This document shows, piece after piece, positions 1 to 64,000 of a stretch of DNA of 64,000 nt (the first letter of the stretch is position 1; the number at the start of each line of letters is the position of its first letter). Position numbers and translations under genes: made by a program. The DNA comes from Serinicoccus sediminis. Its GTDB lineage: Bacteria > Actinomycetota > Actinomycetes > Actinomycetales > Dermatophilaceae. The stretch covers positions 372,001 to 436,000 of the forward strand of contig NZ_SDVA01000001.1 in assembly GCF_004153545.1 (NCBI RefSeq). Direction: 5' to 3'. Under the pieces are notes generated by a model. The model saw nothing but the letters and a program-made list of their open reading frames with translations. It did not search any database and was not told where the DNA came from.

Positions 1-1175
1 ACCAGCCCGGCCGCCGAGGTGGCCACCGTCCGCAGGCCGCCGAGGTCGAGGGCGCCACGGTCGACGCGTCGGCCCACGGCGGCCGCCCACCACCGGGCGA
101 TCGCGGTCGCGCTCAGGTCGCCCTCGCGCAGCAGGTCGGCGGCGCCCACCCGGGCGAGGGCGCGGGCCCGGATGAGCTGCTCGGTGCGCGGGCGCTCCCG
201 TGGCACGAGCAGGGCGGGGACGTCGGTGGCCAGCGTCTCGGCGACGGTGTTGTAGCCGGCCATCGACACCGAGGCCGCAGCCCGGCGGATGAGCCCGGCC
301 GCGTCGTCGACGCTGCGCACCACGCGGGTGCCGCGCACGGCCTCCCGTTCGACGCTGCGGTGGTCGGCGTCGCTCATCTGCGGTCCGGTGACGAGCAGGT
401 GCCGGTGCCCGGCCGGGACCCGGGCCCGGGCCGCCGCGAGGCACAGCCGGGTGCCGTCGCTGCCGCCGCCCGCGGTGGTGACGAGGTAGGGGCGGTCCGG
501 CTCGACGTCGGTCGCCTCCTCGGCCCGCCCGTGGGCGAGGAAGCCCTGGTAGCGGACCAGCGGGGCGAGCTCGGGCGGCAGCTCGCCGGAGCGCCGCAGG
601 TCGTGCACGGCCGGGTCGCCGTAGACCCAGATCTCGTCGTAGATCCGCGCCACCAGGTCGGCCGGGGTCTGCCGCCACTCGGACTCCACCGCCTCGGGGG
701 CGTCGAGGACGTCGCGGAGCCCCAGGACGAAGCGGGTCTGGGGCAGCTCGCGGCGCATGGCCTGCAGCCCGGCGAGCAGTTCGCCTCCGACGCCCAGGGC
801 GTGCCGGTCGACGACGACGAGGTCGGGGCGGAAGGCGAGCCCGGTGGCCCGGACGATCTCCCCCCGCACCGACAGCACGGTGTCCATGCCGAGGTCGAGG
901 TGGCGGGGGCCGTAGCCGCGGTGCCCGGCGGTCTTGCCGATGGCGGGGAGCGTGACGACGTCGAAGCCGGCCGGCAGGCTGCGGGCGGCGGCCCCGGCGA
1001 CCCCGTTGAGCAGCAGCCCGGTGACCGGGGAGCCGGTGAGGACCGGCAGCCGCTGGGCGAGGGTGTGCGCGAGGGCGCGGTTGCGCCGGAAGTGGCCCAG
1101 ACCCTGGGAGTCGTGGGAGTAGAACAGCGCGCGCAGCGGCGCGCCGCCGGGGACGTGGCTGGTGCGGTGGTCCAT
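1..1175 (-). CDS. GT28/MurG-like glycosyltransferase, 3' end cut by window edge
   Basis: At least 391 residues are visible; the C-terminus runs off the left edge. The ATG at 1175 has an upstream GGGAGAGG ribosome site. The N-terminus reads LRALFYSHDSQGLGHFRRN, the SxDxxGxGHxxR nucleotide-sugar glycosyltransferase pattern seen in MurG-like GT-B enzymes. The C-terminal half has the GT28-type acceptor/donor loop (VTTAGGGSDGT, then SMAGYNTVAETLA and LLVPRERPRTEQ). It probably transfers a sugar from an NDP donor in the cytoplasm; the acceptor is unknown. It is not true MurG, because it lacks division-cluster neighbours and the N-terminal glycine loops differ. Confidence 0.75.
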   Translation of the reverse strand, partial: MDHRTSHVPGGAPLRALFYSHDSQGLGHFRRNRALAHTLAQRLPVLTGSPVTGLLLNGVAGAAARSLPAGFDVVTLPAIGKTAGHRGYGPRHLDLGMDTVLSVRGEIVRATGLAFRPDLVVVDRHALGVGGELLAGLQAMRRELPQTRFVLGLRDVLDAPEAVESEWRQTPADLVARIYDEIWVYGDPAVHDLRRSGELPPELAPLVRYQGFLAHGRAEEATDVEPDRPYLVTTAGGGSDGTRLCLAAARARVPAGHRHLLVTGPQMSDADHRSVEREAVRGTRVVRSVDDAAGLIRRAAASVSMAGYNTVAETLATDVPALLVPRERPRTEQLIRARALARVGAADLLREGDLSATAIARWWAAAVGRRVDRGALDLGGLRTVATSAAGL

Positions 1176-1254
1176 GTCGTCCTCTCCCGCCCGACCGGTG
1201 GTCGGTGCGTGGGGACGAGTGAACACGGGCGGGATGAGGGGTGGATGACACGTC

Positions 1255-1272
1255 CATGAGATTCCTCTCATG
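1255..1272. repeat. Small perfect inverted repeat CATGAGA-N4-TCTCATG
   Basis: Seven-base arms (1255-1261 and 1266-1272) around TTCC lie about 80 bp upstream of the glycosyltransferase start at 1175, between it and the stop of the response regulator. It could be an operator or the weak end of a terminator. Nothing in the sequence decides. Confidence 0.3.
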
Positions 1273-1313
1273 CACCGTGACCAGCCACGACGCGCTGCAG
1301 CCCGGCAGCGACG

Positions 1314-1988
1314 TCAGCGCTCGAAGCGGTAGCCCACCCCCCGCACCGTGCTGATGCGCTCGGCGCCGACCTTGGCGCGCAGGTAGCGGATGTAGACGTC
1401 GACGACGTTGGAGCTGCCGGTGACCTCGAAGCCCCACACGCGGTCGAGCAGCTGGTCCCGGCTGAGCACCTGGCCGGCGTGGTCCATGAGCTCGCGGGCC
1501 AGGGTGAACTCCCGCGCGGACAGCTCGACCGGCTCGCCGTCGACGTGCACGGTGCGGGCGGGGATGTCCAGGCGCACCCCACCCACCTCCAGCACGTCCT
1601 CCGTGCGTCCCCCGGCGAGGGCCTCGGCGTGCTGGCGCAGCCGCAGCTTGACCCGGGCCAGCAGCTCCTCGACCCGGAAGGGCTTGGCGAGGTAGTCCTC
1701 GGCCCCGCTCTCCAGGCCGTGGACCGTGTCCTCGACCGAGTCGCGGGCGGTGCACATGATGACGGGCACCGGCTCGTCCATGGTCCGCAGCATGCGCAGC
1801 ACCGTGAAGCCGTCCATCTTCGGCAGCCCCACGTCGAGGACGACGAGGTCGACGTGCCCACCGCTGGCCGCCTCCAGCGCGGCGATCCCGTCGGTGACGA
1901 CGGTGGTCCGGTGGCCGTCGCCGCGGAGCCCGCGGTCGATGACCCGGGCGATCCCCTCCTCGTCCTCCGCGATCAGGATGTGCGCCAT
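1314..1988 (-). CDS. OmpR/PhoB-family response regulator
   Basis: 224 residues. The receiver domain (about 1-115) has acidic residues at the N-terminus (AEDEE), phospho-acceptor Asp52 in VVLDVGLP, and Lys102 in YLAKPF. A winged-helix DNA-binding domain (about 130-222) ends in the typical VRGVGYRFE signature. It is a transcription factor phosphorylated by its partner kinase, whose gene ends 10 bp upstream on the same strand, so the two are co-transcribed kinase first. The target genes and signal are unknown. Length and motif positions are normal for the family. Confidence 0.95.
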   Translation of the reverse strand: MAHILIAEDEEGIARVIDRGLRGDGHRTTVVTDGIAALEAASGGHVDLVVLDVGLPKMDGFTVLRMLRTMDEPVPVIMCTARDSVEDTVHGLESGAEDYLAKPFRVEELLARVKLRLRQHAEALAGGRTEDVLEVGGVRLDIPARTVHVDGEPVELSAREFTLARELMDHAGQVLSRDQLLDRVWGFEVTGSSNVVDVYIRYLRAKVGAERISTVRGVGYRFER

Positions 1989-1998
1989 GGAGGGGAGG

Positions 1999-3534
1999 CT
2001 ACCGGGCAGCGGAGCGGGCAGGCTCGCCCTCGGCTCCGGTGGCGACGGGGTGCGCGACCTCGTCGTCGGGGTCGGCCGGGACCCAGAGGGTGAAGCGGGA
2101 CCCCAGCCCCTCGACCGACTCCACCCCGACCGCGCCCCCGTGCGCGTCGGCGATGGCCTGGACGATGGCCAGCCCCAGGCCGCTGCCGTCGACCTGGGCC
2201 GCGGACTCGGCCCGGCCGAAGCGCTCGAAGACCCGCTCCTGCTCGCTCTCGGGTATGCCGGTGCCGTGGTCGGAGACGCTCAGCACGAGGTAACGGGAGG
2301 CAGGTCGGGCGCCGAGCTCCCGGGCTCGCTCCACCTGGGGGTCCTCGCCCTCGGCCCAGTCCGTCGCCAGCTCCACGGGCGACCCCTCGTCGCTGAACTT
2401 CACCGCGTTGGCCGCGAGCTGGACCACGGCCTGGATGACCCGGTGCCGGTCGAGGACGGCCGGGCCCTCGGCGTGCGCGGCGAGCTGCCACTGCCGCGGG
2501 CCGAGAGCGGTGATCCGTTCCATGCACTCGACCGCCAGCTCGGTGACGTCGGCGGTGCCGGGGCGCAGGAAGTCCTGGCGCTGCGCCCGGGCCAGGACGA
2601 GCAGGTCGTCGACGAGCCGCTGCATCCGGTCCACCTCGTCGAGCAGGAGCGTGCGGGTCGCGGCGACGTCCTCGGGGTCCTCGGGGCGGAGCAGCTCGGC
2701 GTTGCCCCGCAGGATGGTCAGCGGGGTGCGCAGCTCGTGGGCCGCGTCGTCGAGGAACTGCCGCTGCAGCCGGACTCCGTCCTCGATGCGGTCCAGCATG
2801 GCGTTGAACCGGTGGGCCAGGTCGACGATGTCGGTCTCTCCCGACACCTCGACCCGGCGCGACAGGTCCTCGGTGCTGATCTGGGCGGTGGCCTCCTGCA
2901 GCTCGCGCAGCGGGCGCAGCAGCCGGCCGAGGACGACGTTGGCCAGCGCACCGACGACGAGCAGCGAGACCAGGCCGACGCCGGCATACGTCCAGACGCG
3001 GCGCCACACCTGCCCGGCCAGGGTGCCCGAGTCGATGGCGACGACGAAGGTGCCCGTCCGCTCCTCCTCCGGCAGCTGGACGTCGGCCATGATGACCGAC
3101 AGCGTGGTGCCCTGCGTGTCGACGGTGTCGATCACCGCCCGGCCCGGCTCGAGCGGAGTGCTGTCGATGAGCGCGAGCACGTCGGGGTGGTCGACGGCGA
3201 AGTCGCGCTCGCCGACGCTCTGGTACTCCGCCTGGCCGTCGATGAGGGCCAGGAACGCCTCGTCGGGGCTGGCGATCGAGGTCCCGAGGAAGGAGAGGAA
3301 GAGGGCGTCGGCGTCGGTGAAGGGGTCGTTGTCGAGAGTCGGGCCGGACCGGGCGAGCGCCGTGACCTCCTGGATCTCCTGCTCCAGCTCGGCCCGGACG
3401 CGTTCGTCGAGGGAGCGGAACTGCACGGCGAAGGCGATCACCCCGGTGAGGGCGATGACGAGCGCCGTCATGCTCACCATCATCACGAGCAGCCGGCGGC
3501 GGACGCTCCAGCCGCGGCGGGCGGTGTCGGTCAC
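1999..3534 (-). CDS. Sensor histidine kinase, HAMP type
   Basis: 511 residues. There is a transmembrane segment at about 14-38, an extracytoplasmic sensor region of about 145 residues, a second membrane segment at about 183-203, a HAMP domain (LRPLRELQEATAQIS), and a HisKA domain with His266 in DDAAHELRTPLT. A HATPase_c domain follows, with the N box (QLAANAVKFS), the G1 box (VSDHGTGIP) and the G2 box (GSGLGLAIV). It autophosphorylates at the membrane and passes phosphate to the OmpR-type regulator just downstream. The sensor domain matches nothing I recognise, so the stimulus is unknown. Confidence 0.95.
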   Translation of the reverse strand: MTDTARRGWSVRRRLLVMMVSMTALVIALTGVIAFAVQFRSLDERVRAELEQEIQEVTALARSGPTLDNDPFTDADALFLSFLGTSIASPDEAFLALIDGQAEYQSVGERDFAVDHPDVLALIDSTPLEPGRAVIDTVDTQGTTLSVIMADVQLPEEERTGTFVVAIDSGTLAGQVWRRVWTYAGVGLVSLLVVGALANVVLGRLLRPLRELQEATAQISTEDLSRRVEVSGETDIVDLAHRFNAMLDRIEDGVRLQRQFLDDAAHELRTPLTILRGNAELLRPEDPEDVAATRTLLLDEVDRMQRLVDDLLVLARAQRQDFLRPGTADVTELAVECMERITALGPRQWQLAAHAEGPAVLDRHRVIQAVVQLAANAVKFSDEGSPVELATDWAEGEDPQVERARELGARPASRYLVLSVSDHGTGIPESEQERVFERFGRAESAAQVDGSGLGLAIVQAIADAHGGAVGVESVEGLGSRFTLWVPADPDDEVAHPVATGAEGEPARSAAR

Positions 3535-3574
3535 GGGCCTGCCCCGTCATGCCGGTGCGGGGCGTGGGCCGGGC

Positions 3575-4615
3575 TCACGGACCCGCCCCGTCGGCGAGCA
3601 GCGCGAAGGACACCAGCCAGTGCGTGGCCATGAAGTCGCCGTCGGTGATCTGCTGCAGCACCGCGTCCTCCTGCCGGGCGGCGGCCTCCCGCACCCGGGC
3701 GGCGGCAGGCTCCGAGACCCAGGGTGCCAGAGCCCGCAACGCCCACGCCCGCGACAGCGCGAGCCCGAGCAGGTGGGCCCCCTGGCCGTCGCCCGGGTCG
3801 AGCACGAGCGGCACCTCGAGCAGGTGTGCGTGCGCCCCCTCCCCCAGCCCGGGCAGCACCCGCGCCAGCCAGGCGGCACCCTCCCGCTCGCCGAGCGCGT
3901 CGGTCATGAGCAGCGCCTCGGTGAGCGCCGGCGAGAGGAAGTCGGACCCGCCCGGCTCGGTGCCGGTCGGGGCCGGCCCGTCCTCGCCGAACCAGCGCCC
4001 CGCGGCCTCAGCGCACGCGTCGACGACGTCCGGCCGGCCGAGGCGGCGGTAGGCGTTGCGCAGCAGGAGGAGGGCGAAGGCGTCGTTCTGGTGCTTGCCG
4101 TGGCGCACCGGGTAGGCCTGCCGCGGCAGGTGCGCGACCACGCGATCGGCCAGCAGGTCGGTGAGCGGGGCGAGGGCCTGCGCCCAGGTGCGCGCCTCGG
4201 CGACGTCCGCGGCGAGGTCGGCCGTCGCGGCGGCCAGCTGCGCGGCCCAGGCCCAGCCGTAGGGCCGCTCGAAACCGGGCCGGGCCCGCAGGTAGTCCAC
4301 CTCGACCGCGACGTGCTCCTCGGTGAGCCGCTCCGACAGCAGCGCCCGGGCAGCGGCGCGCTCCTGCTCACCGAGCGCGTCGGCATACCTCGCCAGGAGC
4401 GTGACGAGCGACCACTGCATGTGGACGCACGAGTGCCAGTCGAGCGCACCGTGGAAGGCCGGGTGCAGCCGCGCGGGGGTGACGTCGGTGTCGTCCGGTC
4501 CGAGGACGACGTGCGCCGGCGCCCAGGGGTATGCCGTGGCGATCACCTCGCGTGCCATGCGGCTCCAGGCGCGCGCGTGCGGGTGGGGCTGGCGGCGTGG
4601 TGCGTCGGGGGTCAC
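3575..4615 (-). CDS. DUF2891 family protein
   Basis: About 346 residues from a GTG at 4615. An upstream in-frame ATG at 4642 would overlap the divergent thioesterase start and leave no room for a promoter, so the GTG is preferred. The N-terminal HPAFHGALDWHSCVHMQW segment is the hallmark of DUF2891 proteins (FHGxxDWHSxVHxxW). The rest is alpha-helical and rich in Trp, His and Arg, resembling an (alpha/alpha)n barrel, with no signal peptide. The biochemical function of the family is not established. It is divergently arranged with the thioesterase and may share its promoter region. Confidence 0.85.
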   Translation of the reverse strand: MTPDAPRRQPHPHARAWSRMAREVIATAYPWAPAHVVLGPDDTDVTPARLHPAFHGALDWHSCVHMQWSLVTLLARYADALGEQERAAARALLSERLTEEHVAVEVDYLRARPGFERPYGWAWAAQLAAATADLAADVAEARTWAQALAPLTDLLADRVVAHLPRQAYPVRHGKHQNDAFALLLLRNAYRRLGRPDVVDACAEAAGRWFGEDGPAPTGTEPGGSDFLSPALTEALLMTDALGEREGAAWLARVLPGLGEGAHAHLLEVPLVLDPGDGQGAHLLGLALSRAWALRALAPWVSEPAAARVREAAARQEDAVLQQITDGDFMATHWLVSFALLADGAGP

Positions 4616-4640
4616 GCGTCCATTACTACACTCGCGCCTC

Positions 4641-5426
4641 ATGAGGGCTGACGGGGAGCACTACTTCACGGCGCTGGGCGAGGGCAGGTACCGGCCGACC
4701 GAGCACGTGCAGGGGGCGTGGTCGCCGGACGAGCAGCACGTCGCCCCGGTCATCGGGCTGCTGCTGCACGCCCTGGAGCACCAGCACCCGCGCGAGGACC
4801 TGCAGTGGGCGCGGCTGAGCGTCGACATCCTCGGCTTCATCCGCCGGGACGAGATGCAGGTGACCACCCGGGTGCTGCGGCCGGGGCGGACCATCGAGCT
4901 GCTCGAGGCGAGCGTGGAGATCGGCGGCCGCGACGCCGTGCGGCTCACCGCCTGGCGGCTGATGACCAGCGACACCAGCGCCGTGGCCGGCCAGGAGCAC
5001 GCCGACATGCCGAAGCCGGAGGAGCTCGAGCCGTGGCACGGCATGGACCACTGGGACGGCGGCTTCATCGCCAGCCTGGACTTCCGCTCGGTGCCGGGAT
5101 CGCGGGCCGGCCGGGGCCGGACGTGGGTGCGCTCGGACCTGCCGCTCGTCGGCGGGGGCGAGCAGGCCTCACCGCTCGCGTCGTGGGTGAAGCTGCTGGA
5201 CACCGCCAACGGCACGGCCGGCCGGGAGGCGCCGCGCGACTGGCTCTTCCCCAACGTCGACCTCACCCTGCACCTGCACCGGATGCCGGAGGGGCCCTGG
5301 GTGGGGCTGGACACCCGCGTCTCCTGGGGGCCGACGGGGATCGGGCAGACCGCCTCGGTGGTGCACGACGAGCAGGGGCCGGTCGGCACCCTCGTCCAGG
5401 CGCTCACCCTGCGCCCGGCCCCCTGA
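4641..5426 (+). CDS. Acyl-CoA thioesterase family protein (double hotdog, 4HBT_3-like)
   Basis: 261 residues. The N-terminal hotdog half contains a GAWSP...APVIGLLLHALE segment. The C-terminal half has PLASWVKLLDTANG, PNVDLTLHLHR, and WVGLDTRVSWGPTGIGQTASVVHDEQGPVG split over beta strands, which is the TesB-like thioesterase superfamily pattern. It probably hydrolyses an acyl-CoA thioester in the cytoplasm; chain preference cannot be told. The start at 4641 is chosen because similarity to the fold begins directly after it and the region just upstream belongs to the divergent gene. Confidence 0.85.
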   Translation: MRADGEHYFTALGEGRYRPTEHVQGAWSPDEQHVAPVIGLLLHALEHQHPREDLQWARLSVDILGFIRRDEMQVTTRVLRPGRTIELLEASVEIGGRDAVRLTAWRLMTSDTSAVAGQEHADMPKPEELEPWHGMDHWDGGFIASLDFRSVPGSRAGRGRTWVRSDLPLVGGGEQASPLASWVKLLDTANGTAGREAPRDWLFPNVDLTLHLHRMPEGPWVGLDTRVSWGPTGIGQTASVVHDEQGPVGTLVQALTLRPAP

Positions 5427-5433
5427 GCGGGCG

Positions 5434-6009
5434 TCAGCGGTCGGTGCTGGTGGCCCCCGACGAGCCCGAGGCCGGGGCGACCGGCTGGGCGCAGTAGGAG
5501 AACGCCTTGCCCTCCGCCGCGTGGTAGCTGGCGTAGGAGCCGTCCACCTCGAGGACCAACTGGTGGCCGGGGACGAGCGCCTGGGTATACATCATGCCGG
5601 GGCGCGGGCACCCGATCGAGCCGTCGCTCCAGGTGACGTCGGCGTAGCCGGCGATGGTGACGGCGTCGGGCTCGACGCCGGCCCGCTTCGCCTCGGCCGC
5701 CACGGCATCCTGCACGTCGGAGCGCTGGGCCACGGCGTCGGGCACGGCACCGAGGGGCAGCGAGACGTCGCCGCCGCCCGGGGCGATCCGGGTCCGGGTC
5801 GGCTTGTCGCCCGCGCCGGGCTGCTCGGTGCTCATCGTGGGGTCCTCGCTCTCGTCGGCGCCCGCGTCGCCGGTCGTGCCGGCGTCGTCGCTCTGCGTCG
5901 GGGTGGCCGCCGGCTCGCTGTCGCCGCCGTCGGCGTCGCCGCACGCGGCCAACGCGGCGGCGAGGCTGAGGACGGTCACGGCGAGGATGGGTCGGCGGTT
6001 CTGGGTCAT
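5434..6009 (-). CDS. Secreted lipoprotein of unknown function
   Basis: 191 residues with a type II signal peptide: basic MTQNRR, a hydrophobic stretch, and the lipobox LAAC with Cys23 as lipidation site. A Ser/Thr/Asp/Glu-rich linker (about 25-75) is followed by a compact domain of about 110 residues with one Cys pair (IGCPRPGM and YCAQP) that could form a disulfide. The ribosome site GGAGGTGTC sits just before the ATG. The gene converges with the thioesterase, 7 bp apart. The domain has no recognisable family signature; the placement and shape suggest an envelope protein. Confidence 0.75.
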   Translation of the reverse strand: MTQNRRPILAVTVLSLAAALAACGDADGGDSEPAATPTQSDDAGTTGDAGADESEDPTMSTEQPGAGDKPTRTRIAPGGGDVSLPLGAVPDAVAQRSDVQDAVAAEAKRAGVEPDAVTIAGYADVTWSDGSIGCPRPGMMYTQALVPGHQLVLEVDGSYASYHAAEGKAFSYCAQPVAPASGSSGATSTDR

Positions 6010-6232
6010 CGGGTGACACCTCCAGATAGCGTCCCCGCCAGTCTAGGTCTGCGGGGCTGCACCCACGCGGCGGCAGAGGTTGTGGGTGGTGGGGCGCCGG
6101 TCCCTGAACCAGCGCCCCACCAACCGTCTCCCCACCGTCCCGCTTGCGCGGCCCCTCGACGGGGTTGTGTCGGCTGTCCCGAACCGACACTCCCTAGACG
6201 TCCCTCAGAGCGGATTCGTTGCACCCAGATAC

Positions 6233-6248
6233 TGTGATGTGAGTCACA
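6233..6248. promoter_or_regulatory. Crp/GlxR-type binding site TGTGA-N6-TCACA
   Basis: The 16-mer TGTGATGTGAGTCACA matches the Crp/FNR-superfamily palindrome with both half-sites perfect. GlxR, the actinobacterial cAMP regulator, uses this core. It lies 16 bp past the metZ stop and about 220 bp upstream of the lipoprotein start, in a relatively AT-rich patch. The most likely target is the lipoprotein promoter, although no clear -35/-10 pair is placed next to it. Confidence 0.5.
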
Positions 6249-6263
6249 TTTTGCTGAGAGCGC

Positions 6264-7454
6264 TCACCCGAGGGCGGCCCGCAGACCGCGCTCGACGTCC
6301 TCGCGCAGGTCCTCGACGTCCTCGAGGCCCACGGAGAGCCGCACGGTGCCCTCGGTGATCCCGGCGGCCAGCCGCGCCGGCTCGGGCAGCCGCTTGTGCG
6401 TGGTCGTGGCCGGGTGCGTGGTGAGCGACTTGGCGTCCCCGAGGTTGTTGGAGATGTCGACCACCTGGAGGGCGTTCATGAAGGCGAACGCCTCGCGCTG
6501 CCCGCCGTCCAGGGTGAAGGTGACGACCGTGCCACCACCGGTCATCTGCCGGCGGGCCAGCGCGGCCTGCGGGTGCGACTCCAGCCAGGGATGGAAGACC
6601 CGGGTCACCCGCGGGTCCGCCTCGAGGTGCCGGGCCAGCTCCAGCGCGGTGGCCGCCTGCCGCTCGACGCGCAGGGTGAGCGTCTCGAGCCCCTTGAGCG
6701 TCACCCAGGCGTTGAACGGCGACATCGAGGGGCCGGTATGCCGCAGCAGCGTCTGGATCGGCCCGCCGACGAGCTCGGTGGGCCCGAGGATCATCCCGCC
6801 CATGACGCGGCCCTGGCCGTCGATGTGCTTGGTGGTCGAGTAGACGACGATGTCGGCGCCGTGGTCCAGCGGGCGCGAGAAGACCGGGGTGCCGAAGACG
6901 TTGTCCACCACGACGACGGCGCCGGCGGCGTGCGCCAGCTCGCTGACCGCGGCGATGTCGACGAGCTCCTGGGTCGGGTTGCTCGGGGTCTCGAAGAACA
7001 CGGCGGCAGCAGGTGTGGAGAGCGCCTCCGCCCAGTCGTCGAGGTCGGTGCCGTCGACGAAGGTGCTCTCCACACCCCAGCGCCGCAGCACCTCGTCGAT
7101 GATGACGAAGCAGGAGCCGAAGAGGGCGCGGCTGGCGACGATGCGGTCACCGGCGGCGCACAGGCCGCCCAGGGCGGTGAAGACGGCCGACATCCCGGAG
7201 GCCGTGGCCTGCGCGGCCTCCGCACCGTGCATCAGCCGCATCCGCTCCTCGAGCATCGCCACGGTCGGGTTGCCGTAGCGGCTGTAGACGAAGCGCTCGA
7301 TCTCGTCGGCGAACGCGGCCTGCGCCTCCTCGGCGCTGCCGTAGACGTAGCCGGACGTCGGGTAGAGCGCCTCCGAGGTCTCGTCGAACGGGCTGCGCAG
7401 GAGCCCGCCACGGACCGCGAGGGTGTCCGGGCGCCAGCCGTCAGGGGTGTCCAT
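6264..7454 (-). CDS. metZ: O-succinylhomoserine sulfhydrylase (Cys/Met metabolism PLP enzyme)
   Basis: 396 residues, the normal length for MetZ/MetB/MetY enzymes. It shows YSRYGNPT, the substrate-binding SGMSAVFTAL, ETPSNP, the PLP-contact VVDNVF, and the Schiff-base Lys209 in VVYSTTKHIDGQG. The GQGRVMGG after the lysine favours O-succinylhomoserine sulfhydrylase over cystathionine gamma-synthase. The expected reaction is O-succinylhomoserine plus sulfide to homocysteine in the cytoplasm, for methionine synthesis. It could equally act on O-acetylhomoserine. It stands alone and is not linked to other methionine genes. Confidence 0.85.
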   Translation of the reverse strand: MDTPDGWRPDTLAVRGGLLRSPFDETSEALYPTSGYVYGSAEEAQAAFADEIERFVYSRYGNPTVAMLEERMRLMHGAEAAQATASGMSAVFTALGGLCAAGDRIVASRALFGSCFVIIDEVLRRWGVESTFVDGTDLDDWAEALSTPAAAVFFETPSNPTQELVDIAAVSELAHAAGAVVVVDNVFGTPVFSRPLDHGADIVVYSTTKHIDGQGRVMGGMILGPTELVGGPIQTLLRHTGPSMSPFNAWVTLKGLETLTLRVERQAATALELARHLEADPRVTRVFHPWLESHPQAALARRQMTGGGTVVTFTLDGGQREAFAFMNALQVVDISNNLGDAKSLTTHPATTTHKRLPEPARLAAGITEGTVRLSVGLEDVEDLREDVERGLRAALG

Positions 7455-7462
7455 GGGGCCCC

Positions 7463-7482
7463 AATCTAGGCGCCGCGGCGCC
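7463..7482 (-). promoter_or_regulatory. Putative metZ promoter with palindromic operator
   Basis: On the minus strand a TAGATT -10-like hexamer (7468-7463) ends 8 nt before the ATG, suggesting a leaderless or near-leaderless mRNA. Directly upstream lies the perfect 14-bp palindrome GGCGCCGCGGCGCC (7469-7482), exactly where a repressor would block polymerase. The -35 is poor. GC-only palindromes also arise by chance in a GC-rich genome, so this is tentative. Confidence 0.35.
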
Positions 7483-7591
7483 GATCCCCGTCATCGACCC
7501 CGTCGCCGAGGTATGCAGTTTCTTCCGCCCCGCCGCATCGCCAGGGAGTCTCGCCACATCTTCTGCGCCAGCATGGGCCCTTCGACGAGGA

Positions 7592-8599
7592 TCAGTCGGG
7601 CAGCCGGGCGACCCCGCGCGGATCCACCGTGAGCCGCACCTCGTCGCCGACCTCCGGCCCGCGGTCCGCGGCGAGCGCCGGCAGCCGGCCCAGGCCCTCC
7701 ACGTCCACCTCGAGGTGCAGCGCGTCGGAGACGGTGGTCATCCGCCGCACCACCCCGCTCAGGTCTCCCCGGGGGTCGACCCGCAGGGCCGAGCGCCTCA
7801 GCGCCACCGAGCCGGACCCGCCCGAGGCCACTCCCCCCTCCTGACCGGACGCCAGCAGCCGACGCCCGGCCGGCGAGGAGGACTCGACGATGGTGTCGTA
7901 ACCGACGAAGGAGGCGACCTCCCGGGAGACCGGGTGACGCCATACCTGCACGGCGTCGCCCTCCTGCGCGATCCGCCCGTCGAGCATGACGGCCATCCGG
8001 TCGGCGACGGTGAAGGCCTCGTCGTGGTCGTGGGTGACGAGCAGGGCGGTGGTGCCGGTGGCGGTGAGGATCTCGCGCAGGTCGCCGGCCAGCCGGTCGC
8101 GCAGCGCCCGGTCGAGCGAGCTGAGCGGTTCGTCGAGCAGCAGCAGGGCCGGGTCGGCGGCCAGCGAGCGGGCGAGCGCGACCCGCTGCTGCTGCCCGCC
8201 GGAGAGGGTGGCGGGGCGGCGGTCGGCATACCCTCCGAGGCCGACGAGCTCCAGCAGCTCGGCGACCCGCCCGGCCCGCTCCCGCCGGCTGCGCCCACGC
8301 AGCCGCAGCGGGTAGCCGATGTTGTCGGCGACGCTGGCCTGGGCGAAGAGCTGCCCGTCCTGGAACATCAGCGCGAAGCCGCGCTCGTGGGTCGGCACCC
8401 CGCGCAGGTCCCGCCCCTGCCAGCGGATGGACCCGGAGGTGATCGGCTCCAGCCCGGCGACCGCCCGCAGCAGCGTCGACTTGCCGCAGCCCGAGGGCCC
8501 GAGCACGGCCAGCACGCTGCCCTCCTCGACGCGCAGGTCGACCCGGTCGACCGCGGTGGCCCCGGGGAAGGTGACGGTGACATCCGTGAGCTCGAGCAT
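7592..8599 (-). CDS. Thiamine-type ABC transporter ATP-binding protein
   Basis: 335 residues. Walker A GPSGCGKST at 34-42, Q-loop FQDGQLF, ABC signature LSGGQQQRVALARS, Walker B LLLLDEPLSSLD, and the H-loop THDHDE are all intact. A C-terminal extension of about 100 residues resembles the TOBE-like regulatory tail of CysA/PotA-type ATPases. It powers import through the permease encoded just upstream. Its ATG overlaps the permease stop (ATGA), so the genes are translationally coupled. The upstream TPP riboswitch gives the substrate: thiamine or a derivative. It corresponds to ThiQ in function. Confidence 0.92.
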   Translation of the reverse strand: MLELTDVTVTFPGATAVDRVDLRVEEGSVLAVLGPSGCGKSTLLRAVAGLEPITSGSIRWQGRDLRGVPTHERGFALMFQDGQLFAQASVADNIGYPLRLRGRSRRERAGRVAELLELVGLGGYADRRPATLSGGQQQRVALARSLAADPALLLLDEPLSSLDRALRDRLAGDLREILTATGTTALLVTHDHDEAFTVADRMAVMLDGRIAQEGDAVQVWRHPVSREVASFVGYDTIVESSSPAGRRLLASGQEGGVASGGSGSVALRRSALRVDPRGDLSGVVRRMTTVSDALHLEVDVEGLGRLPALAADRGPEVGDEVRLTVDPRGVARLPD

Positions 8600-10245
8600 C
8601 AGAAGGCCCCGACCGAGCCGACCCGCAGCCGCTCGACGACCCCCATGACGACGACGGTCACGAGCGCGAGCAGCACGCTGGCGGCGAGCGCCATCCCCAG
8701 GTGGTCGGCGCCGGGCCGGGAGATGAGCTGGTAGATGACGACCGGCACGGTGGGCCGGTCCGGGCGGGCGAGGAAGCTGGTCGCGCCGAACTCCCCGAGC
8801 GAGACGGCGAAGGCGAAGCCGGTCGCGGCGAGCACCGGCCGGGCGAGCACCGGCGCCTCGGCCGTCCACGCCGCGCGCCAGGGTCCGGCGCCGAGGGTGG
8901 CGGCGGCCTCCCGCTGGCGCGGGTCGACCGAGCGGAGCACCGGGGCGAGGGTGCGGACGACCAGGGGCAGCGCGACCATCGCCTGGGCGATCGGCACGAG
9001 GATGGGCGAGGTGCGCAGGTCCAGCGGCGGCCGGTCGAGGGTGATGAGGAAACCGAAGCCGACGGTGACAGCGGAGATGCCGAGCGGCAGCATGAAGGCC
9101 CCGTCGAGCACCGAGACCGTGCGCGCCCAGCCGGGCGACCGGGGGCGCCGGGAGACGACGACGGCGACGATGAGGCCCAGCAGCATGGCGAGCACGGTGG
9201 CGTCGACGGCGGTGCGCAGCGAGTTGGTCATCGCCTCGGTGACGCTGACCCGCAGGGCCGCGGTCGCGTCGGGGTCGGTGAGGGCGCGGTAGTGCTCGAG
9301 CCCCCACCCGGGCCCGACCCGCAGCGACCGCACGACGAGGGTGCCGACGGGCAGCAGCACGAAGGCGACGGCGAGCGCGGTCGCCGCCAGGGCCGGTATG
9401 TCGTCGCGCCGGGGGCGGCGGGCCGCCGCCCGGGCGCCCACCCGCCGGAGGCTCTGCTCACGGCGGGAGCGGGTGCGGGCAGCGAGGGCCAGCATGGCGA
9501 CGACGGCCAGCAGCTGCAGGAGAGACAGCACGGCGGCTCCCTGCAGGTCGAGGAACTGCACGGTGAGCAGGTAGATCTCGGTCTCGACCGTGCCGTAACG
9601 CAGCCCGCCGAGGGTGAGCACCACCCCGAAGGCGGTCGAGCAGAAGAGGAAGACGAGGGTCGCCGCGGAGATGATGCCCGGCGCCAGCGCGGGGAGGGTG
9701 ACCGTGCGCCATACCTGCCAGGGGCCGGCACCCAGGGTGGCGGCGGACTCCTCCGCCCGCCGGTCCAGCCCCTCCCACAGACCGCCGACGGTGCGCACGA
9801 CGACGGCGAGGTTGAAGAAGACGAAGGCGAGCAGGATCGGCACCCAGGTGCCGTCGAGCCCGAGCCCGCCCAGCGGGCCACCGGGGGCGAGCAGCGAGCG
9901 GAACATCACGCCGACCACCACGGTCGGCAGGACGAACGGCATGACGACGACGGCGCGCAGCAGCCCGCGGCCGGGGAAGCGCAGGCGGTAGAGCACGAAG
10001 GCGACCGGCAGCCCGAGGAGCAGGGTCACGACGGTGCCGGCAAGCGAGCTGACGAGGGTGAAGGTGAGCACCCGCAGGGTCCGCGACCGACCGAGCACCT
10101 CGGGCACGCCGCTGAGGTCGAGCTGACCGTCGGGCCACAGCCCACGAGCCAGCATCCCGCTGACCGGGAGGACGAAGAAGACGGCGAGGAAGGCGAGCGG
10201 GACCAGCGCGGCCAGCCCGAGCGCCACCCCGGGGGCGCGTCTCAT
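8599..10245 (-). CDS. Thiamine-type ABC transporter permease, two fused membrane modules
   Basis: 548 residues with about 12 membrane segments in two homologous BPD_transp_1 modules. Each carries an EAA-type coupling loop: EESAATLGAGPWQVWRTV in the first half and QREAAATLGAGPWRAAWT in the second. The single-chain double module is typical of ThiP. The start ATG at 10245 overlaps the stop of the binding-protein gene (ATGA), and its own stop overlaps the ATPase start, giving a tight three-gene operon. It forms the membrane channel of the importer. Confidence 0.92.
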   Translation of the reverse strand: MRRAPGVALGLAALVPLAFLAVFFVLPVSGMLARGLWPDGQLDLSGVPEVLGRSRTLRVLTFTLVSSLAGTVVTLLLGLPVAFVLYRLRFPGRGLLRAVVVMPFVLPTVVVGVMFRSLLAPGGPLGGLGLDGTWVPILLAFVFFNLAVVVRTVGGLWEGLDRRAEESAATLGAGPWQVWRTVTLPALAPGIISAATLVFLFCSTAFGVVLTLGGLRYGTVETEIYLLTVQFLDLQGAAVLSLLQLLAVVAMLALAARTRSRREQSLRRVGARAAARRPRRDDIPALAATALAVAFVLLPVGTLVVRSLRVGPGWGLEHYRALTDPDATAALRVSVTEAMTNSLRTAVDATVLAMLLGLIVAVVVSRRPRSPGWARTVSVLDGAFMLPLGISAVTVGFGFLITLDRPPLDLRTSPILVPIAQAMVALPLVVRTLAPVLRSVDPRQREAAATLGAGPWRAAWTAEAPVLARPVLAATGFAFAVSLGEFGATSFLARPDRPTVPVVIYQLISRPGADHLGMALAASVLLALVTVVVMGVVERLRVGSVGAF

Positions 10246-11408
10246 CCGGTGGCGATGTCCGCCCACTCGCGCAGCCAGGTCTCCCGCTCCGCTTCGATCT
10301 GGCGTGGGCTGACGACGATCGGGTCCTCGGCGACCTGCGCCCACTGGGCCCACAGGTCCGGCAGGGCCACCTCGTCGTCGACGGGGAAGACGTACATGCT
10401 GTCCGGGATGGCGGCCTGCACCTCGGGGCTCAGCAGCCAGTCGACCACGGCCTGGGCGCCCTCGGGGTTGTCGGTGCCGGCCAGGACCCCGGCGTACTCC
10501 ACCTGCCGGAAGCAGGTGTCGAGCAGCGCGCGGGTGGTGGGCTCGAAGCCGCCGTCGGGGATGGTGAAGGGCGGGCTGGAGGCGTAGGACAGGACGATCG
10601 GGCGGTCGCCGTCGCCGCCGCCCGCGGTGAAGTCGACGGTGTAGGCGTCGGTCCAGCCGCTGGTGACCTTGGCGCCGTTGGCCATGAGGTCCTCCCAGTA
10701 GCCCTGCCACTCCCCCGGCCCGAACTCGCCGATCGTGGCGAGCAGGAAGGCGAGGCCCGGGCTGGACGTGCTCGCGCCCGGGGTGACGAAGAGGTCCTCG
10801 TAGGCCGGGTCGGTGAGGTCGGCGAGGGTCTGCGGCGGCTCGATGCCCTGGTTGGCGAACCACACGCTGTCGATGTTGACGCAGACGTCGCCGTAGTCGA
10901 CGGGGGTGAGGTAGGCCTCGGTCCCCTCGCCCAGGTCGTGCTCGGTGACCGACTCGGGCAGGTCGTCGGGCCGGTATGCCTCGAGCGCCTCGGCCCCGAC
11001 CACCCGGGTGGCGAAGGTGGTGTCGATGCCGAAGACGACGTCAGCGGTGGGGTTGCCGGCGGTGAGCACGATCTGGTTGGCCATCTGTCCGGCGTCGCCG
11101 GACAGCTGGACCTCGAGGTCGTAGCCGGTGTCGGCCTCGAAGGCCGCGATCAGCTCGTCGGGGAGGGTGAAGGAGTCGTGCGCCGCGAGCACCACGGTGC
11201 CGGTGTCGGCCGGGGTGGGGGCGGGGGCCGTGGCGGTCGAGATGTCGTCGTCACCGCTCGCGTCGTCGGACTCCGCGGGGGCGGGGGCGGCCTGGTCCGC
11301 GGTCGGCTCGTCGTCGCCGCCACCGGTGAGGGTGCACGAGGTGAGGGCGAGGCCGGTGGCAAGGGCCAGAGCGATCGTGGTGGTCCGTCGAGGACGGGTA
11401 TAGGTCAT
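10242..11408 (-). CDS. Thiamine-type ABC transporter substrate-binding lipoprotein
   Basis: 388 residues from the ATG at 11408, chosen because GAGGAGA lies 10 nt upstream. The in-frame ATG at 11426 falls inside the riboswitch P1 stem. There is a lipoprotein signal with LTSC lipobox (Cys25), then a Glu/Asp-rich linker, then a type II periplasmic-binding fold. TLADLTDPAYEDLFVTPGAST and the YASSPPFT segment are typical of TbpA/ThiB proteins. It captures thiamine, TMP or TPP outside the membrane and delivers it to the permease. Expression is almost certainly controlled by the TPP riboswitch immediately upstream. Confidence 0.92.
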   Translation of the reverse strand: MTYTRPRRTTTIALALATGLALTSCTLTGGGDDEPTADQAAPAPAESDDASGDDDISTATAPAPTPADTGTVVLAAHDSFTLPDELIAAFEADTGYDLEVQLSGDAGQMANQIVLTAGNPTADVVFGIDTTFATRVVGAEALEAYRPDDLPESVTEHDLGEGTEAYLTPVDYGDVCVNIDSVWFANQGIEPPQTLADLTDPAYEDLFVTPGASTSSPGLAFLLATIGEFGPGEWQGYWEDLMANGAKVTSGWTDAYTVDFTAGGGDGDRPIVLSYASSPPFTIPDGGFEPTTRALLDTCFRQVEYAGVLAGTDNPEGAQAVVDWLLSPEVQAAIPDSMYVFPVDDEVALPDLWAQWAQVAEDPIVVSPRQIEAERETWLREWADIATG

Positions 11409-11424
11409 GGTGCAGCGTCTCCTC

Positions 11425-11515
11425 ATCGACTTCCTTCGCCGGTGCTAGCCGGTGCAGGTTCGAGGGTCTGCGGCGGGTGCCGCACTCTCAGCGCTCTTGC
11501 GCTCCCCTGTCGTGG
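11425..11515 (-). promoter_or_regulatory. TPP (THI-element) riboswitch
   Basis: Reading the minus strand, the conserved elements appear in order: AGGGGAGC, GCTGAGAGTGCGGC, GCAGACCCTCGAACCTG, then CACCGGCTAGCACCGGCGAAGGAAG. The outer P1 stem can pair CGAC (near 11513) with GTCG (near 11427). The thiB-type start lies 17 nt past P1, with the GAGGAGA ribosome site in between and no U-rich terminator. This suggests translational rather than transcriptional control by thiamine pyrophosphate. Confidence 0.93.
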
Positions 11516-11724
11516 TCGTCGTCGACAGTATCACCGTCGCGACCATCACCGTCGTGCCGACCCGACGGCTCACCCTGGCGGCGCTCCTGCTCCTCGGGAT
11601 GGTCCAGCACCATGTCCATGCCTTTCAGGGTGCTGCGCGTCGACGCCCAGACAATGGCGAGCCCGGCGATGCCGAGCAGGACCCAGAGCACCACGACGCC
11701 CCATGCGGGGAAGTCGAGCACCAT
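11488..11724 (-). CDS. Small single-pass membrane protein (hypothetical)
   Basis: 78 codons. Residues 8-27 form a clean transmembrane helix (WGVVVLWVLLGIAGLAIVWA), followed by a charged tail rich in Asp, Arg, Glu and Gly. The ORF ends inside the downstream TPP riboswitch: its TGA is the TGA of the conserved CTGAGA element. There is no strong ribosome site before the ATG at 11724. The hydrophobic segment argues for a real gene, while the low-complexity tail may simply be read-through of leader sequence. Alternatively this is only the 5' leader of the transporter operon. Confidence 0.45.
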   Translation of the reverse strand: MVLDFPAWGVVVLWVLLGIAGLAIVWASTRSTLKGMDMVLDHPEEQERRQGEPSGRHDGDGRDGDTVDDDHDRGAQER

Positions 11725-11918
11725 GAGGGACGCGTCTGCCTTTCTGAATGTCCGGTGAATTCACGTCGTCCAGCCCGTGCGGCCCATTGAGGCGCGCCGA
11801 GCGCCCGCACCATAGCAAATGGCGACGGTCCTTCTGCTTTCCGCCGCAAGCGCTCTCACCCCTCGGGGTGAAGGCGGACGTCAGGCCCCGCACCCCGTCC
11901 GTGTGGCAGGATCGGGGC

Positions 11919-12200
11919 ATGGGAAATCTCGTGGCCAAGCTCCTCACCGTCGGCGCCGTCCTCGCGGCCAGCGCCATCGCGCACAAGGCGACCGACAGCA
12001 CGTGGAAGTTCGTCACCGGGAGCGACTCCCCCGCCAACCCGGAGGACCCGGACATCGACCTCAAGGAGGCCGTCGCCTTCGCCGTGCTGTCCGGGGCGTT
12101 CGTGGGGTTGGCCCGTATGCTCGCCAACCGGCAGTCGAGCCGGGTCATCGCCAAGGCGAGCGGCAAGAACTCGGAGCAGGTCGCCGACAAGACGAACTGA
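11919..12200 (+). CDS. DUF4235 family membrane protein
   Basis: 93 residues. The N-terminus NLVAKLLTVGAVLAASAIAHKATDSTWKFVTG split around a hydrophobic helix, and the second helix AVAFAVLSGAFVGLARMLANR, match the small actinobacterial DUF4235 proteins in length and order. Two membrane segments are predicted. The family has no assigned function. The gene stands alone between the thiamine operon and the polysaccharide block. Confidence 0.85.
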   Translation: MGNLVAKLLTVGAVLAASAIAHKATDSTWKFVTGSDSPANPEDPDIDLKEAVAFAVLSGAFVGLARMLANRQSSRVIAKASGKNSEQVADKTN

Positions 12201-12318
12201 CGCCTAGGTCGCGGATGGGAGGCTAGGCGCGATGGCGAGCGCCCGGCCTCGTTCACCCTAACGACGACCCTTCCGGCGTGGCGCCTTGACCGTGACCCTT
12301 GGTGTGATATCGGGCACG

Positions 12319-12348
12319 TTGCATTTCGCACCCTTATTGCCACACAAT
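12319..12348 (+). promoter_or_regulatory. Candidate sigma-70-type promoter of the Pgl-like operon
   Basis: TTGCAT (12319-12324) and CACAAT (12343-12348) are separated by 18 nt, in an AT-richer stretch ending about 33 nt before the ATG at 12382. Each hexamer matches four of six consensus bases. The position fits the first gene of the operon, with a short leader. Confidence 0.4.
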
Positions 12349-12381
12349 GACGTGTCCCGTCCCACGCTCGAAGGCCTAGAC

Positions 12382-14220
12382 ATGTCTGAATACCAGTCGG
12401 CCGCCCACGCCCGGCGAGAGCTTGCCATCCGCACCTTTTGGGTGGTCGTCGACGCGCTCTGCTGGGCATTTGCCCTGATGGTCGCGGTGTGGAGTCGTCT
12501 TGACTTTTCCTTGACCATTTTCACAGAATTAGATTTGTGGATCGGAATGGGTCTTGTAGCTGGGATCCACGCGATGGTCGGCCTGCTGGCGGGCCCCTAC
12601 CTCGTACGCCACATGCGCGGCAGTTTCGACGAGATCTCTGCGCTGACCCGGGCGGCCCTGATCACCGCTCTCGCGCTCATGGCGATCGCCTGGCTGACAC
12701 CGGCCGTCTTCATCCCGCGGTCGAGCGCCCTGCTGGCCCCGGCACTGGCGATCGTCCTGATGCTGGCCGCCCGCTTCTTCGTGCGGACCTACCGCTCGCG
12801 GCTGATCAGCCGCAACCCGAACGGCGAGAAGGTCATCGTCTTCGGCGCCGGGCTCGCGGGCCGCAGGCTCGTGCACAACATGCTGCACGACGACCGCTCG
12901 GAGTTCACCCCCGTCGCCCTGCTCGACGACGACCGCAGCAAGCGCCGGCTCAAGATCGAGGGTGTCCCGGTGGTGGGGACGTTCGCCAAGCTGGGGACGA
13001 CCGTGGAGAAGACGGGCGCGACCTACCTCGCGGTGGCAGTCCCACGTGCCACCCCCGAGCTGCTGCGCGACGTCCAGCGGCAGGCGCGCGAGCTGGACCT
13101 CAAGGTGCAGGTGCTCCCCCCCATCGAGGACTGGCTGCGCCAGACCGACCCGCAGGCGACGGACCTTCGCGATATCAACCTGGAGGACCTGCTCGGCCGC
13201 CGCGCCGTGCAGCTCGACCAGGAGACCATCGCGGACCACCTCACCGGCAAGGTCGTGCTGGTCACCGGCGCCGGTGGGTCCATCGGCTCCGAGCTGTGCC
13301 GGCAGATCGCCAAGTTCGCCCCGGCGAGGCTCATCATGCTGGACCGTGACGAGTCCGCCCTGCACGCCGTGCAGCTGTCGCTGACCGGGCGCGGCCTGCT
13401 CGAGGGTGAAGACCTCATGCTGGCCGACATCAGGGACGCCGAGAACCTGCGCGCGCAGTTCGCGGTCACCCGCCCTGACGTCGTCTTCCACGCAGCGGCG
13501 CTCAAGCACCTCAGCCTGCTGGAGCGCTACCCCAAGGAGGCCTGGCAGACCAACGTGCTGGGCACCCTCAACGTCCTGACGGCCGCTGCGGAGCACGGCG
13601 TGGGGACCTTCGTCAACATCTCCACCGACAAGGCCGCCAGCCCGACCTCGGTGCTCGGCACGAGCAAGCGGATGGCCGAGCGCCTCACCGCAGAGTTCGC
13701 GCTCCGCGAGCCGGGCCGCTACGTCTCGGTGCGATTCGGCAACGTGCTCGGCTCCCGCGGTTCGGTCATCCCCGCCTTCACCGAGCAGATCCGCCAGGGT
13801 GGCCCGGTGACCGTCACCCACAAGGATGTCGAGCGCTACTTCATGCTCATCCCCGAGGCCGCCCAGCTGGTGCTGCAGGCCGGGGCCATAGGCCGCGACG
13901 GAGACGTCCTCGTCCTCGACATGGGCACCCCGGTCAAGATCGTGGACGTGGCGCGAGACCTCATCCGCACGTCGGGCAAGGACATCGAGATCCGTTACAC
14001 CGGACTACGCCCCGGCGAGAAGCTCAGCGAGGTGCTCTTCACCGAGGGCGAGCACTTCCGGACCACCGAGCACCCGCTCATCACGGCCGTCAACGTGCCG
14101 CGGATGGAGCCGGAGCAGGTCCGGTTGCGGCACTTCGGCACCGCCGAGCAAGCTGCAGCGTGGCTCGCTGCACACACGGAACTGACCCCCGAGATGAGAG
14201 TGCTGGAGCCTTCAGAGTGA
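12382..14220 (+). CDS. Membrane NDP-sugar 4,6-dehydratase (CapD/PglF/WbpM type)
   Basis: 612 residues. Four N-terminal membrane helices (about 18-130) are followed by a first Rossmann motif (VFGAGLAGRR, from 153) and the catalytic SDR domain with TGAGGSIGSE at 295-304 and the family-specific STDKA at 414-418. The family converts UDP-GlcNAc to UDP-4-keto-6-deoxy-GlcNAc, the first step to bacillosamine-type sugars. The position usually held by Met or Tyr four residues before Lys429 is Leu425. An earlier in-frame start at 12286 adds only a non-family leader, so the ATG at 12382 is used. It is first in a five-gene overlapping operon. Confidence 0.92.
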   Translation: MSEYQSAAHARRELAIRTFWVVVDALCWAFALMVAVWSRLDFSLTIFTELDLWIGMGLVAGIHAMVGLLAGPYLVRHMRGSFDEISALTRAALITALALMAIAWLTPAVFIPRSSALLAPALAIVLMLAARFFVRTYRSRLISRNPNGEKVIVFGAGLAGRRLVHNMLHDDRSEFTPVALLDDDRSKRRLKIEGVPVVGTFAKLGTTVEKTGATYLAVAVPRATPELLRDVQRQARELDLKVQVLPPIEDWLRQTDPQATDLRDINLEDLLGRRAVQLDQETIADHLTGKVVLVTGAGGSIGSELCRQIAKFAPARLIMLDRDESALHAVQLSLTGRGLLEGEDLMLADIRDAENLRAQFAVTRPDVVFHAAALKHLSLLERYPKEAWQTNVLGTLNVLTAAAEHGVGTFVNISTDKAASPTSVLGTSKRMAERLTAEFALREPGRYVSVRFGNVLGSRGSVIPAFTEQIRQGGPVTVTHKDVERYFMLIPEAAQLVLQAGAIGRDGDVLVLDMGTPVKIVDVARDLIRTSGKDIEIRYTGLRPGEKLSEVLFTEGEHFRTTEHPLITAVNVPRMEPEQVRLRHFGTAEQAAAWLAAHTELTPEMRVLEPSE

Positions 14221-15353
14221 CCGACCGCATCTACCTCTCCAAGGCCGAGGTGACCGAGGTCGAGGAAGAGTACGTCCTGGCCGCTCTTCGTTCAGGCTGG
14301 ATCGCCCCTCTCGGCCCTGACGTGGACGCGTTCGAGCGCGAGGTCGCCGACCGGGTGGGCGTGCGCCACGCGCTGGCTCTGTCGTCGGGCACGGCCGCCC
14401 TGCATCTGGCGCTCATCCACCTGGGAGCCCGACCGGGAACCGTGGTGGTGCTGCCCAGCATGACCTTCGCCGCGTCGGCCAACGCCGTGGTGTACACCGG
14501 CGCCGAGCCGGTGTTCGTCGACAGCAGGGCCGACGACGGCAATGTCGACCCGCACCTGCTCGTCGATGCCGTCGACGCCCTCCGACGTGAGGGACGTGAG
14601 GTCGTCGCGGCCATGACCGTCGATCTCTTCGGACGCGCTTGTGACTACGAGACGATCGAACCCGCGCTGGCCGACCGTGGCATACCTCTTGTGGAGGATG
14701 CCGCCGAGGCGCTCGGCGCGACTTACGGCGGTCGAGCTGCCGGGTCGTTCGGCCGGGCGGCCGCCCTGTCCTTCAACGGCAACAAGATCATGACCACCTC
14801 TGGTGGCGGCATGCTGCTCAGCGACGACGAGGAACTTATCGCCCACGCCCGCAAGCTGTCGACGCAGGCGCGTGAGCCGGTCCCGTGGTACGAACACACG
14901 GAGGTGGGGTACAACTACCGGATGTCCAACATCCTGGCGGCCCTGGGACGCGGCCAGCTGACGAGGCTGGACGACATGATGTCCCGCCGACGCGAGATCC
15001 GGCGACGGTACGCGAGGGCCTTGGACGGAGTGCCCCTCCGCTTCCTCGGTGAGGGGGGCACGAGGTCGGGAGAGATGGACAACTGCTGGTTGACCACTGC
15101 CGTCGTCGACCAGCCGCGGGCCAACATCGACCAGGTTATCGAGGCGCTCAACGACGAGGCCGTGGAGGCCCGGCACCTGTGGAAACCGATGCACCGCCAG
15201 CCCGTCTTCTCCGAGGCGCAGTTCTTCGGGAAAGGCGTGTGCGAAGACCTGTTCGCCAAGGGCCTCACCCTGCCGAGCGGCTCTGGTCTCAGCGATCAGC
15301 AGGTGGATGTGGTCATCGAGCACCTCCGGCGGCTTCTCCCGGACGCCGCATGA
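14217..15353 (+). CDS. DegT/DnrJ/EryC1 sugar aminotransferase (PglE-like)
   Basis: 378 residues from a GTG that overlaps the preceding stop (GTGA). It shows the fold type I PLP pattern: ALSSGTAALHLAL for phosphate binding, VEDAAEALGA with the PLP-pyridine Asp161, and the internal aldimine Lys190 in SFNGNKIMTTSGGG. It probably aminates C4 of the 4-keto sugar made by the upstream dehydratase, using glutamate. Gene order and overlap place it as step two of a UDP-4-amino-4,6-dideoxy-GlcNAc route. Confidence 0.92.
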   Translation: MTDRIYLSKAEVTEVEEEYVLAALRSGWIAPLGPDVDAFEREVADRVGVRHALALSSGTAALHLALIHLGARPGTVVVLPSMTFAASANAVVYTGAEPVFVDSRADDGNVDPHLLVDAVDALRREGREVVAAMTVDLFGRACDYETIEPALADRGIPLVEDAAEALGATYGGRAAGSFGRAAALSFNGNKIMTTSGGGMLLSDDEELIAHARKLSTQAREPVPWYEHTEVGYNYRMSNILAALGRGQLTRLDDMMSRRREIRRRYARALDGVPLRFLGEGGTRSGEMDNCWLTTAVVDQPRANIDQVIEALNDEAVEARHLWKPMHRQPVFSEAQFFGKGVCEDLFAKGLTLPSGSGLSDQQVDVVIEHLRRLLPDAA

Positions 15354-15970
15354 GCTACCGGGGCAAACGCGTCTTGGACCTCGCCGTTGCGGTTCCGGTG
15401 GCACTCATCACGGCACCCATCCAGGCCGTCGTCGCCGGTGCCATCCGCACGACAATGGGCAGGCCCATTCTCTTCAGGCAGGACCGACCCGGACTGCACG
15501 GTGAGACCTTCAGCATCCTCAAGTTCCGGACGATGCTGACCGAGGAGGCCGCGGGGACCTCGCACGACGCCTTGCGACTGACCCCGCTGGGCAAATTCCT
15601 CCGAAGCACCAGCGTGGACGAGCTGCCGACCCTGTGGAACGTCATTCAGGGTGACATGAGCCTGGTCGGTCCCCGGCCCCTGCTCACGAGCTACCTGGCG
15701 AGGTACTCCCCCGAGCAGGCTCGTCGCCATGACGTTCGTCCAGGGTTGACCGGGCTCGCCCAGGTGCGGGGACGCAACAGCCTGACCTGGGAGGAGAAGT
15801 TCGGCTTCGACCTGGAGTATGTGGACTCGCAGTCCCTCCGGCTGGACCTTCGCATCATCGCGGAGACCGTCACGACGGTGGTCCGACGAACGGGCATCTC
15901 GGCTGCGGACAATGCCACCATGCCTGAGTTCCTAGGGTCGTCTGCCACGTCTACGGAACCCCGCGGATGA
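15350..15970 (+). CDS. Bacterial sugar transferase, initiating phosphoglycosyl transferase (PglC-like)
   Basis: 206 residues, the short monotopic form. One N-terminal membrane helix (about 8-32), then RPILFRQDRPGLHG, ILKFRTM, the catalytic Asp-Glu pair at 90-91 in RSTSVDELPTLWN, and DMSLVGPRPLL. It transfers a phosphosugar from UDP-sugar to undecaprenyl phosphate, starting repeat-unit assembly on the membrane. ATG overlaps the aminotransferase stop (ATGA). The size and partners match PglC rather than the long WbaP/CpsE type. Confidence 0.93.
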   Translation: MSYRGKRVLDLAVAVPVALITAPIQAVVAGAIRTTMGRPILFRQDRPGLHGETFSILKFRTMLTEEAAGTSHDALRLTPLGKFLRSTSVDELPTLWNVIQGDMSLVGPRPLLTSYLARYSPEQARRHDVRPGLTGLAQVRGRNSLTWEEKFGFDLEYVDSQSLRLDLRIIAETVTTVVRRTGISAADNATMPEFLGSSATSTEPRG

Positions 15971-16590
15971 GGGGTCTCACCATCGTGGGGGCCGGCGGGT
16001 TCGGCCGGGAGGTATGGTGCCTCGCCTCGCTGCTCAACGACACGGGTGCCCTGTGGGATGTCATCGCGATCCGGGACGACCACCCGGCTCATCACCGCGG
16101 GTTCTGCGACGACCTGGGCGCGGACATCCTGGGACCGGTCGACGAGCTGGATCCCCGGGTGGAAGAGGTCGTGGTCGCCGTCGGTGATCCATCCGTCCGA
16201 CGGTCCATCACGCAACGGCTACCCTCGGGCGCGCGCTTTGCCACATTGGTCCACCCGGGCGCTCATCTCGGCCCTCGCGTCACCCTGGGGGACGGATGTG
16301 TCGTGGCTGCGGGTGCCGCGCTGAGCACCAACATCCAGCTCGGCGACCATGTCCACATCGACCAGAACGCGACCATCGGCCACGACTGCCACCTCGAGGA
16401 CTTCGCCCGGGTCAACCCCGCGGCATGCCTCTCCGGCACGGTGCACCTCGGTCGCGGGGCCCTCGTCGGTGCGAATGCCACGGTTCTGCAAGGTAGGGAC
16501 GTCGGCGCCGGGGCCGTCGTCGGGGCCGGCGCGGTCGTGACCCGGGACGTCACCGCGGCAACAGTGGTCAAGGGAGTGCCCGCCCGATGA
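15967..16590 (+). CDS. Sugar O/N-acetyltransferase, left-handed beta helix (PglD-like)
   Basis: 207 residues. An N-terminal Rossmann-like domain (LTIVGAGGFGREV) and a C-terminal hexapeptide-repeat beta helix with the catalytic-type His in DQNATIGHDCHLEDF, ending GAVVTRDVTAATVVKGVPAR. This layout is that of PglD/NeuD acyltransferases. With the neighbouring genes it would acetylate the 4-amino sugar to give UDP-diacetylbacillosamine or a close relative. Both ends overlap the neighbours by four bases. Confidence 0.92.
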   Translation: MRGLTIVGAGGFGREVWCLASLLNDTGALWDVIAIRDDHPAHHRGFCDDLGADILGPVDELDPRVEEVVVAVGDPSVRRSITQRLPSGARFATLVHPGAHLGPRVTLGDGCVVAAGAALSTNIQLGDHVHIDQNATIGHDCHLEDFARVNPAACLSGTVHLGRGALVGANATVLQGRDVGAGAVVGAGAVVTRDVTAATVVKGVPAR

Positions 16591-17792
16591 CCGTACCGCG
16601 CCTGATGTATGCGGTGACCGCCCCCATCTCGGCCCTCATCTTCCTCGAGGGCCAGCTCAGGGCAGCACGAGAGGCCGGTTTCGACGTGCACGTCCTGTGC
16701 GGAGCCGATCCCTCTGGTCGACTGCTCCACCGGTGCACCGAGGAGGGGGCGACGCTGCATGAGGTGGAGGTGACGCGCACGCCCTCCCTAGGCAGTGATG
16801 TACGCGCACTGCTTCAGGTAGCCGCGGCGCTTCGCAAGGTCCGCCCCCATGTCCTCGTGGCAGGAACGCCGAAGATGAGCCTGCTGGCCTTGGCCGCCGG
16901 CTGCGCAGTTCGTGTGCCGCACCGCGTCTACCTCTGTCACGGATTGCGCTTCGAAGGGGCCTCGGGACTGCGTCGAACAGCTCTGACCCATCTGGAGCTG
17001 CTGTTCTCGCGTCTCGCTCATCACGTCGTGGCAGTCAGCCCGAGCGTGGCCCAGGGACTGCGCACCGTCGGTGTATCGGACGGGCGCGTGACTGTTCTAG
17101 GGAGCGGGTCCCCCAACGGCGTCGACCTCGATCACTTCCAACCGACCTCCTCGGCTGGCAGGGCTTCGGCTCGCAACCAGTTGGGGCTGCCACGCGACGG
17201 TCGGGTTCTGGCCTTCGTGGGTCGAGTCACGGGCGACAAGGGTCTGTCCACCCTCGTAACGTTGGCCGCTGCACTGGAGGACAGCGATGGACGGGGAAGC
17301 AGTCGTGGCTGGCTGCTGATCGTCGGCGACCCCGAACCCCAAGGCGCCCAGGACCAGGCAGACATAGCAGCACTTCTCGCGAACCCCCGGGTCGTCTTTG
17401 CCGGACATCATGACGACATGCGTGTGCCTTACGCCGCGGCGGACGTCCTCGTCCTTCCGACGAGACGCGAAGGTTTGCCCACCGTGGTCCTCGAGGCTGC
17501 CGCTATGCATATCCCCACCGTCGCCTACCGCGCCACCGGCACCGTCGATGCCGTCAAGGACAGCGAAACGGGACTTCTCGTCCCGCAGGGCGAACAGCAA
17601 GACTTCGTGGACGCAGCTCTACGCCTGGTCGACAACCCTGGTCTCAGTGCAAGCTTGGGCAGCAGGGCTCGCCGCGACACCGAGGCGAGATTCGCGCGGA
17701 CCCTCGTGTGGAAGCAATGGACCGACTTCCTCGTCGCGGTGGCCGACGTCCGCTCTGCGAGGGACGTGGCAGCGAAGGCTAAACCCACCTGA
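16587..17792 (+). CDS. Glycosyltransferase family 4 (PglA-like)
   Basis: 401 residues, GT-B fold. The C-terminal donor site carries LVFVGR-type strand LAFVGRVTGDKGL and the EX7E motif REGLPTVVLEAA, followed by PTVAYRATGTVDAV and ETGLLVP. It resembles PglA and other enzymes that add the second sugar to an undecaprenyl-linked bacillosamine. It is the last gene of the operon, and its stop overlaps by 14 bp the stop of the convergent sulfotransferase. Confidence 0.9.
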   Translation: MTVPRLMYAVTAPISALIFLEGQLRAAREAGFDVHVLCGADPSGRLLHRCTEEGATLHEVEVTRTPSLGSDVRALLQVAAALRKVRPHVLVAGTPKMSLLALAAGCAVRVPHRVYLCHGLRFEGASGLRRTALTHLELLFSRLAHHVVAVSPSVAQGLRTVGVSDGRVTVLGSGSPNGVDLDHFQPTSSAGRASARNQLGLPRDGRVLAFVGRVTGDKGLSTLVTLAAALEDSDGRGSSRGWLLIVGDPEPQGAQDQADIAALLANPRVVFAGHHDDMRVPYAAADVLVLPTRREGLPTVVLEAAAMHIPTVAYRATGTVDAVKDSETGLLVPQGEQQDFVDAALRLVDNPGLSASLGSRARRDTEARFARTLVWKQWTDFLVAVADVRSARDVAAKAKPT

Positions 17793-18678
17793 CAGTTTTC
17801 GCAGCCGATGACACCGCTCGGAGAACGGCCAGTTCCATACGGTTGAGCCGAGCATCGTCGTGCCGGCGCTCCTTCACCTCGCCACTCCAGCCGGACCGTC
17901 GGAAACGGTTACCGGCGATCGCGTGGTCCCAGTCTTCCAGCGTCCTCACCTCTTCCGTCTCTGCGCCCGTGAGCCTGGAGACTGCCGCATCCGGGGAGGC
18001 CACCAGGTCCGGGTAAGGCAGCCGAAGGATCTTGACACCCGCGCTCCCGGCACGGCGACAACTACGGGCCGCGTTCCTGTTGGCCCTCAGCCACGCCACC
18101 ACGGTCCGGGGCTTCACCCACCGAGCTGTGGCGTCTCCGTCACCGAACTCCAACTGGACGTTGTTGCCGTGAGCAGTGCTGACCACGACCTCGGGCAGAG
18201 CGCGCCAGAGCTGCACGACAGCGGTCGGTCTCAGTCCTGGGTCGTTCAGGTGCAGATCGAGTCGCCGACGCCCCCCCGCGGTCTTGGACGAGTCCACCAG
18301 CCGAGCGATTCCTCGGCGTCCCAGGGCCTCATACACGGCTCGCCAGTCCTCGTAGTAGGAGTCGATGTCGTCCCTGGCGCCCTGCATCTCTGCACCCTCG
18401 GTCGTGCGTGCCATGTCGTGAAGAGAGCGGCCGCGAGCACGAGCCACCTCCTCCAAGACTGAGCCCCACACGGCACACTCCGCAACAGGCCGTCCACACG
18501 AGCAGGGCCGTCCCACCTGAGCCCAGTCGAACAGGTGGCACAGCTCACCTGCGCTGAGGGCTCCCATCTTCTTCGCCAGTACCGCATCAAGCAGGCTAGA
18601 GCCGCTCCGTCCGTATCCCGCGATGAACACAATGCCCGGGTACACCTCAGTCCTCCGCCCTCTCGAGTCTCTCGTCAC
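17779..18678 (-). CDS. Sulfotransferase family protein (polysaccharide sulfation candidate)
   Basis: 299 residues from a GTG overlapping the flippase stop (GTGA). The 5'-phosphosulfate-binding loop is GYGRSGSS at 21-28. A C-x-C-x6-C-x2-W motif (Cys59, Cys61, Cys68, Trp71) and VDSSK follow; the same motif recurs in the sulfotransferase at 47880. It lacks a membrane helix and is probably cytosolic. Being last in a run cysD-cysN-polymerase-flippase-sulfotransferase, it most likely sulfates a lipid-linked glycan from PAPS. The acceptor is not knowable from sequence. Confidence 0.85.
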   Translation of the reverse strand: MTRDSRGRRTEVYPGIVFIAGYGRSGSSLLDAVLAKKMGALSAGELCHLFDWAQVGRPCSCGRPVAECAVWGSVLEEVARARGRSLHDMARTTEGAEMQGARDDIDSYYEDWRAVYEALGRRGIARLVDSSKTAGGRRRLDLHLNDPGLRPTAVVQLWRALPEVVVSTAHGNNVQLEFGDGDATARWVKPRTVVAWLRANRNAARSCRRAGSAGVKILRLPYPDLVASPDAAVSRLTGAETEEVRTLEDWDHAIAGNRFRRSGWSGEVKERRHDDARLNRMELAVLRAVSSAAKTVRWV

Positions 18679-19865
18679 TGCCGCACTCCTCCGTCCGGGT
18701 CGCCCGCTCGCGCGACGACCCAAGTCGCCAGGCACACCAAGGAGTAGGCACCCATGGCGGCCGCAAGACCGGAGCGTGCAGCCAGGGCGACGACTGGTAG
18801 ACCCACGACACCCGCCCACACACGGACGCGCGCTACGTGCTCGACTCCACCCTTGATCCGGGCGACGAGCTCGATGCCCACTGTCAGCTGGTTGAAGAAG
18901 GCGCCGATGAGGATGAACGGCAGAGCCGTCTTCGCCACCCGCCAGGTGTCACCGAGCACTGCCTCCCCGAGCGCATCAGGCACCACGACGGCCAAAACAA
19001 GGCAGGGCCCCAGCACGGCGCACAGCATCAAGGGCCATGAGCGACGGTAGGCCACCGGTAGGTCACCCTGGGTCTGATGCAACCGTGTGCCACGGACGAG
19101 GTAGGGAAGGCGCAGACTCTCCGGGATCTGCAGTGGGAGACTCGCGAGTGTCTGCGCTCCCCGGAAACTGGCCAGCATGACCGGGCCGCCGGTGAAACTC
19201 ATCGCGATCGGCGCCCCCAGACGGAAAGCCGACAGACCCATGTATCCCTTGAGAGTGCCTTTCCCCATCTCACGGCCGCACCGCAGCACCAGGTGGACGC
19301 CGTCGACGGCAGCACGACGGCTCGTCAAGGCGAGCGAAGCCGACAGGGCGACGACGCCGTACGCCGCGCCTGCGACCGCAAGGATGCCACTGATGCCGGT
19401 TGGACGGATGACCAGTGCCATGGCGAGAAGCACGATGAGTGCCCCGGCGGACAGGACGCTCGCCGATGCCACTTCTTGCGCCCTGTAGCACCGGAACCGC
19501 AGAGCATCCACCAGCAGAAGGAGGGTGAGGTACGCCGTCGTCCAGAACACGGTGTCCCAAGGCAGACCGAGGACGATGCAGACCACCACGACGACGACAC
19601 TCGATGCGACACCCAGTGCCACGGCGATGACGGCCAGGCCGGTGCCCAGCTTTTCGAGGGACGTCCGCGGGTCAGCGACGACGATCCACCCACCCGGCCC
19701 CGCCCGGAAGGCACCGACGATCAGGAAGACGACCAGTTGCAGGGCTGCGAAGGCGGCGAACTGCGCCACCGGGAGGTTGCGTGCGGCCAGGACCGTCACC
19801 AGGAGGGACGCAGCGGCCAGGCAACCGTGGTCAATGACGGGCAGCAAGCGGCGCATCTTCACCAC
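18675..19865 (-). CDS. Wzx-like polysaccharide flippase
   Basis: 396 residues with about 11-12 membrane helices and the MATE/PST-like layout (AARNLPVAQFAAFAALQL at the start, the second half after LVRGTRLHQTQG). It probably flips an undecaprenyl-linked repeat unit across the membrane. The start overlaps the 3' end of the polymerase gene by 35 bp (26 bp if Met4 is used). Sequence similarity to classical Wzx is weak, so other lipid-linked substrates remain possible. Confidence 0.75.
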   Translation of the reverse strand: MVKMRRLLPVIDHGCLAAASLLVTVLAARNLPVAQFAAFAALQLVVFLIVGAFRAGPGGWIVVADPRTSLEKLGTGLAVIAVALGVASSVVVVVVCIVLGLPWDTVFWTTAYLTLLLLVDALRFRCYRAQEVASASVLSAGALIVLLAMALVIRPTGISGILAVAGAAYGVVALSASLALTSRRAAVDGVHLVLRCGREMGKGTLKGYMGLSAFRLGAPIAMSFTGGPVMLASFRGAQTLASLPLQIPESLRLPYLVRGTRLHQTQGDLPVAYRRSWPLMLCAVLGPCLVLAVVVPDALGEAVLGDTWRVAKTALPFILIGAFFNQLTVGIELVARIKGGVEHVARVRVWAGVVGLPVVALAARSGLAAAMGAYSLVCLATWVVARAGDPDGGVRQ

Positions 19866-21168
19866 GATCCGCGGTCTCGCGCAGGTCGGAGCGGGTCACG
19901 GCCCACACAAAGGCGGCCAGCGCCCAGGCGAACCGGGCATTCTCGAGATTCAGAGTGACCATGCCGAGAGCCAGTCCGGCAACCGCGAGCAGGAGCCCCG
20001 CACCTTTCCCGCCTGGGATTCTGACGACCTTGAGCGCCAACAGACCCCAGAGGGAGAAGAACGCCCCGAAGCCGACGAGACCCAGTTCCACACCGACGCT
20101 GAGGTACGTGTTGTGCACCACGTTCCCTCGGGATGCGTCAACCAGCCCGGCGCTGAGCACCTGAAACTGTCCCGGCCCCACGCCGAGGAGAAGGTTATCT
20201 CCCCACAACCTCACGCCGAACCCCCACAGCTCCCGCCGAGCGCTGTCGAGGCCCCCTTCGTTCGAGACGATCCGTTGCACGCTGGGACTCTCGAGGACCC
20301 CGGCCACCAGCTGCCTTCCCCAGGTCGCCAGGACCAGAGCCGCCGTCACCGCGACGGCCAGGAGGCGGATCTTGTTCCGCCACGACATCCAGGCGACAGC
20401 CACGAGGACTGCCGCCACGAGGGCGACGGCACCTCCACGGGAGGCCGTCGTCGGGATGGCGAGAAGAGCAATGCCCGTCGCGAGGAGCGGCAACGAGCGA
20501 CCGGTCCGGTCGTGAAGCCACAACGAGACACCCGCCGACACGAGCAGGTAGATCGCGAACAAGTTGGGGTCGTCGAAGGAACCACTGTTCCGGAAGGCTG
20601 TTTGCCGGGTGAGTGCACTGATCCCGAGCAGCGAGGACCCCAGAGCTGCCAACGCGATCGCGGCACTGGCCCAGGACCACACCGTGACGAAGAGATAGTC
20701 CCCTCTTGCGACCGAGGCCGTCATCAGCCTGGCCAGCAGCACCAGGTAGACCAGGGCCACGCACAGCTTCAAGATGGTGAGAACCGCTGACGACAGGACG
20801 ACGGTACTGGTCAGGCTGGCCCACCACAGAGACAGGACCAGCGAGGTCAATGTCAGAAACACGTACCCGTAGAGAAGGTTCGAGTCGGGACGCACCCAGA
20901 AGGCATGTCGTCGCAAGGCGACGAGAGCCAGCAGGGGGAGCAACGCGTCCGCGATGGACAGGTTCACCTCGGTCCCGCCGAGGTTCACGATGCTCATGAA
21001 GGGCATCGCTGCCACGACCAGACACAGAACGAGGCGCTCAGCCCGTGCTTCGCGCCCCCGAAGCCCGGCGCTGGACCTCGGGGGTCGGTCGGTCCGCCCA
21101 GACACCGTGGTGCGCAAAGCAGCCGATCTACCTGCGCCGTGTGGGGCTCTCATTCGTTCGGACCCCAC
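19831..21168 (-). CDS. O-antigen ligase/polymerase family protein (Wzy/WaaL-like)
   Basis: 445 residues with about 12 membrane helices. The large extracytoplasmic loop and the GVGPGQF...HNTYLSVGVELGLVGF segment mark the Wzy_C (O-antigen ligase) family. An N-terminal cytosolic tail of about 40 residues is rich in Arg. As the organism has no LPS, polymerisation of repeat units or ligation to a wall component is expected outside the membrane. It lies 39 bp downstream of cysN on the same strand. Confidence 0.88.
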   Translation of the reverse strand: MGSERMRAPHGAGRSAALRTTVSGRTDRPPRSSAGLRGREARAERLVLCLVVAAMPFMSIVNLGGTEVNLSIADALLPLLALVALRRHAFWVRPDSNLLYGYVFLTLTSLVLSLWWASLTSTVVLSSAVLTILKLCVALVYLVLLARLMTASVARGDYLFVTVWSWASAAIALAALGSSLLGISALTRQTAFRNSGSFDDPNLFAIYLLVSAGVSLWLHDRTGRSLPLLATGIALLAIPTTASRGGAVALVAAVLVAVAWMSWRNKIRLLAVAVTAALVLATWGRQLVAGVLESPSVQRIVSNEGGLDSARRELWGFGVRLWGDNLLLGVGPGQFQVLSAGLVDASRGNVVHNTYLSVGVELGLVGFGAFFSLWGLLALKVVRIPGGKGAGLLLAVAGLALGMVTLNLENARFAWALAAFVWAVTRSDLRETADRGEDAPLAARH

Positions 21169-21207
21169 TTCGCGACGTCTAGACCGAGAGTGCTGGCGAA
21201 GATCGGC

Positions 21208-22476
21208 TCAGCCCCTGATCATCCCCGCCCCGACCGTCACCCCGCTGGCGGGGTCGATCAGGATGAAACTACCGGTGACACGGTTCTGCTCGTAGAGGTC
21301 GACCATGAGTGGCTGCTGCACTCTCAGACGGACACGACCGAGCTCGTTCAGACCGATCTGCTCTGCTTCCTGGTCGCGGTGCAAGGTGTTGACGTCCAAC
21401 CGGTAGTCAATCTCCTTGACCAGCGTCTTCACGGTGCGGGTGGTGTGCTTGACCAGCAGCTTGGCCCGCGGCTTGAGCGCACCCGGCGACATCCAGCACA
21501 CCATGGCGTCGAGGTCCTGCGTCTGCTCAGGCTGGTTGTTGACGCGGGCAATCATGTCACCGCGGCTGACATCGACGTCGTCGGCAAGGCGCACGGTCAC
21601 CGACATCGGGGGGTACGCCTCGTCGACCTGCCGGTCGAAAGAATCGATGGCCTCGATGGTGCTCGTCATGCCGCTCGGAAGAACGATGACCTCGTCACCC
21701 GCCTTCATGACGCCCCCGGCGACCTGTCCGGCATAGCCCCTGTAGTCGTGGAACTCGTCCGACTTCGGCCGGATGACGTACTGCACGGGGAAGCGCACGT
21801 CACGCATCTCACGGTCGGAGCCGATGTAGACGTGCTCGAGGTGGTGCAGCAGGCTGGTCCCGCCGTACCACGGCATCTTCTCGCTGCGGGTCACGACGTT
21901 GTCGCCCTGGAGCGCCGAGATAGGGATGACCGTGAGGTCGGGGACGTCCAGCTTGCGGACGAAGTCAGTGAACTCCGCCTCGATCTGCCGGAAGGTCTCC
22001 TCCGAGAAATCGACGAGGTCCATCTTGTTGACGGCCAGCACCAGGTGCGGCACCCGCAGCATCGACAGGATGACGGCGTGCCGACGTGACTGCTCGGTCA
22101 TGCCCTGCCGGGCGTCGACGAGCACCAGGCCGAGGTCAGCGGTGGACGCGCCGGTCACCATGTTGCGGGTGTATTGCACGTGGCCCGGGGTGTCGGCGAT
22201 GATGAACTTGCGACGGGGTGTGGCGAAGTAGCGGTAGGCGACGTCGATGGTGATGCCCTGCTCGCGCTCACTGCGTAGGCCGTCGGTCAGCAGCGCGAGA
22301 TCGGTGTAGTCGAAGCCCTTGTCCTTCGAGGTCCGCTCGACCGACTCCAGCTGGTCCTCGAAGATCGCCTTGCTGTCCAGCAGCAGCCGCCCGATGAGCG
22401 TCGACTTGCCGTCGTCGACGGAGCCTGCGGTCGCGAAGCGCAGCAGGTCCATCCCGGTCTCGGTGCCTGTGCTCAT
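21208..22476 (-). CDS. cysN: Sulfate adenylyltransferase GTPase subunit
   Basis: 422 residues, the CysN-only length without a fused APS kinase. The GTPase motifs are G1 AGSVDDGKST, G2 region GITIDVAYRYF, G3 DTPGH, and G4 NKMD, followed by EF-Tu-like beta-barrel domains. With CysD it makes adenosine 5'-phosphosulfate from ATP and sulfate, driven by GTP hydrolysis. The ATG overlaps the cysD stop (ATGA). A polymerase gene follows after 39 bp, unusual company for a gene usually found with assimilatory reductases. Confidence 0.95.
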   Translation of the reverse strand: MSTGTETGMDLLRFATAGSVDDGKSTLIGRLLLDSKAIFEDQLESVERTSKDKGFDYTDLALLTDGLRSEREQGITIDVAYRYFATPRRKFIIADTPGHVQYTRNMVTGASTADLGLVLVDARQGMTEQSRRHAVILSMLRVPHLVLAVNKMDLVDFSEETFRQIEAEFTDFVRKLDVPDLTVIPISALQGDNVVTRSEKMPWYGGTSLLHHLEHVYIGSDREMRDVRFPVQYVIRPKSDEFHDYRGYAGQVAGGVMKAGDEVIVLPSGMTSTIEAIDSFDRQVDEAYPPMSVTVRLADDVDVSRGDMIARVNNQPEQTQDLDAMVCWMSPGALKPRAKLLVKHTTRTVKTLVKEIDYRLDVNTLHRDQEAEQIGLNELGRVRLRVQQPLMVDLYEQNRVTGSFILIDPASGVTVGAGMIRG

Positions 22477-23387
22477 CAGAAGTAGCCTTCCTTCTTGCGG
22501 TCCTCCATGGCGGCCTCGGAGAACTTGTCGTCGCCACGGGTCGCGCCGCGCTCGGTGATGCGGGAGGCCGCGACCTCCTCGATGATCTTGTCCAGGTCGT
22601 CGGCGTCGGACTCCAGGCACCCGGTCAGCGTCAGGTCGCCGACCGTGCGGAAGCGCACCTGACGCTCGGTCACCGTCTCTCCGTCACGCAGCGGGTTGTA
22701 CTCGCTCTCTGAGAAGAGCATGCCGTTGCGCTCGAAGACCCGCCGCTGGTGGGCGTAGTAGATCGAGGGGATGTCGATGGCCTCGCGGCGGATGTAGTCC
22801 CACACGTCGAGCTCGGTCCAGTTCGACAGGGGGAAGACGCGCATGTGCTCACCCTCGTGGATGCGCCCGTTGTAGAGGCTCCACAACTCGGGCCGCTGGT
22901 TCTTGGGGTCCCACTGGCCGAACTCGTCACGGTGGGAGTAGACACGCTCCTTGGCGCGAGCCTTCTCCTCGTCACGACGACCACCACCGAAGGCGGCGGT
23001 GTAGCCCTCCTCCTCGATGGCGTTGAGCAGGGTTCCGATCTGCAGCCGGTTGCGCGGCGTCTTGCCGTCGTCGACGACGATACCGTCCTTGATGGCCTGC
23101 TCGACCGACGCGACGTGCAGCCTCAGGCCCAACCGCTCGACCCAACGGTCCCGGGTGGCGAGCACCTCGGGGAAGTCGTAACCGGTGTCGACCTGGAGGA
23201 CCGGGAAGGGAACCTTCGCGGGGTAGAACGCCTTCTCCGCCAGCCTCAGCATGACAATGGAGTCCTTGCCGCCGGAGAACATGAGCACCGGCTTCTCGAA
23301 CTCCGCCGCGACCTCACGGAAGATGTGGATCGACTCGGCCTCCAGCTCGTCGAGCTGGGAGAGTCGGTAGATGCCGTCGTCTGTCAC
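22476..23387 (-). CDS. cysD: Sulfate adenylyltransferase catalytic subunit
   Basis: 303 residues. The PP-loop SGGKDS in VLMFSGGKDSIVMLRLA, VDTGYDFPEV, AFGGGRRDEEKARAKER, and SNWTELDVWDYI are CysD signatures. It adenylylates sulfate in complex with CysN. The start is a GTG at 23387 with GGAAAGG upstream. It is the first gene of the minus-strand run that continues into cysN, polymerase, flippase and sulfotransferase. No sulfite or APS reductase gene is nearby, so the APS is probably meant for PAPS formation. Confidence 0.96.
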   Translation of the reverse strand: MTDDGIYRLSQLDELEAESIHIFREVAAEFEKPVLMFSGGKDSIVMLRLAEKAFYPAKVPFPVLQVDTGYDFPEVLATRDRWVERLGLRLHVASVEQAIKDGIVVDDGKTPRNRLQIGTLLNAIEEEGYTAAFGGGRRDEEKARAKERVYSHRDEFGQWDPKNQRPELWSLYNGRIHEGEHMRVFPLSNWTELDVWDYIRREAIDIPSIYYAHQRRVFERNGMLFSESEYNPLRDGETVTERQVRFRTVGDLTLTGCLESDADDLDKIIEEVAASRITERGATRGDDKFSEAAMEDRKKEGYF

Positions 23388-23482
23388 TCCTGCGCCTTTC
23401 CCCTACGGATGCTGCGGCCTGCACGATATCGGACTTGGGTGCCCAAACACGCATCGCGAGGCCGGAAGGTGGATTCGACGCT

Positions 23483-23509
23483 CCCAGACGCTTAATGTAA
23501 GCGGCTGGG
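23483..23509. promoter_or_regulatory. Inverted repeat in the cysD / BY-kinase divergent region
   Basis: CCCAGaCGCTTA-atg-TAAGCGgCTGGG forms 12-base arms with one mismatch. The right half covers a TAATGT hexamer (23493-23498) that could serve as the -10 of the plus-strand kinase gene. It may be an operator controlling one or both divergent operons, or a leader hairpin. Confidence 0.4.
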
Positions 23510-23555
23510 TCCGCACGTCCCCGGACCAATCCGTATCTGAAGCACCGGAGTGTGT

Positions 23556-24974
23556 GTGGAACTCGCTGACTACCTGCATCTGATCCGTCGACAGTGGCGT
23601 CTGATCATCGGCGTGACCCTGGCGGTTGTCCTGATCACCGCTGTGATCACGGCGTTGACAACGCCCCAGTACCGGGCGCAGGCGCAGGTGTTCGTGTCGA
23701 CGTCGGGAGGAGATTCTGCGACCGACTTGGCGCAGGGATCTACCTTCGCTCAGCGGCAGGTGGCCACGTATGCCGACATCGTCACCACCCCCATCGTCCT
23801 GGACCCCGTGGCCGACGAATTCGGTCTTGACGGGTCGGCGGCCCTGTCTGGGCGCACCACCGCCCAGGTTCCCGCCGGGACGGTACTCATCAACCTGAGC
23901 TTGACCGACGAGGACCCTCAGAGGGCGGCCGACCTCGTCAACAGCATCGCCGCGCAGTTCTCGCGGACCGTCCAGGATCTCGAGCGCATCGAGGGATCGG
24001 ATACCAGCCCGGTCAAGGCCACTGTCGTCCAGCCCGCGACGGCGCCCGGTGCCACCGACACCCCTGATGTACCGCGGAACCTCGTGCTCGGAGCCGTCCT
24101 CGGACTACTGCTCGGCATTGGCGCAGGTCTGCTCCGGGACGTCCTCGACGCCCGAATCAAGGGGGAGTCTGATGTTCAGAGGGTCACCGGCGAGCCCATC
24201 GTGGGCGCCATTGCCTACGACAAGACCGCACCCGAGCACCCCCTCGTCGTCGAGATCGACCCGCACAGCCCCAGGGCGGAGGCCTTCCGCACGCTGCGGA
24301 CCAACCTGCGCTATATCGATGCCGACAGCCAGCCGAAGACCGTGGTCTTCACGTCGACCATTCCCGGCGAAGGCAAGTCCACGACGACCGCCAACCTGGC
24401 CCTGACCCTGGCAAAGTCCGGGGCCACGGTCTGCCTCATCGAGGGAGACCTTCGTCGCCCGCGGTTGCTGGACTACCTCGGTCTGGAGAACGCGGCGGGC
24501 ATGACTGATGTCCTGGTGGGGCGCGCCGATCTCGACGACGTGCTCCAGCCCTGGGGCGAGAGCATGTGGGTGCTGGGCTGCGGTCCCATCCCGCCCAACC
24601 CCAGCGAACTGCTGGGATCAGCCGCCATGACCCGCCTCATCGAGACCCTTGAAGGGCGCTTCGACTACGTCATCATTGACAGCCCCCCGCTGCTGGCCGT
24701 CACCGACGCCGCGATCCTGTCGACCCAGGCCGACGGCGTCATCGTCATCGTCGGAACCAAGCTCGTCCGTCGTGACCAGCTCGACCGGGCGCTGGGCAAT
24801 CTGCAGAAGGTGGACGCCGACGTGCTGGGCCTCGTGCTGAACCGCCTGCCCATCAAGGGCCCGGACGCCTACTCCTACGCCTACGAGAGCTACCGCTCGG
24901 ACGCGGCTCTCGAGGCCCAGGGGAAGCGCGCGAAGTCACGCCGGGCCCGCCGCAAGAGCAAGCAGAGCAGCTGA
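23556..24974 (+). CDS. Polysaccharide co-polymerase fused to BY-type tyrosine autokinase
   Basis: 472 residues from GTG 23556, placed 5 nt after CGGAG; a GTG two codons earlier is the alternative. The N-terminal Wzz domain has membrane helices at about 14-35 and 175-195. The cytosolic ATPase has Walker A GEGKST at 271-276, Walker A' LIEGDLRRP, and Walker B VIIDSPP. Four closely spaced tyrosines (YSYAYESY) near the C-terminus are the expected autophosphorylation cluster. It sets polymer chain length and export by phosphorylation cycles, like CpsCD or Wzc. Confidence 0.93.
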   Translation: MELADYLHLIRRQWRLIIGVTLAVVLITAVITALTTPQYRAQAQVFVSTSGGDSATDLAQGSTFAQRQVATYADIVTTPIVLDPVADEFGLDGSAALSGRTTAQVPAGTVLINLSLTDEDPQRAADLVNSIAAQFSRTVQDLERIEGSDTSPVKATVVQPATAPGATDTPDVPRNLVLGAVLGLLLGIGAGLLRDVLDARIKGESDVQRVTGEPIVGAIAYDKTAPEHPLVVEIDPHSPRAEAFRTLRTNLRYIDADSQPKTVVFTSTIPGEGKSTTTANLALTLAKSGATVCLIEGDLRRPRLLDYLGLENAAGMTDVLVGRADLDDVLQPWGESMWVLGCGPIPPNPSELLGSAAMTRLIETLEGRFDYVIIDSPPLLAVTDAAILSTQADGVIVIVGTKLVRRDQLDRALGNLQKVDADVLGLVLNRLPIKGPDAYSYAYESYRSDAALEAQGKRAKSRRARRKSKQSS

Positions 24975-24977
24975 CCC

Positions 24978-25847
24978 ATGGAGCTCTCCGGTCGGCAGGC
25001 CAACACCCTCCTCGTCGTGCTGGCGCTGGGGGCGGTCGGCGCATCGGGCTACGCCATCTGGAATGTCCGCCAGATGCCGGAACCGACCACGCACGTCGTG
25101 GGGGGCCCCGCACCTACCGCAGAGGCGAGCGCCACGCCCACGATGGGACTGCGGGAGGATGACGCAGCGGAGGAGACACTCACCCAGAGCTCCGACAACG
25201 ACGCCACCACGTCTACGGAGGCGGAGCCGACGGAGTCGTCCGACCCGGAGGAGACGACCGAGCAGGCTGAGCCGACCCTGGCGGACTGGAGGTCGGCCTG
25301 GCGCGACGACGCCAATCTTCTGGTCATCGGGGACGGTTACAGCAACCTGGAGTCGCAGTGGGTGCAGCTCTGGGCCGGCCGGCAGTCCGGCGACCGTCCT
25401 ACCCTCGTCAGCCACTGGGCCGAAGGCACTGACGACGCTTTCAACGACCCGATCGAGCTGTCCGAAGGTGAGGGTCCTGACCTCCACGTGTGGAGCGCGA
25501 GCCGCGACGGCACGACGATCCGGGAGGCGACCCGACGCATCGACCGTTTCATCGACGCCTCCGCACCACCGGACGCGGTGCTCATCTCCCTGGGCGGCTC
25601 GAGCGGTGACGAGGACGTCGCCGAGCAGCTCGACCGGCTGCTCGAGGAGCTTCCCGACGTGCCGGTGCTGGTGACGGCGGGACCGTCTGGCCTCTACGAG
25701 CCGGGGGTGGCCGACGACGTGGTGGCGTGGGCGGAAGACAACGACGACCGCGTCTCGCTCGTCGACCTGCGCGACGCGACGTCCGACGAACCCACAGCGG
25801 AGGAGTGGGCTCTCGCCTTCGACGAGGCCCTGGCCGACAACGACTGA
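24978..25847 (+). CDS. Membrane-anchored SGNH-like protein with degenerate active site
   Basis: 289 residues. One N-terminal membrane helix (about 10-29), an acidic Ser/Thr/Glu linker (about 45-100), then an extracytoplasmic alpha/beta domain beginning LLVIGDGYSN. That matches block I of SGNH/GDSL hydrolases, but the nucleophile Ser is Gly (residue 120). A DAVLISLGGSSGD segment sits where block III would be, and no DxxH block is seen. Placed 3 bp after the kinase stop, so co-translated. It is probably a binding or scaffold protein for polysaccharide export rather than an esterase. Confidence 0.7.
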   Translation: MELSGRQANTLLVVLALGAVGASGYAIWNVRQMPEPTTHVVGGPAPTAEASATPTMGLREDDAAEETLTQSSDNDATTSTEAEPTESSDPEETTEQAEPTLADWRSAWRDDANLLVIGDGYSNLESQWVQLWAGRQSGDRPTLVSHWAEGTDDAFNDPIELSEGEGPDLHVWSASRDGTTIREATRRIDRFIDASAPPDAVLISLGGSSGDEDVAEQLDRLLEELPDVPVLVTAGPSGLYEPGVADDVVAWAEDNDDRVSLVDLRDATSDEPTAEEWALAFDEALADND

Positions 25848-25871
25848 CAAGACGTCGCCCCGCCAGGGGTC

Positions 25872-27023
25872 TCAGCCGGCGAAGTCGGGCTCGCGCTCCC
25901 CCACTCCCAGCAGCTGGGCGAGCGCCGCGACGCAGCGCGTGGTGGCGTTGCCGTCGCCGTACGGGTTGACCGCATGCGCCATCTCCCTGTAGGCGCCCGG
26001 GTCGTCGAGGAGCAAAGACACCTGTCGGACGACGTCATGCTCCTGCGTGCCGATCAGCCGCACCGTGCCCGCAGTCACGGCCTCGGGGCGTTCGGTGTTG
26101 GAGCGCAGCACGAGCACCGGCTTGCCCAGTGACGGCGCCTCCTCCTGGACTCCTCCGGAGTCCGTCAGCACCACCGTGCTCGCCGCCATGAGACGGGTGA
26201 ACTCGCCGTAGGCCAACGGCTCGGTCACCAGGACGTTGGGCAGCCCGTCCAGAGCCGGCAGCAGGGCCTCGCGCACCAGCGGGTTGCGGTGCACCGGCAG
26301 CACGACTTCGATGTCGGGATAGCGCTCGGCCAGGACGCGCAGGGCACGGCCCACCCCCTGCATCGCCGTCCCCCAGCTCTCCCGGCGGTGCGTCGTCACC
26401 AGGAGCACCCGTCGGCCCTCCTCCAGGGCGACCAGCCGCGGGTCGCTGAAAGGCACGCCCTGGCGTGAGGTGTGCAGGAGCGCGTCGATGACCGTGTTGC
26501 CGGTCACGACCACGTCGTCGGCAGTGATGTTCTCCCGCAGCAGGTTGTCCCGTGCCGTCGCCGTCGGGGCCAGGTGCAGCGAGGCCAGTTGGGAGGTCAC
26601 GCGCCTGTTGGCCTCCTCCGGGAAGGGAGACCGCAGGTCGCCGCTGCGCAGCCCGGCCTCCAGGTGCACGACGGGGATCTCTCGGTAGAACGCCGCCATC
26701 GCGGCGGCTGCCACCGTAGACGTGTCGCCCTGCACCACGAGGGCGTGGGGTGACGCCTTCACGAGGACCGGGTCGAGACGCTCGAAGACCTTGGCCATGA
26801 GCCCGTTCAAGGTCTGCCCGTGGGCGAAGACGTCGAGGTCGACGTCGGGGACGATGCCGAAGATCTGGTTGACCTGGTCCAGCATCTCGCGGTGCTGGCC
26901 GGACACCACGGCGACCGGGTCGAATCTCGGGTCCTCGCCCAGGCCGCGCAGCAGGGGTGCCACCTTGATCGCCTCGGGCCGGGTGCCGTAGACGGTCATG
27001 ACCCGCAGGGGCCCCGGGGTCAT
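25872..27023 (-). CDS. wecB: UDP-N-acetylglucosamine 2-epimerase (non-hydrolysing)
   Basis: 383 residues, normal WecB/MnaA length. TVYGTRPEAIKVAPL at the N-terminus, SGQHREMLDQV, VQGDTSTVAAAAMAAF, HLEAGLRSGD, PFPEEANRR, TTHRRES and SGGVQEEAPSLGKPVLVLR are all conserved. It interconverts UDP-GlcNAc and UDP-ManNAc in the cytoplasm. Its ATG overlaps the wecC stop, so the pair makes UDP-ManNAcA. It may also feed teichoic-acid linkage units. Confidence 0.96.
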   Translation of the reverse strand: MTPGPLRVMTVYGTRPEAIKVAPLLRGLGEDPRFDPVAVVSGQHREMLDQVNQIFGIVPDVDLDVFAHGQTLNGLMAKVFERLDPVLVKASPHALVVQGDTSTVAAAAMAAFYREIPVVHLEAGLRSGDLRSPFPEEANRRVTSQLASLHLAPTATARDNLLRENITADDVVVTGNTVIDALLHTSRQGVPFSDPRLVALEEGRRVLLVTTHRRESWGTAMQGVGRALRVLAERYPDIEVVLPVHRNPLVREALLPALDGLPNVLVTEPLAYGEFTRLMAASTVVLTDSGGVQEEAPSLGKPVLVLRSNTERPEAVTAGTVRLIGTQEHDVVRQVSLLLDDPGAYREMAHAVNPYGDGNATTRCVAALAQLLGVGEREPDFAG

Positions 27024-28267
27024 CCTCGGTGGTCCCGCCAGAGCCCCCGGGTGTCCACGACCGGTGCTCGTCCTGCCCAGCCGTGCTCGCGGAACTCGCG
27101 GTGGTCGACGAGCAGCGTCGCGACGTCGGCCTGCTCCTGCGCCTCCCCTAGGGACGCGAGGCGCACGTTGGCCAGTGAGCTCAGCGACTCCGGCAGCTCG
27201 CGGATGTTGGGCTCCACGGCCAGCACCGTCGCATCGGGGCGCCGGCGGGCGAGCTCGGCCGTGATGGCCAGGGCGGGGGACTCACGCAGGTCGTCGATGT
27301 CCGCCTTGAAGGCCAGGCCCAGCGCCGCGATGGTCGGGCTGACGGCACCGTTCACCGCGTCGAGCACCTGTGTGACGACCCGCTCGGGCTTGGCGTCGTT
27401 GACCTCCCGCGCGGTGCGGATCAGCCGTGCCTCCTCGGGTGCGGCCGACACGATGAACCAGGGGTCGACGGCGATGCAGTGGCCCCCCACCCCGGGCCCG
27501 GGCTGCAGGATGTTGACCCGCGGGTGCTTGTTGGCGAGCTCGATGAGCTCGAAGACGTCGACCCCCACCCGCTCCGCGATCACCGACAGCTCGTTGGCGA
27601 AGGCGATGTTGACGTCCCTGAAGGCGTTCTCTGTCAGCTTGGCCATCTCGGCCGTGGTCGCGTCAGTGAGAAAGATCTGCCCGCGGCAGAACGTCGCGTA
27701 CAGGTCCCGCGCGCGCCGCGCCGCCCGTGGCGTCAGCCCGCCGACGATGCGGTCGTTCTCCACGAGCTCGACCATGACCCGCCCCGGCAGGACCCGCTCC
27801 GGGCAGTGGGCGATGTCGACGTCGACGTCTCCCCCGTCGACGCCGGTCGTCAGGTCGGGTCGGGCGGCGCTGACGCGGTCGGCGACGTGCTGCGTGGCGC
27901 CGGGCGGAGAGGTCGACTCGAGGATGACGAGCTCGCCCCCTCGTAGGTGCGGCACCAGCGCGTCGGTCGCGGCGTCCACGTAGCGCAGGTCGGCCCGATA
28001 GCCCTCGGCGAAGGGCGTCGGCACGGCGATGATGTAGACGTCGGCCTCGGGGGTTTCCTTCTGCGCGGTGAGCCTGCCCGCCTGCACCGCGGCGAGGACG
28101 TGCTCGGCGAGGTCAGGCTCGACGAACGGCACCTCGCCGGCGTTGACAGCGTCCACGTGCCGGTCGCTCACGTCGACTCCGATCACCTGGTGCCCGGCCC
28201 GCGCGAGGACGGCTGCGGTGGGCAGGCCGATGTATCCCAGGCCGACGACGGCGACGACGCCGCTCAT
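27020..28267 (-). CDS. wecC: UDP-N-acetyl-D-mannosamine dehydrogenase
   Basis: 415 residues. NAD-binding VVGLGYIGLPTAAVLA, the substrate-loop segment PTPF, ESTSPPGAT, HCPERVLPG, and GPGVGGHCIAVDPWF, where the catalytic Cys usual in UDP-sugar dehydrogenases sits in GGHC. GLAFKADIDDLRESPA marks the C-terminal domain. It oxidises UDP-ManNAc to UDP-ManNAcA with two NAD. The ATG overlaps the upstream permease stop. The closest alternative is WbpA (UDP-GlcNAc dehydrogenase), but the adjacent wecB favours WecC. Confidence 0.93.
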   Translation of the reverse strand: MSGVVAVVGLGYIGLPTAAVLARAGHQVIGVDVSDRHVDAVNAGEVPFVEPDLAEHVLAAVQAGRLTAQKETPEADVYIIAVPTPFAEGYRADLRYVDAATDALVPHLRGGELVILESTSPPGATQHVADRVSAARPDLTTGVDGGDVDVDIAHCPERVLPGRVMVELVENDRIVGGLTPRAARRARDLYATFCRGQIFLTDATTAEMAKLTENAFRDVNIAFANELSVIAERVGVDVFELIELANKHPRVNILQPGPGVGGHCIAVDPWFIVSAAPEEARLIRTAREVNDAKPERVVTQVLDAVNGAVSPTIAALGLAFKADIDDLRESPALAITAELARRRPDATVLAVEPNIRELPESLSSLANVRLASLGEAQEQADVATLLVDHREFREHGWAGRAPVVDTRGLWRDHRG

Positions 28268-29742
28268 CGTGCCCCGCCCGAGGGGCGTCGGTCGGCGTGA
28301 TCGCCCAGCACCAGGTGGTCCATCTCCTCGTCGTTCACCTGCCGGCTCGAGGGCAGACGCACGAGGTAGAACACCACCCCGAGGGCCACCCAGACGCCCA
28401 GCGCCACCCACGACGGAGCGCTCAGCTGTGCCGGGGAGCCCGGCAGCAGCAGGAGCCCGAGGAAGAGCAGCCCGGTGAGGACTCCCAGGCCGCTGAGCAC
28501 CTTGCGGGCGCTGGAGCGGGTGTCCGCCTCGCCCTGGTCGCTGCCGGACCACCGCCAGAGCCGGTATGCCGCCAGGCAGGTGTAGGTGTAGGCGATGGTC
28601 ACGCCCACCGAGGTCATGTCGACCACCCACAGCAGCGCCTCACGGCCGAAGAGCGGGGCGATGAGGCACAGGCCGGCGGCGAACCAGACGGAGTGCCCGG
28701 GCGCGCCGGCCCGGTTGATCGTGGCGAAGAAGGGCGGGAGCACGCGGGCCCGCCCCATGGCGAAGAGCAACCGGCTCGCGGAGACGTAGAAGCCGTTGAG
28801 CCCGGTCGAGACCCCCATGACCACAGCCACTGCCAGCAGGACCAGACCGACCGGGCCGAACAGGGTCTCCAGCCCGTCAGCCGTCCCCCACGCAGGCTCG
28901 TCGGCCACCATCTGCGGCCACGGCTGCGCCACCGCGGTCGCGATCACCATGGCGACGTAGATCGCGGCGGCGGAGACGATGGCCAGCACGATGAGCCCGA
29001 ACGCCTTGGTCGGGGAGAAGTCGAACTCCTCGGCCGCCTGCGGCACGTTGTCGAAGCCGACGTAGGCCCAGGGTGCGATGGCGACGATCATGAGCACCGC
29101 CGCCAGGGGCGACACACCGTCGGGGAAGCCCGGCTCGAGGTTGGAGAGAGGGGTGTCCGGGTGCAGCCACGTCGCGATGAGGATGCAGGCGACGGCCGCC
29201 AGCATGACGAGGCAGAAGGCATACTGCACCCGCCCCGACAACGTGCCTCCACGTGCGTTCAGCAGGGCGAAGAGCAGCAGCGCGGCCGAGGCGACCACGA
29301 CCTCGCCGAGGTAGACCTGCCAGCCGGCGACCTGCCACAGCGGCACCCACTCGACGACCGGCGGCAGCAGGCGCCGGAAGAGCAGGGCCAGCGCCGAGGC
29401 GTTCAGCGCGATGATCGAGATGTAGCCGAGCACCAGCGCCCACCCGGCGATGAAGGCGTGGGTGCGGCCGAAGAAGGTGTAGGCGTAGGCGTACTCCCCG
29501 CCGCTGACCGGGAAGTGCCGGATCAGCAAGCCGTAGCTCACCGCGATGACGCACATCAGGGCCCCGCCGATGACCAGCCCGAGGCTCGCCCCCAGCGGCC
29601 CGGCCTGGCCGAGCAGGTCCTGCGGGAGGACGAAGGCGCCCCAGCCGATCGCCGATCCCAGGGCCACCGCCCACACCCACTGGGGACGCAGGGTCTTGCT
29701 CAGCTCTTGCCGATCCGCGGAAGACCCCGCCTGCTCCGTCAT
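28264..29742 (-). CDS. APC-superfamily amino acid/amine permease
   Basis: 492 residues with about 12 membrane helices. The N-terminal GSAIGWGAFVLPQDLLGQAGP is the APC helix 1 unwinding motif, and FPVSGGEYAYAYTFFG and APWAYVGFDNVPQAAEE match helices 3 and 6. Substrate is an amino acid or polyamine; which one cannot be read. The ATG at 29742 is preferred over an upstream in-frame ATG. It overlaps wecC by four bases, an unexpected coupling between an amino-acid carrier and nucleotide-sugar enzymes. Confidence 0.88.
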   Translation of the reverse strand: MTEQAGSSADRQELSKTLRPQWVWAVALGSAIGWGAFVLPQDLLGQAGPLGASLGLVIGGALMCVIAVSYGLLIRHFPVSGGEYAYAYTFFGRTHAFIAGWALVLGYISIIALNASALALLFRRLLPPVVEWVPLWQVAGWQVYLGEVVVASAALLLFALLNARGGTLSGRVQYAFCLVMLAAVACILIATWLHPDTPLSNLEPGFPDGVSPLAAVLMIVAIAPWAYVGFDNVPQAAEEFDFSPTKAFGLIVLAIVSAAAIYVAMVIATAVAQPWPQMVADEPAWGTADGLETLFGPVGLVLLAVAVVMGVSTGLNGFYVSASRLLFAMGRARVLPPFFATINRAGAPGHSVWFAAGLCLIAPLFGREALLWVVDMTSVGVTIAYTYTCLAAYRLWRWSGSDQGEADTRSSARKVLSGLGVLTGLLFLGLLLLPGSPAQLSAPSWVALGVWVALGVVFYLVRLPSSRQVNDEEMDHLVLGDHADRRPSGGAR

Positions 29743-29813
29743 GGTGCCCGAGTCTAGAGGCCGGGAGGGCGCCGATCCTGCACCCACGACCGTGGTTGGG
29801 CTCGGGCTTGGTC

Positions 29814-30524
29814 TCAGCGGTCGTCGGTCTCCAACCGAAAGCCGACCCCGCGTACTGCCGTGATCCGGACGGGCGCAGCCGCCTCCTCGAGCTTGCCCCG
29901 AAGTCGCCCGACGGTGTTGTCCAACGTCTTGGTGGAGCCGAACCAGTTCTCGTCCCAGACCTCGCTGATCAACGTCTCCCGGCTGACCACCGCACCGCGG
30001 CGGGCGGCCAGGAGGGCGAGCACGTCGAACTCCTTGGTGGTCGCCGGCAGGTCCACCCCGCGCACGAAGATCCGGCGGGCGTCGACATCGATGTGCAGCC
30101 CACCCTCCTCCGGCTGGCGGGCGGCGGGACGCTGGGGGTCCGGGGTGCGGTTGATCGTGCTGCGCCGCAGGAGCGCCCGGGTCCGCGCCTGCAGCTCGGC
30201 GAGCCCGAACGGCTTGGCGAGGTAGTCGTCAGCACCCGTGTCCAGCCCGACGACCCGGTCCAGCTCGCCGTCCCGGGCGGTGAGGATGATGATCCCCCCG
30301 TCGTAGCCGCCCTCGCGCACGGCACGGCATACGTCGATGCCGTCGGTGTCGGGCAGGCCGAGGTCGAGCAGCATCAGGTCGACCGGCGGCTCACCCGAGA
30401 CCACCCGCTGCACGGCGGGCAGTCCCTCGGCGAAGCGGTCGACGGCATGGCCCTCCCGCTCGAGCGTGCGCACCAGCGGAGCGGCGATCTTGTCGTCGTC
30501 CTCAACGACCACGACCGTGGCCAT
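29814..30524 (-). CDS. OmpR-family response regulator (no adjacent kinase)
   Basis: 236 residues. Receiver with VVVVEDDDK, Asp54 in LMLLDLGLP, and Lys in YLAKPFG, then a winged-helix domain ending ITAVRGVGFRLE. The start is ATG 30524, with another in-frame ATG three codons earlier. No kinase is next to it; the nearest is the GAF kinase at 32905-34149, on the far side of the SipW/TasA-like genes. It may regulate those genes, whose last member ends 107 bp upstream. Confidence 0.93.
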   Translation of the reverse strand: MATVVVVEDDDKIAAPLVRTLEREGHAVDRFAEGLPAVQRVVSGEPPVDLMLLDLGLPDTDGIDVCRAVREGGYDGGIIILTARDGELDRVVGLDTGADDYLAKPFGLAELQARTRALLRRSTINRTPDPQRPAARQPEEGGLHIDVDARRIFVRGVDLPATTKEFDVLALLAARRGAVVSRETLISEVWDENWFGSTKTLDNTVGRLRGKLEEAAAPVRITAVRGVGFRLETDDR

Positions 30525-30631
30525 GACATGCATGGTAGGCAACGCGAGGCCGATGCTGACGGCACCACCCTGGGCTCCGGGTGTCGGGGCTCGGGATCTG
30601 CGCCGTCGGGCCGACCAGGGCGCGAGCACCC

Positions 30632-31420
30632 TCACGGGGTCACCTGCTCGGTCGATCCCCCCGTGACCGCATCGGTGGTGGCGGTCGACGCCACCGACGC
30701 CCCCTTTCCGTTGCCCACCTGCGCCCGCACGACGTCGGAGTAGACGACCCCACCGCCGGCCTCCTGCGACCAGGCCCGGAGCTCGTAGGCCCCGTCGGGG
30801 TACTTGTGGGTCTGCCAGTTGCAGCTCAACGGGTTCCCCCACCCCTCGCACAGCGACGCCCAGGCGCTGGAGCCGACGCGTCGCATGTCGATGCCCTGCG
30901 AGCGGACGGTCGTGCTCCCGCCGGTCCGTTCCGCCGTGACGCGGACGGTGGCCCACAGGGTCCCCGACGGGACCCGCACGACCAGTGCGGGACCGTTCGC
31001 CACGGCGACCGAGGCGCTCACCCAGCCCGAGACGTTCTGGTAGGCGTCGACCGCCCGGGCGCGCACCTCGTACTGACCTCCGCTGACGGTCGTCGTGTCC
31101 CAGGCGCAGGCGAAGGGTGCGGTGGTGTCGGTGCACAACGGCGTCCACGATGAGGCGCCCGCGGGGCGGATCTCGATGGCGACCTGCGCCACCGAGCTCT
31201 CGGCGTCGACGGCGTCCACGGCGACGGTGACGGCGCCGGAGGCCGGCGAGGGCAGGGGCTGCAGCGAGACCGTCGGCGGCACCCAGTCGACGGCGGCCGC
31301 GACGGTGGCGGTGCTCGCGCTCCGGGCAGTGAAGGTGGCCGACGACGGGGCGGCCGTCACCGCCGACATCCCAAGCGCGGCGGCGAGCGTGAGGAAGACG
31401 CCGGAGCGTAGGTGGTGCAT
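30632..31420 (-). CDS. Secreted Ig-like protein, SipW-dependent-type leader
   Basis: 262 residues with GGAGG 7 nt before the ATG at 31420. An N-terminal helix is followed by SATFTARSAS...AAAVDWVPPTVSL, the layout typical of actinobacterial SipW-type substrates. Two Ig-like beta domains of about 90 residues follow, each with a Cys pair (LCTDTTAPFACAW and LCEGWGNPLSCNW, spaced alike) and a GGQYEVRARAVD or DGAYELRAWS strand. It is probably a surface or matrix protein processed by the SipW-type peptidase encoded just upstream. Third gene of the putative operon. Confidence 0.75.
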   Translation of the reverse strand: MHHLRSGVFLTLAAALGMSAVTAAPSSATFTARSASTATVAAAVDWVPPTVSLQPLPSPASGAVTVAVDAVDAESSVAQVAIEIRPAGASSWTPLCTDTTAPFACAWDTTTVSGGQYEVRARAVDAYQNVSGWVSASVAVANGPALVVRVPSGTLWATVRVTAERTGGSTTVRSQGIDMRRVGSSAWASLCEGWGNPLSCNWQTHKYPDGAYELRAWSQEAGGGVVYSDVVRAQVGNGKGASVASTATTDAVTGGSTEQVTP

Positions 31421-31519
31421 GGCGTCCTCCTGGTGAGTCATGGTGTGTGCGGTGGTGCGGGTGTGCGGTGGAGTGAGAGGGCTGAGGGGCGCCGCCGCCG
31501 TCCCTGACGGCGACGCCCC

Positions 31520-32140
31520 TCAGCTGGCAGGGACCCTGTCGCCGTCACGGAGGGCGGCAGAGACCCCGGGGCCTGGTCCGGAGGTGGACCGGCCCTGGCC
31601 TGACGGCTGTCCCAGTGCCGCCAGGTTGCGGGTGAGCTCGACGAGCGCGAGCAGGGCGATGACGCCGGCCGGGACCCCGATGACCAGCATGCGCACCTCC
31701 CGGTCGGCGAGCGCGATGAGCAGGTAGCCGAGGCCGGGCACCACGTGCTCGACGACCGGCTGGTCCTGCGCGACGAGGCTGAAGGTCCACGGGTCGACGT
31801 CCGCGTTGGCGTCGCCCTTGGTCCGCAGCACGGAGCCTCCCTGCTCGTCCGGCTCGATGTCGACGATCCGGTGGGTGACCAGGGTGGTCACCCCGCTGTC
31901 CGCCGGCGGGAGGTAGGTGATGACATCCCCGACCTGCAGGTCCTGCACCGGGCGCGGCTCGGAGAAGACGACCGAGCCGCGCTCGATGGCACCCGACATC
32001 GAGCCGCCGGTGATGACGTAGCGCTCGTAGCCCAGCAGGTGCGGGAGGAGGTATGCCGCGCAGGCCAGCATCAGCACCACCAGGGTGGCGTTGAAGAGGT
32101 GGCCGGCCGCACGTCGGGCGCGGGCTGCGAGCTGCGGCAC
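31520..32140 (-). CDS. SipW/ER-type signal peptidase I
   Basis: 206 residues from a GTG with AGGAGG upstream. Membrane helix at about 15-36, then the catalytic Ser47 in GGSMSGAI. The position of the general base is His90 (TLVTHRIVDI) instead of Lys, which defines the SipW/archaeal/ER class. RTKGDANADVDPW is the conserved box E region. A second membrane segment (about 148-170) ends the protein. It should cleave the two SipW-type leaders encoded on either side, outside the membrane. Confidence 0.92.
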   Translation of the reverse strand: MPQLAARARRAAGHLFNATLVVLMLACAAYLLPHLLGYERYVITGGSMSGAIERGSVVFSEPRPVQDLQVGDVITYLPPADSGVTTLVTHRIVDIEPDEQGGSVLRTKGDANADVDPWTFSLVAQDQPVVEHVVPGLGYLLIALADREVRMLVIGVPAGVIALLALVELTRNLAALGQPSGQGRSTSGPGPGVSAALRDGDRVPAS

Positions 32141-32199
32141 GGGGTCCTCCTGGTGTCAGTGGTGGTCGGGCAGGTGGGGGTGGTGGGTGACCCGGTGGG

Positions 32200-32739
32200 T
32201 CACTGGTCGGTGGTCTGGCCCTGCAGCTGGATGGCGTCCCAGACGTAGGTGGCCGAGGCGGTCTTGCCCTGGTCCTCGTTGCCGGCGGCCTTGTCGAGGG
32301 CGACGGTGAAGGTGAAGCTGCGCTCCTTGCCGGGCTCGATCTCACCGATGGACTGCTTGACGCCGTCCTCCAGCCCGCCGAACGTGCCGTCGTAGACGAC
32401 CGTGCCGTTGGTGGTGTCGGCGATCTTCAGCGACAGGTTCTTGCCGGCGAAGCCGTTGCTCGAGGAGGACTCGGTGAGCGAGAAGGCGGCCGGCAGGGAG
32501 CCGGTGTTGGTGAGGGTCAGCGAGCCGTTGACCACGTCGCCCGGCTTGATGTTCTTCAGCGAGAAGATGGCGGCGTCGGCCTTGCTGTTGCTGTGGGTCA
32601 GGGTGCCGGAGGTGACCGAGCTGATGGTGTTGCTGCTGGTCGAGGTGAAGGTGGCACCCGAGCCGACGACCAGCGCGCCGGCGGCGCAGAGGACGGCGAG
32701 GGGGGCGAGGATCTTGGAGCGGCGCGTGCTGTTGTTCAT
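32200..32739 (-). CDS. TasA/camelysin-like SipW substrate
   Basis: 179 residues. A long signal segment ends in GSGATFTSTSSN, followed by the family-typical SGTLTHSNSK, FSLKNIKPGDVVNGSLTLTNTGS and a beta-sandwich of about 130 residues. This is the TasA/CalY (camelysin) architecture; TasA forms biofilm fibres in Bacillus. AGGAG lies just before the ATG. It heads a probable operon with the SipW-type peptidase 59 bp downstream. Fibre formation is inference from the family; it lacks Cys and should be exported by Sec. Confidence 0.85.
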   Translation of the reverse strand: MNNSTRRSKILAPLAVLCAAGALVVGSGATFTSTSSNTISSVTSGTLTHSNSKADAAIFSLKNIKPGDVVNGSLTLTNTGSLPAAFSLTESSSSNGFAGKNLSLKIADTTNGTVVYDGTFGGLEDGVKQSIGEIEPGKERSFTFTVALDKAAGNEDQGKTASATYVWDAIQLQGQTTDQ

Positions 32740-32826
32740 GTCGGATCTCCTGTGACGGTCACCCTGTGCGGGTGAAGTTCCTTGGTGTCTCCGACGCTAC
32801 GCAGCCGTGCTCCACGGCATACCCAC

Positions 32827-32844
32827 ACGAGATCCCGATCTCGT
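32827..32844. promoter_or_regulatory. Perfect 18-bp palindrome upstream of the TasA-like operon
   Basis: ACGAGATC-CC-GATCTCGT has eight-base arms without mismatch, 88 bp upstream of the TasA-like start, in the promoter-sized intergenic stretch. It has the size of a dimeric repressor or response-regulator site. No identical copy was noticed elsewhere in the window. Confidence 0.5.
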
Positions 32845-32850
32845 CCACAT

Positions 32851-32876
32851 CATCGGCACAAGCTTTGTGACCGATG
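32851..32876 (-). terminator. Hairpin after the GAF histidine kinase gene
   Basis: CATCGG-CACAA-gct-TTGTG-a-CCGATG: eleven paired bases with one bulge and a three-base loop, starting 29 bp past the kinase stop on the minus strand. There is no U-run, as is common for actinobacterial terminators. It could instead be a second operator beside the palindrome at 32827. Confidence 0.4.
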
Positions 32877-32904
32877 AGTAGCAAATCTCAGATCGGGGGT
32901 CCGG

Positions 32905-34149
32905 CTAGTGGAAGTGCGGATCCGTCGACAGCTCGAACCAGGCGCATGTGCCGCCTCCAGGCGCCGGCTCGAGTCCGACCCGGCCGCCGTGTGCGGTGAC
33001 GATGCGCTGCACCGTCGCAAGCCCGATCCCGTGGCCCTGCAGAGGCGCGTCCTCGGCCCCGGAGCGGCCACGGACGAAGGGCAGGAACACCCTGTGCTGC
33101 TGCCCGGGGGGCACGCCGGCGCCGTTGTCGGTGACGCAGATGCGCCAGCAGCCCGGTCGTGGCTGCGCGTGCAGCCGGACGGCGGGGGCGACCCCCGGCC
33201 GGGTGAACTTGAGGCTGTTGTCCACCAGGTTGAGCAGCACCGAGTAGAGGAGCGCGCCGTCCGCCGGCACGACCGGCAGGTCCTCGACCTGCACCCGGGC
33301 GCCGGTCTGGCGGACGAGCGGGCTCAGGTCCAGCAGCACCCGGTCGGCGACCTCACGTAGGTCGATCTGGGTCGGTCTGGGGCGGCCGCCGTCCTCGGCC
33401 CGCGACAGCACCTCCTGGATCATCCCGCTGAGCCCTTTGGCAGCATCGGCGATCCGTGCGACCGCACCGGAAAGCTCTGGGTCCTGCTGGATGGCCGGCT
33501 CATCGGCCAGCAGCTCGGCGTTGGCCCGCACGGCCATCAGCGGGTTGCGCAGGTCGTGGCTGACCTGGGCCGCGAAGTGGGACAGCTCCACGTTCGACCG
33601 GGCCAGGGCGTCCCGGGCCTCGGTCAGCTCACGCAGCGAGGTGGTCAGCTGCCCGCTGCGCAATCGCAGCTCTAGGATGTCGGTGGCCCTCGCCGCGAGG
33701 AAGCCCAGCGCGTCGCGCTGGGCGTCGGTCGTCCTCCTCGGCCGGTGGTCGAAGACGCACAGCTGGCCGACGAGGGCGCCGTCCGGGCTGCGCATGGGCG
33801 CGGTCGCGTAGAACCGGATGCCCGGATGCGACGCCACCATCGGGTGGTCCGCGAGGCGCTCGTCCATCTGGGCGTCCGGGACCACCAGGGTGTCCTCGAT
33901 CTGCACGGCGGTGCACAGGGACTCCCCCAGCGCGCACACCGCCGGCTCGGTGCCGGTGGCGGCGATCCGGTGCTCGCTGGTAGCCGTGAAGAGGGTGACC
34001 GCCGATCCGGGGGCGTCGAAGATGCGCGCCGCCAGGTTGGACAGGGACTGCAGCTCGTCGTTGGGTGGTCCGCCGATCAGCCCGTAGCGGTCGGCCTCGT
34101 CGGCCCGACCGCGCGATCCCATCTGCTCGCGCTCACCCTGGACTGCCAC
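32905..34149 (-). CDS. Cytosolic GAF-domain histidine kinase (orphan)
   Basis: About 414 residues from GTG 34149, preceded by AGGAAAGG; ATGs at 34185 and 34122 are alternatives. A GAF domain (about 30-160) is of the type found before HisKA in Gram-positive sensors. HisKA has His198 in QVSHDLRNPLM, and HATPase_c shows NLVDNSLKFT, VTDNGAGVP and GHGIGLATV. There is no membrane segment, so it senses a cytoplasmic ligand or redox state. No regulator is adjacent; the OmpR-type regulator at 29814 is the nearest candidate partner. Confidence 0.9.
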   Translation of the reverse strand: MAVQGEREQMGSRGRADEADRYGLIGGPPNDELQSLSNLAARIFDAPGSAVTLFTATSEHRIAATGTEPAVCALGESLCTAVQIEDTLVVPDAQMDERLADHPMVASHPGIRFYATAPMRSPDGALVGQLCVFDHRPRRTTDAQRDALGFLAARATDILELRLRSGQLTTSLRELTEARDALARSNVELSHFAAQVSHDLRNPLMAVRANAELLADEPAIQQDPELSGAVARIADAAKGLSGMIQEVLSRAEDGGRPRPTQIDLREVADRVLLDLSPLVRQTGARVQVEDLPVVPADGALLYSVLLNLVDNSLKFTRPGVAPAVRLHAQPRPGCWRICVTDNGAGVPPGQQHRVFLPFVRGRSGAEDAPLQGHGIGLATVQRIVTAHGGRVGLEPAPGGGTCAWFELSTDPHFH

Positions 34150-34231
34150 CGGTCCGCCTTTCCTCGGTCGCTGACCCAGGACCATATAGGAGGCCGGTGA
34201 CGCCCGACCTGTCAGAGCCCAGGGGTGCCGG

Positions 34232-35326
34232 ATGGCAGACTGCATCCTCGTGACATCCGCGCGCTCCGACACCCCGACCTTCCCCGGGGTCCCTGTCCTC
34301 GACGACCTCGAGCTGCTGCGCCACGGCCTGCTGTCGCCCGGGCTCGTGACCGTCCCCGCCGGGCCGGTCCTGCTGGTCGACGCCGAGGGGGTCCCCGTCG
34401 CTGACGTGGACGACGAGGGCGGCATCGGCTGGCGGTCGGAGCGTTCCTCCCGGCCCTTCGAGCGCTGGCACCTCACCGACGTCGAGATCGACCTCCCGGC
34501 CGCGCTCGTCGACGACCCGGGCGCGCTCGACGACATCCCCGACGGCACCCGGACCGTGGTGGCTCTCGCCTCGACCGACGGCGACGACAACCAGCGCGAC
34601 CTCGACCTCGTCCGTGAGGCCCGCTCGCAGGCAGATCACGGGGGGTATGCCGTGCGCGTCGCCCCGATCGGCCGCGCCGCCGCCCTGCGCGCTGACAAGA
34701 TCGCGCACCTGCGGGAGGTCCTCGGCGGTGCCGACCAGGTGCACGACCTCACCTCGGCTGCCGAGGGCGAGGCATACCCGGCCGGGCACGGCGGTGTCGT
34801 CGTGCTGCTGACCGGGCTCTCGGGGTCGGGTAAGTCGACCCTGGCCCGCGCACTCCGGGACCGGCTCGTGGAGGACGAGGGACGCACCGTCTCCCTGCTC
34901 GACGGCGACGTCGTGCGCCGCCACCTGTCGGCGGGGCTGGGCTTCTCCCCAGAGGACCGCGAGACCAACGTGCGCCGCATCGGCTGGGTGGCGGCCGAGA
35001 TCGCCCGGCACGGCGGCACCGCCGTCGCCAGCCCGATCGCGCCGTTCGACAGCACCCGGCGGGACGTCCGCGCCATGGTGGAGGGCCGCGGCGCACGGTT
35101 CGTCCTCGTGCACGTGGCCACCCCGCTGGAGGAGTGCGAGCGCCGGGACCGCAAGGGGCTGTATGCCCGGGCGCGGGCCGGGGAGATCCCGGACTTCACC
35201 GGCATCAGCTCCCCCTACGACATCCCGACCGACGCCACACTCACGCTCGACACCACCGGGCAGGACGTGGACCCGCTCGTCGACCAGATCCTGGCGGCGC
35301 TCGCGCCGTCCTCACCCATCCAGTAG
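34232..35326 (+). CDS. cysC: Adenylyl-sulfate (APS) kinase with N-terminal extension
   Basis: 364 residues. The C-terminal 180 residues are a complete APS kinase: P-loop GLSGSGKS at 195-202, LLDGDVVRRHLSAGLGFSPEDRETNVRRIG, PFDSTRRDVRAM and a KGLYARARAGEI segment. It phosphorylates APS to PAPS. The first about 185 residues contain LRHGLLSPG and VPVADVDDEGG-type strands and a GRAAALRADKIAHL helix; they recall the N-terminal domain of ATP-sulfurylases but without its HxGH motif. A GTG at 34250 is an alternative start. cysQ follows after 16 bp. Confidence 0.92.
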   Translation: MADCILVTSARSDTPTFPGVPVLDDLELLRHGLLSPGLVTVPAGPVLLVDAEGVPVADVDDEGGIGWRSERSSRPFERWHLTDVEIDLPAALVDDPGALDDIPDGTRTVVALASTDGDDNQRDLDLVREARSQADHGGYAVRVAPIGRAAALRADKIAHLREVLGGADQVHDLTSAAEGEAYPAGHGGVVVLLTGLSGSGKSTLARALRDRLVEDEGRTVSLLDGDVVRRHLSAGLGFSPEDRETNVRRIGWVAAEIARHGGTAVASPIAPFDSTRRDVRAMVEGRGARFVLVHVATPLEECERRDRKGLYARARAGEIPDFTGISSPYDIPTDATLTLDTTGQDVDPLVDQILAALAPSSPIQ

Positions 35327-35342
35327 ACATCGAGGGGACACC

Positions 35343-36113
35343 ATGACGACCGACGACCACCGCCTGGCCCGGGAGCTCGCCGAGCTCGCCGGCGAGCGCC
35401 TGCTCGCCGTCCGCGCCGACCTGCACGCCCAGGGCGTCGAGGGCCGGGAGCTCAAGGACGCCGGCGACGCCGCGTCCCAGGAGGTGCTGGCCGCCGCCCT
35501 GCGCGAGCGCGCGCCGGGTGACGCCGTGCTGAGCGAGGAGGCGGCCGACGACCACGCCCGGCTGTCCGCGGAGCGCGTCTGGATCATCGACCCGCTCGAC
35601 GGGACCCGGGAGTTCAGCGAGGTGCCGCGGGACGACTGGGCGGTCCACGTCGCCCTCTGGCAGTCCGGCGAGCTGGTGGCCGGCGCGGTCGCGCTCCCGG
35701 CGCGAGGGGTGACCTACGGCACCGCTGCGGAGGACCAGGTCGAGGTGCCGCTTCGGCCGGCCGGCGACACCCCCCTCCGCCTGGCCGTCAGCCGCTCCCG
35801 TCCGCCGGCTTTCGCCGATGAGCTGGGCCGGACCATGGGCGCCACGACCGTGCCGATGGGCTCCGCCGGGGTCAAGGCGATGTCGGTGCTCGACGGCTCC
35901 TCCGACGCCTACGTCCACGCCGGCGGGCAGTACGAGTGGGACTCCGCCGCCCCCGTGGCGGTGGCCGCGGCGCACGGCCTGCACACGAGCCGCGTCGACG
36001 GCAGCCCCCTGGTCTACAACCGGGAGAACCCCTGGTCACCCGACCTCGTCGTCTGCCGCCCCGAGGTCGCCGAGGAACTGATGGCGGCGCTCGCGAGGAT
36101 GGACCTGGGCTGA
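35343..36113 (+). CDS. cysQ: 3'(2'),5'-bisphosphate nucleotidase (PAP phosphatase)
   Basis: 256 residues, inositol-monophosphatase fold. Metal ligands sit in LSEEAAD (Glu65, Glu66) and WIIDPLDGTREF (Asp83, Asp86), with the third metal Asp in YEWDSAAPVAVAAAHG. It hydrolyses 3'-phosphoadenosine 5'-phosphate, the inhibitory product of sulfotransferases, to AMP. Coupling to the APS kinase gene (16 bp) points to PAPS turnover rather than inositol metabolism. Confidence 0.92.
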   Translation: MTTDDHRLARELAELAGERLLAVRADLHAQGVEGRELKDAGDAASQEVLAAALRERAPGDAVLSEEAADDHARLSAERVWIIDPLDGTREFSEVPRDDWAVHVALWQSGELVAGAVALPARGVTYGTAAEDQVEVPLRPAGDTPLRLAVSRSRPPAFADELGRTMGATTVPMGSAGVKAMSVLDGSSDAYVHAGGQYEWDSAAPVAVAAAHGLHTSRVDGSPLVYNRENPWSPDLVVCRPEVAEELMAALARMDLG

Positions 36114-36117
36114 GCGC

Positions 36118-37884
36118 TCAGGGCCAGAGCAGCGGCGTCAGCAGCACGGTGACCGCGACGACCATCACCGTGAGCACCCACCCGAGCCGCGCGTAGTCGG
36201 TGAACCGGTAGCCGCCGGGGCCGTAGACCATCATGTTGGTCTGGTAGCCGATCGGGGACAGGAAGGACGCCGAGGCCGCGACCGCGATCGCGATGGCGGC
36301 ACCCCGGGGGTCCAGCCCCACCGACTCCGCCGTGGCGACCGCCACCGGCAGCATGAGCAGCGCCGCGGCGTTGTTGGTGACCAGCTCGGTGAGCACGACG
36401 GTCGCCAGGACGAGGCCGAGCAGCACGCCGAGGGTCCCGAAGCTGCCGAGCGCGGCGACCAGACCCCCGGCCAGCGCCTCCGCCAGCCCGGAGACCTGCA
36501 TCGCGCTGGCCAGCCCGAAGGCGGACGCGATGACGAGGATGACCTCGAGGTCGACCGCCCGGCGGGCCTCCTGGGCCGACAGGACGCCGGTCGCGATGAG
36601 GGCCACCGCCCCCAGCAGGGAGCCCTGCAGGATGGGCATCACGCCGAGGGCGGCCAGCCCGACGACGAGCGCGAGCACGGTCACCGGGATCCACGCCCGC
36701 GACGTGGCGGCCGGGGGCGACCCGTCGAGGCCGGCGACGAGGAGGAAGTCGGAGTGGTCGCGCCACCGCTTCCGGAAGTCCGGGTCCGACACCACGATGA
36801 GGGTGTCGCCGAGGCGGATGGTCTGCGCACCGAGCTTGCCGTCGACGAGGTGACCGGAGCGGTGGATGCCGACGACCGCGGCCTGGTAGGTCGACCGGAA
36901 GTCCGACTCGCGCAGCGTGCGGCCGACCAGCGGTGACTGGGAGCCGACGACGACCTCGAAGTACTTCGCGGTCTCGCTCTTGAGGTCGAGGACGTGCTCC
37001 AGCTCGGCCGAGCGCAGCCCGGGCATGAGCTGGGCGTCGACGACCTTGGCGACCGAGCCGACGAAGTGCAGCCGGTTGCCGCCGCGCAGCACGGTGTCGG
37101 GGCGGACGGGGGCGATGACGGTATCGCCCCGGTCGACCGACACGAGGAAGAGCCCGGGCAGGGACCGCAGCTTGGCCTCTTCCACGGTCCGGCCGTCGAC
37201 CGGCCCACCGGGCTGGACGATCATCTCGATGGAGAAGCGGCGGCCCTCGCTCTGCAGCTCCTCGCGGGCCGAGCGACGTGCGGGGAGCAGGCGCGGCGCC
37301 ACCGCGACCAGGGCGAGCAGACCCAGGACGGCGATGGGCAGCCCGAGCCGACCGATCTCGAAGAAGCCGATCTGCTCGAGCCCGAGCTCGGCCATCTGGC
37401 CGGAGACGACGAGGTTCGTCGAGGTGCCGATGACGGTGAGCAGGCCGCCGAGCACCGCCGCGAACGAGATGGGCATGAGGAACTTGCTGGCCGATCGCCC
37501 GCGCCGCTCGCACCACGCCGTCACCTGCGGGATGAGCATCGCCACGATCGGGGTGTTGTTGAGCAGCGCGGAGGCCCCGACGGTGGGGGTGAGCACCCGC
37601 AGCATGGGCAGCCGGTAGGTCCCTTTGTCACCCAGGGTCCGCTGCATCACCGGGGCCAGGGCGCCGGTCTTCTCGATCCCCGCCGCGACGACGTAGAGCG
37701 CGGCCACCGTGATGGGCGCGGGGTTGGAGAAACCGGTGAAGGCCTCGGCCGGGGTGATGACCCCCAGGACGAGCAGCGCGATGACGCCACCGAGCACCAC
37801 GACCCACGGCGTGGTGCGCTGACGCACCAGGGCCGTGAGGACCCCGAGCAGGACCACCACGGTGATCCACGCGTTGATCGACAC
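36118..37884 (-). CDS. SLC13-family anion permease with two TrkA-C domains (SAC1-like)
   Basis: 588 residues. Five to six N-terminal helices including FSNPAPITVAALYVVAAGIE and LLNNTPIVAMLIPQV, then two cytosolic TrkA-C domains (about 210-375), then about six more helices with the second NNAAALLMLPVAVATA motif. This is the SAC1/YbiR-like subgroup of SLC13, several members of which carry sulfate. It converges with cysQ, 4 bp between stops. Sulfate as substrate is inferred from the cysC-cysQ context; dicarboxylate or divalent anion use is possible. Confidence 0.85.
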   Translation of the reverse strand: MSINAWITVVVLLGVLTALVRQRTTPWVVVLGGVIALLVLGVITPAEAFTGFSNPAPITVAALYVVAAGIEKTGALAPVMQRTLGDKGTYRLPMLRVLTPTVGASALLNNTPIVAMLIPQVTAWCERRGRSASKFLMPISFAAVLGGLLTVIGTSTNLVVSGQMAELGLEQIGFFEIGRLGLPIAVLGLLALVAVAPRLLPARRSAREELQSEGRRFSIEMIVQPGGPVDGRTVEEAKLRSLPGLFLVSVDRGDTVIAPVRPDTVLRGGNRLHFVGSVAKVVDAQLMPGLRSAELEHVLDLKSETAKYFEVVVGSQSPLVGRTLRESDFRSTYQAAVVGIHRSGHLVDGKLGAQTIRLGDTLIVVSDPDFRKRWRDHSDFLLVAGLDGSPPAATSRAWIPVTVLALVVGLAALGVMPILQGSLLGAVALIATGVLSAQEARRAVDLEVILVIASAFGLASAMQVSGLAEALAGGLVAALGSFGTLGVLLGLVLATVVLTELVTNNAAALLMLPVAVATAESVGLDPRGAAIAIAVAASASFLSPIGYQTNMMVYGPGGYRFTDYARLGWVLTVMVVAVTVLLTPLLWP

Positions 37885-38081
37885 CCCTCACGACCTCTCT
37901 CTCGAACCCCCGCGATCTTGCGGGCTGCTTGCGTTTCCGCCAAATTCTGGAACCAGTGCGCCTCAGAGCGCGACTCACGTCACAACCGCACGCCGTGCGG
38001 GTTAGTGTCGTCGAGGCGCTCCGTGAGGCGCTCGCAGAATGATTGTCCCGTGTGTAGTCCCGTGAAGGAATTCGTCTCGTC

Positions 38082-39473
38082 ATGCTCCAGACATCGTCGT
38101 CATGCCCACGCACGCGTATGTGGCTCGCCGTATGGCTCGCCGCGGCGCTGGTTGCCACCCTGACCCTCACCGTCCTGCCGACCACGGCCCGGGCGGCCGG
38201 CCTGGTCGAGAACTCCTCGTTCGACGAGGGCACCGACCACTGGCGCACCAACGGCGCAGCCCAGCAGCTGAACATCGAGTCGTTCTCGGGCAACCCGGCC
38301 GCCGTGCTCACGTCGACGACTGACCGGCACACCGTCCTCAACGACGCGGTGAACTCCGTGCGGGACACCGGCGCGGCAGGGGCGACCTACCGCCTGACGG
38401 CACGGGTGCGTGGCACCGCGGGGAACGACGGCGCGCTCCGACTGCGGGAGGTGTCTAGCGCCGGCACCCTTGAGCACCAGACTTCGTTTGACCTCACGAG
38501 CACCTGGCAGAACGTCGCCCTGGAGGTGACGACCACGCGGTCGAATGCCAGCCTGGACATCAACGTCGTCACGTGGGATCAGCCGGTCGGAGATCGACTG
38601 GTGGTGGACGACGTCGTGTTGACCACGGTGACTGACGCCGCCCCTGCTCCCGACCCGTGCTCGGGTCGTGTTCCGGACGGCACGCAGTTCGGCACCTCCA
38701 TGACCACCTCGGGGATTAGCGCGGAGGACTCTCTCGACCGTCTAGACGACGCGTTCGGCAAGCTCCCCGTGGTCCGGGTCTTTGATCCTGATCTCCCTTT
38801 CGACTGGAGCCACCAGCGCAACGACCTGCTTGCCGGCCGGACGATGGTCATGTCCTTCCGCCCGATGCCGCAGGAAGTCCTCTCCGGCCAGCACGACGCC
38901 TTCTTCCGCAGGTGGTTCGCCGAGGCGCCGCAGGACCGCACCATCTACTGGTCCTACATCCACGAGCCCGAGCCCCTCATCAGGGACGGCCGGTTCACGG
39001 CCACCCAGTATCGCCAGGCGTGGCGGCGGATTGAGTCCATCGCGGACCAGGCGTGCAAGCCCAACATGTTCGCGACCCTCATCCTGACGGGGTGGACGGC
39101 CACCCCGGCCTCGGGCCGCGACTACCGCACCTACGACGCCGGACGCGACGTCATCGATGTGCTCGCCTGGGACCCCTACAACGGGGCCTCGGACAAGGAT
39201 CGTGACTACTACTCCCCCGTGTCGACCTTCATGGCTCCGGCGGTGGAGACCTCGGTTGCGGACGGCCGTCCCTGGGGCATCGCCGAGACCGGTAGCCGCC
39301 TGGTCCCCGGTGACGACGGACGCGGCCGGGCCGCCTGGCTGCGGTCGGTGGCCGAGTACGCGATCGCCAACGACGCGCAGTTCGTCACCTACTTCCAGTC
39401 CACGCGGGGGAGCGACTGGCGCCTGAACGACCCGTACTCCCGGGCCGTGTGGCGGGAGTACGTAGCGCGCTGA
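38082..39473 (+). CDS. Secreted CBM-glycoside hydrolase (GH26-like)
   Basis: 463 residues. Signal peptide (about 1-38, cleavage after ARA), a CBM4/9-like jelly roll (about 39-185, with LVENSSFDEGTDHW and a VDDVVL end), and a TIM-barrel-like domain. Glu295 in YWSYIHEPEP and Glu402 in WGIAETGS sit at the expected strand-4 and strand-7 places of clan GH-A enzymes, 107 residues apart. GH26 family members are endo-mannanases and related enzymes. Beside two polysaccharide clusters it may trim or release the organism's own polymer. Confidence 0.75.
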   Translation: MLQTSSSCPRTRMWLAVWLAAALVATLTLTVLPTTARAAGLVENSSFDEGTDHWRTNGAAQQLNIESFSGNPAAVLTSTTDRHTVLNDAVNSVRDTGAAGATYRLTARVRGTAGNDGALRLREVSSAGTLEHQTSFDLTSTWQNVALEVTTTRSNASLDINVVTWDQPVGDRLVVDDVVLTTVTDAAPAPDPCSGRVPDGTQFGTSMTTSGISAEDSLDRLDDAFGKLPVVRVFDPDLPFDWSHQRNDLLAGRTMVMSFRPMPQEVLSGQHDAFFRRWFAEAPQDRTIYWSYIHEPEPLIRDGRFTATQYRQAWRRIESIADQACKPNMFATLILTGWTATPASGRDYRTYDAGRDVIDVLAWDPYNGASDKDRDYYSPVSTFMAPAVETSVADGRPWGIAETGSRLVPGDDGRGRAAWLRSVAEYAIANDAQFVTYFQSTRGSDWRLNDPYSRAVWREYVAR

Positions 39474-39486
39474 CGTCCTTTGACAT

Positions 39487-39536
39487 AACGGCCGCTGCGC
39501 CGTCCGGCCCCGCGGCCGGGCGGCGCAGCGGCCGTT
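39487..39536. terminator. Bidirectional hairpin terminator between convergent genes
   Basis: 23-base arms (39487-39509 and 39514-39536) pair completely except for one G-U wobble, with a CCGC loop. It sits 13 bp past the hydrolase stop and 5 bp past the stop of the convergent membrane protein. There is no T-run, which is normal for GC-rich actinobacteria. Confidence 0.85.
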
Positions 39537-39541
39537 CCGGC

Positions 39542-40207
39542 TCAGCAGGTGATGTCGTCGTCGAAGGTCTGGGCGACCCCGACCCATCGCCCCTCGACGA
39601 ACTCCAGCTCGTAGATGCTCCGAACCCGCTGCTCTGCATCCGGATCGGTGAGTGACTCGCCGTTGGCGTCCAGGCGGTTGACCTGCGCGTAGTCCAGGCA
39701 CACCTCGACACGCGCTGTCGGCGGTGACGCACCCTCGTCGACCTCGAGCACGGTGGACTCGACCAGCTCGGGCGACCCCTCCTGGGTCCACCCGTTCTCG
39801 GTGTACTCCAGCACGGACGCCTCCAGGTCCTGCAGCAGGTCGCCCCCGGTCGCCGAGACGACGGCGTCCCAGTCGACCTCGGTGGGCACGCTCAGCGCCT
39901 CGCTGCTGACGTCGACGACCGGGTCCACGAGGTCCGGAGCCACCTCGTCGTCCACCCGGGCGGGCTCAGCCGTCGCGGCGATGTCCTCACGGGGGGTAGC
40001 GCCCTCCGCGGTGGTCACCGGGCCTTCGGTGGTGGCTTCGGCCTCGTCGCCGCCCTGCGTAGCGGTCGCGGACGAGGTGGGGTCGGCCTGCGGTGCGGCG
40101 GAGCCGGCACCGCCGTCGTCCTCCCCGGAGCCGTCCCGGACCTGCAGCCAGACCAGCAGACCGACGACCAGCACGACGGCCACGATGAGTAACGGACGAC
40201 CACGCAT
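39542..40207 (-). CDS. Membrane-anchored hypothetical protein
   Basis: 221 residues from ATG 40207. One N-terminal membrane helix (about 5-20), a long acidic Ala/Thr/Glu-rich linker (about 28-90), and a C-terminal domain of about 110 residues (WDAVVSATGGDLLQDLEASVLEY ... VCLDYAQVNRLDANGE ... YELEFVEGRWVGVAQTF). The last part resembles NTF2/Mce-associated-type small alpha+beta domains that end in an evaluate-the-residue strand, but no family is certain. It is divergent from the flippase gene and probably extracytoplasmic. Confidence 0.7.
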   Translation of the reverse strand: MRGRPLLIVAVVLVVGLLVWLQVRDGSGEDDGGAGSAAPQADPTSSATATQGGDEAEATTEGPVTTAEGATPREDIAATAEPARVDDEVAPDLVDPVVDVSSEALSVPTEVDWDAVVSATGGDLLQDLEASVLEYTENGWTQEGSPELVESTVLEVDEGASPPTARVEVCLDYAQVNRLDANGESLTDPDAEQRVRSIYELEFVEGRWVGVAQTFDDDITC

Positions 40208-40314
40208 GTGTGCCTCCTGAGGCGTCGGGTCTCGTACCCTACTCTCGTGGCATGGGGCAATAGCCATCGTCGCCCCCCATACATCAGCGACCTCGCCCTC
40301 AGAACAGGTACCCC

Positions 40315-41826
40315 ATGAGTCATGCCGTCACCTCCCCCGGAGGTATGGGTTCTGTAGCTCGCGGTGGAGCCTTCGCTCTCTTGGGGTCCGTGATCAGTGC
40401 CGTCATGGGTCTCTTGCTCGTGGTGGTCCTAGGCCGCGTTCTGGGCACGTCAGGGGCGGGCGTGGTCTTTCAGAGCATCGCGGCCTTCACCATTGCCCTC
40501 AGCCTCGCCAAGTTCGGGCTCGACACGACAGCCGTGTGGCTGCTGCCTCGCCTGCGCACGGAGTCGCCGGGCCGGCTTCGAGCGGCCGTCGCCGGACTCA
40601 TCCTCCCCGCTTTTGGGGTCGGCCTTGTCGGGGCAGGAGGCCTGCTGGTGCTCAGCCGGCTCGTCGACGACCAGGACCAGCTCGCGGACAGTCTGGTTGC
40701 CATGTCTTGGGCGTTGCCGCTCGCGTCCATCGCGCTGGTCGCCCTCGCTGGCACGCGCGCCCTCGGTGGTGTCCGCCCCTTCGTGACCGTGCAGAACATC
40801 TTGGTGCCGACAGCCCGGCCGCTGCTCGCGTGGCTGGTGACGCTCGCCGGCGGCTCCGCCGTCACCGTCGCCATATCGTGGGTTCTTCCCCTTCCTGTTG
40901 CCGCCGTCATCGCCCTGGCCATCCTCTTTTCTCAGCTTCGACGGGTCAGACTCCACCCTCACCAGTACAACGCGTTGACGGCGGGCCGGAGCATCACCCG
41001 TCGAATCTGGGGATACACCTTGCCGCGGGCGGTCTCTGCGGTCCTTGAAGAGTCCATGCGCTGGTTGGACGTGCTCATCGTCGGCCTGCTCGCTGGCCCC
41101 ACGGCTGCGGGCCTCTACGGCGCCGCCACTCGGTTCACCAACGCTGGCATGATCCTGAGCACGTCGTTGCGCATTGTGGTCGCCCCGATGTACAGCCAGC
41201 ACCTTGGGAACCAGGACATCCGGTCGGCCAACCATCTGTACACGGTGACGACCATCTGGATCATCACCTTCAGCGTGCCCGTCTACATCCTGTTGACGCT
41301 GTTCGGCGGCTCGATGATCGGCCTGCTGGGTGAAGAATTCCGAGAAGGCGCCCTCGCGCTCAGCATCCTCGCCGTGGGGATGGCGATGGTGCTGTGCGCT
41401 GGCAACATCCAATCGGTGCTGCTCATGAGCGGCCACAGCTCTGTGGCTGCGCTGAACAAGGTAGCGGCCGTCACGGTGAACGTTCTGCTCCTGATGGCAC
41501 TCGTGCCGCCTCTCGGCATCGTGGGCGCGGCACTCGCGTGGGTCGCCGGCATGCTCGTGGACACCTCACTGGCCTTGGCGCAGGTGCATCGTAAAGTCGG
41601 ACTGAAGCCCCTCGGGGGCGGCGTCGTGACGGTGCTTGCCCTGACTGTTCTTGCCTTCGGACTGCCCGCTTTGCTTCTCCGGACGCTGGGTGCGGACACC
41701 CTGCCGACCATGCTGGCGGGGGCTGCGTTGGGTGCGACGTGCCTGGCCGTGGTGATATGGCGCAAGCAGCACCTCTTCCAGCTCGAGGAACTGGTCGCTC
41801 TCCTCAAGAGAAGGAACGGAAACTGA
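40315..41826 (+). CDS. Wzx-type flippase (second)
   Basis: 503 residues with about 14 membrane helices. VARGGAFALLGSVISAVMG, then VLGRVLGTSGAGVVFQSIA and GLDTTAVWLLPR are typical of the PST/RfbX branch of the MOP superfamily, as is LLAGPTAAGLYGAATRF in the middle. It would flip a lipid-linked repeat unit. Two bp separate it from the following sulfotransferase, so the two are co-expressed. It is clearly different from the flippase at 18675. Confidence 0.9.
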   Translation: MSHAVTSPGGMGSVARGGAFALLGSVISAVMGLLLVVVLGRVLGTSGAGVVFQSIAAFTIALSLAKFGLDTTAVWLLPRLRTESPGRLRAAVAGLILPAFGVGLVGAGGLLVLSRLVDDQDQLADSLVAMSWALPLASIALVALAGTRALGGVRPFVTVQNILVPTARPLLAWLVTLAGGSAVTVAISWVLPLPVAAVIALAILFSQLRRVRLHPHQYNALTAGRSITRRIWGYTLPRAVSAVLEESMRWLDVLIVGLLAGPTAAGLYGAATRFTNAGMILSTSLRIVVAPMYSQHLGNQDIRSANHLYTVTTIWIITFSVPVYILLTLFGGSMIGLLGEEFREGALALSILAVGMAMVLCAGNIQSVLLMSGHSSVAALNKVAAVTVNVLLLMALVPPLGIVGAALAWVAGMLVDTSLALAQVHRKVGLKPLGGGVVTVLALTVLAFGLPALLLRTLGADTLPTMLAGAALGATCLAVVIWRKQHLFQLEELVALLKRRNGN

Positions 41827-41828
41827 CG

Positions 41829-42731
41829 ATGGACACGGTGCAATTGACTGCCTTGAAGGCGCGGGTTCCGCGCTGGGCTCTCGACACGGTCAACAGCCTC
41901 TCCCGGTGGGGTGCGCTCGCCACCGCACCTGACCGGCCCATGCCCGACTTCTTGGTCATCGGCGCGAAGCGGGGAGGCACGACTTCCTTGTTCAACTATC
42001 TCGTTCGACACCCGGGCATCCTGGCGATGTATCCCCAGGTGCGAGGGAAGAAGAGCACCGACTACTACTTCGCCGACCGCGGGCACTCGTCTGCCTGGTA
42101 CCGCTCCCACTTCCATACCGAGACCTATCGCCGCTTGCTGCGGGCGCGCTTGGGGTACCGGCCCCAGAGTTTCGAGGCATCCCCCTACTACGTCTGGGAC
42201 CCACGCATCCCGGCGAAGGTTGCAGCGGCCGCGCCCGAGACCCGAGCTATCCTGCTAGTGCGCGACCCTGTACTGCGCGCTTGGTCGCACTACCAGGAGC
42301 GCGTTCAGAACGGGGTGGAACCGCTGAGCTTCGAGGAGGCCTTGGCGGCCGAGGACGACCGGCTGGGCGGCGAGCTGGCCAAGATGATGGCTGACCCCAC
42401 CTACCACAGCACGACGTGGGACTGGTACGGCTATCGCAGCCGTGGTGAGTACCTGGCCCAGATCACCACCTGGCTGGAGCACTTCCCGCGTGAGCAGTTG
42501 CTGGTGCTGCCCAGCGAGCGGCTCTACTCCGACACGCAGGAAACCTTTGACCGCATCTGCGAGTTCCTGGGTCTGCCTGCTCACCGGCTGCCGACCACGA
42601 AGCCCTACAACGCCACGTGGCGCACCAAGGACGCCCCTCCAAAGGAGGCCGCAGCCCAGCTCGCGGACCATTACCGCAGCCACAACGCAGCCCTGGCGGA
42701 CTTCCTCGGCGAGCGCCTCGACTGGACCTGA
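41829..42731 (+). CDS. Sulfotransferase (heparan-sulfate-type, Sulfotransfer_1)
   Basis: 300 residues. 5'-PSB loop GAKRGGTTSLFNYL (45-58) with the Lys/Arg pair characteristic of carbohydrate sulfotransferases. KKSTDYYF contributes to the acceptor site, and the 3'-phosphate motif is LLVRDPVLRAWSHYQE. RSRGEYLAQITTWLEHFPREQLLVL and SERLYSDTQETFDRICEFLG are shared with the NodH and HS sulfotransferase families. It transfers sulfate from PAPS to a glycan. Position directly after the flippase supports the repeat unit as acceptor. Confidence 0.92.
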   Translation: MDTVQLTALKARVPRWALDTVNSLSRWGALATAPDRPMPDFLVIGAKRGGTTSLFNYLVRHPGILAMYPQVRGKKSTDYYFADRGHSSAWYRSHFHTETYRRLLRARLGYRPQSFEASPYYVWDPRIPAKVAAAAPETRAILLVRDPVLRAWSHYQERVQNGVEPLSFEEALAAEDDRLGGELAKMMADPTYHSTTWDWYGYRSRGEYLAQITTWLEHFPREQLLVLPSERLYSDTQETFDRICEFLGLPAHRLPTTKPYNATWRTKDAPPKEAAAQLADHYRSHNAALADFLGERLDWT

Positions 42732-42736
42732 GGGTC

Positions 42737-44272
42737 TCAGGCCTCGCTGCCCACCGGCACCGGCTCGTCGGCCACCGCGCGGTGGCGCGAACTGATCCGC
42801 CCTGGGACCTCGGGCCGACGTCGCCGGTGCACCACCACGGTCCCGGCGATGGTGCCGCCCTGCGTGACCGTGTCGTGCGCGGCCTGACGGAGCTCGGGGG
42901 CGGTGCTCGCTCCGCGGGCGACCAGGAGTACGGAAGCGTCGGCGAGCCGGGCCGCCGCCAGGCGGCTCGCCCGTCCGTACTCCTGCGGCACGGTGATGAC
43001 CACCAGCGAGTCGCTGCGCCGTGCGGCGATCTCGCTGCGCGCCTCGGCCGAGAAAGGCTCGTCGTCACCGTGCTGCCGCGGCACGAAGAGGGAGAAGCCA
43101 GGGACCTCGTGCGAGACGTAGTGGGAACCGCTCTCGGTCGCGTCCGCCTGCTGCAGGTTGAGCGCGTCCCGGACGAGGGTCACCTCGTCGTCGTCGGCAC
43201 GCAGCGCGACGAAGGTCGTCCGCATGCCGGACTGCGCCAGGACGTGTGCCAGGGTGACGGCGACGCCGCTGGACGCTCCCTGAGCGTGAGTGGGCAATAC
43301 CGCGAGCAGTCCCCTGCTGTCGGGTAACAGCCCCCCGGCCAGCAGCCTTTCACGAATTTCGCGATAGACGGCCAGATCCTCGCCCAGTGGCGCGACTCTG
43401 ACGTTCGAACGTCCGATGAGACCGAGGACCTCCCCCCCGCCGTTCGCGCTGACGTCATACCGCGACACCACACGAGGACGTACTGCGTGAAGCACGAAGG
43501 CCAGCAGCAGCCCGATGCCCAAGCCTGCCACGGTCGCTGTACCCACAAGCAGGGAGGCGGACGGGCTGTACTCCACCTGACCTTCCGCCGCGGGGTTCAG
43601 TACCGTCCCGCCGCTGGTGTCGATCCCTCGGGCGGTGGCCAGTTGGGAGGCCAGCGCGTCAATCTCCAGGTTGATCAAGGAGCGGTCTGACTCAGCTTGG
43701 ACGGCCGCCTCGCTCCCGCTCTCCACCTGTGCCAGCCTCTCGTTGACCTCGCGTAGGTCATCTCTGAGCTCTGCCAAGCGCGCCTGCGACTGCTCCAGAC
43801 GTCGCTCGATGCGGCTCTGGGCCAATTCGGACCGGTAGGCGAGGAAGGCGGTAGCGGACGCATCTGCGATGGCCCGCGCCCCCTCAGCAGAATCTGCGGT
43901 GGCGGTGATGCGGAGGACCGCGGTATCTGCCACTCCGGCCACCTCCGTGGCCCGCCGAATGTCGGACGCGTCCCACTCCTGTCCCAGACCTACTGCCGCG
44001 CGCTCCGCGACTGCGTATGAAGAAGCCACCTGAGCCTCCCCTGCGGGATCGATCAACTCGGAGACCGGTCGGCTAACGTCAAACGGATCGCTCGTGATCA
44101 AGTTGAGGGACACCGTAGCTGTTGCACTGGCCTGAGTAGGTAGCGCGACCAGCGTCGCTATCCCGGCGCCGAAACCGAGGAGGGTGGCCAGGACGATAAC
44201 CCACCACTTGCGCCACAGCACCTCGACGTAGTGCCTGAGGTCGACGCTTCCATCCCCACGATTCTCGTTCAT
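42737..44272 (-). CDS. Wzz-type chain-length protein with degenerate BY-kinase domain
   Basis: 511 residues, with GGAG before the ATG at 44272. Wzz domain with two membrane helices (about 25-43 and 238-260) around a coiled-coil region (SRIERRLEQSQARLAELRD, about 165-205). The cytosolic part has the ParA/BY-kinase fold pattern, but the Walker A position reads PTHAQGASSGVAVTLA with no GKS/T lysine. The Walker B region is LVVITVPQEY, and the C-terminal tyrosine cluster is absent. It is therefore likely a non-catalytic co-polymerase that may pair with the active kinase at 23556. Confidence 0.88.
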   Translation of the reverse strand: MNENRGDGSVDLRHYVEVLWRKWWVIVLATLLGFGAGIATLVALPTQASATATVSLNLITSDPFDVSRPVSELIDPAGEAQVASSYAVAERAAVGLGQEWDASDIRRATEVAGVADTAVLRITATADSAEGARAIADASATAFLAYRSELAQSRIERRLEQSQARLAELRDDLREVNERLAQVESGSEAAVQAESDRSLINLEIDALASQLATARGIDTSGGTVLNPAAEGQVEYSPSASLLVGTATVAGLGIGLLLAFVLHAVRPRVVSRYDVSANGGGEVLGLIGRSNVRVAPLGEDLAVYREIRERLLAGGLLPDSRGLLAVLPTHAQGASSGVAVTLAHVLAQSGMRTTFVALRADDDEVTLVRDALNLQQADATESGSHYVSHEVPGFSLFVPRQHGDDEPFSAEARSEIAARRSDSLVVITVPQEYGRASRLAAARLADASVLLVARGASTAPELRQAAHDTVTQGGTIAGTVVVHRRRRPEVPGRISSRHRAVADEPVPVGSEA

Positions 44273-44394
44273 GCAACTCCTGTCATCGATGCCCCGGCAT
44301 GCGGTCCCGACCACAGGGCCTCTCGTATGCTACGTCAATGAGAGGCTCTTCGAGATAGCGAGGGGGACCACCTCGCTACGGGAGGAAATTCGTG

Positions 44395-45324
44395 ATGCGA
44401 CCCCGCCCCATACTGGTCACCGGTGCACCACGATCCGGCACCACGTGGCTCGCACGTCAGCTAGCAGACTCAGCTGGCACCGCCCTTCCCGGACGCGAGC
44501 CGATGAACGCCCGCAGCGACAGCAAGCATTGGTACAACCCGACGGGAAGACAGTATGCCCTGGGGGGCACCCTTGACGGATGGACGCGTCTGACAGAACC
44601 GACCGCCAAGCAGCGTCGGTCCTTGCGACTCGCCTACAGCGGTTTGCACCCACTGCTCCTGAGTCGGTACGGACAAAACCAGTGGCGATCTCTGGCACCG
44701 AGAACACGGGTCGTCGTCAAAGACCCGTTCGCGCTGCTTTCCCTCCCTGCCATCTGCAGAACCACCGGGGCCACGCCTGTCGTCGTCGTGCGCCACCCCG
44801 GTGCGGTTCTCGCAAGTTACAGGCGCATGGGGTGGTCACCTGACGTGGCGGAACTGGCCCCCATCGTGCAGGCCTTCGTCCAAGACAATCCGGATGGCCG
44901 GCACCTCGTCGAGCCGGCCCGCGAGAACATGGACGGGTTGACGGCCATGGGGTGGTTCTGGAACTCCCTCTACGGCATGGCGCTCGCGGACTCAAGCCTG
45001 GCTCCGCAGACGATCTTCGTGAGCCATGCCCACATCGCGGCGGCTGGGGAGGCAGCACTCACGACACTGCGAAGCGCCCTTGGCCTTCAGCCCACTACCC
45101 GATCGACTGCCCGAAGCGAGAGCCGAGCTCACCCCCCCGCTTCAACGCCGGATGAGAGCGCGCTACATAATTTTGACCGCGACCCGGCCGTGGTGGCCGA
45201 CGCCTGGGAGCACCAGTTGTCCCCTGGAGAAAGAGAGCAGCTCGAAGCTCAGACCTCGCAGGTCCGCGCTGAGTTGGGGCTCGCTACAACGCATGGCTTC
45301 GGACCCCGTGGGCACCATGAGTAG
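44395..45324 (+). CDS. Sulfotransferase family protein
   Basis: 309 residues from ATG 44395, with AGGA 9 nt upstream; the adjacent GTG 44392 is the alternative. 5'-PSB loop GAPRSGTTWLA at 10-20, VVVKDPFALLSLPAI, and the 3'-phosphate motif VVVRHPGAVLASYRRMG. It belongs to the general PAPS-dependent family; the acceptor is unknown. It opens a six-gene plus-strand operon and overlaps the next gene by 8 bp. Codon use is visibly less GC-biased than the flanking core genes. Confidence 0.88.
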   Translation: MRPRPILVTGAPRSGTTWLARQLADSAGTALPGREPMNARSDSKHWYNPTGRQYALGGTLDGWTRLTEPTAKQRRSLRLAYSGLHPLLLSRYGQNQWRSLAPRTRVVVKDPFALLSLPAICRTTGATPVVVVRHPGAVLASYRRMGWSPDVAELAPIVQAFVQDNPDGRHLVEPARENMDGLTAMGWFWNSLYGMALADSSLAPQTIFVSHAHIAAAGEAALTTLRSALGLQPTTRSTARSESRAHPPASTPDESALHNFDRDPAVVADAWEHQLSPGEREQLEAQTSQVRAELGLATTHGFGPRGHHE

Positions 45325-46564
45325 AGTCAGGTTGAGCGAGGCTGGGGAGCGTACCCTTCAGCAGTTGTGGGGACCGGCTCTGTCCTCCGGTGCCTATCGG
45401 CTCGATGCCACAGCTTCACCTGGATGGGACACGATTCGTTCGTTCACGGTGGCTCCTAGTCCCAGGAACCCCAGGATGTTCATCGAGAAGGCGCCCCGGA
45501 GGGCGGCGCGAGCATCGTTGATGTCATACCCGGGACTGCGAACTCCTCGCATGCAGGCGGCGCGCTACGCGATGGCGATGACTCTCGCCTCCCCCGGCAC
45601 CCGACGCCACTTCTCCTCGTTCACTCTTCATCGGGATCGTCGTGCGACTGAATTCGAACACGAGCCGCTCACAGTGGCCGGGTCGACGCTTGCTACGGAT
45701 TTCTTCTGTCACCTCGGCGTCCGCGTGGGAGCCAACAGCAAACCGACCGCCCAGTTGTTCGATCTCAAGGGGCAGCCGCTGGGCTACGCCAAATTCTCAT
45801 GGGACGCTCGAACGGCCCGCGACGTCTTGACCGAAGCCCGTCGCATGCGAGCTCTAGAAGGGATATCCGGAGCTTTCAGGACGCCACGAGTGCTGAGTTC
45901 GGGCGAGTCGTTCGGTAGGCCATTCGTCATCACTCAGCCACTCCCTTCCAAAGTCAAGCAACTGCAGCAACACACGGAACTCTCAATCGACGATCTATGC
46001 AGCATCGCACCACGAACCCGAGTGGACTCCCCACGCTCGTCACGTGGGCTTCAACTGCTTGCAGACCGCCTTCACGCCTTGCTGCCGGCCAGCCTGGTAC
46101 GAATGCCGGCCCAGGGTCTTATGAGCTTGATCCACGGAATCAGGTCCAACGATGCCCACGTACCAATCGTCAGCTACGATCACGGGGATCTGGTCCCGTG
46201 GAACGCTTGCCGAGATGACGGGGGACACCTGTGGGTCTGGGACTGGGAGTCCTCCATCGAGGACCTCCCCGCCGGGACAGACGCCATTCACTGGTTCGTG
46301 CATTCCCTTCACGGCCCCGCGCCCGCTGACCTCGCGAACGCTATCGAGGACGCGTTTTCGCGAGCTCAGCCGGCGTTGACGGCTCTTGGCCTCTCCCGAC
46401 AGGGTGCCCACCTCAGCGCGGCCACCTACATCTGCCTCACTATTGAAAAGGCATGCTCCTTGGCCTACAGCAACGATACCTGGAGAACGAATCGCGTTGA
46501 TCAACACGCGGTAGCGCGGCTCTTGGCACTTGGTGACAGGCACGTGGTCGAGGCCCTGTTATGA
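45317..46564 (+). CDS. APH-like phosphotransferase in the polysaccharide operon
   Basis: 415 residues. The C-terminal half carries the aminoglycoside/choline kinase signature: SYDHGDLVPWN with catalytic Asp291 and Asn296, and VWDWES with the metal-binding Asp309. GYAKF (Lys159) is the likely ATP lysine. The N-terminal 120 residues match nothing I know. Start ATG 45317 overlaps the sulfotransferase stop by 8 bp; its own stop overlaps the polymerase start. It may phosphorylate a sugar precursor or polymer residue. Antibiotic resistance is unlikely in this setting. Confidence 0.75.
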   Translation: MSRVRLSEAGERTLQQLWGPALSSGAYRLDATASPGWDTIRSFTVAPSPRNPRMFIEKAPRRAARASLMSYPGLRTPRMQAARYAMAMTLASPGTRRHFSSFTLHRDRRATEFEHEPLTVAGSTLATDFFCHLGVRVGANSKPTAQLFDLKGQPLGYAKFSWDARTARDVLTEARRMRALEGISGAFRTPRVLSSGESFGRPFVITQPLPSKVKQLQQHTELSIDDLCSIAPRTRVDSPRSSRGLQLLADRLHALLPASLVRMPAQGLMSLIHGIRSNDAHVPIVSYDHGDLVPWNACRDDGGHLWVWDWESSIEDLPAGTDAIHWFVHSLHGPAPADLANAIEDAFSRAQPALTALGLSRQGAHLSAATYICLTIEKACSLAYSNDTWRTNRVDQHAVARLLALGDRHVVEALL

Positions 46565-47883
46565 CGACCTCGGCGACCCCGGAGGTCTCCCCAAGCGCCC
46601 GGGCAGCTGTGCCCGCTTGGCCGCTGGGCGCACTCCTGGCCGGCTACCCCGTGTGGTGGGCCCTGGGAGTGGTCGACTTCGCATGGATCATCTTCGCAGC
46701 TCTTCAAGTCCTGTTCCTTGTGCAGGGCGGAGCCGTGCGCGCGCCGCGGTGGTTTGGGCTGTGGCTCGCGTTCCTGGTGTGGATGACCCTGTCTGTCACG
46801 CAGCTCGACACTTTTAGCCGCCTCATCGGCTTTGGCTACCGACACCTCATCTATCTGTCCGCCACCGTCGTCTTCCTATACATCTACAACGGCCGTCAGC
46901 GCCTTCACGATCGCTTCATGCTGGGGCTGATCACCGTCTACTGGCTGATCACGGTTGCAGGCGGATTCTTGGGAATGCTCCTGCCGACTACGGTCGTGCG
47001 GACGCCGTTGGCTCGGGTACTCCCAGGTTTCCTGCTCAACAATGAGCTCGTCAATCACATGGTCGTTCGGCGATTCGCCCAGTACGATCCGAATAGTTTT
47101 TTCGGAGTCGATCCCCGCCCGAGCGCACCCTTTCTCTACACCAACAACTGGGGCAACGCCTACTCGCTCATGTTGCCTTTCGTCATCTTGTACTTGCTTC
47201 ACGTGCGCGGCCGCCGTCGGTTCTGGCTGCTGCTCCCCGTGCTTCCGCTCTCTTTCATCCCTGCTGCTGCCACCCTAAATCGAGGCATGTTTCTCGGCCT
47301 GGCCATCGCTGCGGTCTACCTTGGAGTGAGGTACCTACTTCGTGGCCGGCCGATAGTCCTCATCTCTCTCACACTGGCTAGCCTCTTGGGGCTTAGCGCC
47401 TTTGCAGTCTCCTCGTTCGACGAGGAGATCAGCAGCCGCGTCCAGGAGACCAGCACGACCGAGGACCGAGCTGAGATCTATATTCAAACCTTGAGAAGTG
47501 TGCAAGAGAATCCCATACTGGGACTAGGGGCTCCTCGTCCATCTACCAATCCCAATATCCCACCAGTCGGCACGCACGGGCAGTTCTGGATCGTCATCCA
47601 CTCGCATGGCCTGCCAGCCGTGACGTTCTTCGTGGGCTGGTTCGCCTTCGTCTTTTTCAGCAGTTTGCGACGCCGCGACGACGTCGGCACGGTCGCGAAT
47701 GCGGTTCTGCTGGTGGCGCTCGCCGAATTCTTCTACTACGGATTTCTGCCGGTAGGTCTGATGTTGACCATGATATCGTCGGCCTTGGCGCTGCGAGGAG
47801 TCTCACCAGCACCGCCGCAGGTAGAACGCAGGTTGTCGCGCGTTACCGACGTCACCGAGACCACGGCAGGGAGAAGATATTGA
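46561..47883 (+). CDS. O-antigen polymerase-like membrane protein (second Wzy)
   Basis: 440 residues with about 11 membrane helices and an external loop containing TLRSVQENPILGLGAPRPS, then THGQFWIVIHSHGLPAVTFFVGWFAF. Family motifs of Wzy_C proteins (GxG and H...HxxxLxxxxxxGxxG) are recognisable. It would polymerise repeat units outside the membrane. AT-richer third positions than the neighbours on either side suggest recent acquisition. ATGA overlap upstream and TTGA overlap downstream show tight coupling. Confidence 0.85.
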   Translation: MTTSATPEVSPSARAAVPAWPLGALLAGYPVWWALGVVDFAWIIFAALQVLFLVQGGAVRAPRWFGLWLAFLVWMTLSVTQLDTFSRLIGFGYRHLIYLSATVVFLYIYNGRQRLHDRFMLGLITVYWLITVAGGFLGMLLPTTVVRTPLARVLPGFLLNNELVNHMVVRRFAQYDPNSFFGVDPRPSAPFLYTNNWGNAYSLMLPFVILYLLHVRGRRRFWLLLPVLPLSFIPAAATLNRGMFLGLAIAAVYLGVRYLLRGRPIVLISLTLASLLGLSAFAVSSFDEEISSRVQETSTTEDRAEIYIQTLRSVQENPILGLGAPRPSTNPNIPPVGTHGQFWIVIHSHGLPAVTFFVGWFAFVFFSSLRRRDDVGTVANAVLLVALAEFFYYGFLPVGLMLTMISSALALRGVSPAPPQVERRLSRVTDVTETTAGRRY

Positions 47884-48821
47884 CAGGCACGCGCGTGCTG
47901 TACATCTCCGGCGTCGGCCGAAGCGGAAGTACTCTCATCGAGCGTGCTCTCGGAAGTGACCCTCGCTTCGTGGTCCTGGGAGAAGTCACACATCTGTGGA
48001 AGCGAAGTCTGCAGATGGATGAGTTGTGCGGTTGTGGGCAGCCGTTCTCGCAGTGCCCCTTCTGGGTCGAGGTCGGGCAGCGCGCCTTCGGAGGGTGGGA
48101 CACCCTCGACGGGGCCGAGATCGTCGCCGCCCGAGCCCGGTTGGACCGGGTCAGCCGCACCCCACGCTTGCTCTACCGTCTGGGCGGCCGGGCCTACCGC
48201 CGTGACGTCCAGTGGTACGGCGCCCTCTACGCAGCGATCTACCGCGCTGCGGCGGAGGTGGCACAGGCCCAGGTCGTCGTCGACTCGAGCAAGCAGCCCT
48301 CCATCCCCTACGTGCTCGCCCACCAGAAGTCGCTCGACGTCCGGGTGCTGCACTGCGTCCGGGACAGCCGTGCCGTGGCCTACTCGTGGACCAAGACCGT
48401 GGACCGCCCCGAGGCGCAGGTTGAGTCCTTCGGCACGATGACGAGGTACTCACCGGCCAAGCTCTCGGGGGTGTGGCTCGTCCACAATCTCAGCTCGCTC
48501 GCCAGTCGGCTGACCGGACAGCCCGTCACCACCCTGCGCTATGAGGACTGGGTGCGCCAGCCACGTGCGGCGACCGCGCAGATCCTAGAAGTCTGCGGCC
48601 TGGACCCCGTCCCGGTGGACCGCATCACGGACTCCTCGGTCGACCTGGTCACCAACCACACCTGCAGCGGCAACCCGCTGCGCTTCCGCACCGGCGAGGT
48701 GGGCATCAGCCTGGACGAGCGCTGGCGGGAGAAGCTGCCCCGGGGCAGCAACAGGCTGGTGACGGCCATGACCCTGCCGCTGCTGCGGCTCTTCCACTAC
48801 GTAGGCGGACGCCATGACTGA
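47880..48821 (+). CDS. Sulfotransferase with Cys motif (related to the one at 17779)
   Basis: 313 residues from an unusual TTG start that overlaps the polymerase stop (TTGA); GGGAGAAG precedes it. 5'-PSB loop GVGRSGST at 11-18, then Cys50, Cys52, Cys59 and Trp62 in the C-x-C-x6-C-x2-W motif. VVDSSKQPS and the 3'-phosphate motif HCVRDSRAVAYSW follow. The spacing of the Cys motif equals that of the 17779 protein, so the two form a subfamily. The following glycosyltransferase overlaps by 8 bp. Confidence 0.9.
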   Translation: MTGTRVLYISGVGRSGSTLIERALGSDPRFVVLGEVTHLWKRSLQMDELCGCGQPFSQCPFWVEVGQRAFGGWDTLDGAEIVAARARLDRVSRTPRLLYRLGGRAYRRDVQWYGALYAAIYRAAAEVAQAQVVVDSSKQPSIPYVLAHQKSLDVRVLHCVRDSRAVAYSWTKTVDRPEAQVESFGTMTRYSPAKLSGVWLVHNLSSLASRLTGQPVTTLRYEDWVRQPRAATAQILEVCGLDPVPVDRITDSSVDLVTNHTCSGNPLRFRTGEVGISLDERWREKLPRGSNRLVTAMTLPLLRLFHYVGGRHD

Positions 48822-49734
48822 CCTGCCCTCCGTCACCGTGACCATCCCGACGCACGACCGGCCCGAGCAGGTGCGCCTGGCGGTTGAGCGCGCGCGAGAG
48901 CAGGACTACGCCGGACCGGTCGACGTCATTGTGGTCTACGACAACGCCGAGCCCGACGTCTCGCTCCAGACCCCGCACGACGCGCACCGCCCCGTCCGGG
49001 TGCTCCGCAACGAGCGCACTCCCGGCCTGGCCGGAGCGCGGAACACCGCGACCCTGCACGCCACGGGAGACCTCGTCGCCTTCTGCGACGACGACGACTA
49101 CTGGGACCCGGGCAAGCTGCGGCGTCAGGTGGAGGAGCTGGTCGCCGAACCATCGGCGGAGATGGTGACGTGCTCCATCGTGGTCGAGTACGACGGCCGT
49201 TCCACCCCGCGGCTGGCGGGTGTGGACCGGGTGACCCACCCGATGCTGGTGCGCTCCCGCATGGCCATGCTGCACTCCTCGACCTTCCTCTTCCGGCGGG
49301 CTGCGCTGCTTGGCGGGCTCGGTCTCATCGACGAGGACATCCCGGGCAGCCAGAACGAGGACTGGGACATCTTGCTGCGCGCGTCGGAACGCGCGCCGAT
49401 CGTCCACGTGGACGAGCCGTTGGTCCACGTGGTGTGGGGCGCGACGTCCTTCTTCTCCCGTCGCTGGGACACCAAGATCTCCAGCTCGGAGTGGATGTTG
49501 CGTCGCCACCCGGCCATCGCCCAGGACGCCCGGGCGGCGTCGCGGCTCATGGGGCAGATTGCCTTCGCTCACGCCTGCGACGGCAACCGCAGACAGGCCG
49601 CGACGTGGGTGGCCCGGACGGCACGCAGCAACCCGGCAGAGCTCCGCTGGCCGCTCGCGGCGGCCGTGGCCGTGTGGCCACGTGCCGGGGGAACCGTCCT
49701 CAACCTGCTCCACCGGATAGGGCGTGGTGTGTGA
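48814..49734 (+). CDS. Glycosyltransferase family 2
   Basis: 306 residues. GT-A fold: SVTVTIPTHDRPEQVRLAV, the nucleotide-binding NERTPGLAGARNTA, and the metal-binding FCDDDDYWDPGKL. An acceptor segment SQNEDWDILLRAS carries the ED-type catalytic base. It adds one sugar from an NDP donor to the growing lipid-linked unit on the cytosolic face. It overlaps both neighbours in a continuous operon. Confidence 0.93.
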   Translation: MTDLPSVTVTIPTHDRPEQVRLAVERAREQDYAGPVDVIVVYDNAEPDVSLQTPHDAHRPVRVLRNERTPGLAGARNTATLHATGDLVAFCDDDDYWDPGKLRRQVEELVAEPSAEMVTCSIVVEYDGRSTPRLAGVDRVTHPMLVRSRMAMLHSSTFLFRRAALLGGLGLIDEDIPGSQNEDWDILLRASERAPIVHVDEPLVHVVWGATSFFSRRWDTKISSSEWMLRRHPAIAQDARAASRLMGQIAFAHACDGNRRQAATWVARTARSNPAELRWPLAAAVAVWPRAGGTVLNLLHRIGRGV

Positions 49735-50663
49735 GCTCGTCCGACCTCCTCGTCGCCTCCTCGGGCGGCCATCTGGATGAGCTGATCGAACTCACGCACC
49801 AGCTCGAGCCCGCGCCCGTCCAGCCGGTGTGGGTCACGACCCGCACCGTGCAGACGGAGAGCCTGCTCACCGGCCAGCGGGTGGAGTGGGTCTCCGCTGT
49901 GGGGTCGCGCCAGGGGTGGAAGGCGCTGAGGTCGCTGCCTCGGGCTCTTGGGCTCATCCGACGTCACCGACCCGACCGTGTCATCTCGACCGGTGCCGCC
50001 CTGGCCGTGCCCTACCTCCTGGCCGCACGAGCAGTCGGCGCGAGCGTCCACTACATCGAGAGCGCCACCCGCCTGCACGGACCGTCGCTGAGCGGCCGGA
50101 TCCTCGAACGCGTCCCCGGGGTGAGGCTGCACCACCAGGGGTTCGTCGAACCTCGGCGCGGGTGGCGAAGCATCGGAGGGGTCTTCGACTCCTTCGCCCC
50201 CGGCCCGGAGCGGGAACCGGACCGTGCCGACGCCCTGCTCATGCTCGGGACCGAGCGCTTCCCGTTCGACCGCGCCCTAGCCCTCCTCGACGCCTCCCCG
50301 GACCTGTTGTGGGTGGCTCAGACGGGGCATACGCCCACCAAGTCCATCGACCCGCGCTGCCGACCGTGGCTCAGCCCCGACGAGCTGTCCGCGCTGGCCG
50401 CCCGGTCCGGGCTCATCGTCACCCACGCCGGTGTCGGGTCCATCCTGCTGGCGCTCCGCGCCGGGCATCACCCGGTGGTCGTGCCTCGCCTGCACCGGTG
50501 GGGCGAGCACGCCGACGACCACCAGCTGGAGCTGGCCGAAGACCTGGAGTTCCGCGGGCTCGTCAGCGTCCTGCGACCAGACCAGGAGCCCGGACCGGTC
50601 CTCGAGGCGGCCCGGCGTCGCAGCACCGTGCGGGTCCGGCCGCCGGCCCTCGACCTGGGGTGA
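49731..50663 (+). CDS. Fused Alg14/Alg13-like glycosyltransferase (GT28 C-terminal)
   Basis: 310 residues from a GTG overlapping the GT2 stop (GTGA). The N-terminal half begins LLVASSGGHLDELIEL with RPDRVISTGAALAVPYLLAA, matching Alg14/EpsE-type anchors. The C-terminal half has LLMLGTERFPFDRAL and VTHAGVGSILLALRAGHHPVVVPRL, the Alg13/GT28 donor site. In many bacteria these are two genes; here they are one chain. It should add the second sugar to an undecaprenyl-linked acceptor. Last gene of the second assembly operon. Confidence 0.9.
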   Translation: MSSSDLLVASSGGHLDELIELTHQLEPAPVQPVWVTTRTVQTESLLTGQRVEWVSAVGSRQGWKALRSLPRALGLIRRHRPDRVISTGAALAVPYLLAARAVGASVHYIESATRLHGPSLSGRILERVPGVRLHHQGFVEPRRGWRSIGGVFDSFAPGPEREPDRADALLMLGTERFPFDRALALLDASPDLLWVAQTGHTPTKSIDPRCRPWLSPDELSALAARSGLIVTHAGVGSILLALRAGHHPVVVPRLHRWGEHADDHQLELAEDLEFRGLVSVLRPDQEPGPVLEAARRRSTVRVRPPALDLG

Positions 50664-53600
50664 TCAGCCAGGCTGCTCGGTCAGGACGGCGTCGAGGTCG
50701 AAGCTGAGGTCGCGGGTGTTGCGGTAGTTCAGGTGCGTCTCCGCGGCCACCACGTTGGTCCCGTCGACCAGCAGGTCCACCGGCACCTCGATGACGAACG
50801 GGTCGGCCAGCGCCACGTCACGCCGCCGCGCGGACGGCGCATACGTGAAGTGGGTGACCTCACCCTCACGCATGTTCTGCCGACCCACCTCGACCCCGTT
50901 CACGTAGATCACCGCGCCGTCGTCGGCCACCGTGTCCAGCACCAACGACACCACCCGGTCAGCCCGCTCCACCTCGAACTCACGCACGAAGTACGCCGCC
51001 CGCGGCCGGTCCGTCGTCGGACCGTCCACGTCGATGTCCGTCGTCACCTCCGGGAACCCGAAGCCCAGCGGCGCCGCACCGGACTCCCACCCGGCCAGGT
51101 CACCACCGTCCTTCCACGCCGCCACCGGCGCGTCCGCACCGTAGTACCACGACCACGACGCGTCCCGCTCGATCACCGTCGACGTCACCGGCTCCACACT
51201 CTCGGACACCGTCACGTCCTCGGACACCGACACCTCGGCACCCTCGTCATCGGTCACCGTCAACGTCACCTCGTAGGTGCCGGCCGACGCATACGTGTGC
51301 GCCGCCGTCACCCCCTCACCGACACCACCGTCACCGAAGTCCCACACGTAGGACACGATCTCCCCGTCCTCGTCCACCGACGACGACGCATCCACCGACA
51401 CCTCCAACAGGTCGGAGACGACCGCGAAGCCGGCGCTGGGGGGCTGGTTGGGGGTCGAGGCACCGGCACCCAGCGTGGTGAGCTCGGCGTCGAGGTCGAA
51501 GCTGAGGTCGCGGGTGTTGCGGTAGTTCAGGTGCGTCTCCGCGGCCACCACGTTGGTCCCGTCGACCAGCAGGTCCACCGGCACCTCGATGACGAACGGG
51601 TCGGCCAGCGCCACGTCACGCCGCCGCGCGGACGGCGCATACGTGAAGTGGGTGACCTCACCCTCACGCATGTTCTGCCGACCCACCTCGACCCCGTTCA
51701 CGTAGATCACCGCGCCGTCGTCGGCCACCGTGTCCAGCACCAACGACACCACCCGGTCAGCCCGCTCCACCTCGAACTCACGCACGAAGTACGCCGCCCG
51801 CGGCCGGTCCGTCGTCGGACCGTCCACGTCGATGTCCGTCGTCACCTCCGGGAACCCGAAGCCCAGCGGCGCCGCACCGGACTCCCACCCGGCCAGGTCA
51901 CCACCGTCCTTCCACGCCGCCACCGGCGCGTCCGCACCGTAGTACCACGACCACGACGCGTCCCGCTCGATCACCGTCGACGTCACCGGCTCCACACTCT
52001 CGGACACCGTCACGTCCTCGGACACCGACACCTCGGCACCCTCGTCATCGGTCACCGTCAACGTCACCTCGTAGGTGCCGGCCGACGCATACGTGTGCGC
52101 CGCCGTCACCCCCTCACCGACACCACCGTCACCGAAGTCCCACACGTAGGACACGATCTCCCCGTCCTCGTCCACCGACGACGACGCATCCACCGACACC
52201 TCCAACAGGTCGGTGTCCGCGGTGAAGGCCGCGGTCGGCTCGATGTTGGGCTGGACTGCCACGGTGACGTCCTGCGTGGTCGTCGCCTCGCCGCCCCGGT
52301 CGTCGGTCACGGTGAGCGTCACCTCGTAGGTGCCGGCCTGGGCGTAGGTGTGCGTCGTCGTGACGCCTTCACCGGTCTCGCCGTCACCGAAGTCCCACGC
52401 GTAGCCGACGATCTCGCCGTCCTCGTCCGCGCTGGCGGACGCGTCCAGCGACACCGCCAGGTCGTCGGTCGAGGTCGTGAACTGTGCCGTCGGGTCGACG
52501 TTGGGCGGACCCTGCACGCTCACGCTCTGCGTGCTCGTCGCCTCGCCGCCGCGGTCGTCGGTCACGGTGAGCGTCACCTCGTAGGTGCCGTCCTCCGCGT
52601 AGGTGTGCGTCGTCGTGACGCCCTCACCGGTCTCGCCGTCACCGTAGTCCCACGCGTAGCCGACGATCTCGCCGTCCTCGTCCGCGCTGGCGGACGCGTC
52701 CAGCGACACCGCCAGGTCGTCGGTCGAGGCCGTGAACTCGGCGGTCGGGGCCGCATTCTGCGCCGTGCCCGCAGCGTAGTGCGCAGCCACCCTCGCCGCC
52801 GACAGCGGGGTCGAGTAGACGGCGGCCTCGTCGAGCGAACCCTGGAGGTAGCCGCTGCTGGCGCCCGACCAGACGCGGTCACCGCCGATGCGCCAGTAAC
52901 CGGTGTAGGCCTGGGCGTCCGTCTGCGGGTGGGTCCCGACGAGCTCGCCGTCGACGTAGAGCGCCATGCCGGCCGGCCCCTGGACACCGACCACGTGGTG
53001 CCACTGGCCGTCGTTGTAGGCGTCGGTGCTGGTGATGGTGTTCTCCGCACCGGTCCAGACCCCGAAGGTCAGGGTGCCGTTGTTGCGCATGTAGATGTGC
53101 CGGTCGTAACTGCTCGACAGGCCGGACGCAGCGTTGCCGAAGCCGATGAGCTTGCCTCCGCGGGTGCTCGTGGTGGAGAACCAGGTCTCGACGGAGAACT
53201 CCCCCGGGTCGTTGACCGCGGTGTCGGGGCTGCCGACGACCACGCCGTCGGAGCCGTTGAAGGAGGCTGCCCGCCCGGAGTTGTCGACGAGGGCACCGGC
53301 CTGGTCCTTGGTGACCCCGCCCTGGTAGACACCTGCGCGGTCAGACTGGCTGGAGTCCTGGGCGAAGGTGCCGCTGGTCTCGTCGAGCCGCCAGTAGAGG
53401 TCCGGCTCGTCGGCCATGACCGCCGCTCCGTAGAAGTCGGTCGGTAGCGGGACGCTGACCTCCACGTCCTGCGTGACCGTCGCGAAGCTGCCCTGGTCGT
53501 CCCGCACCCGGAGGGACACCTGGTAGGTGCCGGTGCGGTCGTAGGTGTGCTCGACCGTCGCGCCGGTGCTCGACGTCCCGTCGCCGAGGTTCCACGTGTA

Positions 53601-56012
53601 GGAGACGATCTGGCCGTCGTCGCTGGACGAGGAGCCGTCCAGGCTGACGGTCAGCCCGTCGGTCTGCGCCTCGATCCGCGGGACCGGTGCCGGGTTGCCG
53701 TCACCGGTCTCCAGGACCGTCGAGCTGGCGGACACGTTGCCCGCGGCGTCAGCAGCACGGACGAAGAAGCGGTTGGCTCCGCCCTTGGGCACGGTGAGCG
53801 ACGTGCCGCCGGTCGTGGCCACGGCGCGGTCGTCCCGGAGCACCTGGTATGCCGAGGTGCCGGAGACGCCGGACCAGGCCAGGGTCACGGTGCTGGAGGT
53901 CTGGCTCACGATGCGGAACGAGCCGGGCGTGGCCGGCGCCGTGGTGTCACGGGGGGCCCAGCGGGCGAACCCACCGAGCCACCGGGACCCCGAGGTGGTG
54001 AGACCACTCACGACGTCACCGCCGCCCCAGACCGTGCCGTCGTCGGCGATCTCGATGGCCCAGATCGCCGACCCCAGCCGGGTGCGGAACTCGGGCGTGA
54101 ACTCGGGGACGTAGTCGCCGGTGGAGGAGTCCCACTGCCCGATCCAGCCGATGGTGTCCGCCTGGTTCCACGAAGAGCCGACGTTGGACCACGTGTACGC
54201 GTCCTGGTAGACCCAGTTGTTGCAGTGACAGCCGGCGAACAGCTGGTCGCCCCGGATGTCGATGGCCTGGAAGTCGCCACCTCGCTTGGTGATGCTGCCC
54301 CCCAGCCGCTCGTAGGTGCTGGTGGAGAAGTCGAAGAGCGAGTGCTCGGAACCACCCACCCAGACACGGTCGCCGTGCTGGCGGATCGCGCGCTGGTAGT
54401 TCTTGTTCGCGTTGCTCCACGTGGGGTTCCAGACCACCGGGTCCAAGGCACCCGTGTCGCTCATCACCGCTGCCGCGCGGAACGCCGTCGACTGTCCGGA
54501 CTGGCTAAAGAATCCGGAGAAGTAGGCCCGCTCCCCGTCCTCGCTCGCGGAGACGTCGAGGACGGTGCCGTTGAACTCGGGGTTCCACGAGTTCGGGGTG
54601 CCGTTGTTGGCCGCGACGCGACCGGCGTTCCGGGCGAAGACGCGATTCCCGCCGTCTGCGCTGCTGAGGTGGGTGAAGCTGCCGCCGAGGTAGACGTACC
54701 CGTCAGCGCCGACGTCGACCGCCTCCACCCGGACGTTACCCGGGGATAGTCCATTCTCCAGACGCACTCCCCAGCTCGTCGACGACGCGCCGGTCGAGGG
54801 GTTCAGCGCGACCAGACCCTGGGCGGGTTGGCCATTGGCCGAGGTGAAGTCGCCGCCGACGAGGAGCTGGCCGTTGGGCAGGGCCGCCAGGGTACGCACC
54901 TGCTCGTTGAGCACGGGGGCGAAGCCCGGGATGAACTGCCCGGTGGTGGCGTTGAACGCCGCCAGGAACGGCCGCTCGACGCGGCCGGCGCCGTTGGCGT
55001 CCTGCTGCGCCCAGCGGAAGTTGCCGCCGACATACATGACATTGCCGATCTGCTCGAACGCCTGCACCTCGACGTTGCCCTCGGTGCCGGTGCTACCGGC
55101 GAGGCCCGCGACCCCCCACGGGTTGACGAGGGCCGTTGAGGACGCGGAGGGCGAGCGTTCGATCGTGGCCGTGCCGCTGTCGCCGATGGGGGCGAAGGGG
55201 GCTTCGAGGGTGGTCAGGCGCGGCCGGATGTAGATCTCGGCGTAGGGCAGAGCGTTGCCGGCCCCGTCGGCGCTCGACCAGAGGTAGGTCGCGTCGTTGT
55301 TCTGGCCCGCCACCTGAGAGCCGTAGGCAAAGCCCCAGTTGTAGCTCTGGGCGGCAAGAATGGCTCCAGTGACGTAGTTCAGCCCCGAGCCACTCCCGAA
55401 CCCCAGGGTCTGACCACCCGTGCCGGCGACACCACCGACGTTCCACCGGGACAGCCGGTGCTCGGCGCCCATGCTCCAGACCCAGCGGTCACGGTTGGCG
55501 AACTGGAAGCGCACCTCCTGCCACGTGCTGCCGTCGCTGCTCGAGGCGCGACGGACCCGGATGTCGTCCTGCATCTGGTCGACCCGACCGTCGATGAGCT
55601 TGTCGATCGTCTCGGAGCCCAGCTGCACGCCCCGGGTGAGGGGCGGCTGCGTCTGACGGAGCTCGGACACGTCCCCCTTGCCGTCGTAGGACGTGGTCCA
55701 CTGCTGACGCCCGCTGCCGACCCGGACCCAGCCACCGCCGTCGGTGGTCATGTCGCACCAGAACTGCTCGGGCGCGGTCATCTCCGGGGTCAGCAGCCAG
55801 TAGGAGCCGTCCGGCGAGTCAGGGTTGAGCTGCTTGATCTCCCAGCAGGAGACCGCCGCGGTCTCCGACGTCAGCCCCGAGTAGCGGGACGGGTCGAGGT
55901 CGTCCTCCGCCGCCCGTGCCGGTGCCGCGGGCACGAGGCCCCCCATGACCAGCGCCATGGCGAGGACGCCGGTCAGCCAGCTAAAAACACGTGTGCTCTG
56001 GACCCTAGTCAT
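50664..56012 (-). CDS. Giant secreted multidomain PKD/LamG protein
   Basis: 1782 residues. Signal peptide (1-35, cleaved after ARA). Fibrinogen-like domain (about 40-275, SCWEIKQLNPDSPDGSYWL and CDMTTDGGGWVRVG). Beta-propeller-like repeats (about 300-690). Fibronectin type III (about 690-771). PKD1 (about 776-856). LamG (about 861-1081). PKD2-4 (about 1089-1340). A beta-sandwich module, PKD5, and a second copy of the module to the end. PKD repeats show W-FGDG-x-HTY-GTYEVTLTVTD. No LPXTG or membrane anchor, so released or held by its binding domains. It converges with the polysaccharide operon (stops adjacent) and is probably an adhesin or matrix protein. Confidence 0.85.
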   Translation of the reverse strand: MTRVQSTRVFSWLTGVLAMALVMGGLVPAAPARAAEDDLDPSRYSGLTSETAAVSCWEIKQLNPDSPDGSYWLLTPEMTAPEQFWCDMTTDGGGWVRVGSGRQQWTTSYDGKGDVSELRQTQPPLTRGVQLGSETIDKLIDGRVDQMQDDIRVRRASSSDGSTWQEVRFQFANRDRWVWSMGAEHRLSRWNVGGVAGTGGQTLGFGSGSGLNYVTGAILAAQSYNWGFAYGSQVAGQNNDATYLWSSADGAGNALPYAEIYIRPRLTTLEAPFAPIGDSGTATIERSPSASSTALVNPWGVAGLAGSTGTEGNVEVQAFEQIGNVMYVGGNFRWAQQDANGAGRVERPFLAAFNATTGQFIPGFAPVLNEQVRTLAALPNGQLLVGGDFTSANGQPAQGLVALNPSTGASSTSWGVRLENGLSPGNVRVEAVDVGADGYVYLGGSFTHLSSADGGNRVFARNAGRVAANNGTPNSWNPEFNGTVLDVSASEDGERAYFSGFFSQSGQSTAFRAAAVMSDTGALDPVVWNPTWSNANKNYQRAIRQHGDRVWVGGSEHSLFDFSTSTYERLGGSITKRGGDFQAIDIRGDQLFAGCHCNNWVYQDAYTWSNVGSSWNQADTIGWIGQWDSSTGDYVPEFTPEFRTRLGSAIWAIEIADDGTVWGGGDVVSGLTTSGSRWLGGFARWAPRDTTAPATPGSFRIVSQTSSTVTLAWSGVSGTSAYQVLRDDRAVATTGGTSLTVPKGGANRFFVRAADAAGNVSASSTVLETGDGNPAPVPRIEAQTDGLTVSLDGSSSSDDGQIVSYTWNLGDGTSSTGATVEHTYDRTGTYQVSLRVRDDQGSFATVTQDVEVSVPLPTDFYGAAVMADEPDLYWRLDETSGTFAQDSSQSDRAGVYQGGVTKDQAGALVDNSGRAASFNGSDGVVVGSPDTAVNDPGEFSVETWFSTTSTRGGKLIGFGNAASGLSSSYDRHIYMRNNGTLTFGVWTGAENTITSTDAYNDGQWHHVVGVQGPAGMALYVDGELVGTHPQTDAQAYTGYWRIGGDRVWSGASSGYLQGSLDEAAVYSTPLSAARVAAHYAAGTAQNAAPTAEFTASTDDLAVSLDASASADEDGEIVGYAWDYGDGETGEGVTTTHTYAEDGTYEVTLTVTDDRGGEATSTQSVSVQGPPNVDPTAQFTTSTDDLAVSLDASASADEDGEIVGYAWDFGDGETGEGVTTTHTYAQAGTYEVTLTVTDDRGGEATTTQDVTVAVQPNIEPTAAFTADTDLLEVSVDASSSVDEDGEIVSYVWDFGDGGVGEGVTAAHTYASAGTYEVTLTVTDDEGAEVSVSEDVTVSESVEPVTSTVIERDASWSWYYGADAPVAAWKDGGDLAGWESGAAPLGFGFPEVTTDIDVDGPTTDRPRAAYFVREFEVERADRVVSLVLDTVADDGAVIYVNGVEVGRQNMREGEVTHFTYAPSARRRDVALADPFVIEVPVDLLVDGTNVVAAETHLNYRNTRDLSFDLDAELTTLGAGASTPNQPPSAGFAVVSDLLEVSVDASSSVDEDGEIVSYVWDFGDGGVGEGVTAAHTYASAGTYEVTLTVTDDEGAEVSVSEDVTVSESVEPVTSTVIERDASWSWYYGADAPVAAWKDGGDLAGWESGAAPLGFGFPEVTTDIDVDGPTTDRPRAAYFVREFEVERADRVVSLVLDTVADDGAVIYVNGVEVGRQNMREGEVTHFTYAPSARRRDVALADPFVIEVPVDLLVDGTNVVAAETHLNYRNTRDLSFDLDAVLTEQPG
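50689..51415 (-). repeat. Long exact repeat, copy 2 in protein order (727 bp)
   Basis: Base-for-base identical by eye to 51487-52213; the copies are offset by 798 bp, exactly 266 codons, so the frame is kept. It codes for PKD plus the module beginning ERDASWSWYYGADAPVAAW and ending HLNYRNTRDLSFDLDA (about residues 1533-1775). Absence of even silent differences implies a very recent duplication or ongoing gene conversion. Confidence 0.95.
51487..52213 (-). repeat. Long exact repeat, copy 1 in protein order (727 bp)
   Basis: Partner of 50689-51415, coding for about residues 1267-1509 of the giant protein. Divergence begins abruptly on both sides, inside the PKD start and the last strand of the module. 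Confidence 0.95.
52272..52737 (-). repeat. Pair of near-identical PKD-coding units
   Basis: Two 211-bp units at 52272-52482 and 52527-52737, offset 255 bp (85 codons), differ at only about ten positions. They code for PKD3 and PKD2. Older than the exact 727-bp pair, they show that this gene grows by tandem duplication. Confidence 0.85.
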
Positions 56013-56234
56013 GCTCAGGGTTCTCCCTCTCCGCCCTGTGAGCGGCCTGCGGTCACACCACTTCCCTCAGCTACTCGCGGGTCGGACCCCCGGCAACCGG
56101 CCTGCTGGCATGCCTGAATGTTCGGTAAAAAGAGAGTAAAGCCATGATCCGTGGTAGAGCAAGGCCTCAGCCACCCCAATTCCTCGCGTCCCCTGACAGG
56201 GGCGGCCGCGATCTACCGGGCCAGGACACACGAC

Positions 56235-56268
56235 AGCCACTCCGGCCACCAGGGTGGCGGGAGTGGCT
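56235..56268 (-). terminator. Hairpin downstream of the LamG-like gene
   Basis: AGCCACTCCgGCCAC pairs with GTGGCgGGAGTGGCT around a five-base loop, with one internal mismatch. It lies 11 bp past the stop at 56279 on the minus strand and lacks a U-run. The remaining 56013-56234 is the promoter region of the giant gene, which includes an AT-rich stretch near 56120-56140. Confidence 0.65.
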
Positions 56269-56278
56269 GCAGCGCGGC

Positions 56279-57079
56279 TCAGGACCTGATGTCGAGGAAC
56301 GGGCCGCTGATGACCCCGTTGAACTGGTCGGTGGCCGACCGGATGACCGAGCCGTCCGCAGCGAGCTTGCCGCCCACCGAGAGCGGGGTCTGCGTCTTGG
56401 GCCAGCGCAGGGTGCCGATGGACCCGGAGGCCCGGTTCGTCGTGACCCGGTCACCACCCGTCAGGTGCTCGGTGACGCGCAGGCTGACCGTGGACCCGTC
56501 TCGTGAGCACACCGCGGAGTACCACCGGTGCCAGTAGACCGGGACCGTCGACCGCACGGTCACCGCCCCGCCGTCACCCTCGATGCGGCAGGCGACGCGT
56601 CCGCCGTCGACCTCGATCTTGTACTGCGCCGGGTCAGAGGCGAGGCCCCGCTGGATGAGGTTGTCGCCGTTGTCCGTCCTCGTGCCCGAGGACCACTGGT
56701 CCTTGGTGAACGACGCCCCGAAGCTGAAGTCCCTCGACCCCGGTGCGAGCGGGTCGCCCGAGGATGCGCGGTGCTTCACCCGGAGGACGGCACGCGGCGC
56801 GTACCACCCGGACGCGGGGGCCGGCAGGTCCACAGCCGCTTGACCCCAGCGGTCACGGGAGACGGTGGCTGACGCACCGTAGACCGAGACGACGTCGGTC
56901 GTGACGGGGAGCCCACCGGTGTTGACCAGGGAGGTGAGCCGCGCGCCGTCGCTCGGGTAGCCGGAGGGTTGCAGCGCCACCTCGGACCCCGAGGGCGCCT
57001 CCACGGCGGCGACTCCGGTAGCCGTGCTGACCAGGGCGAGGATCGCGGCGGACACGGAAAGGGTACGACGAGCCTTCAC
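56279..57079 (-). CDS. Secreted LamG/concanavalin-like protein
   Basis: 266 residues from GTG 57079, which has AGGAG 6 nt upstream; upstream ATGs lack a good site. Signal peptide (about 1-25, ending GVAAV) and a single beta-sandwich of about 220 residues: DFSFGASFTKDQWSSG, NLIQRGLASDPAQYKIEV, two Cys, WYSAVCSRDGSTVSLRV and PLSVGGKLAADG, ending in FNGVISGPFLDIRS. This is the laminin-G/concanavalin layout for carbohydrate binding. It lies upstream of the giant PKD/LamG gene on the same strand and may work with it at the surface. Confidence 0.75.
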   Translation of the reverse strand: MKARRTLSVSAAILALVSTATGVAAVEAPSGSEVALQPSGYPSDGARLTSLVNTGGLPVTTDVVSVYGASATVSRDRWGQAAVDLPAPASGWYAPRAVLRVKHRASSGDPLAPGSRDFSFGASFTKDQWSSGTRTDNGDNLIQRGLASDPAQYKIEVDGGRVACRIEGDGGAVTVRSTVPVYWHRWYSAVCSRDGSTVSLRVTEHLTGGDRVTTNRASGSIGTLRWPKTQTPLSVGGKLAADGSVIRSATDQFNGVISGPFLDIRS

Positions 57080-57152
57080 GTTGGCTCCTCTCATCGTCGG
57101 GACGCGCAGCACAGTAGAGCACGAGGCGTCCCCACGCATGGTCGAACCGCCG

Positions 57153-58394
57153 TCACCCTCGCTGGTCGGTCACCCACATCCCGGTCAGGCCACGGAAGTG
57201 GGAGATGAACTTCTCGTGCTCGTGCGTCGGGTAGTGGCCGCGGACCGTGTCCACCAGGAGCCGGTCGAAGTCCTCCGAGGCCACCCACTCCAGCACCCGC
57301 TCCGGCAGGTGCGGCAGGTGCTTGTCGCACCACTCCCAGTAGTGGTCGGTCTCGAACTCGGCGTCGGCCAGCTCGCGGTAGGCCTGCATCTTCTCGACGT
57401 AGGTGCGGTCCGGGTCGTCCCCGATCGCGAAGTAGTCCCGGGGGTTGCGGACACCGATCGCCGACTTGCGCCCGGTGATCAGGCAGTAGGCCGACCACCG
57501 GACCAGCGCGGTGATGGCCCAGGGGAAGTAGTAGTGCAGCGAGGTGATGGCCACGTCCGGGCAGGCGTTGGCGTAGTCGATGGGGTAGACCTCGTCGCCG
57601 GCGACGAGCATCTCCGCGGAGTTGAACTCCCACCCGAAGAAGGCGTTGACGACCTTGCTCACCGTCTCGGCCTCCCACCCGGCCTGCGGCGAGAGGAAGT
57701 CGTGGGTGACGGCATACCGGTTGTGCATCGGCTCGTCGGGGCGGAAGTCCATGACCATGGTCTCCGGGCCGATGGTCAGCGCCCGGGCGAACTTGTCGTA
57801 GTCGACCGTCGCCTGCAGGTGCATGAGCATGTTGCCGGACTCGTCGTAGGCCTGGTGCAGGCCCTCGACGTCCTTGACCTTGGAGACGCCGCGCCAGCCG
57901 CCGCCGTCGAAGGGCTTCATGAAGAGCGGGTAGCCGATGTCGGCGGCGATGGTCTCCAGGTCGAACGGGTCGTTGTACTTCGCCGAGGTGTAGGCCCAGC
58001 GCACGTTGTCGACCGGGTTCTTGTAGGGCACCAGCACGGTCTTGGGGATCTTCATCCCGAGCCGCAGCATGGCGACGTAGGCGCTGTGCTTCTCCATCGA
58101 CTGGAAGGTGAAGGGGCTGTTGAGCAGGTAGGTGTCGTTCATCAGCGCGGCCTTCTTCAGCCACTCACGGGGGTGGTAGTACCAGTAGGCGAGCCGGTCG
58201 ATGACCAGGCCGTGGCGCACCGGGTCGGTGAGGTCGAACGGGTGGATGCGGACCCGTTCGCTGCTGATCGCGTGGGTCGCACCGCCCGCCTCCACGGGCC
58301 CCACCAGCGACATGACGGACTCGAAGGCCCTGGGCCAATCCTCCTCAGCGCCGAGGAGCAGACCGATCAGGTGGGAGTGCACGTCGTTGGCCAT
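57153..58394 (-). CDS. ATP-grasp-like protein of unknown function
   Basis: 413 residues, no signal or membrane segment. MKIPKTVLVPYK, then DIGYPLFMKPFDGGGWRGVSKV is the ATP-grasp phosphate-binding loop (K...GG), and FFGWEFNSAEMLVAGDEVYPIDYANACPD resembles the C-terminal metal-binding strand (E...D/N), although the final residues are D-A-N rather than E-N. The family is conserved in actinobacteria without a known reaction; carboxylate-amine ligation is the family chemistry. It lies near an esterase (60102) that often keeps such company. A leaderless promoter precedes it. Confidence 0.7.
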   Translation of the reverse strand: MANDVHSHLIGLLLGAEEDWPRAFESVMSLVGPVEAGGATHAISSERVRIHPFDLTDPVRHGLVIDRLAYWYYHPREWLKKAALMNDTYLLNSPFTFQSMEKHSAYVAMLRLGMKIPKTVLVPYKNPVDNVRWAYTSAKYNDPFDLETIAADIGYPLFMKPFDGGGWRGVSKVKDVEGLHQAYDESGNMLMHLQATVDYDKFARALTIGPETMVMDFRPDEPMHNRYAVTHDFLSPQAGWEAETVSKVVNAFFGWEFNSAEMLVAGDEVYPIDYANACPDVAITSLHYYFPWAITALVRWSAYCLITGRKSAIGVRNPRDYFAIGDDPDRTYVEKMQAYRELADAEFETDHYWEWCDKHLPHLPERVLEWVASEDFDRLLVDTVRGHYPTHEHEKFISHFRGLTGMWVTDQRG

Positions 58395-58401
58395 GGGCGG
58401 A

Positions 58402-58430
58402 ACGTTAGCGCCTCCGCGCCCCGGCGTCAG
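58402..58430 (-). promoter_or_regulatory. Putative leaderless promoter of the ATP-grasp gene
   Basis: On the minus strand CTGACG (58430-58425), 17 nt spacer, TAACGT (58407-58402), then 7 nt to the ATG at 58394. The transcript would begin at or next to the start codon, with no ribosome site. Confidence 0.5.
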
Positions 58431-58465
58431 GGTGCCGGGGCGGCCGAGTCGGGCAGCAGATCATT

Positions 58466-58479
58466 TAAGTGTTGACTTA
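58466..58479. promoter_or_regulatory. Operator-like palindrome upstream of the ArsR-type gene
   Basis: TAAGT-GTTG-ACTTA, a perfect five-base inverted repeat in an AT-rich island otherwise absent here, 28 bp before the regulator start; a TTGACT -35-like hexamer overlaps its right half. Typical of autoregulation by ArsR-type repressors. Confidence 0.6.
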
Positions 58480-58507
58480 TACGTGAGCGTACTGCCACGC
58501 TGTCTTC

Positions 58508-58894
58508 ATGACCGCACTCGACGTCCTGGGCGACCCCGTGCGCCGCAGGCTGCTGGAGCACCTGGCTCTCGCCGGCGAGCTCTCCGCCGGCGGTCTGGTC
58601 ACCCTGGTGCAGGAGGACTTCGCGGTCAGCCAGCCGGCCGTCTCCCAGCACCTGCGCGTCCTGCGCGAGAGCGGGGTCGTCAGCGCGCGCGCCGAGGGGC
58701 GCCGACGCGTCTACCGGCTGGAGGCCGCGCCCCTGGCCGAGGCGGAGCGCTGGCTCGCCGAGCTGCGCGGCTTCTGGTCGCAGCGGCTCGACGCACTGGA
58801 GACCGAGGTGGTCCGCGGGCGCCTGTCGCGCCGCGCGGACGACCGCACGGACGAGGCGGACACCGCCGATCACACGACACGGAGGATGGCATGA
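58508..58894 (+). CDS. ArsR-family winged-helix repressor
   Basis: 128 residues. LDVLGDPVRRRLLEHLALAGELSAGGL, then the recognition helix VSQPAVSQHLRVLRESGVV and the wing ARAEGRRRVYRLE. Metal-site cysteines are absent, so it belongs to the group of ArsR regulators paired with an SRPBCC/AHSA1 gene. It should repress its own operon through the palindrome at 58466. ATGA overlap with the next gene. Confidence 0.92.
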   Translation: MTALDVLGDPVRRRLLEHLALAGELSAGGLVTLVQEDFAVSQPAVSQHLRVLRESGVVSARAEGRRRVYRLEAAPLAEAERWLAELRGFWSQRLDALETEVVRGRLSRRADDRTDEADTADHTTRRMA

Positions 58895-59538
58895 AGGACC
58901 TGCTGCAAGAGCTGCGACTGGTGGACCGGTCGGTGGGCGAGGGCACGGTCCCCGCGGGGCCGGCGCAGGTGGTGACCCTCTCCCGCCGCTATGCCGCGAC
59001 GCCGGCCGAGCTGTGGGACGCGCTCACCCAGCCCGAGCGCCTGGCGCGATGGTTCCTCCCCGTCGAGGGTGAGCTGGTCCTGGGGGGCCGGTATGCCTTC
59101 ACCGGCAACGCCGGAGGTGTCATCCGGGAGTGCGAGCCGCGCCGCCGCCTGCTGGTGACCTGGGAGATGGGCCCCACGGGTCCCGAGGACGCCTCGCTCG
59201 TCGAGGTCCTGCTGGACGACGCCGGTGACGGGTCCGCGGGCACCGTGCTCACCCTCACCCACCGTGCGCAGACCCCGCCCGAGATGTGGGACCAGTTCGG
59301 CCCCGGCGCCGTCGGCGTCGGCTGGGACGGCGCGCTGCTCGGGCTGTCGCTCCACCTGGCGGGAGGCCCGCTGCCCACGACCGAGGACCTGGACCGGGAT
59401 CCGGCCGTCCGTGAGTTCAACGCCGCAGCCGCGCAGGCGTGGGGCGAGGCCCAGCTCGCGGCCGGCACCGACCCCGAGGTGGTCGAGGCCAACGTCGCCG
59501 CGACGACCGGCTTCTACGTGCCGCGGCAGGACGACTGA
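58891..59538 (+). CDS. SRPBCC (AHSA1-like) domain protein
   Basis: 215 residues. LSRRYAATPAELWDALTQPERLARWFLPVEG is the classic opening of activator-of-Hsp90-homologue/START-like proteins, followed by GGRYAFTGNAGGVIRE and LLVTWEMG. A C-terminal tail after about 160 residues is unassigned. It likely binds a small hydrophobic ligand in the cytoplasm. The pairing with an ArsR regulator is common in actinobacteria and usually auto-regulated. Confidence 0.9.
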   Translation: MKDLLQELRLVDRSVGEGTVPAGPAQVVTLSRRYAATPAELWDALTQPERLARWFLPVEGELVLGGRYAFTGNAGGVIRECEPRRRLLVTWEMGPTGPEDASLVEVLLDDAGDGSAGTVLTLTHRAQTPPEMWDQFGPGAVGVGWDGALLGLSLHLAGGPLPTTEDLDRDPAVREFNAAAAQAWGEAQLAAGTDPEVVEANVAATTGFYVPRQDD

Positions 59539-59612
59539 GAGGCCGGCATACCCCTCCCCGGTCGAGCTGGGGTCCTCATCGAGTCGTGCCGACGGTGTCG
59601 GAGAATGGGTCG

Positions 59613-60071
59613 ATGACCACCCTCGGACCCGGTCGGATCCTCCGTGCTCTCGCCGACGCCGAGGCGGTGACCTGGTCGCTCCTGCTCGTCGGCATGGCGT
59701 TGAAGTACCTCACGCGGACCACCGACCTCGGGGTCAGCATCGCCGGGCCGGTCCACGGGTTCGTCTTCCTCGCCTACTGCCTGGTCGTCGTCGTGGTCGC
59801 CGTCGACCAGCGCTGGACCGCCAGGACCGTGGTCATGGGGCTCTTCAGCGCGGTGCCGCCCTTCGTGACCATCCCCTTCGAGCAGTCCGTGCGGCGGCGG
59901 GGCCTGGCCGGCCAGGAGTGGCGGCTGCGTGGGCCAGGTGCAGCGCGGACGCTTCCCGAGCGCGCCCTGCACGCGGTGCTCCGCCGACCGCTGCTGTGGG
60001 GCCTGGTGGCCCTGCTCGCGGTGACGGTGGTCTTCCTGGTGCTGCTGGCCCTCGGGCCACCCGTGGGTTGA
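59613..60071 (+). CDS. DUF3817 family membrane protein
   Basis: 152 residues. LRALADAEAVTWSLLLVGMALKYL, then GPVHGFVFLAYCLVVVVVA and TVVMGLFSAVPPFVTIPFE match DUF3817 (three membrane helices), with a fourth hydrophobic helix near the C-terminus after LPERALHAVLRRP. No function is assigned to the family. It stands alone, 74 bp after the SRPBCC gene. Confidence 0.88.
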   Translation: MTTLGPGRILRALADAEAVTWSLLLVGMALKYLTRTTDLGVSIAGPVHGFVFLAYCLVVVVVAVDQRWTARTVVMGLFSAVPPFVTIPFEQSVRRRGLAGQEWRLRGPGAARTLPERALHAVLRRPLLWGLVALLAVTVVFLVLLALGPPVG

Positions 60072-60101
60072 CCCGGCGACGGCGGCCGGCGTCGGGTCGC
60101 C

Positions 60102-60845
60102 TCAGCAGAAGCGCGGCAGGTGATGGGCCAGCTGCTTGCGCCACCAGGGCCAGTCGTGGGCGCTGTCGTGGCCCCAGAGGTCGAACTCGTGCCGGATGCC
60201 CTTGTCCGCGAGGATGCCGGCCATCCGGTGAGCGCCCGGCAGGGACTGGGTGGGGTGCACCTCGAAGGCCCCCTGACCGACGACGATGAGGATGTTGGCG
60301 TGCTCGCGCACCCACTGCAGGTGCTCGCCCTCCATCCCCGCGACGTAGGCCGTCGGGTTGTTGAAGTAGGTCGCCTCCCCCAGCTCGCCCCACCCGTGCC
60401 AGGAGCTGGGGTCGAAGTTGCCGGACAGACTGATGCCCACGCCGAAGACGTCGGGCCGCTTGAGCGCGAAGTTCACGGCGTGGAAGCCGCCCATGCTGGC
60501 ACCGACCGTGATGATGCTCTCGTGGCCGGGCGAGTCCCGGTCGATGAGCGGCACCACCGTCTCCAGGACCCAGTGCTCGTAGGCCCCGTGCCGTCGCGCC
60601 CGCTCCTCGGTCGGCAGGCTGTTGTCGCTCCAGGTGAGGTGGTCGAAGGAGTCGACGCAGTACACCTTGATGCGCCCGTCCTCCAGCAGGTCCGCGACCG
60701 CCTCGATCATGCCGTTGTTCTCGAAGTCCCAGGCCCGGCCGGCCTCCGACGGGAAGACCAGCACCGGCCTGCCGAAGTGGCCGTACCGGACGATCGTGCC
60801 ACGTCCGACACCCTCGGTGTCGAGTTCGACCTGCTCGCGATCCAT
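60102..60845 (-). CDS. Esterase family protein (alpha/beta hydrolase, EstA/Fes-like)
   Basis: 247 residues, GGAG before the ATG. Nucleophile elbow VGASMGGFHAVNFAL (G-x-S-x-G-G), then ISLSGNFDP, and the C-terminal DLWGHDSAHDWPWW with the catalytic His. No signal peptide, so cytosolic. It resembles putative esterases found beside ATP-grasp and carboxylate-amine ligase genes; the substrate is unknown. Confidence 0.88.
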   Translation of the reverse strand: MDREQVELDTEGVGRGTIVRYGHFGRPVLVFPSEAGRAWDFENNGMIEAVADLLEDGRIKVYCVDSFDHLTWSDNSLPTEERARRHGAYEHWVLETVVPLIDRDSPGHESIITVGASMGGFHAVNFALKRPDVFGVGISLSGNFDPSSWHGWGELGEATYFNNPTAYVAGMEGEHLQWVREHANILIVVGQGAFEVHPTQSLPGAHRMAGILADKGIRHEFDLWGHDSAHDWPWWRKQLAHHLPRFC

Positions 60846-61287
60846 GGCACTCCTTCGTCACCGGTCGGGACCTGACCCGACGTGGGGGAAAGCCTGCCAC
60901 ACGTCCTCCCTCCCGCACCGGCGACTGCCCGGCCGGCAGTTCCGACGTCGGCCCGGATATCCGTCTGGAGGATGACGCGCGCCACCCGTCGTCCCGGCCA
61001 GACTGTCAGCCGTGCAGTTCCGAGGACACGCGCGCGTCGTGACGGGTGATGCAGAGGGACTTTCGGGCCGGACCATCGGTCAGGCCGAGCTGGTCACCCC
61101 CGAGCGCGCCGTGAGGCGGCTGGGGCACAGGGAGCCCCATCCGTCCCTCCCCCTGCATGTCGTGCCCGTCCCTGTCGCGGCAGGGGGCGGCAGGGACGGG
61201 CACGACCGGATCTACGCGCGGTCTGCCCGCTCCTGCGGCTAGGTTGACTTCCCGGGCTCGGGCCTGGCGGGACCGGAAGGAGGGGCA
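60846..61287. other. Intergenic region, 442 bp, divergent promoters
   Basis: No plausible gene: short open frames on both strands are of random Arg/Gly/Pro composition. It contains the long inverted repeat at 61159-61206, and near the right end a TTGACT hexamer (61252-61257) before the kinase gene's AAGGAGG site. The left part should hold the esterase promoter. Confidence 0.7.
61159..61206. repeat. Perfect 16-bp inverted repeat upstream of the NarL-type kinase
   Basis: GTCGTGCCCGTCCCTG (61159-61174) and its exact complement (61191-61206) enclose 16 bases that contain a further CAGGG copy. It lies 81 bp before the kinase start with no T-run after it. It could be a terminator blocking read-in, or an operator/leader hairpin. 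Confidence 0.75.
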
Positions 61288-62595
61288 GTGACCATGACCA
61301 GCGCGACGTCGGCCCCTCCGGACATCCCGCACGGGCGCGGATGGCGGCTGCTCATCCGGGGGCTCGGTGCGCTCGCCATCGTCATGGCCGTGGTCTTCGA
61401 CCTGGGCACGACCGGGGTCCTCATCGACGACCTCTACCTCGTGGGTGGCGGGATGGCGCCGGCGTGGATCGGCACCACTCTGGTGCTGGCCATGGGCGCG
61501 CTGCTGGTGGTGCGCTACCGCCACCCGGTGGTGTCGCTGCTGGGGGTGGCCGGCATCAGCATCGGCCTCACGCTCGTCCTGGAGTACGCCCAGCCCATCT
61601 TCTGCCTGCTCGTCGCGATCCACGCGGCCGCGCGGCGCGGGGGGCCGGTGCGCTGGTGGGGCTCGCTCGCGCTCGGGCTGGTCCAGGTGCCGCTCATCGT
61701 GCGCAACGTCGCGAAGTCCTTCGACAACCCCGACCTCGGCAACCTGCTGTCCACGACCACCTTCTTCGCGGCCCTGGTGTGCGCGGCCTGGGCTGCCGGC
61801 ACGGTCGAGCGCTACAGCCACCACCGCACCACGGCGCTGCACGACGAGCTGGACGTGCGTGGGGAGCGCGCGGCCCACGCCGAGCGGCAGCGCATCGGCC
61901 GCGAGCTGCACGACATCGTGGCCCACTCGGTCAGCGCCATGATGATGCAGGCCGCCGGGGCACGCGCCATGGCAGGTTCGGTCGGCCGGGACCACCCCGG
62001 GGACCAGCGCCTGCAGACGGTCCTGAGATCCCTGGGCACCATCGAGTCGACCGGCGCACAGAGCATGCGCGAGCTGCACCGTCTGCTCGGGGTGCTCCGT
62101 GGGGACGCGGCGGCCGAGGTAGGCGCGGGCAGCCTGTCCCTCGACCAGGAGTCGAGCGTGCAGCCCGGCCTGGGCGACCTGGACGGCCTCGTCGACCTCA
62201 GCCGCAGCAGTGGTCTCATCGTCGAGGTCCACCGCTCCGGGGAGCAACGGGACGTCGACCCCTCGGTGGGTGCTGCGGCATACCGCGTCGTGCAGGAGTC
62301 GCTGACCAACGCGCTCAAGCACGCGGGGCAGGGTGCGCTCGTCGACATCTACGTGGCGTGGCACGGTGCCGAGCTGCAGGTCCAGGTGCGCTGCCGCGGC
62401 AGTCGGGACGCCACCCGCACGGACATCCCGAGCGGCGGCACCGGCCTGCGCGGTCTGCGCGAACGGGTCGGCCTGGTCGGCGGGCGGTTCGAGGCGGGCT
62501 GGGCCGGCGACGAGTTCGTCGGCACCGCGGTCCTCCCGACCGGGCAGGCCGACGTCCCGCAGGGGCCGGCGTCACGGGACCAGGGGCACTCGTGA
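61288..62595 (+). CDS. NarL-type sensor histidine kinase (HisKA_3)
   Basis: 435 residues from GTG 61288, 4 nt after AAGGAGG; ATG 61294 is the alternative. Four to five membrane helices (about 22-170) without a large outside domain, then HisKA_3 with His208 in ERQRIGRELHDIVAHSV. The HATPase part has VQESLTNALKHA and GTGLRGLRERV, but the usual D-x-G of the G1 box is replaced by CRGSRD, a deviation that may weaken ATP binding. Stop overlaps the regulator start (GTGA). Membrane or cell-envelope stress is a common input for this type. Confidence 0.92.
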   Translation: MTMTSATSAPPDIPHGRGWRLLIRGLGALAIVMAVVFDLGTTGVLIDDLYLVGGGMAPAWIGTTLVLAMGALLVVRYRHPVVSLLGVAGISIGLTLVLEYAQPIFCLLVAIHAAARRGGPVRWWGSLALGLVQVPLIVRNVAKSFDNPDLGNLLSTTTFFAALVCAAWAAGTVERYSHHRTTALHDELDVRGERAAHAERQRIGRELHDIVAHSVSAMMMQAAGARAMAGSVGRDHPGDQRLQTVLRSLGTIESTGAQSMRELHRLLGVLRGDAAAEVGAGSLSLDQESSVQPGLGDLDGLVDLSRSSGLIVEVHRSGEQRDVDPSVGAAAYRVVQESLTNALKHAGQGALVDIYVAWHGAELQVQVRCRGSRDATRTDIPSGGTGLRGLRERVGLVGGRFEAGWAGDEFVGTAVLPTGQADVPQGPASRDQGHS

Positions 62596-63263
62596 CCATC
62601 CGGATCGTGGTCGCGGACGACCAGGAGCAGGTGCGCGACGGTCTGTTCATGCTGCTCACCGCCGAGGACGACCTGGAGGTCGTGGCTCTCGCCGCCGACG
62701 GGGTCGAGGCGGTCGAGGCGGTCGACCGCGAGCGCCCGGACGTCGTCGTCATGGACATCCGGATGCCCCGGCTGGACGGCATCGAGGCCACCCGGCGGAT
62801 CACCGCCGACCGCGACGACGACGGCGCCGACGAGGTCACGACCGTGCTGGTGCTGACGACCTTCGACCACGACGACGCCCTCTATGGCGCGCTGCGGGCG
62901 GGGGCGTCGGGCTACATGCTCAAGGACGCCGTCCCCGCCCGGCTCGCGGACGCGGTGCGCCGGGTCGCCGACGGCGGCTCGTGGATCGATCCCGGGGTCG
63001 CCGGCAAGGTCATCGAGACGCTGCGCGAGACGGCGCCACGGGACCTCCGCGGGCTGCCGAGCCTGGAGATGCTGTCGCCGCGTGAGCTCGAGGTGCTCAC
63101 CCTCATGGGTGACGCGCCCTCCAACAGCGACCTTGCGGCGCAGCTTTTCGTCTCCGAGGCGACCGTCAAGACGCACATCTCGCGCCTGCTCATGAAGACG
63201 GGGAGCTCCGAGCGCGCCCAGCTCGTCGCCCTGGCCTACCGCACCGGGCTCGTCCAGCCCTGA
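62592..63263 (+). CDS. NarL/LuxR-family response regulator
   Basis: 223 residues from a GTG overlapping the kinase stop. Receiver with VVADDQEQ, Asp55 in VVMDIRMPRLDG, Thr in LVLTTFD, and Lys in YMLKDA. The LuxR-type HTH reads LSPRELEVLTLMGDAPSNSDLAAQLFVSEATVKTHISRLL. Forms a standard pair with the kinase upstream; the regulon is unknown. Confidence 0.95.
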   Translation: MTIRIVVADDQEQVRDGLFMLLTAEDDLEVVALAADGVEAVEAVDRERPDVVVMDIRMPRLDGIEATRRITADRDDDGADEVTTVLVLTTFDHDDALYGALRAGASGYMLKDAVPARLADAVRRVADGGSWIDPGVAGKVIETLRETAPRDLRGLPSLEMLSPRELEVLTLMGDAPSNSDLAAQLFVSEATVKTHISRLLMKTGSSERAQLVALAYRTGLVQP

Positions 63264-63286
63264 CCCTCGCCGGGCACGCCCACCGA

Positions 63287-63333
63287 CCGAGCGCCGCGAA
63301 TGGTGGGCGCAGACCACCATTCGCGGCGCTCGG
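63287..63333. terminator. Perfect 20-bp stem terminator after the two-component pair
   Basis: Arms 63287-63306 and 63314-63333 are exact complements with a 7-base loop (GCGCAGA), 24 bp past the regulator stop. The core includes GCGCCGCGAATGGTGG. No U-run follows, as usual in GC-rich actinobacteria. Confidence 0.8.
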
Positions 63334-63463
63334 TGGCGCGGGCGCGTACCAACTTGTGCCGGTTCTGCGGGAGGACCCGGACGACGACCAGAGGTGGGGC
63401 AGGACATCGTCCGGCCAACCGCCCGGATGGCAGGACACCAGCCCTGACCTGCACAAACGCGCG

Positions 63464-63493
63464 TTGCACAGGGCCGGCGGACGGCGACATACT
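63464..63493 (+). promoter_or_regulatory. Putative leaderless promoter of dapB
   Basis: TTGCAC (63464-63469), 18 nt, CATACT (63488-63493), then 6 nt to the GTG at 63500. No ribosome site is present, so transcription would begin at the start codon. Confidence 0.5.
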
Positions 63494-63499
63494 CGCCGG

Positions 63500-64000
63500 G
63501 TGCCCCTCTCTCTCGGACTCTTCGGGACCGGACGCCTCGGGTCGGCGGTCCGGCGCCTCGCCGACGCCCAGGACGACCTCGAGGTCCGCTGGGCCGTCGG
63601 TCGTGAGGCCACGAGCGACCTGCCGGCTGTCGACGTCGCCGTCGACGTCAGCACCGCAGCCGCGGTCGCCGGCCACCTCACCTGGGCGCGGCGCACCGGC
63701 ACCGACCTCGTCATCGGTGCGACCGGGTGGGACCCGGCCCTCGTGGACGGCGACCTGCCGGTGCGGGTGCTCGTCGCCCCGAACTTCTCCCTCGGCGTCG
63801 CGCTGCTGCGCCGGCTCACCGCCGTCCTGGGCGGGTATGTCGCCGCCACCCGCCGCGCGGGTGAGGACGTCGACCTGGCGGTCACCGAGACCCACCACCG
63901 GCACAAGGTCGACGCGCCGAGCGGCACCGCACTGGCCCTGCGCGAGGCCCTCGCCCGCGGCGCCGGGACCCCCCTCGAGGAGGTCCAGACCACCAGCCTG
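63500..64000 (+). CDS. dapB: 4-hydroxy-tetrahydrodipicolinate reductase, 3' end cut by window edge
   Basis: 167 residues visible from GTG 63500. LGLFGTGRLGSAVRRLA is the NAD(P)-binding loop, VDVSTAAAVAGHL and VIGATGW follow, then APNFSLGVALL and the diagnostic substrate motif TETHHRHKVDAPSGTAL with the catalytic His and Lys. It reduces HTPA to tetrahydrodipicolinate in lysine and meso-diaminopimelate synthesis. The C-terminus lies past the right edge. Confidence 0.95.
   Translation, partial: MPLSLGLFGTGRLGSAVRRLADAQDDLEVRWAVGREATSDLPAVDVAVDVSTAAAVAGHLTWARRTGTDLVIGATGWDPALVDGDLPVRVLVAPNFSLGVALLRRLTAVLGGYVAATRRAGEDVDLAVTETHHRHKVDAPSGTALALREALARGAGTPLEEVQTTSL

Follow-up and report, generated by a model that had tools for sequence, protein, structure and literature searches.

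Organization of the cysD-ST1 gene group

The genes of an ATP sulfurylase lie next to polysaccharide genes in the window, by which we mean the whole stretch of 64,000 nucleotides of Serinicoccus sediminis DNA analysed here, and this raises the question of whether sulfate activation at this locus is dedicated to the sulfation of a surface polysaccharide, as the initial annotation had proposed. The five genes that it had placed in one row, cysD (22476..23387), cysN (21208..22476), wzy1 (19831..21153), wzx1 (18675..19865) and ST1 (17779..18678), were found to be collinear on the minus strand, the flippase-like assignment of wzx1 being the weakest among them. The 303-aa CysD, subunit 2 of sulfate adenylyltransferase, scored above the cut-offs of TIGR02039 (435 bits, cut-off 396.6) and NF003587. 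CysN, the 422-aa GTPase subunit of the enzyme, reached 566 bits against TIGR02034 (cut-off 336.1) and stayed narrowly under the cut-off of the stricter model NF003478 (583.7, cut-off 590); an APS kinase fusion was absent from it. Both subunits of the ATP sulfurylase CysDN fit curated CysD and CysN models. cysD and cysN overlap by 1 bp, and the gap between cysN and wzy1 measures 39 or 54 bp, depending on whether wzy1 starts at the GTG of 21168 or at the ATG of 21153, respectively.

The wzy1 product is a polymerase of the Wzy/O-antigen-ligase type (PF04932, 56.2 bits, cut-off 31.7). The wzx1 product is a putative flippase by hydropathy, with approximately 10 hydrophobic segments; a Pfam search extended to E<=1 gave no match, its structure prediction was poor (pLDDT 44), and its profile comparison with other Wzx proteins was not significant (probabilities 5.6% and 1.0%). 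Matches to wzx1 were present in 2 of 186 family genomes, its own genome counted. ST1 was barely over the PF13469 cut-off (28.5 bits, cut-off 27). Its predicted structure was of moderate quality (pLDDT 65.8), and all 13 Foldseek matches at E<=0.001 were sulfotransferases, with low TM-scores of 0.36-0.46. R159 and S167 were common to ST1, its homologue in the relative G012, and ST4. By its PF13469 match and predicted fold, ST1 is a PAPS-dependent sulfotransferase of putative activity.

A promoter or terminator between cysN and wzy1 was looked for in the sequence, and none was found. In the interval 17000-24000, no promoter-like site was detected (0.5 expected), and the three terminator-like sites (2.4 expected) were all intragenic. 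The folding of the cysN-wzy1 interval was no better than that of shuffles (z 0.50), and a terminator separating the two genes was rejected on the site scan and the folding. A five-gene operon from cysD to ST1 is a plausible prediction.

The wider polysaccharide locus

The five-gene stretch is the middle of a larger locus of about 12.3-50.7 kb. Besides three further sulfotransferases and a second Wzx/Wzy/Wzz set, that locus encodes an APS kinase, a CysQ-like phosphatase, and an anion permease. Plus-strand genes before ST1 were assigned to a membrane UDP-sugar 4,6-dehydratase of the PglF/CapD type (12379..14220; PF02719, 346 bits), a DegT/LegC-like sugar aminotransferase (14223..15353; PF01041, 318.5 bits; TIGR04181, 331 bits, below its cut-off), an initiating undecaprenyl-phosphate sugar phosphotransferase (15350..15970; TIGR03025, 232 bits, below its cut-off), a PglD/NeuD-type sugar acetyltransferase (15967..16590; TIGR03570, 191 bits, above the cut-off), and a family-4-type glycosyltransferase (16587..17792; PF00534, PF13692). 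On the other side of cysD lie a Wzz protein with a BY-kinase domain for chain length control (23550..24974, plus strand; PF02706, TIGR01007) and, on the minus strand, wecB for UDP-GlcNAc 2-epimerase (25872..27023; TIGR00236, 443 bits, above the cut-off) and wecC for UDP-ManNAc dehydrogenase (27020..28270; NF008286, 555 bits, cut-off 459). With Wzy (PF04932), Wzz (PF02706), and an initiating transferase of the TIGR03025 type, although below that cut-off, these three components of a Wzx/Wzy-dependent pathway are present, and wzx1 is the candidate for the left-module flippase.

The remaining genes of sulfate activation were located further right. The APS kinase gene cysC (34232..35326, plus strand; PF01583, 182.7 bits) encodes a 185-residue N-terminal extension; the PUA- or Sat-like identity considered for this extension was rejected, as two N-terminal pieces had no Pfam match at E<=1. 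The genome search returned cysC as its single APS kinase match. It is followed by a cysQ-like PAP phosphatase gene on the same strand (35340..36113; PF00459, 104.9 bits; TIGR01331, 103 bits, below the cut-off of 228.8) and by a minus-strand gene for a DASS/SLC13-type anion permease with TrkA_C domains (36118..37884; PF03600, PF02080, PF00939), a putative sulfate importer whose match to TIGR00785 was partial and below the cut-off.

The right-hand module comprises wzx2 (40315..41826; PF01943, 41.5 bits), ST2 (41829..42731; PF13469, 50.4 bits; PF00685, 49.3 bits), ST3 (44392..45324; PF13469, 41.3 bits), wzy2 (46561..47883; PF04932, 44.4 bits), ST4 (47880..48821; PF13469, 41.3 bits; PF00685, 28.6 bits), and a family-2 glycosyltransferase gene (48814..49734; PF00535, 81 bits), all on the plus strand, together with a second Wzz-type protein on the minus strand (42737..44314; PF02706, 28.1 bits, cut-off 25.5). 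Two labels given by eye in this region were dropped: GH26 for 38082-39473, where Pfam gave PF02018 only and no solved structure matched, and APH-like for 45143-46564, which had no Pfam match. By gene content, with cysD, cysN, cysC, and four PF13469 genes among wzx, wzy, and wzz, this is a predicted sulfated-polysaccharide locus. The proposed tie of sulfate activation to a Wzx/Wzy polysaccharide was supported, since the sole APS kinase found, the CysQ-like gene, the permease, and four of the five PF13469 sulfotransferases of the genome lie in the window, and the arrangement recurs in the genus. The exclusive use that had been proposed along with it was not supported, as described below.

A single ATP sulfurylase was found in the genome

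A genome search with PF01507 gave three loci, which were the window CysD and two CysH, and the search for a Sat-type sulfurylase (PF01747) gave none. cysDN is on contig C16, and CysH and sulfite reductase are on C7 and C27. On C7, sulfite reductase adjoins a CysH of the PAPS-reductase type; the second CysH, on C27, passed the general PAPS-reductase model NF002537 (267, cut-off 154). Both CysH genes and the sulfite reductase are open frames without stops. No cysN match was present in the 18-19 kb around each of these CysH loci, and the only cysD match there was the C7 CysH itself (30%). The window cysDN adjoins neither cysH nor sulfite reductase, and so does not form an assimilatory cysDN cluster. 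In this genome of 97 contigs (completeness given as 100), in which a second cysDN could conceivably have been missed, no second cysDN was found. The window pair being the only one found is what the initial annotation itself had named as speaking against its claim of dedication.

With no ATP sulfurylase found other than CysDN, and with sulfite reductase and two CysH encoded elsewhere, dual use is likelier than dedication. We infer that the CysH and sulfite reductase genes would be supplied by the window cysDN. The adjacency of cysDN to wzy1 is a tempting sign of dedication but does not prove it.

Distribution of CysDN, CysC, and sulfotransferases in relatives

Among 31 genomes of the genus (Ornithinimicrobium in the GTDB sense), 13 had a strong CysC match (E below 1e-50), and all 13 also had a PF13469 match and a CysD that was 82-100% identical to the window CysD. 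In 11 of the 13, cysC had a sulfotransferase match on its own contig at a distance of no more than 30 kb; the nearest one on that contig was 94 kb away in G002 and 79 kb away in G007. These distances were taken from part of the sulfotransferase matches, those set aside being second matches in one gene or more distant from cysC. Sulfotransferase matches without CysC were seen in G010, G017, and, below the cut-off, G024. PF01747 had no match in any of the 31 genomes. CysC co-occurred with sulfite reductase in 11 of the 13 genomes, whose species are not independent. G002 and G007 contain CysD and CysC and lack CysH and sulfite reductase; in these two genomes, cysDN-cysC of the window kind would be sulfation-only. 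G030 contains a CysH-adjacent CysD, 65% identical to the window CysD, and neither CysC nor a sulfotransferase, and the same pattern was repeated in G014. G018 has both kinds of cysD. In 10 of the 31, the only CysD is of the window type although CysH-type matches and sulfite reductase are present.

ST1 as a direct query of the genome contigs found no relative, and relatives in other genera were therefore gathered via an APS-kinase alignment. Among the best 80 of 548 CysC loci in other genera, 47 had a CysD match near CysC, and none had a CysH or sulfite-reductase match at E 1e-8. A home-made sulfotransferase profile matched in 20 of these 80 loci; its 25 source sequences, 4 from the window and 21 from 25 chosen places of which 4 yielded nothing, included some in the wrong frame, so that its absences were not used. 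In G062, G120, and G050, which belong to other genera of the family, CysC has an open frame of 184-228 residues, and among the matches listed its domain is separated from that of CysH by 77-92 bp. CysC presence was therefore rejected as a family-wide marker of sulfation, and CysC alone does not mean sulfation.

These data allow for cysDN-cysC being dedicated to sulfation in S. sediminis too, with cysteine sulfur coming from reduced sources and with CysH and sulfite reductase idle or otherwise fed. The set occurs in this way in G002 and G007, and its CysC relatives lie near CysD and not near CysH in the 80 loci. However, the intact frames of two CysH and sulfite reductase need APS or PAPS, and the genome yielded no other ATP sulfurylase to make it, so that we regard such dedication as unlikely.

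It is also quite doubtful that cysDN is an ordinary assimilation pair standing by chance beside a polysaccharide cassette, in a neighbourhood without functional meaning. Its being the only ATP sulfurylase found, the replaceability of the cassette behind it (see below), and the correlation of CysC with sulfite reductase would fit; nevertheless, four sulfotransferases share its window, cysDN is kept in G002 and G007 without the reductases, and G014 and G030, whose CysD adjoins CysH, have neither CysC nor sulfotransferases. Very improbably, the sulfotransferases target a glycolipid, a protein, or a small molecule: the best ST1 Foldseek matches were tyrosylprotein sulfotransferases, an olefin-synthase sulfotransferase domain, and Stf0, but this fold is uninformative on substrate, the sulfotransferase genes of both modules, like those of relatives, have wzx, wzy, wzz, and glycosyltransferase genes around them, and capsule-locus sulfotransferases accompany the solved sulfated capsules described for Cobetia and Vibrio.

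Proposed role of the locus

Surface-polysaccharide sulfation is well supported as the predicted role of the locus. We consider it likely that one or two Wzx/Wzy surface polysaccharides are synthesised and sulfated through this locus, and that the cell at large also draws on the sulfate-activation enzymes encoded there. The DASS-type permease would import sulfate, and CysDN and CysC, as assigned to their families, would make APS and PAPS, respectively. ST1 in the left module and ST2-ST4 in the right module may then carry out PAPS-dependent cytoplasmic sulfation of lipid-linked repeat units, which Wzx would flip and Wzy would polymerise under Wzz/BY-kinase control; the CysQ-like enzyme would remove PAP. 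Since CysDN is the sole ATP sulfurylase found and the reductive genes lie elsewhere, cysteine synthesis should, to judge from the gene content, likewise be supplied from the shared APS/PAPS pool. The locus suggests that one enzyme feeds both primary sulfur nutrition and surface sulfation, and it offers a testable gene set, recurring in relatives, in a Gram-positive genus.

Comparison with known systems

In rhizobia, the ATP sulfurylase/APS kinase NodPQ is tied to the sulfation of a glycan signal; it is an extra copy beside the assimilatory one, and the product is a lipo-oligosaccharide. PAPS genes inside polysaccharide loci are already known from the Cobetia and Vibrio capsules as described; together with Actinoplanes wps-1, these are the nearest counterparts of the locus studied here. 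In Cobetia marina KMM 1449, whose sulfated polymer structure has been solved, the capsule locus likewise combines PAPS genes (cysN/cysC, cysD, cysQ), a sulfate permease, and sulfotransferases; however, this organism is Gram-negative, its capsule depends on an ABC transporter with kps genes, and its cysN/cysC is bifunctional (PMC11766843). Vibrio sp. KMM 8419 similarly carries cysC, cysN, cysD, and sulfotransferases within its locus, but it is Gram-negative with an ABC transporter, and its cys genes are reported as second copies, whereas in S. sediminis no ATP sulfurylase or APS kinase was found besides those of the window (PMC11641403).

The closest actinomycete case is wps-1 of Actinoplanes missouriensis, a Wzx/Wzy/Wzz cluster with two sulfotransferases that resembles the right-hand module by gene content alone (PMC13390465). 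wps-1 carries a GH26 gene, while in the right-hand module Wzx, Wzy, Wzz, and sulfotransferases were found and GH26 was not confirmed. A neighbouring APS-kinase-family gene is needed for normal sporangia; in the account of that study used here, this gene is tied to sulfur amino acids, not to PAPS, and cysDN is unmentioned (PMC13390465). The synechan xss cluster of Synechocystis PCC 6803 also encodes a Wzx/Wzy exopolysaccharide with two sulfotransferases, and sulfate was measured in the polymer; it differs in being cyanobacterial, and its main text, as far as consulted, does not name PAPS, ATP sulfurylase, or APS kinase (PMC8205485). Bacterial sulfated polysaccharides have been described as nearly limited to cyanobacteria (PMC13390465, PMC8205485); nonetheless, sulfated capsules of marine Gram-negatives are published (PMC11766843, PMC11641403). 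The view that such an arrangement is rarely described in Gram-positive bacteria agrees with the literature found, in which the 2026 Actinoplanes study is the one case: it raises actinomycetes as producers of sulfated polysaccharides without proof, sulfate being unproven there (PMC13390465).

An exchangeable cassette downstream of cysDN

Comparison with relatives delimited a 3.6-kb exchange cassette, wzy1-wzx1-ST1 (17594..21204), of which wzy1 is the first gene. At the right edge, 10 of the 12 relatives compared lost DNA similarity no more than 6 bp away from the cysN stop codon; the left edge rests on the comparison with G020. The order from cysDN to the flippase is similar in G012 and G013, and in G020 a cysD fragment precedes the same flippase type. 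The comparison shows a conserved cysDN followed by a replaceable wzy1-wzx1-ST1 cassette joined at the cysN stop codon. More tentatively, it is possible that in ten species of the genus a sulfation-type CysDN in a surface-polysaccharide locus came to be the sole ATP sulfurylase, so that sulfate assimilation has its one point of entry in a locus whose cassettes change fast. Under this reading, exchangeable polysaccharide-sulfotransferase cassettes would be flanked by duplicate cysDN copies, which gene conversion would keep alike and which may anchor the swapping of these cassettes.

Organization of the five-gene cluster

All five genes named in the initial annotation were found on the minus strand at 17779-23387. 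cysD (22476-23387) and cysN (21208-22476), which overlap by 1 bp, scored above the cut-offs of TIGR02039 and TIGR02034, respectively; CysN narrowly missed NF003478. The wzy gene (wzy1, 19831-21153) matched PF04932 and is separated from cysN by 54 bp, or by 39 bp if it starts at an upstream GTG. The wzx-like gene (wzx1, 18675-19865), assigned by hydropathy and position only, overlaps wzy1 if its own GTG start is taken. The sulfotransferase gene ST1 (17779-18678) was slightly over the PF13469 cut-off; its start forms a 4-bp GTGA overlap with wzx1 and its 3' end overlaps a convergent glycosyltransferase gene by 14 bp. A sequence scan of 17000-24000 revealed no promoter-like sites and three terminator-like sites (2.4 expected), all within genes, and the cysN-wzy1 interval folded no better than shuffled sequences. 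It is plausible that the five genes form one operon.

The predicted structure of ST1, a model of moderate quality, displayed a sulfotransferase fold, and the structure search gave 13 PDB matches at E<=0.001, every one a sulfotransferase (TM-scores, 0.36-0.46). R159 and S167, which have the spacing of PAPS-binding sites, were common to ST1, its homologue in the relative G012 and the right-module sulfotransferase ST4.

CysDN and sulfur assimilation

The initial annotation had further proposed that cysDN is dedicated to surface-polysaccharide sulfation. In the window's genome, there was one CysD, one APS kinase match and no Sat-type sulfurylase; four of the five PF13469 genes (seven match rows) lie within the window. 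PF01507 was found at three loci, the window CysD and a CysH on each of contigs C7 and C27. The C7 CysH, adjoined by sulfite reductase, scored 265 against TIGR02057 (PAPS reductase; cut-off, 254). The C27 CysH scored 267 against the general model NF002537 (cut-off, 154) and higher against TIGR02055 (APS reductase; 223.9) than against TIGR02057 (176.1), both under cut-off; a CC and a CxxC pair, as in the APS-reductase type, were seen in it by eye. The stretches examined around both CysH genes contained no CysN match, and the CysD query matched solely the C7 CysH itself (30%) near C7 and nothing on the C27 stretch. Since no other CysD or CysN was found around either gene, CysH and sulfite reductase seem to rely on APS/PAPS from the window locus. 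With no second cysDN next to these cysH genes, and with CysH and sulfite reductase encoded elsewhere, the only cysDN found in this genome is probably not dedicated to sulfation, an outcome that the initial annotation had itself counted against its proposal.

Distribution in the genus

Strong CysC (E below 1e-50) was present in 13 of the 31 Ornithinimicrobium genomes (GTDB sense). Each of these also encoded a CysD with 82-100% identity to that of the window (88% for the disrupted second copy of G012) and had at least one PF13469 match. Such a match occurred in 3 of the 18 genomes without strong CysC (G010, G017 and G024, the last below cut-off), and the association gave a Fisher p of 3e-6, kinship ignored. 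G002 and G007 possess CysD and CysC; because neither a CysH match nor sulfite reductase is present there, the use remaining for their CysD-CysC set is presumably sulfation. Two findings count against a simple story: the nearest same-contig sulfotransferase in G002 and G007 is 94 and 79 kb from cysC, and CysC also correlates with sulfite reductase (11/13 genus genomes).

In G030, CysD adjoins CysH, without CysC or sulfotransferase, and G014 shows the same pattern; the G030 CysD is 65% identical to the window's. G018 has both the window-type and the CysH-adjacent cysD. Ten of the 31 genomes (G000, which is the window's, G003, G004, G009, G012, G013, G016, G020, G027 and G028) carry CysH-type matches and sulfite reductase with window-type CysD only, CysH and CysD outside G000 being separated by match length and position only. 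The sulfurylase family PF01747 was found in none of the 31.

CysC and CysD beyond the genus

The CysC alignment was scanned beyond the genus, and the best 80 of 548 relatives were analysed, with flanks of at most 10 kb, many shorter. Of the 80 matches, 33 extended into the CysC N-terminal extension (start at query residue 97 or before); the rest covered the kinase part or little more. This extension (34232-34786, 185 residues) gave no Pfam family at E<=1. A CysD match was found in the searched flanks of 47 of the 80, and a CysH or sulfite-reductase match at E 1e-8 in none. Another 15 (L085, L087, L090, L091, L094, L095, L097-L100, L103, L104, L106, L109 and L111), from genera of the Streptosporangiaceae, had Wzy2-, ST2- and Wzx2-like matches beside CysC and no CysD in the searched flanks. 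Most CysD near related CysC were 77-93% identical to the window's; those of L079, L088, L096 and L108 were lower (60-68%). A tree built from 64 CysD copies (G002/L040 and G018/L031 being the same genes, each entered twice) paired the genus' two CysH-adjacent CysD (63-65% to the window's) with each other; because it was rooted on this pair, all that follows is that the pair does not nest within the remaining copies. Since CysC can adjoin CysH in other genera of the family (genomes G062, G120 and G050, among the matches listed), CysC alone is not diagnostic of sulfation.

The wzy1-wzx1-ST1 cassette and the cysDN copies

Cassette edges were placed by blastn pieces over 250 bp between the window and 12 relatives. 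For 10 of the 12, DNA similarity ended at the stop codon of cysN (21202-21208; 21196 for the second G016 copy), and for G009 and G007 it ended within cysN, at 21216 and 21251. The left edge, 17593, was placeable from G020 alone. Given these edges, wzy1-wzx1-ST1 is, as judged by DNA similarity, a cassette of 3.6 kb. The stop codon of the far cysN in G012 and G013 directly adjoins a different flippase-type gene, with an ST1 homologue (36%) next in G012; at the equivalent site, G020 has this flippase type together with a gene that matches PF13469 strongly (105.8 bits). The flippase label comes from the G020 protein, which scored 24.6 bits against PF01943, below the cut-off of 28.2, and is 55% identical to that of G013. 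Wzx1 matches were found in 2 of 186 family genomes, the window's own included.

In eight of the 12 relatives (G003, G004, G009, G016, G018, G020, G027 and G028), cysDN lies directly beside cysC, divergently. G016 has two full-length cysDN copies (L023/L024) flanking a Wzz-WecBC-permease block, G012 (L027) has two, apparently with a disrupted cysN in one and a disrupted cysD in the second, and G020 (L028) has a full-length cysDN and a 102-codon cysD fragment; the extra copies and the fragment edge the same polysaccharide-gene block. In the window and G013, the sole remaining copy is the one distant from cysC. In relatives such as G003, a cysDN copy separates cysC from the histidine kinase gene; the window has none there, and similarity is interrupted across approximately 175 bp (34099-34274). 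The two copies were 99.7% identical in G016 and 98.3% in G012, and at most 95.0% identical to any other genome's. This closer likeness within than between genomes suggests gene conversion or recent re-duplication.

The wider locus and a proposed pathway

The five genes occupy the middle of an approximately 38 kb locus. To their left, plus-strand genes (12379-17792) encode a UDP-sugar dehydratase, an aminotransferase, an initiating sugar phosphotransferase, an acetyltransferase and a glycosyltransferase. To their right are Wzz with a BY-kinase (from 23550) and WecB and WecC (25872-28270), predicted to yield UDP-ManNAcA. An amino acid permease, a two-component system (kinase read by eye) and a camelysin-like gene lie between WecBC and the sulfur set, namely the APS kinase CysC (34232-35326), a CysQ-like phosphatase (35340-36113) and a DASS-type permease (36118-37884). 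A second polysaccharide module (40315-49734) encodes Wzx2, ST2, Wzz2, ST3, Wzy2, ST4 and a family-2 glycosyltransferase; it is present without ST3 in G003 and G020 at 70-89% protein identity, with only 41-43% for the gene at 45143-46564.

From these families, assigned by scores, we infer each reaction of a putative pathway. The permease would import sulfate, CysDN would convert it to APS and CysC would convert APS to PAPS. The sulfotransferases may sulfate lipid-linked units at the cytoplasmic side, which Wzx would flip and Wzy polymerise, and the CysQ-like enzyme would remove PAP.

Capsule loci of Cobetia marina (PMC11766843) and Vibrio KMM 8419 (PMC11641403) combine PAPS genes with sulfotransferases, with sulfated structures solved, and sulfate has been measured in synechan, the Wzx/Wzy polymer of Synechocystis (PMC8205485). 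Actinoplanes missouriensis wps-1 has Wzx/Wzy/Wzz and two sulfotransferases, a neighbouring APS-kinase-family gene is required for normal sporangia, and its authors state that a sulfated polysaccharide still awaits verification (PMC13390465). The right module (40315-50663), with Wzx/Wzy/Wzz and three sulfotransferases, resembles wps-1 in gene content. Because of these precedents, this kind of locus is already known, here as a variant; the novel part is the reading of cysDN as probably dual-use and possibly a cassette anchor. Among the matches listed (open-licence literature, titles and abstract openings), no further polysaccharide cluster with cysDN from actinobacteria was found; they included a Mycobacterium tuberculosis paper on sulfur metabolism (PMC3141025) that contains cysN and sulfotransferase terms.

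At 31520-32739, a signal-peptidase-like gene (by eye; without Pfam match) adjoins the camelysin/TasA-like gene (PF12389), accompanied by the response regulator and histidine kinase; this group may possibly be a matrix-protein system within the locus. Adjoining the polysaccharide locus, 50664-56012 encodes a 1782-residue secreted-type protein whose PKD-like segments recur and whose C-terminal part holds two nearly identical blocks, as read by eye.
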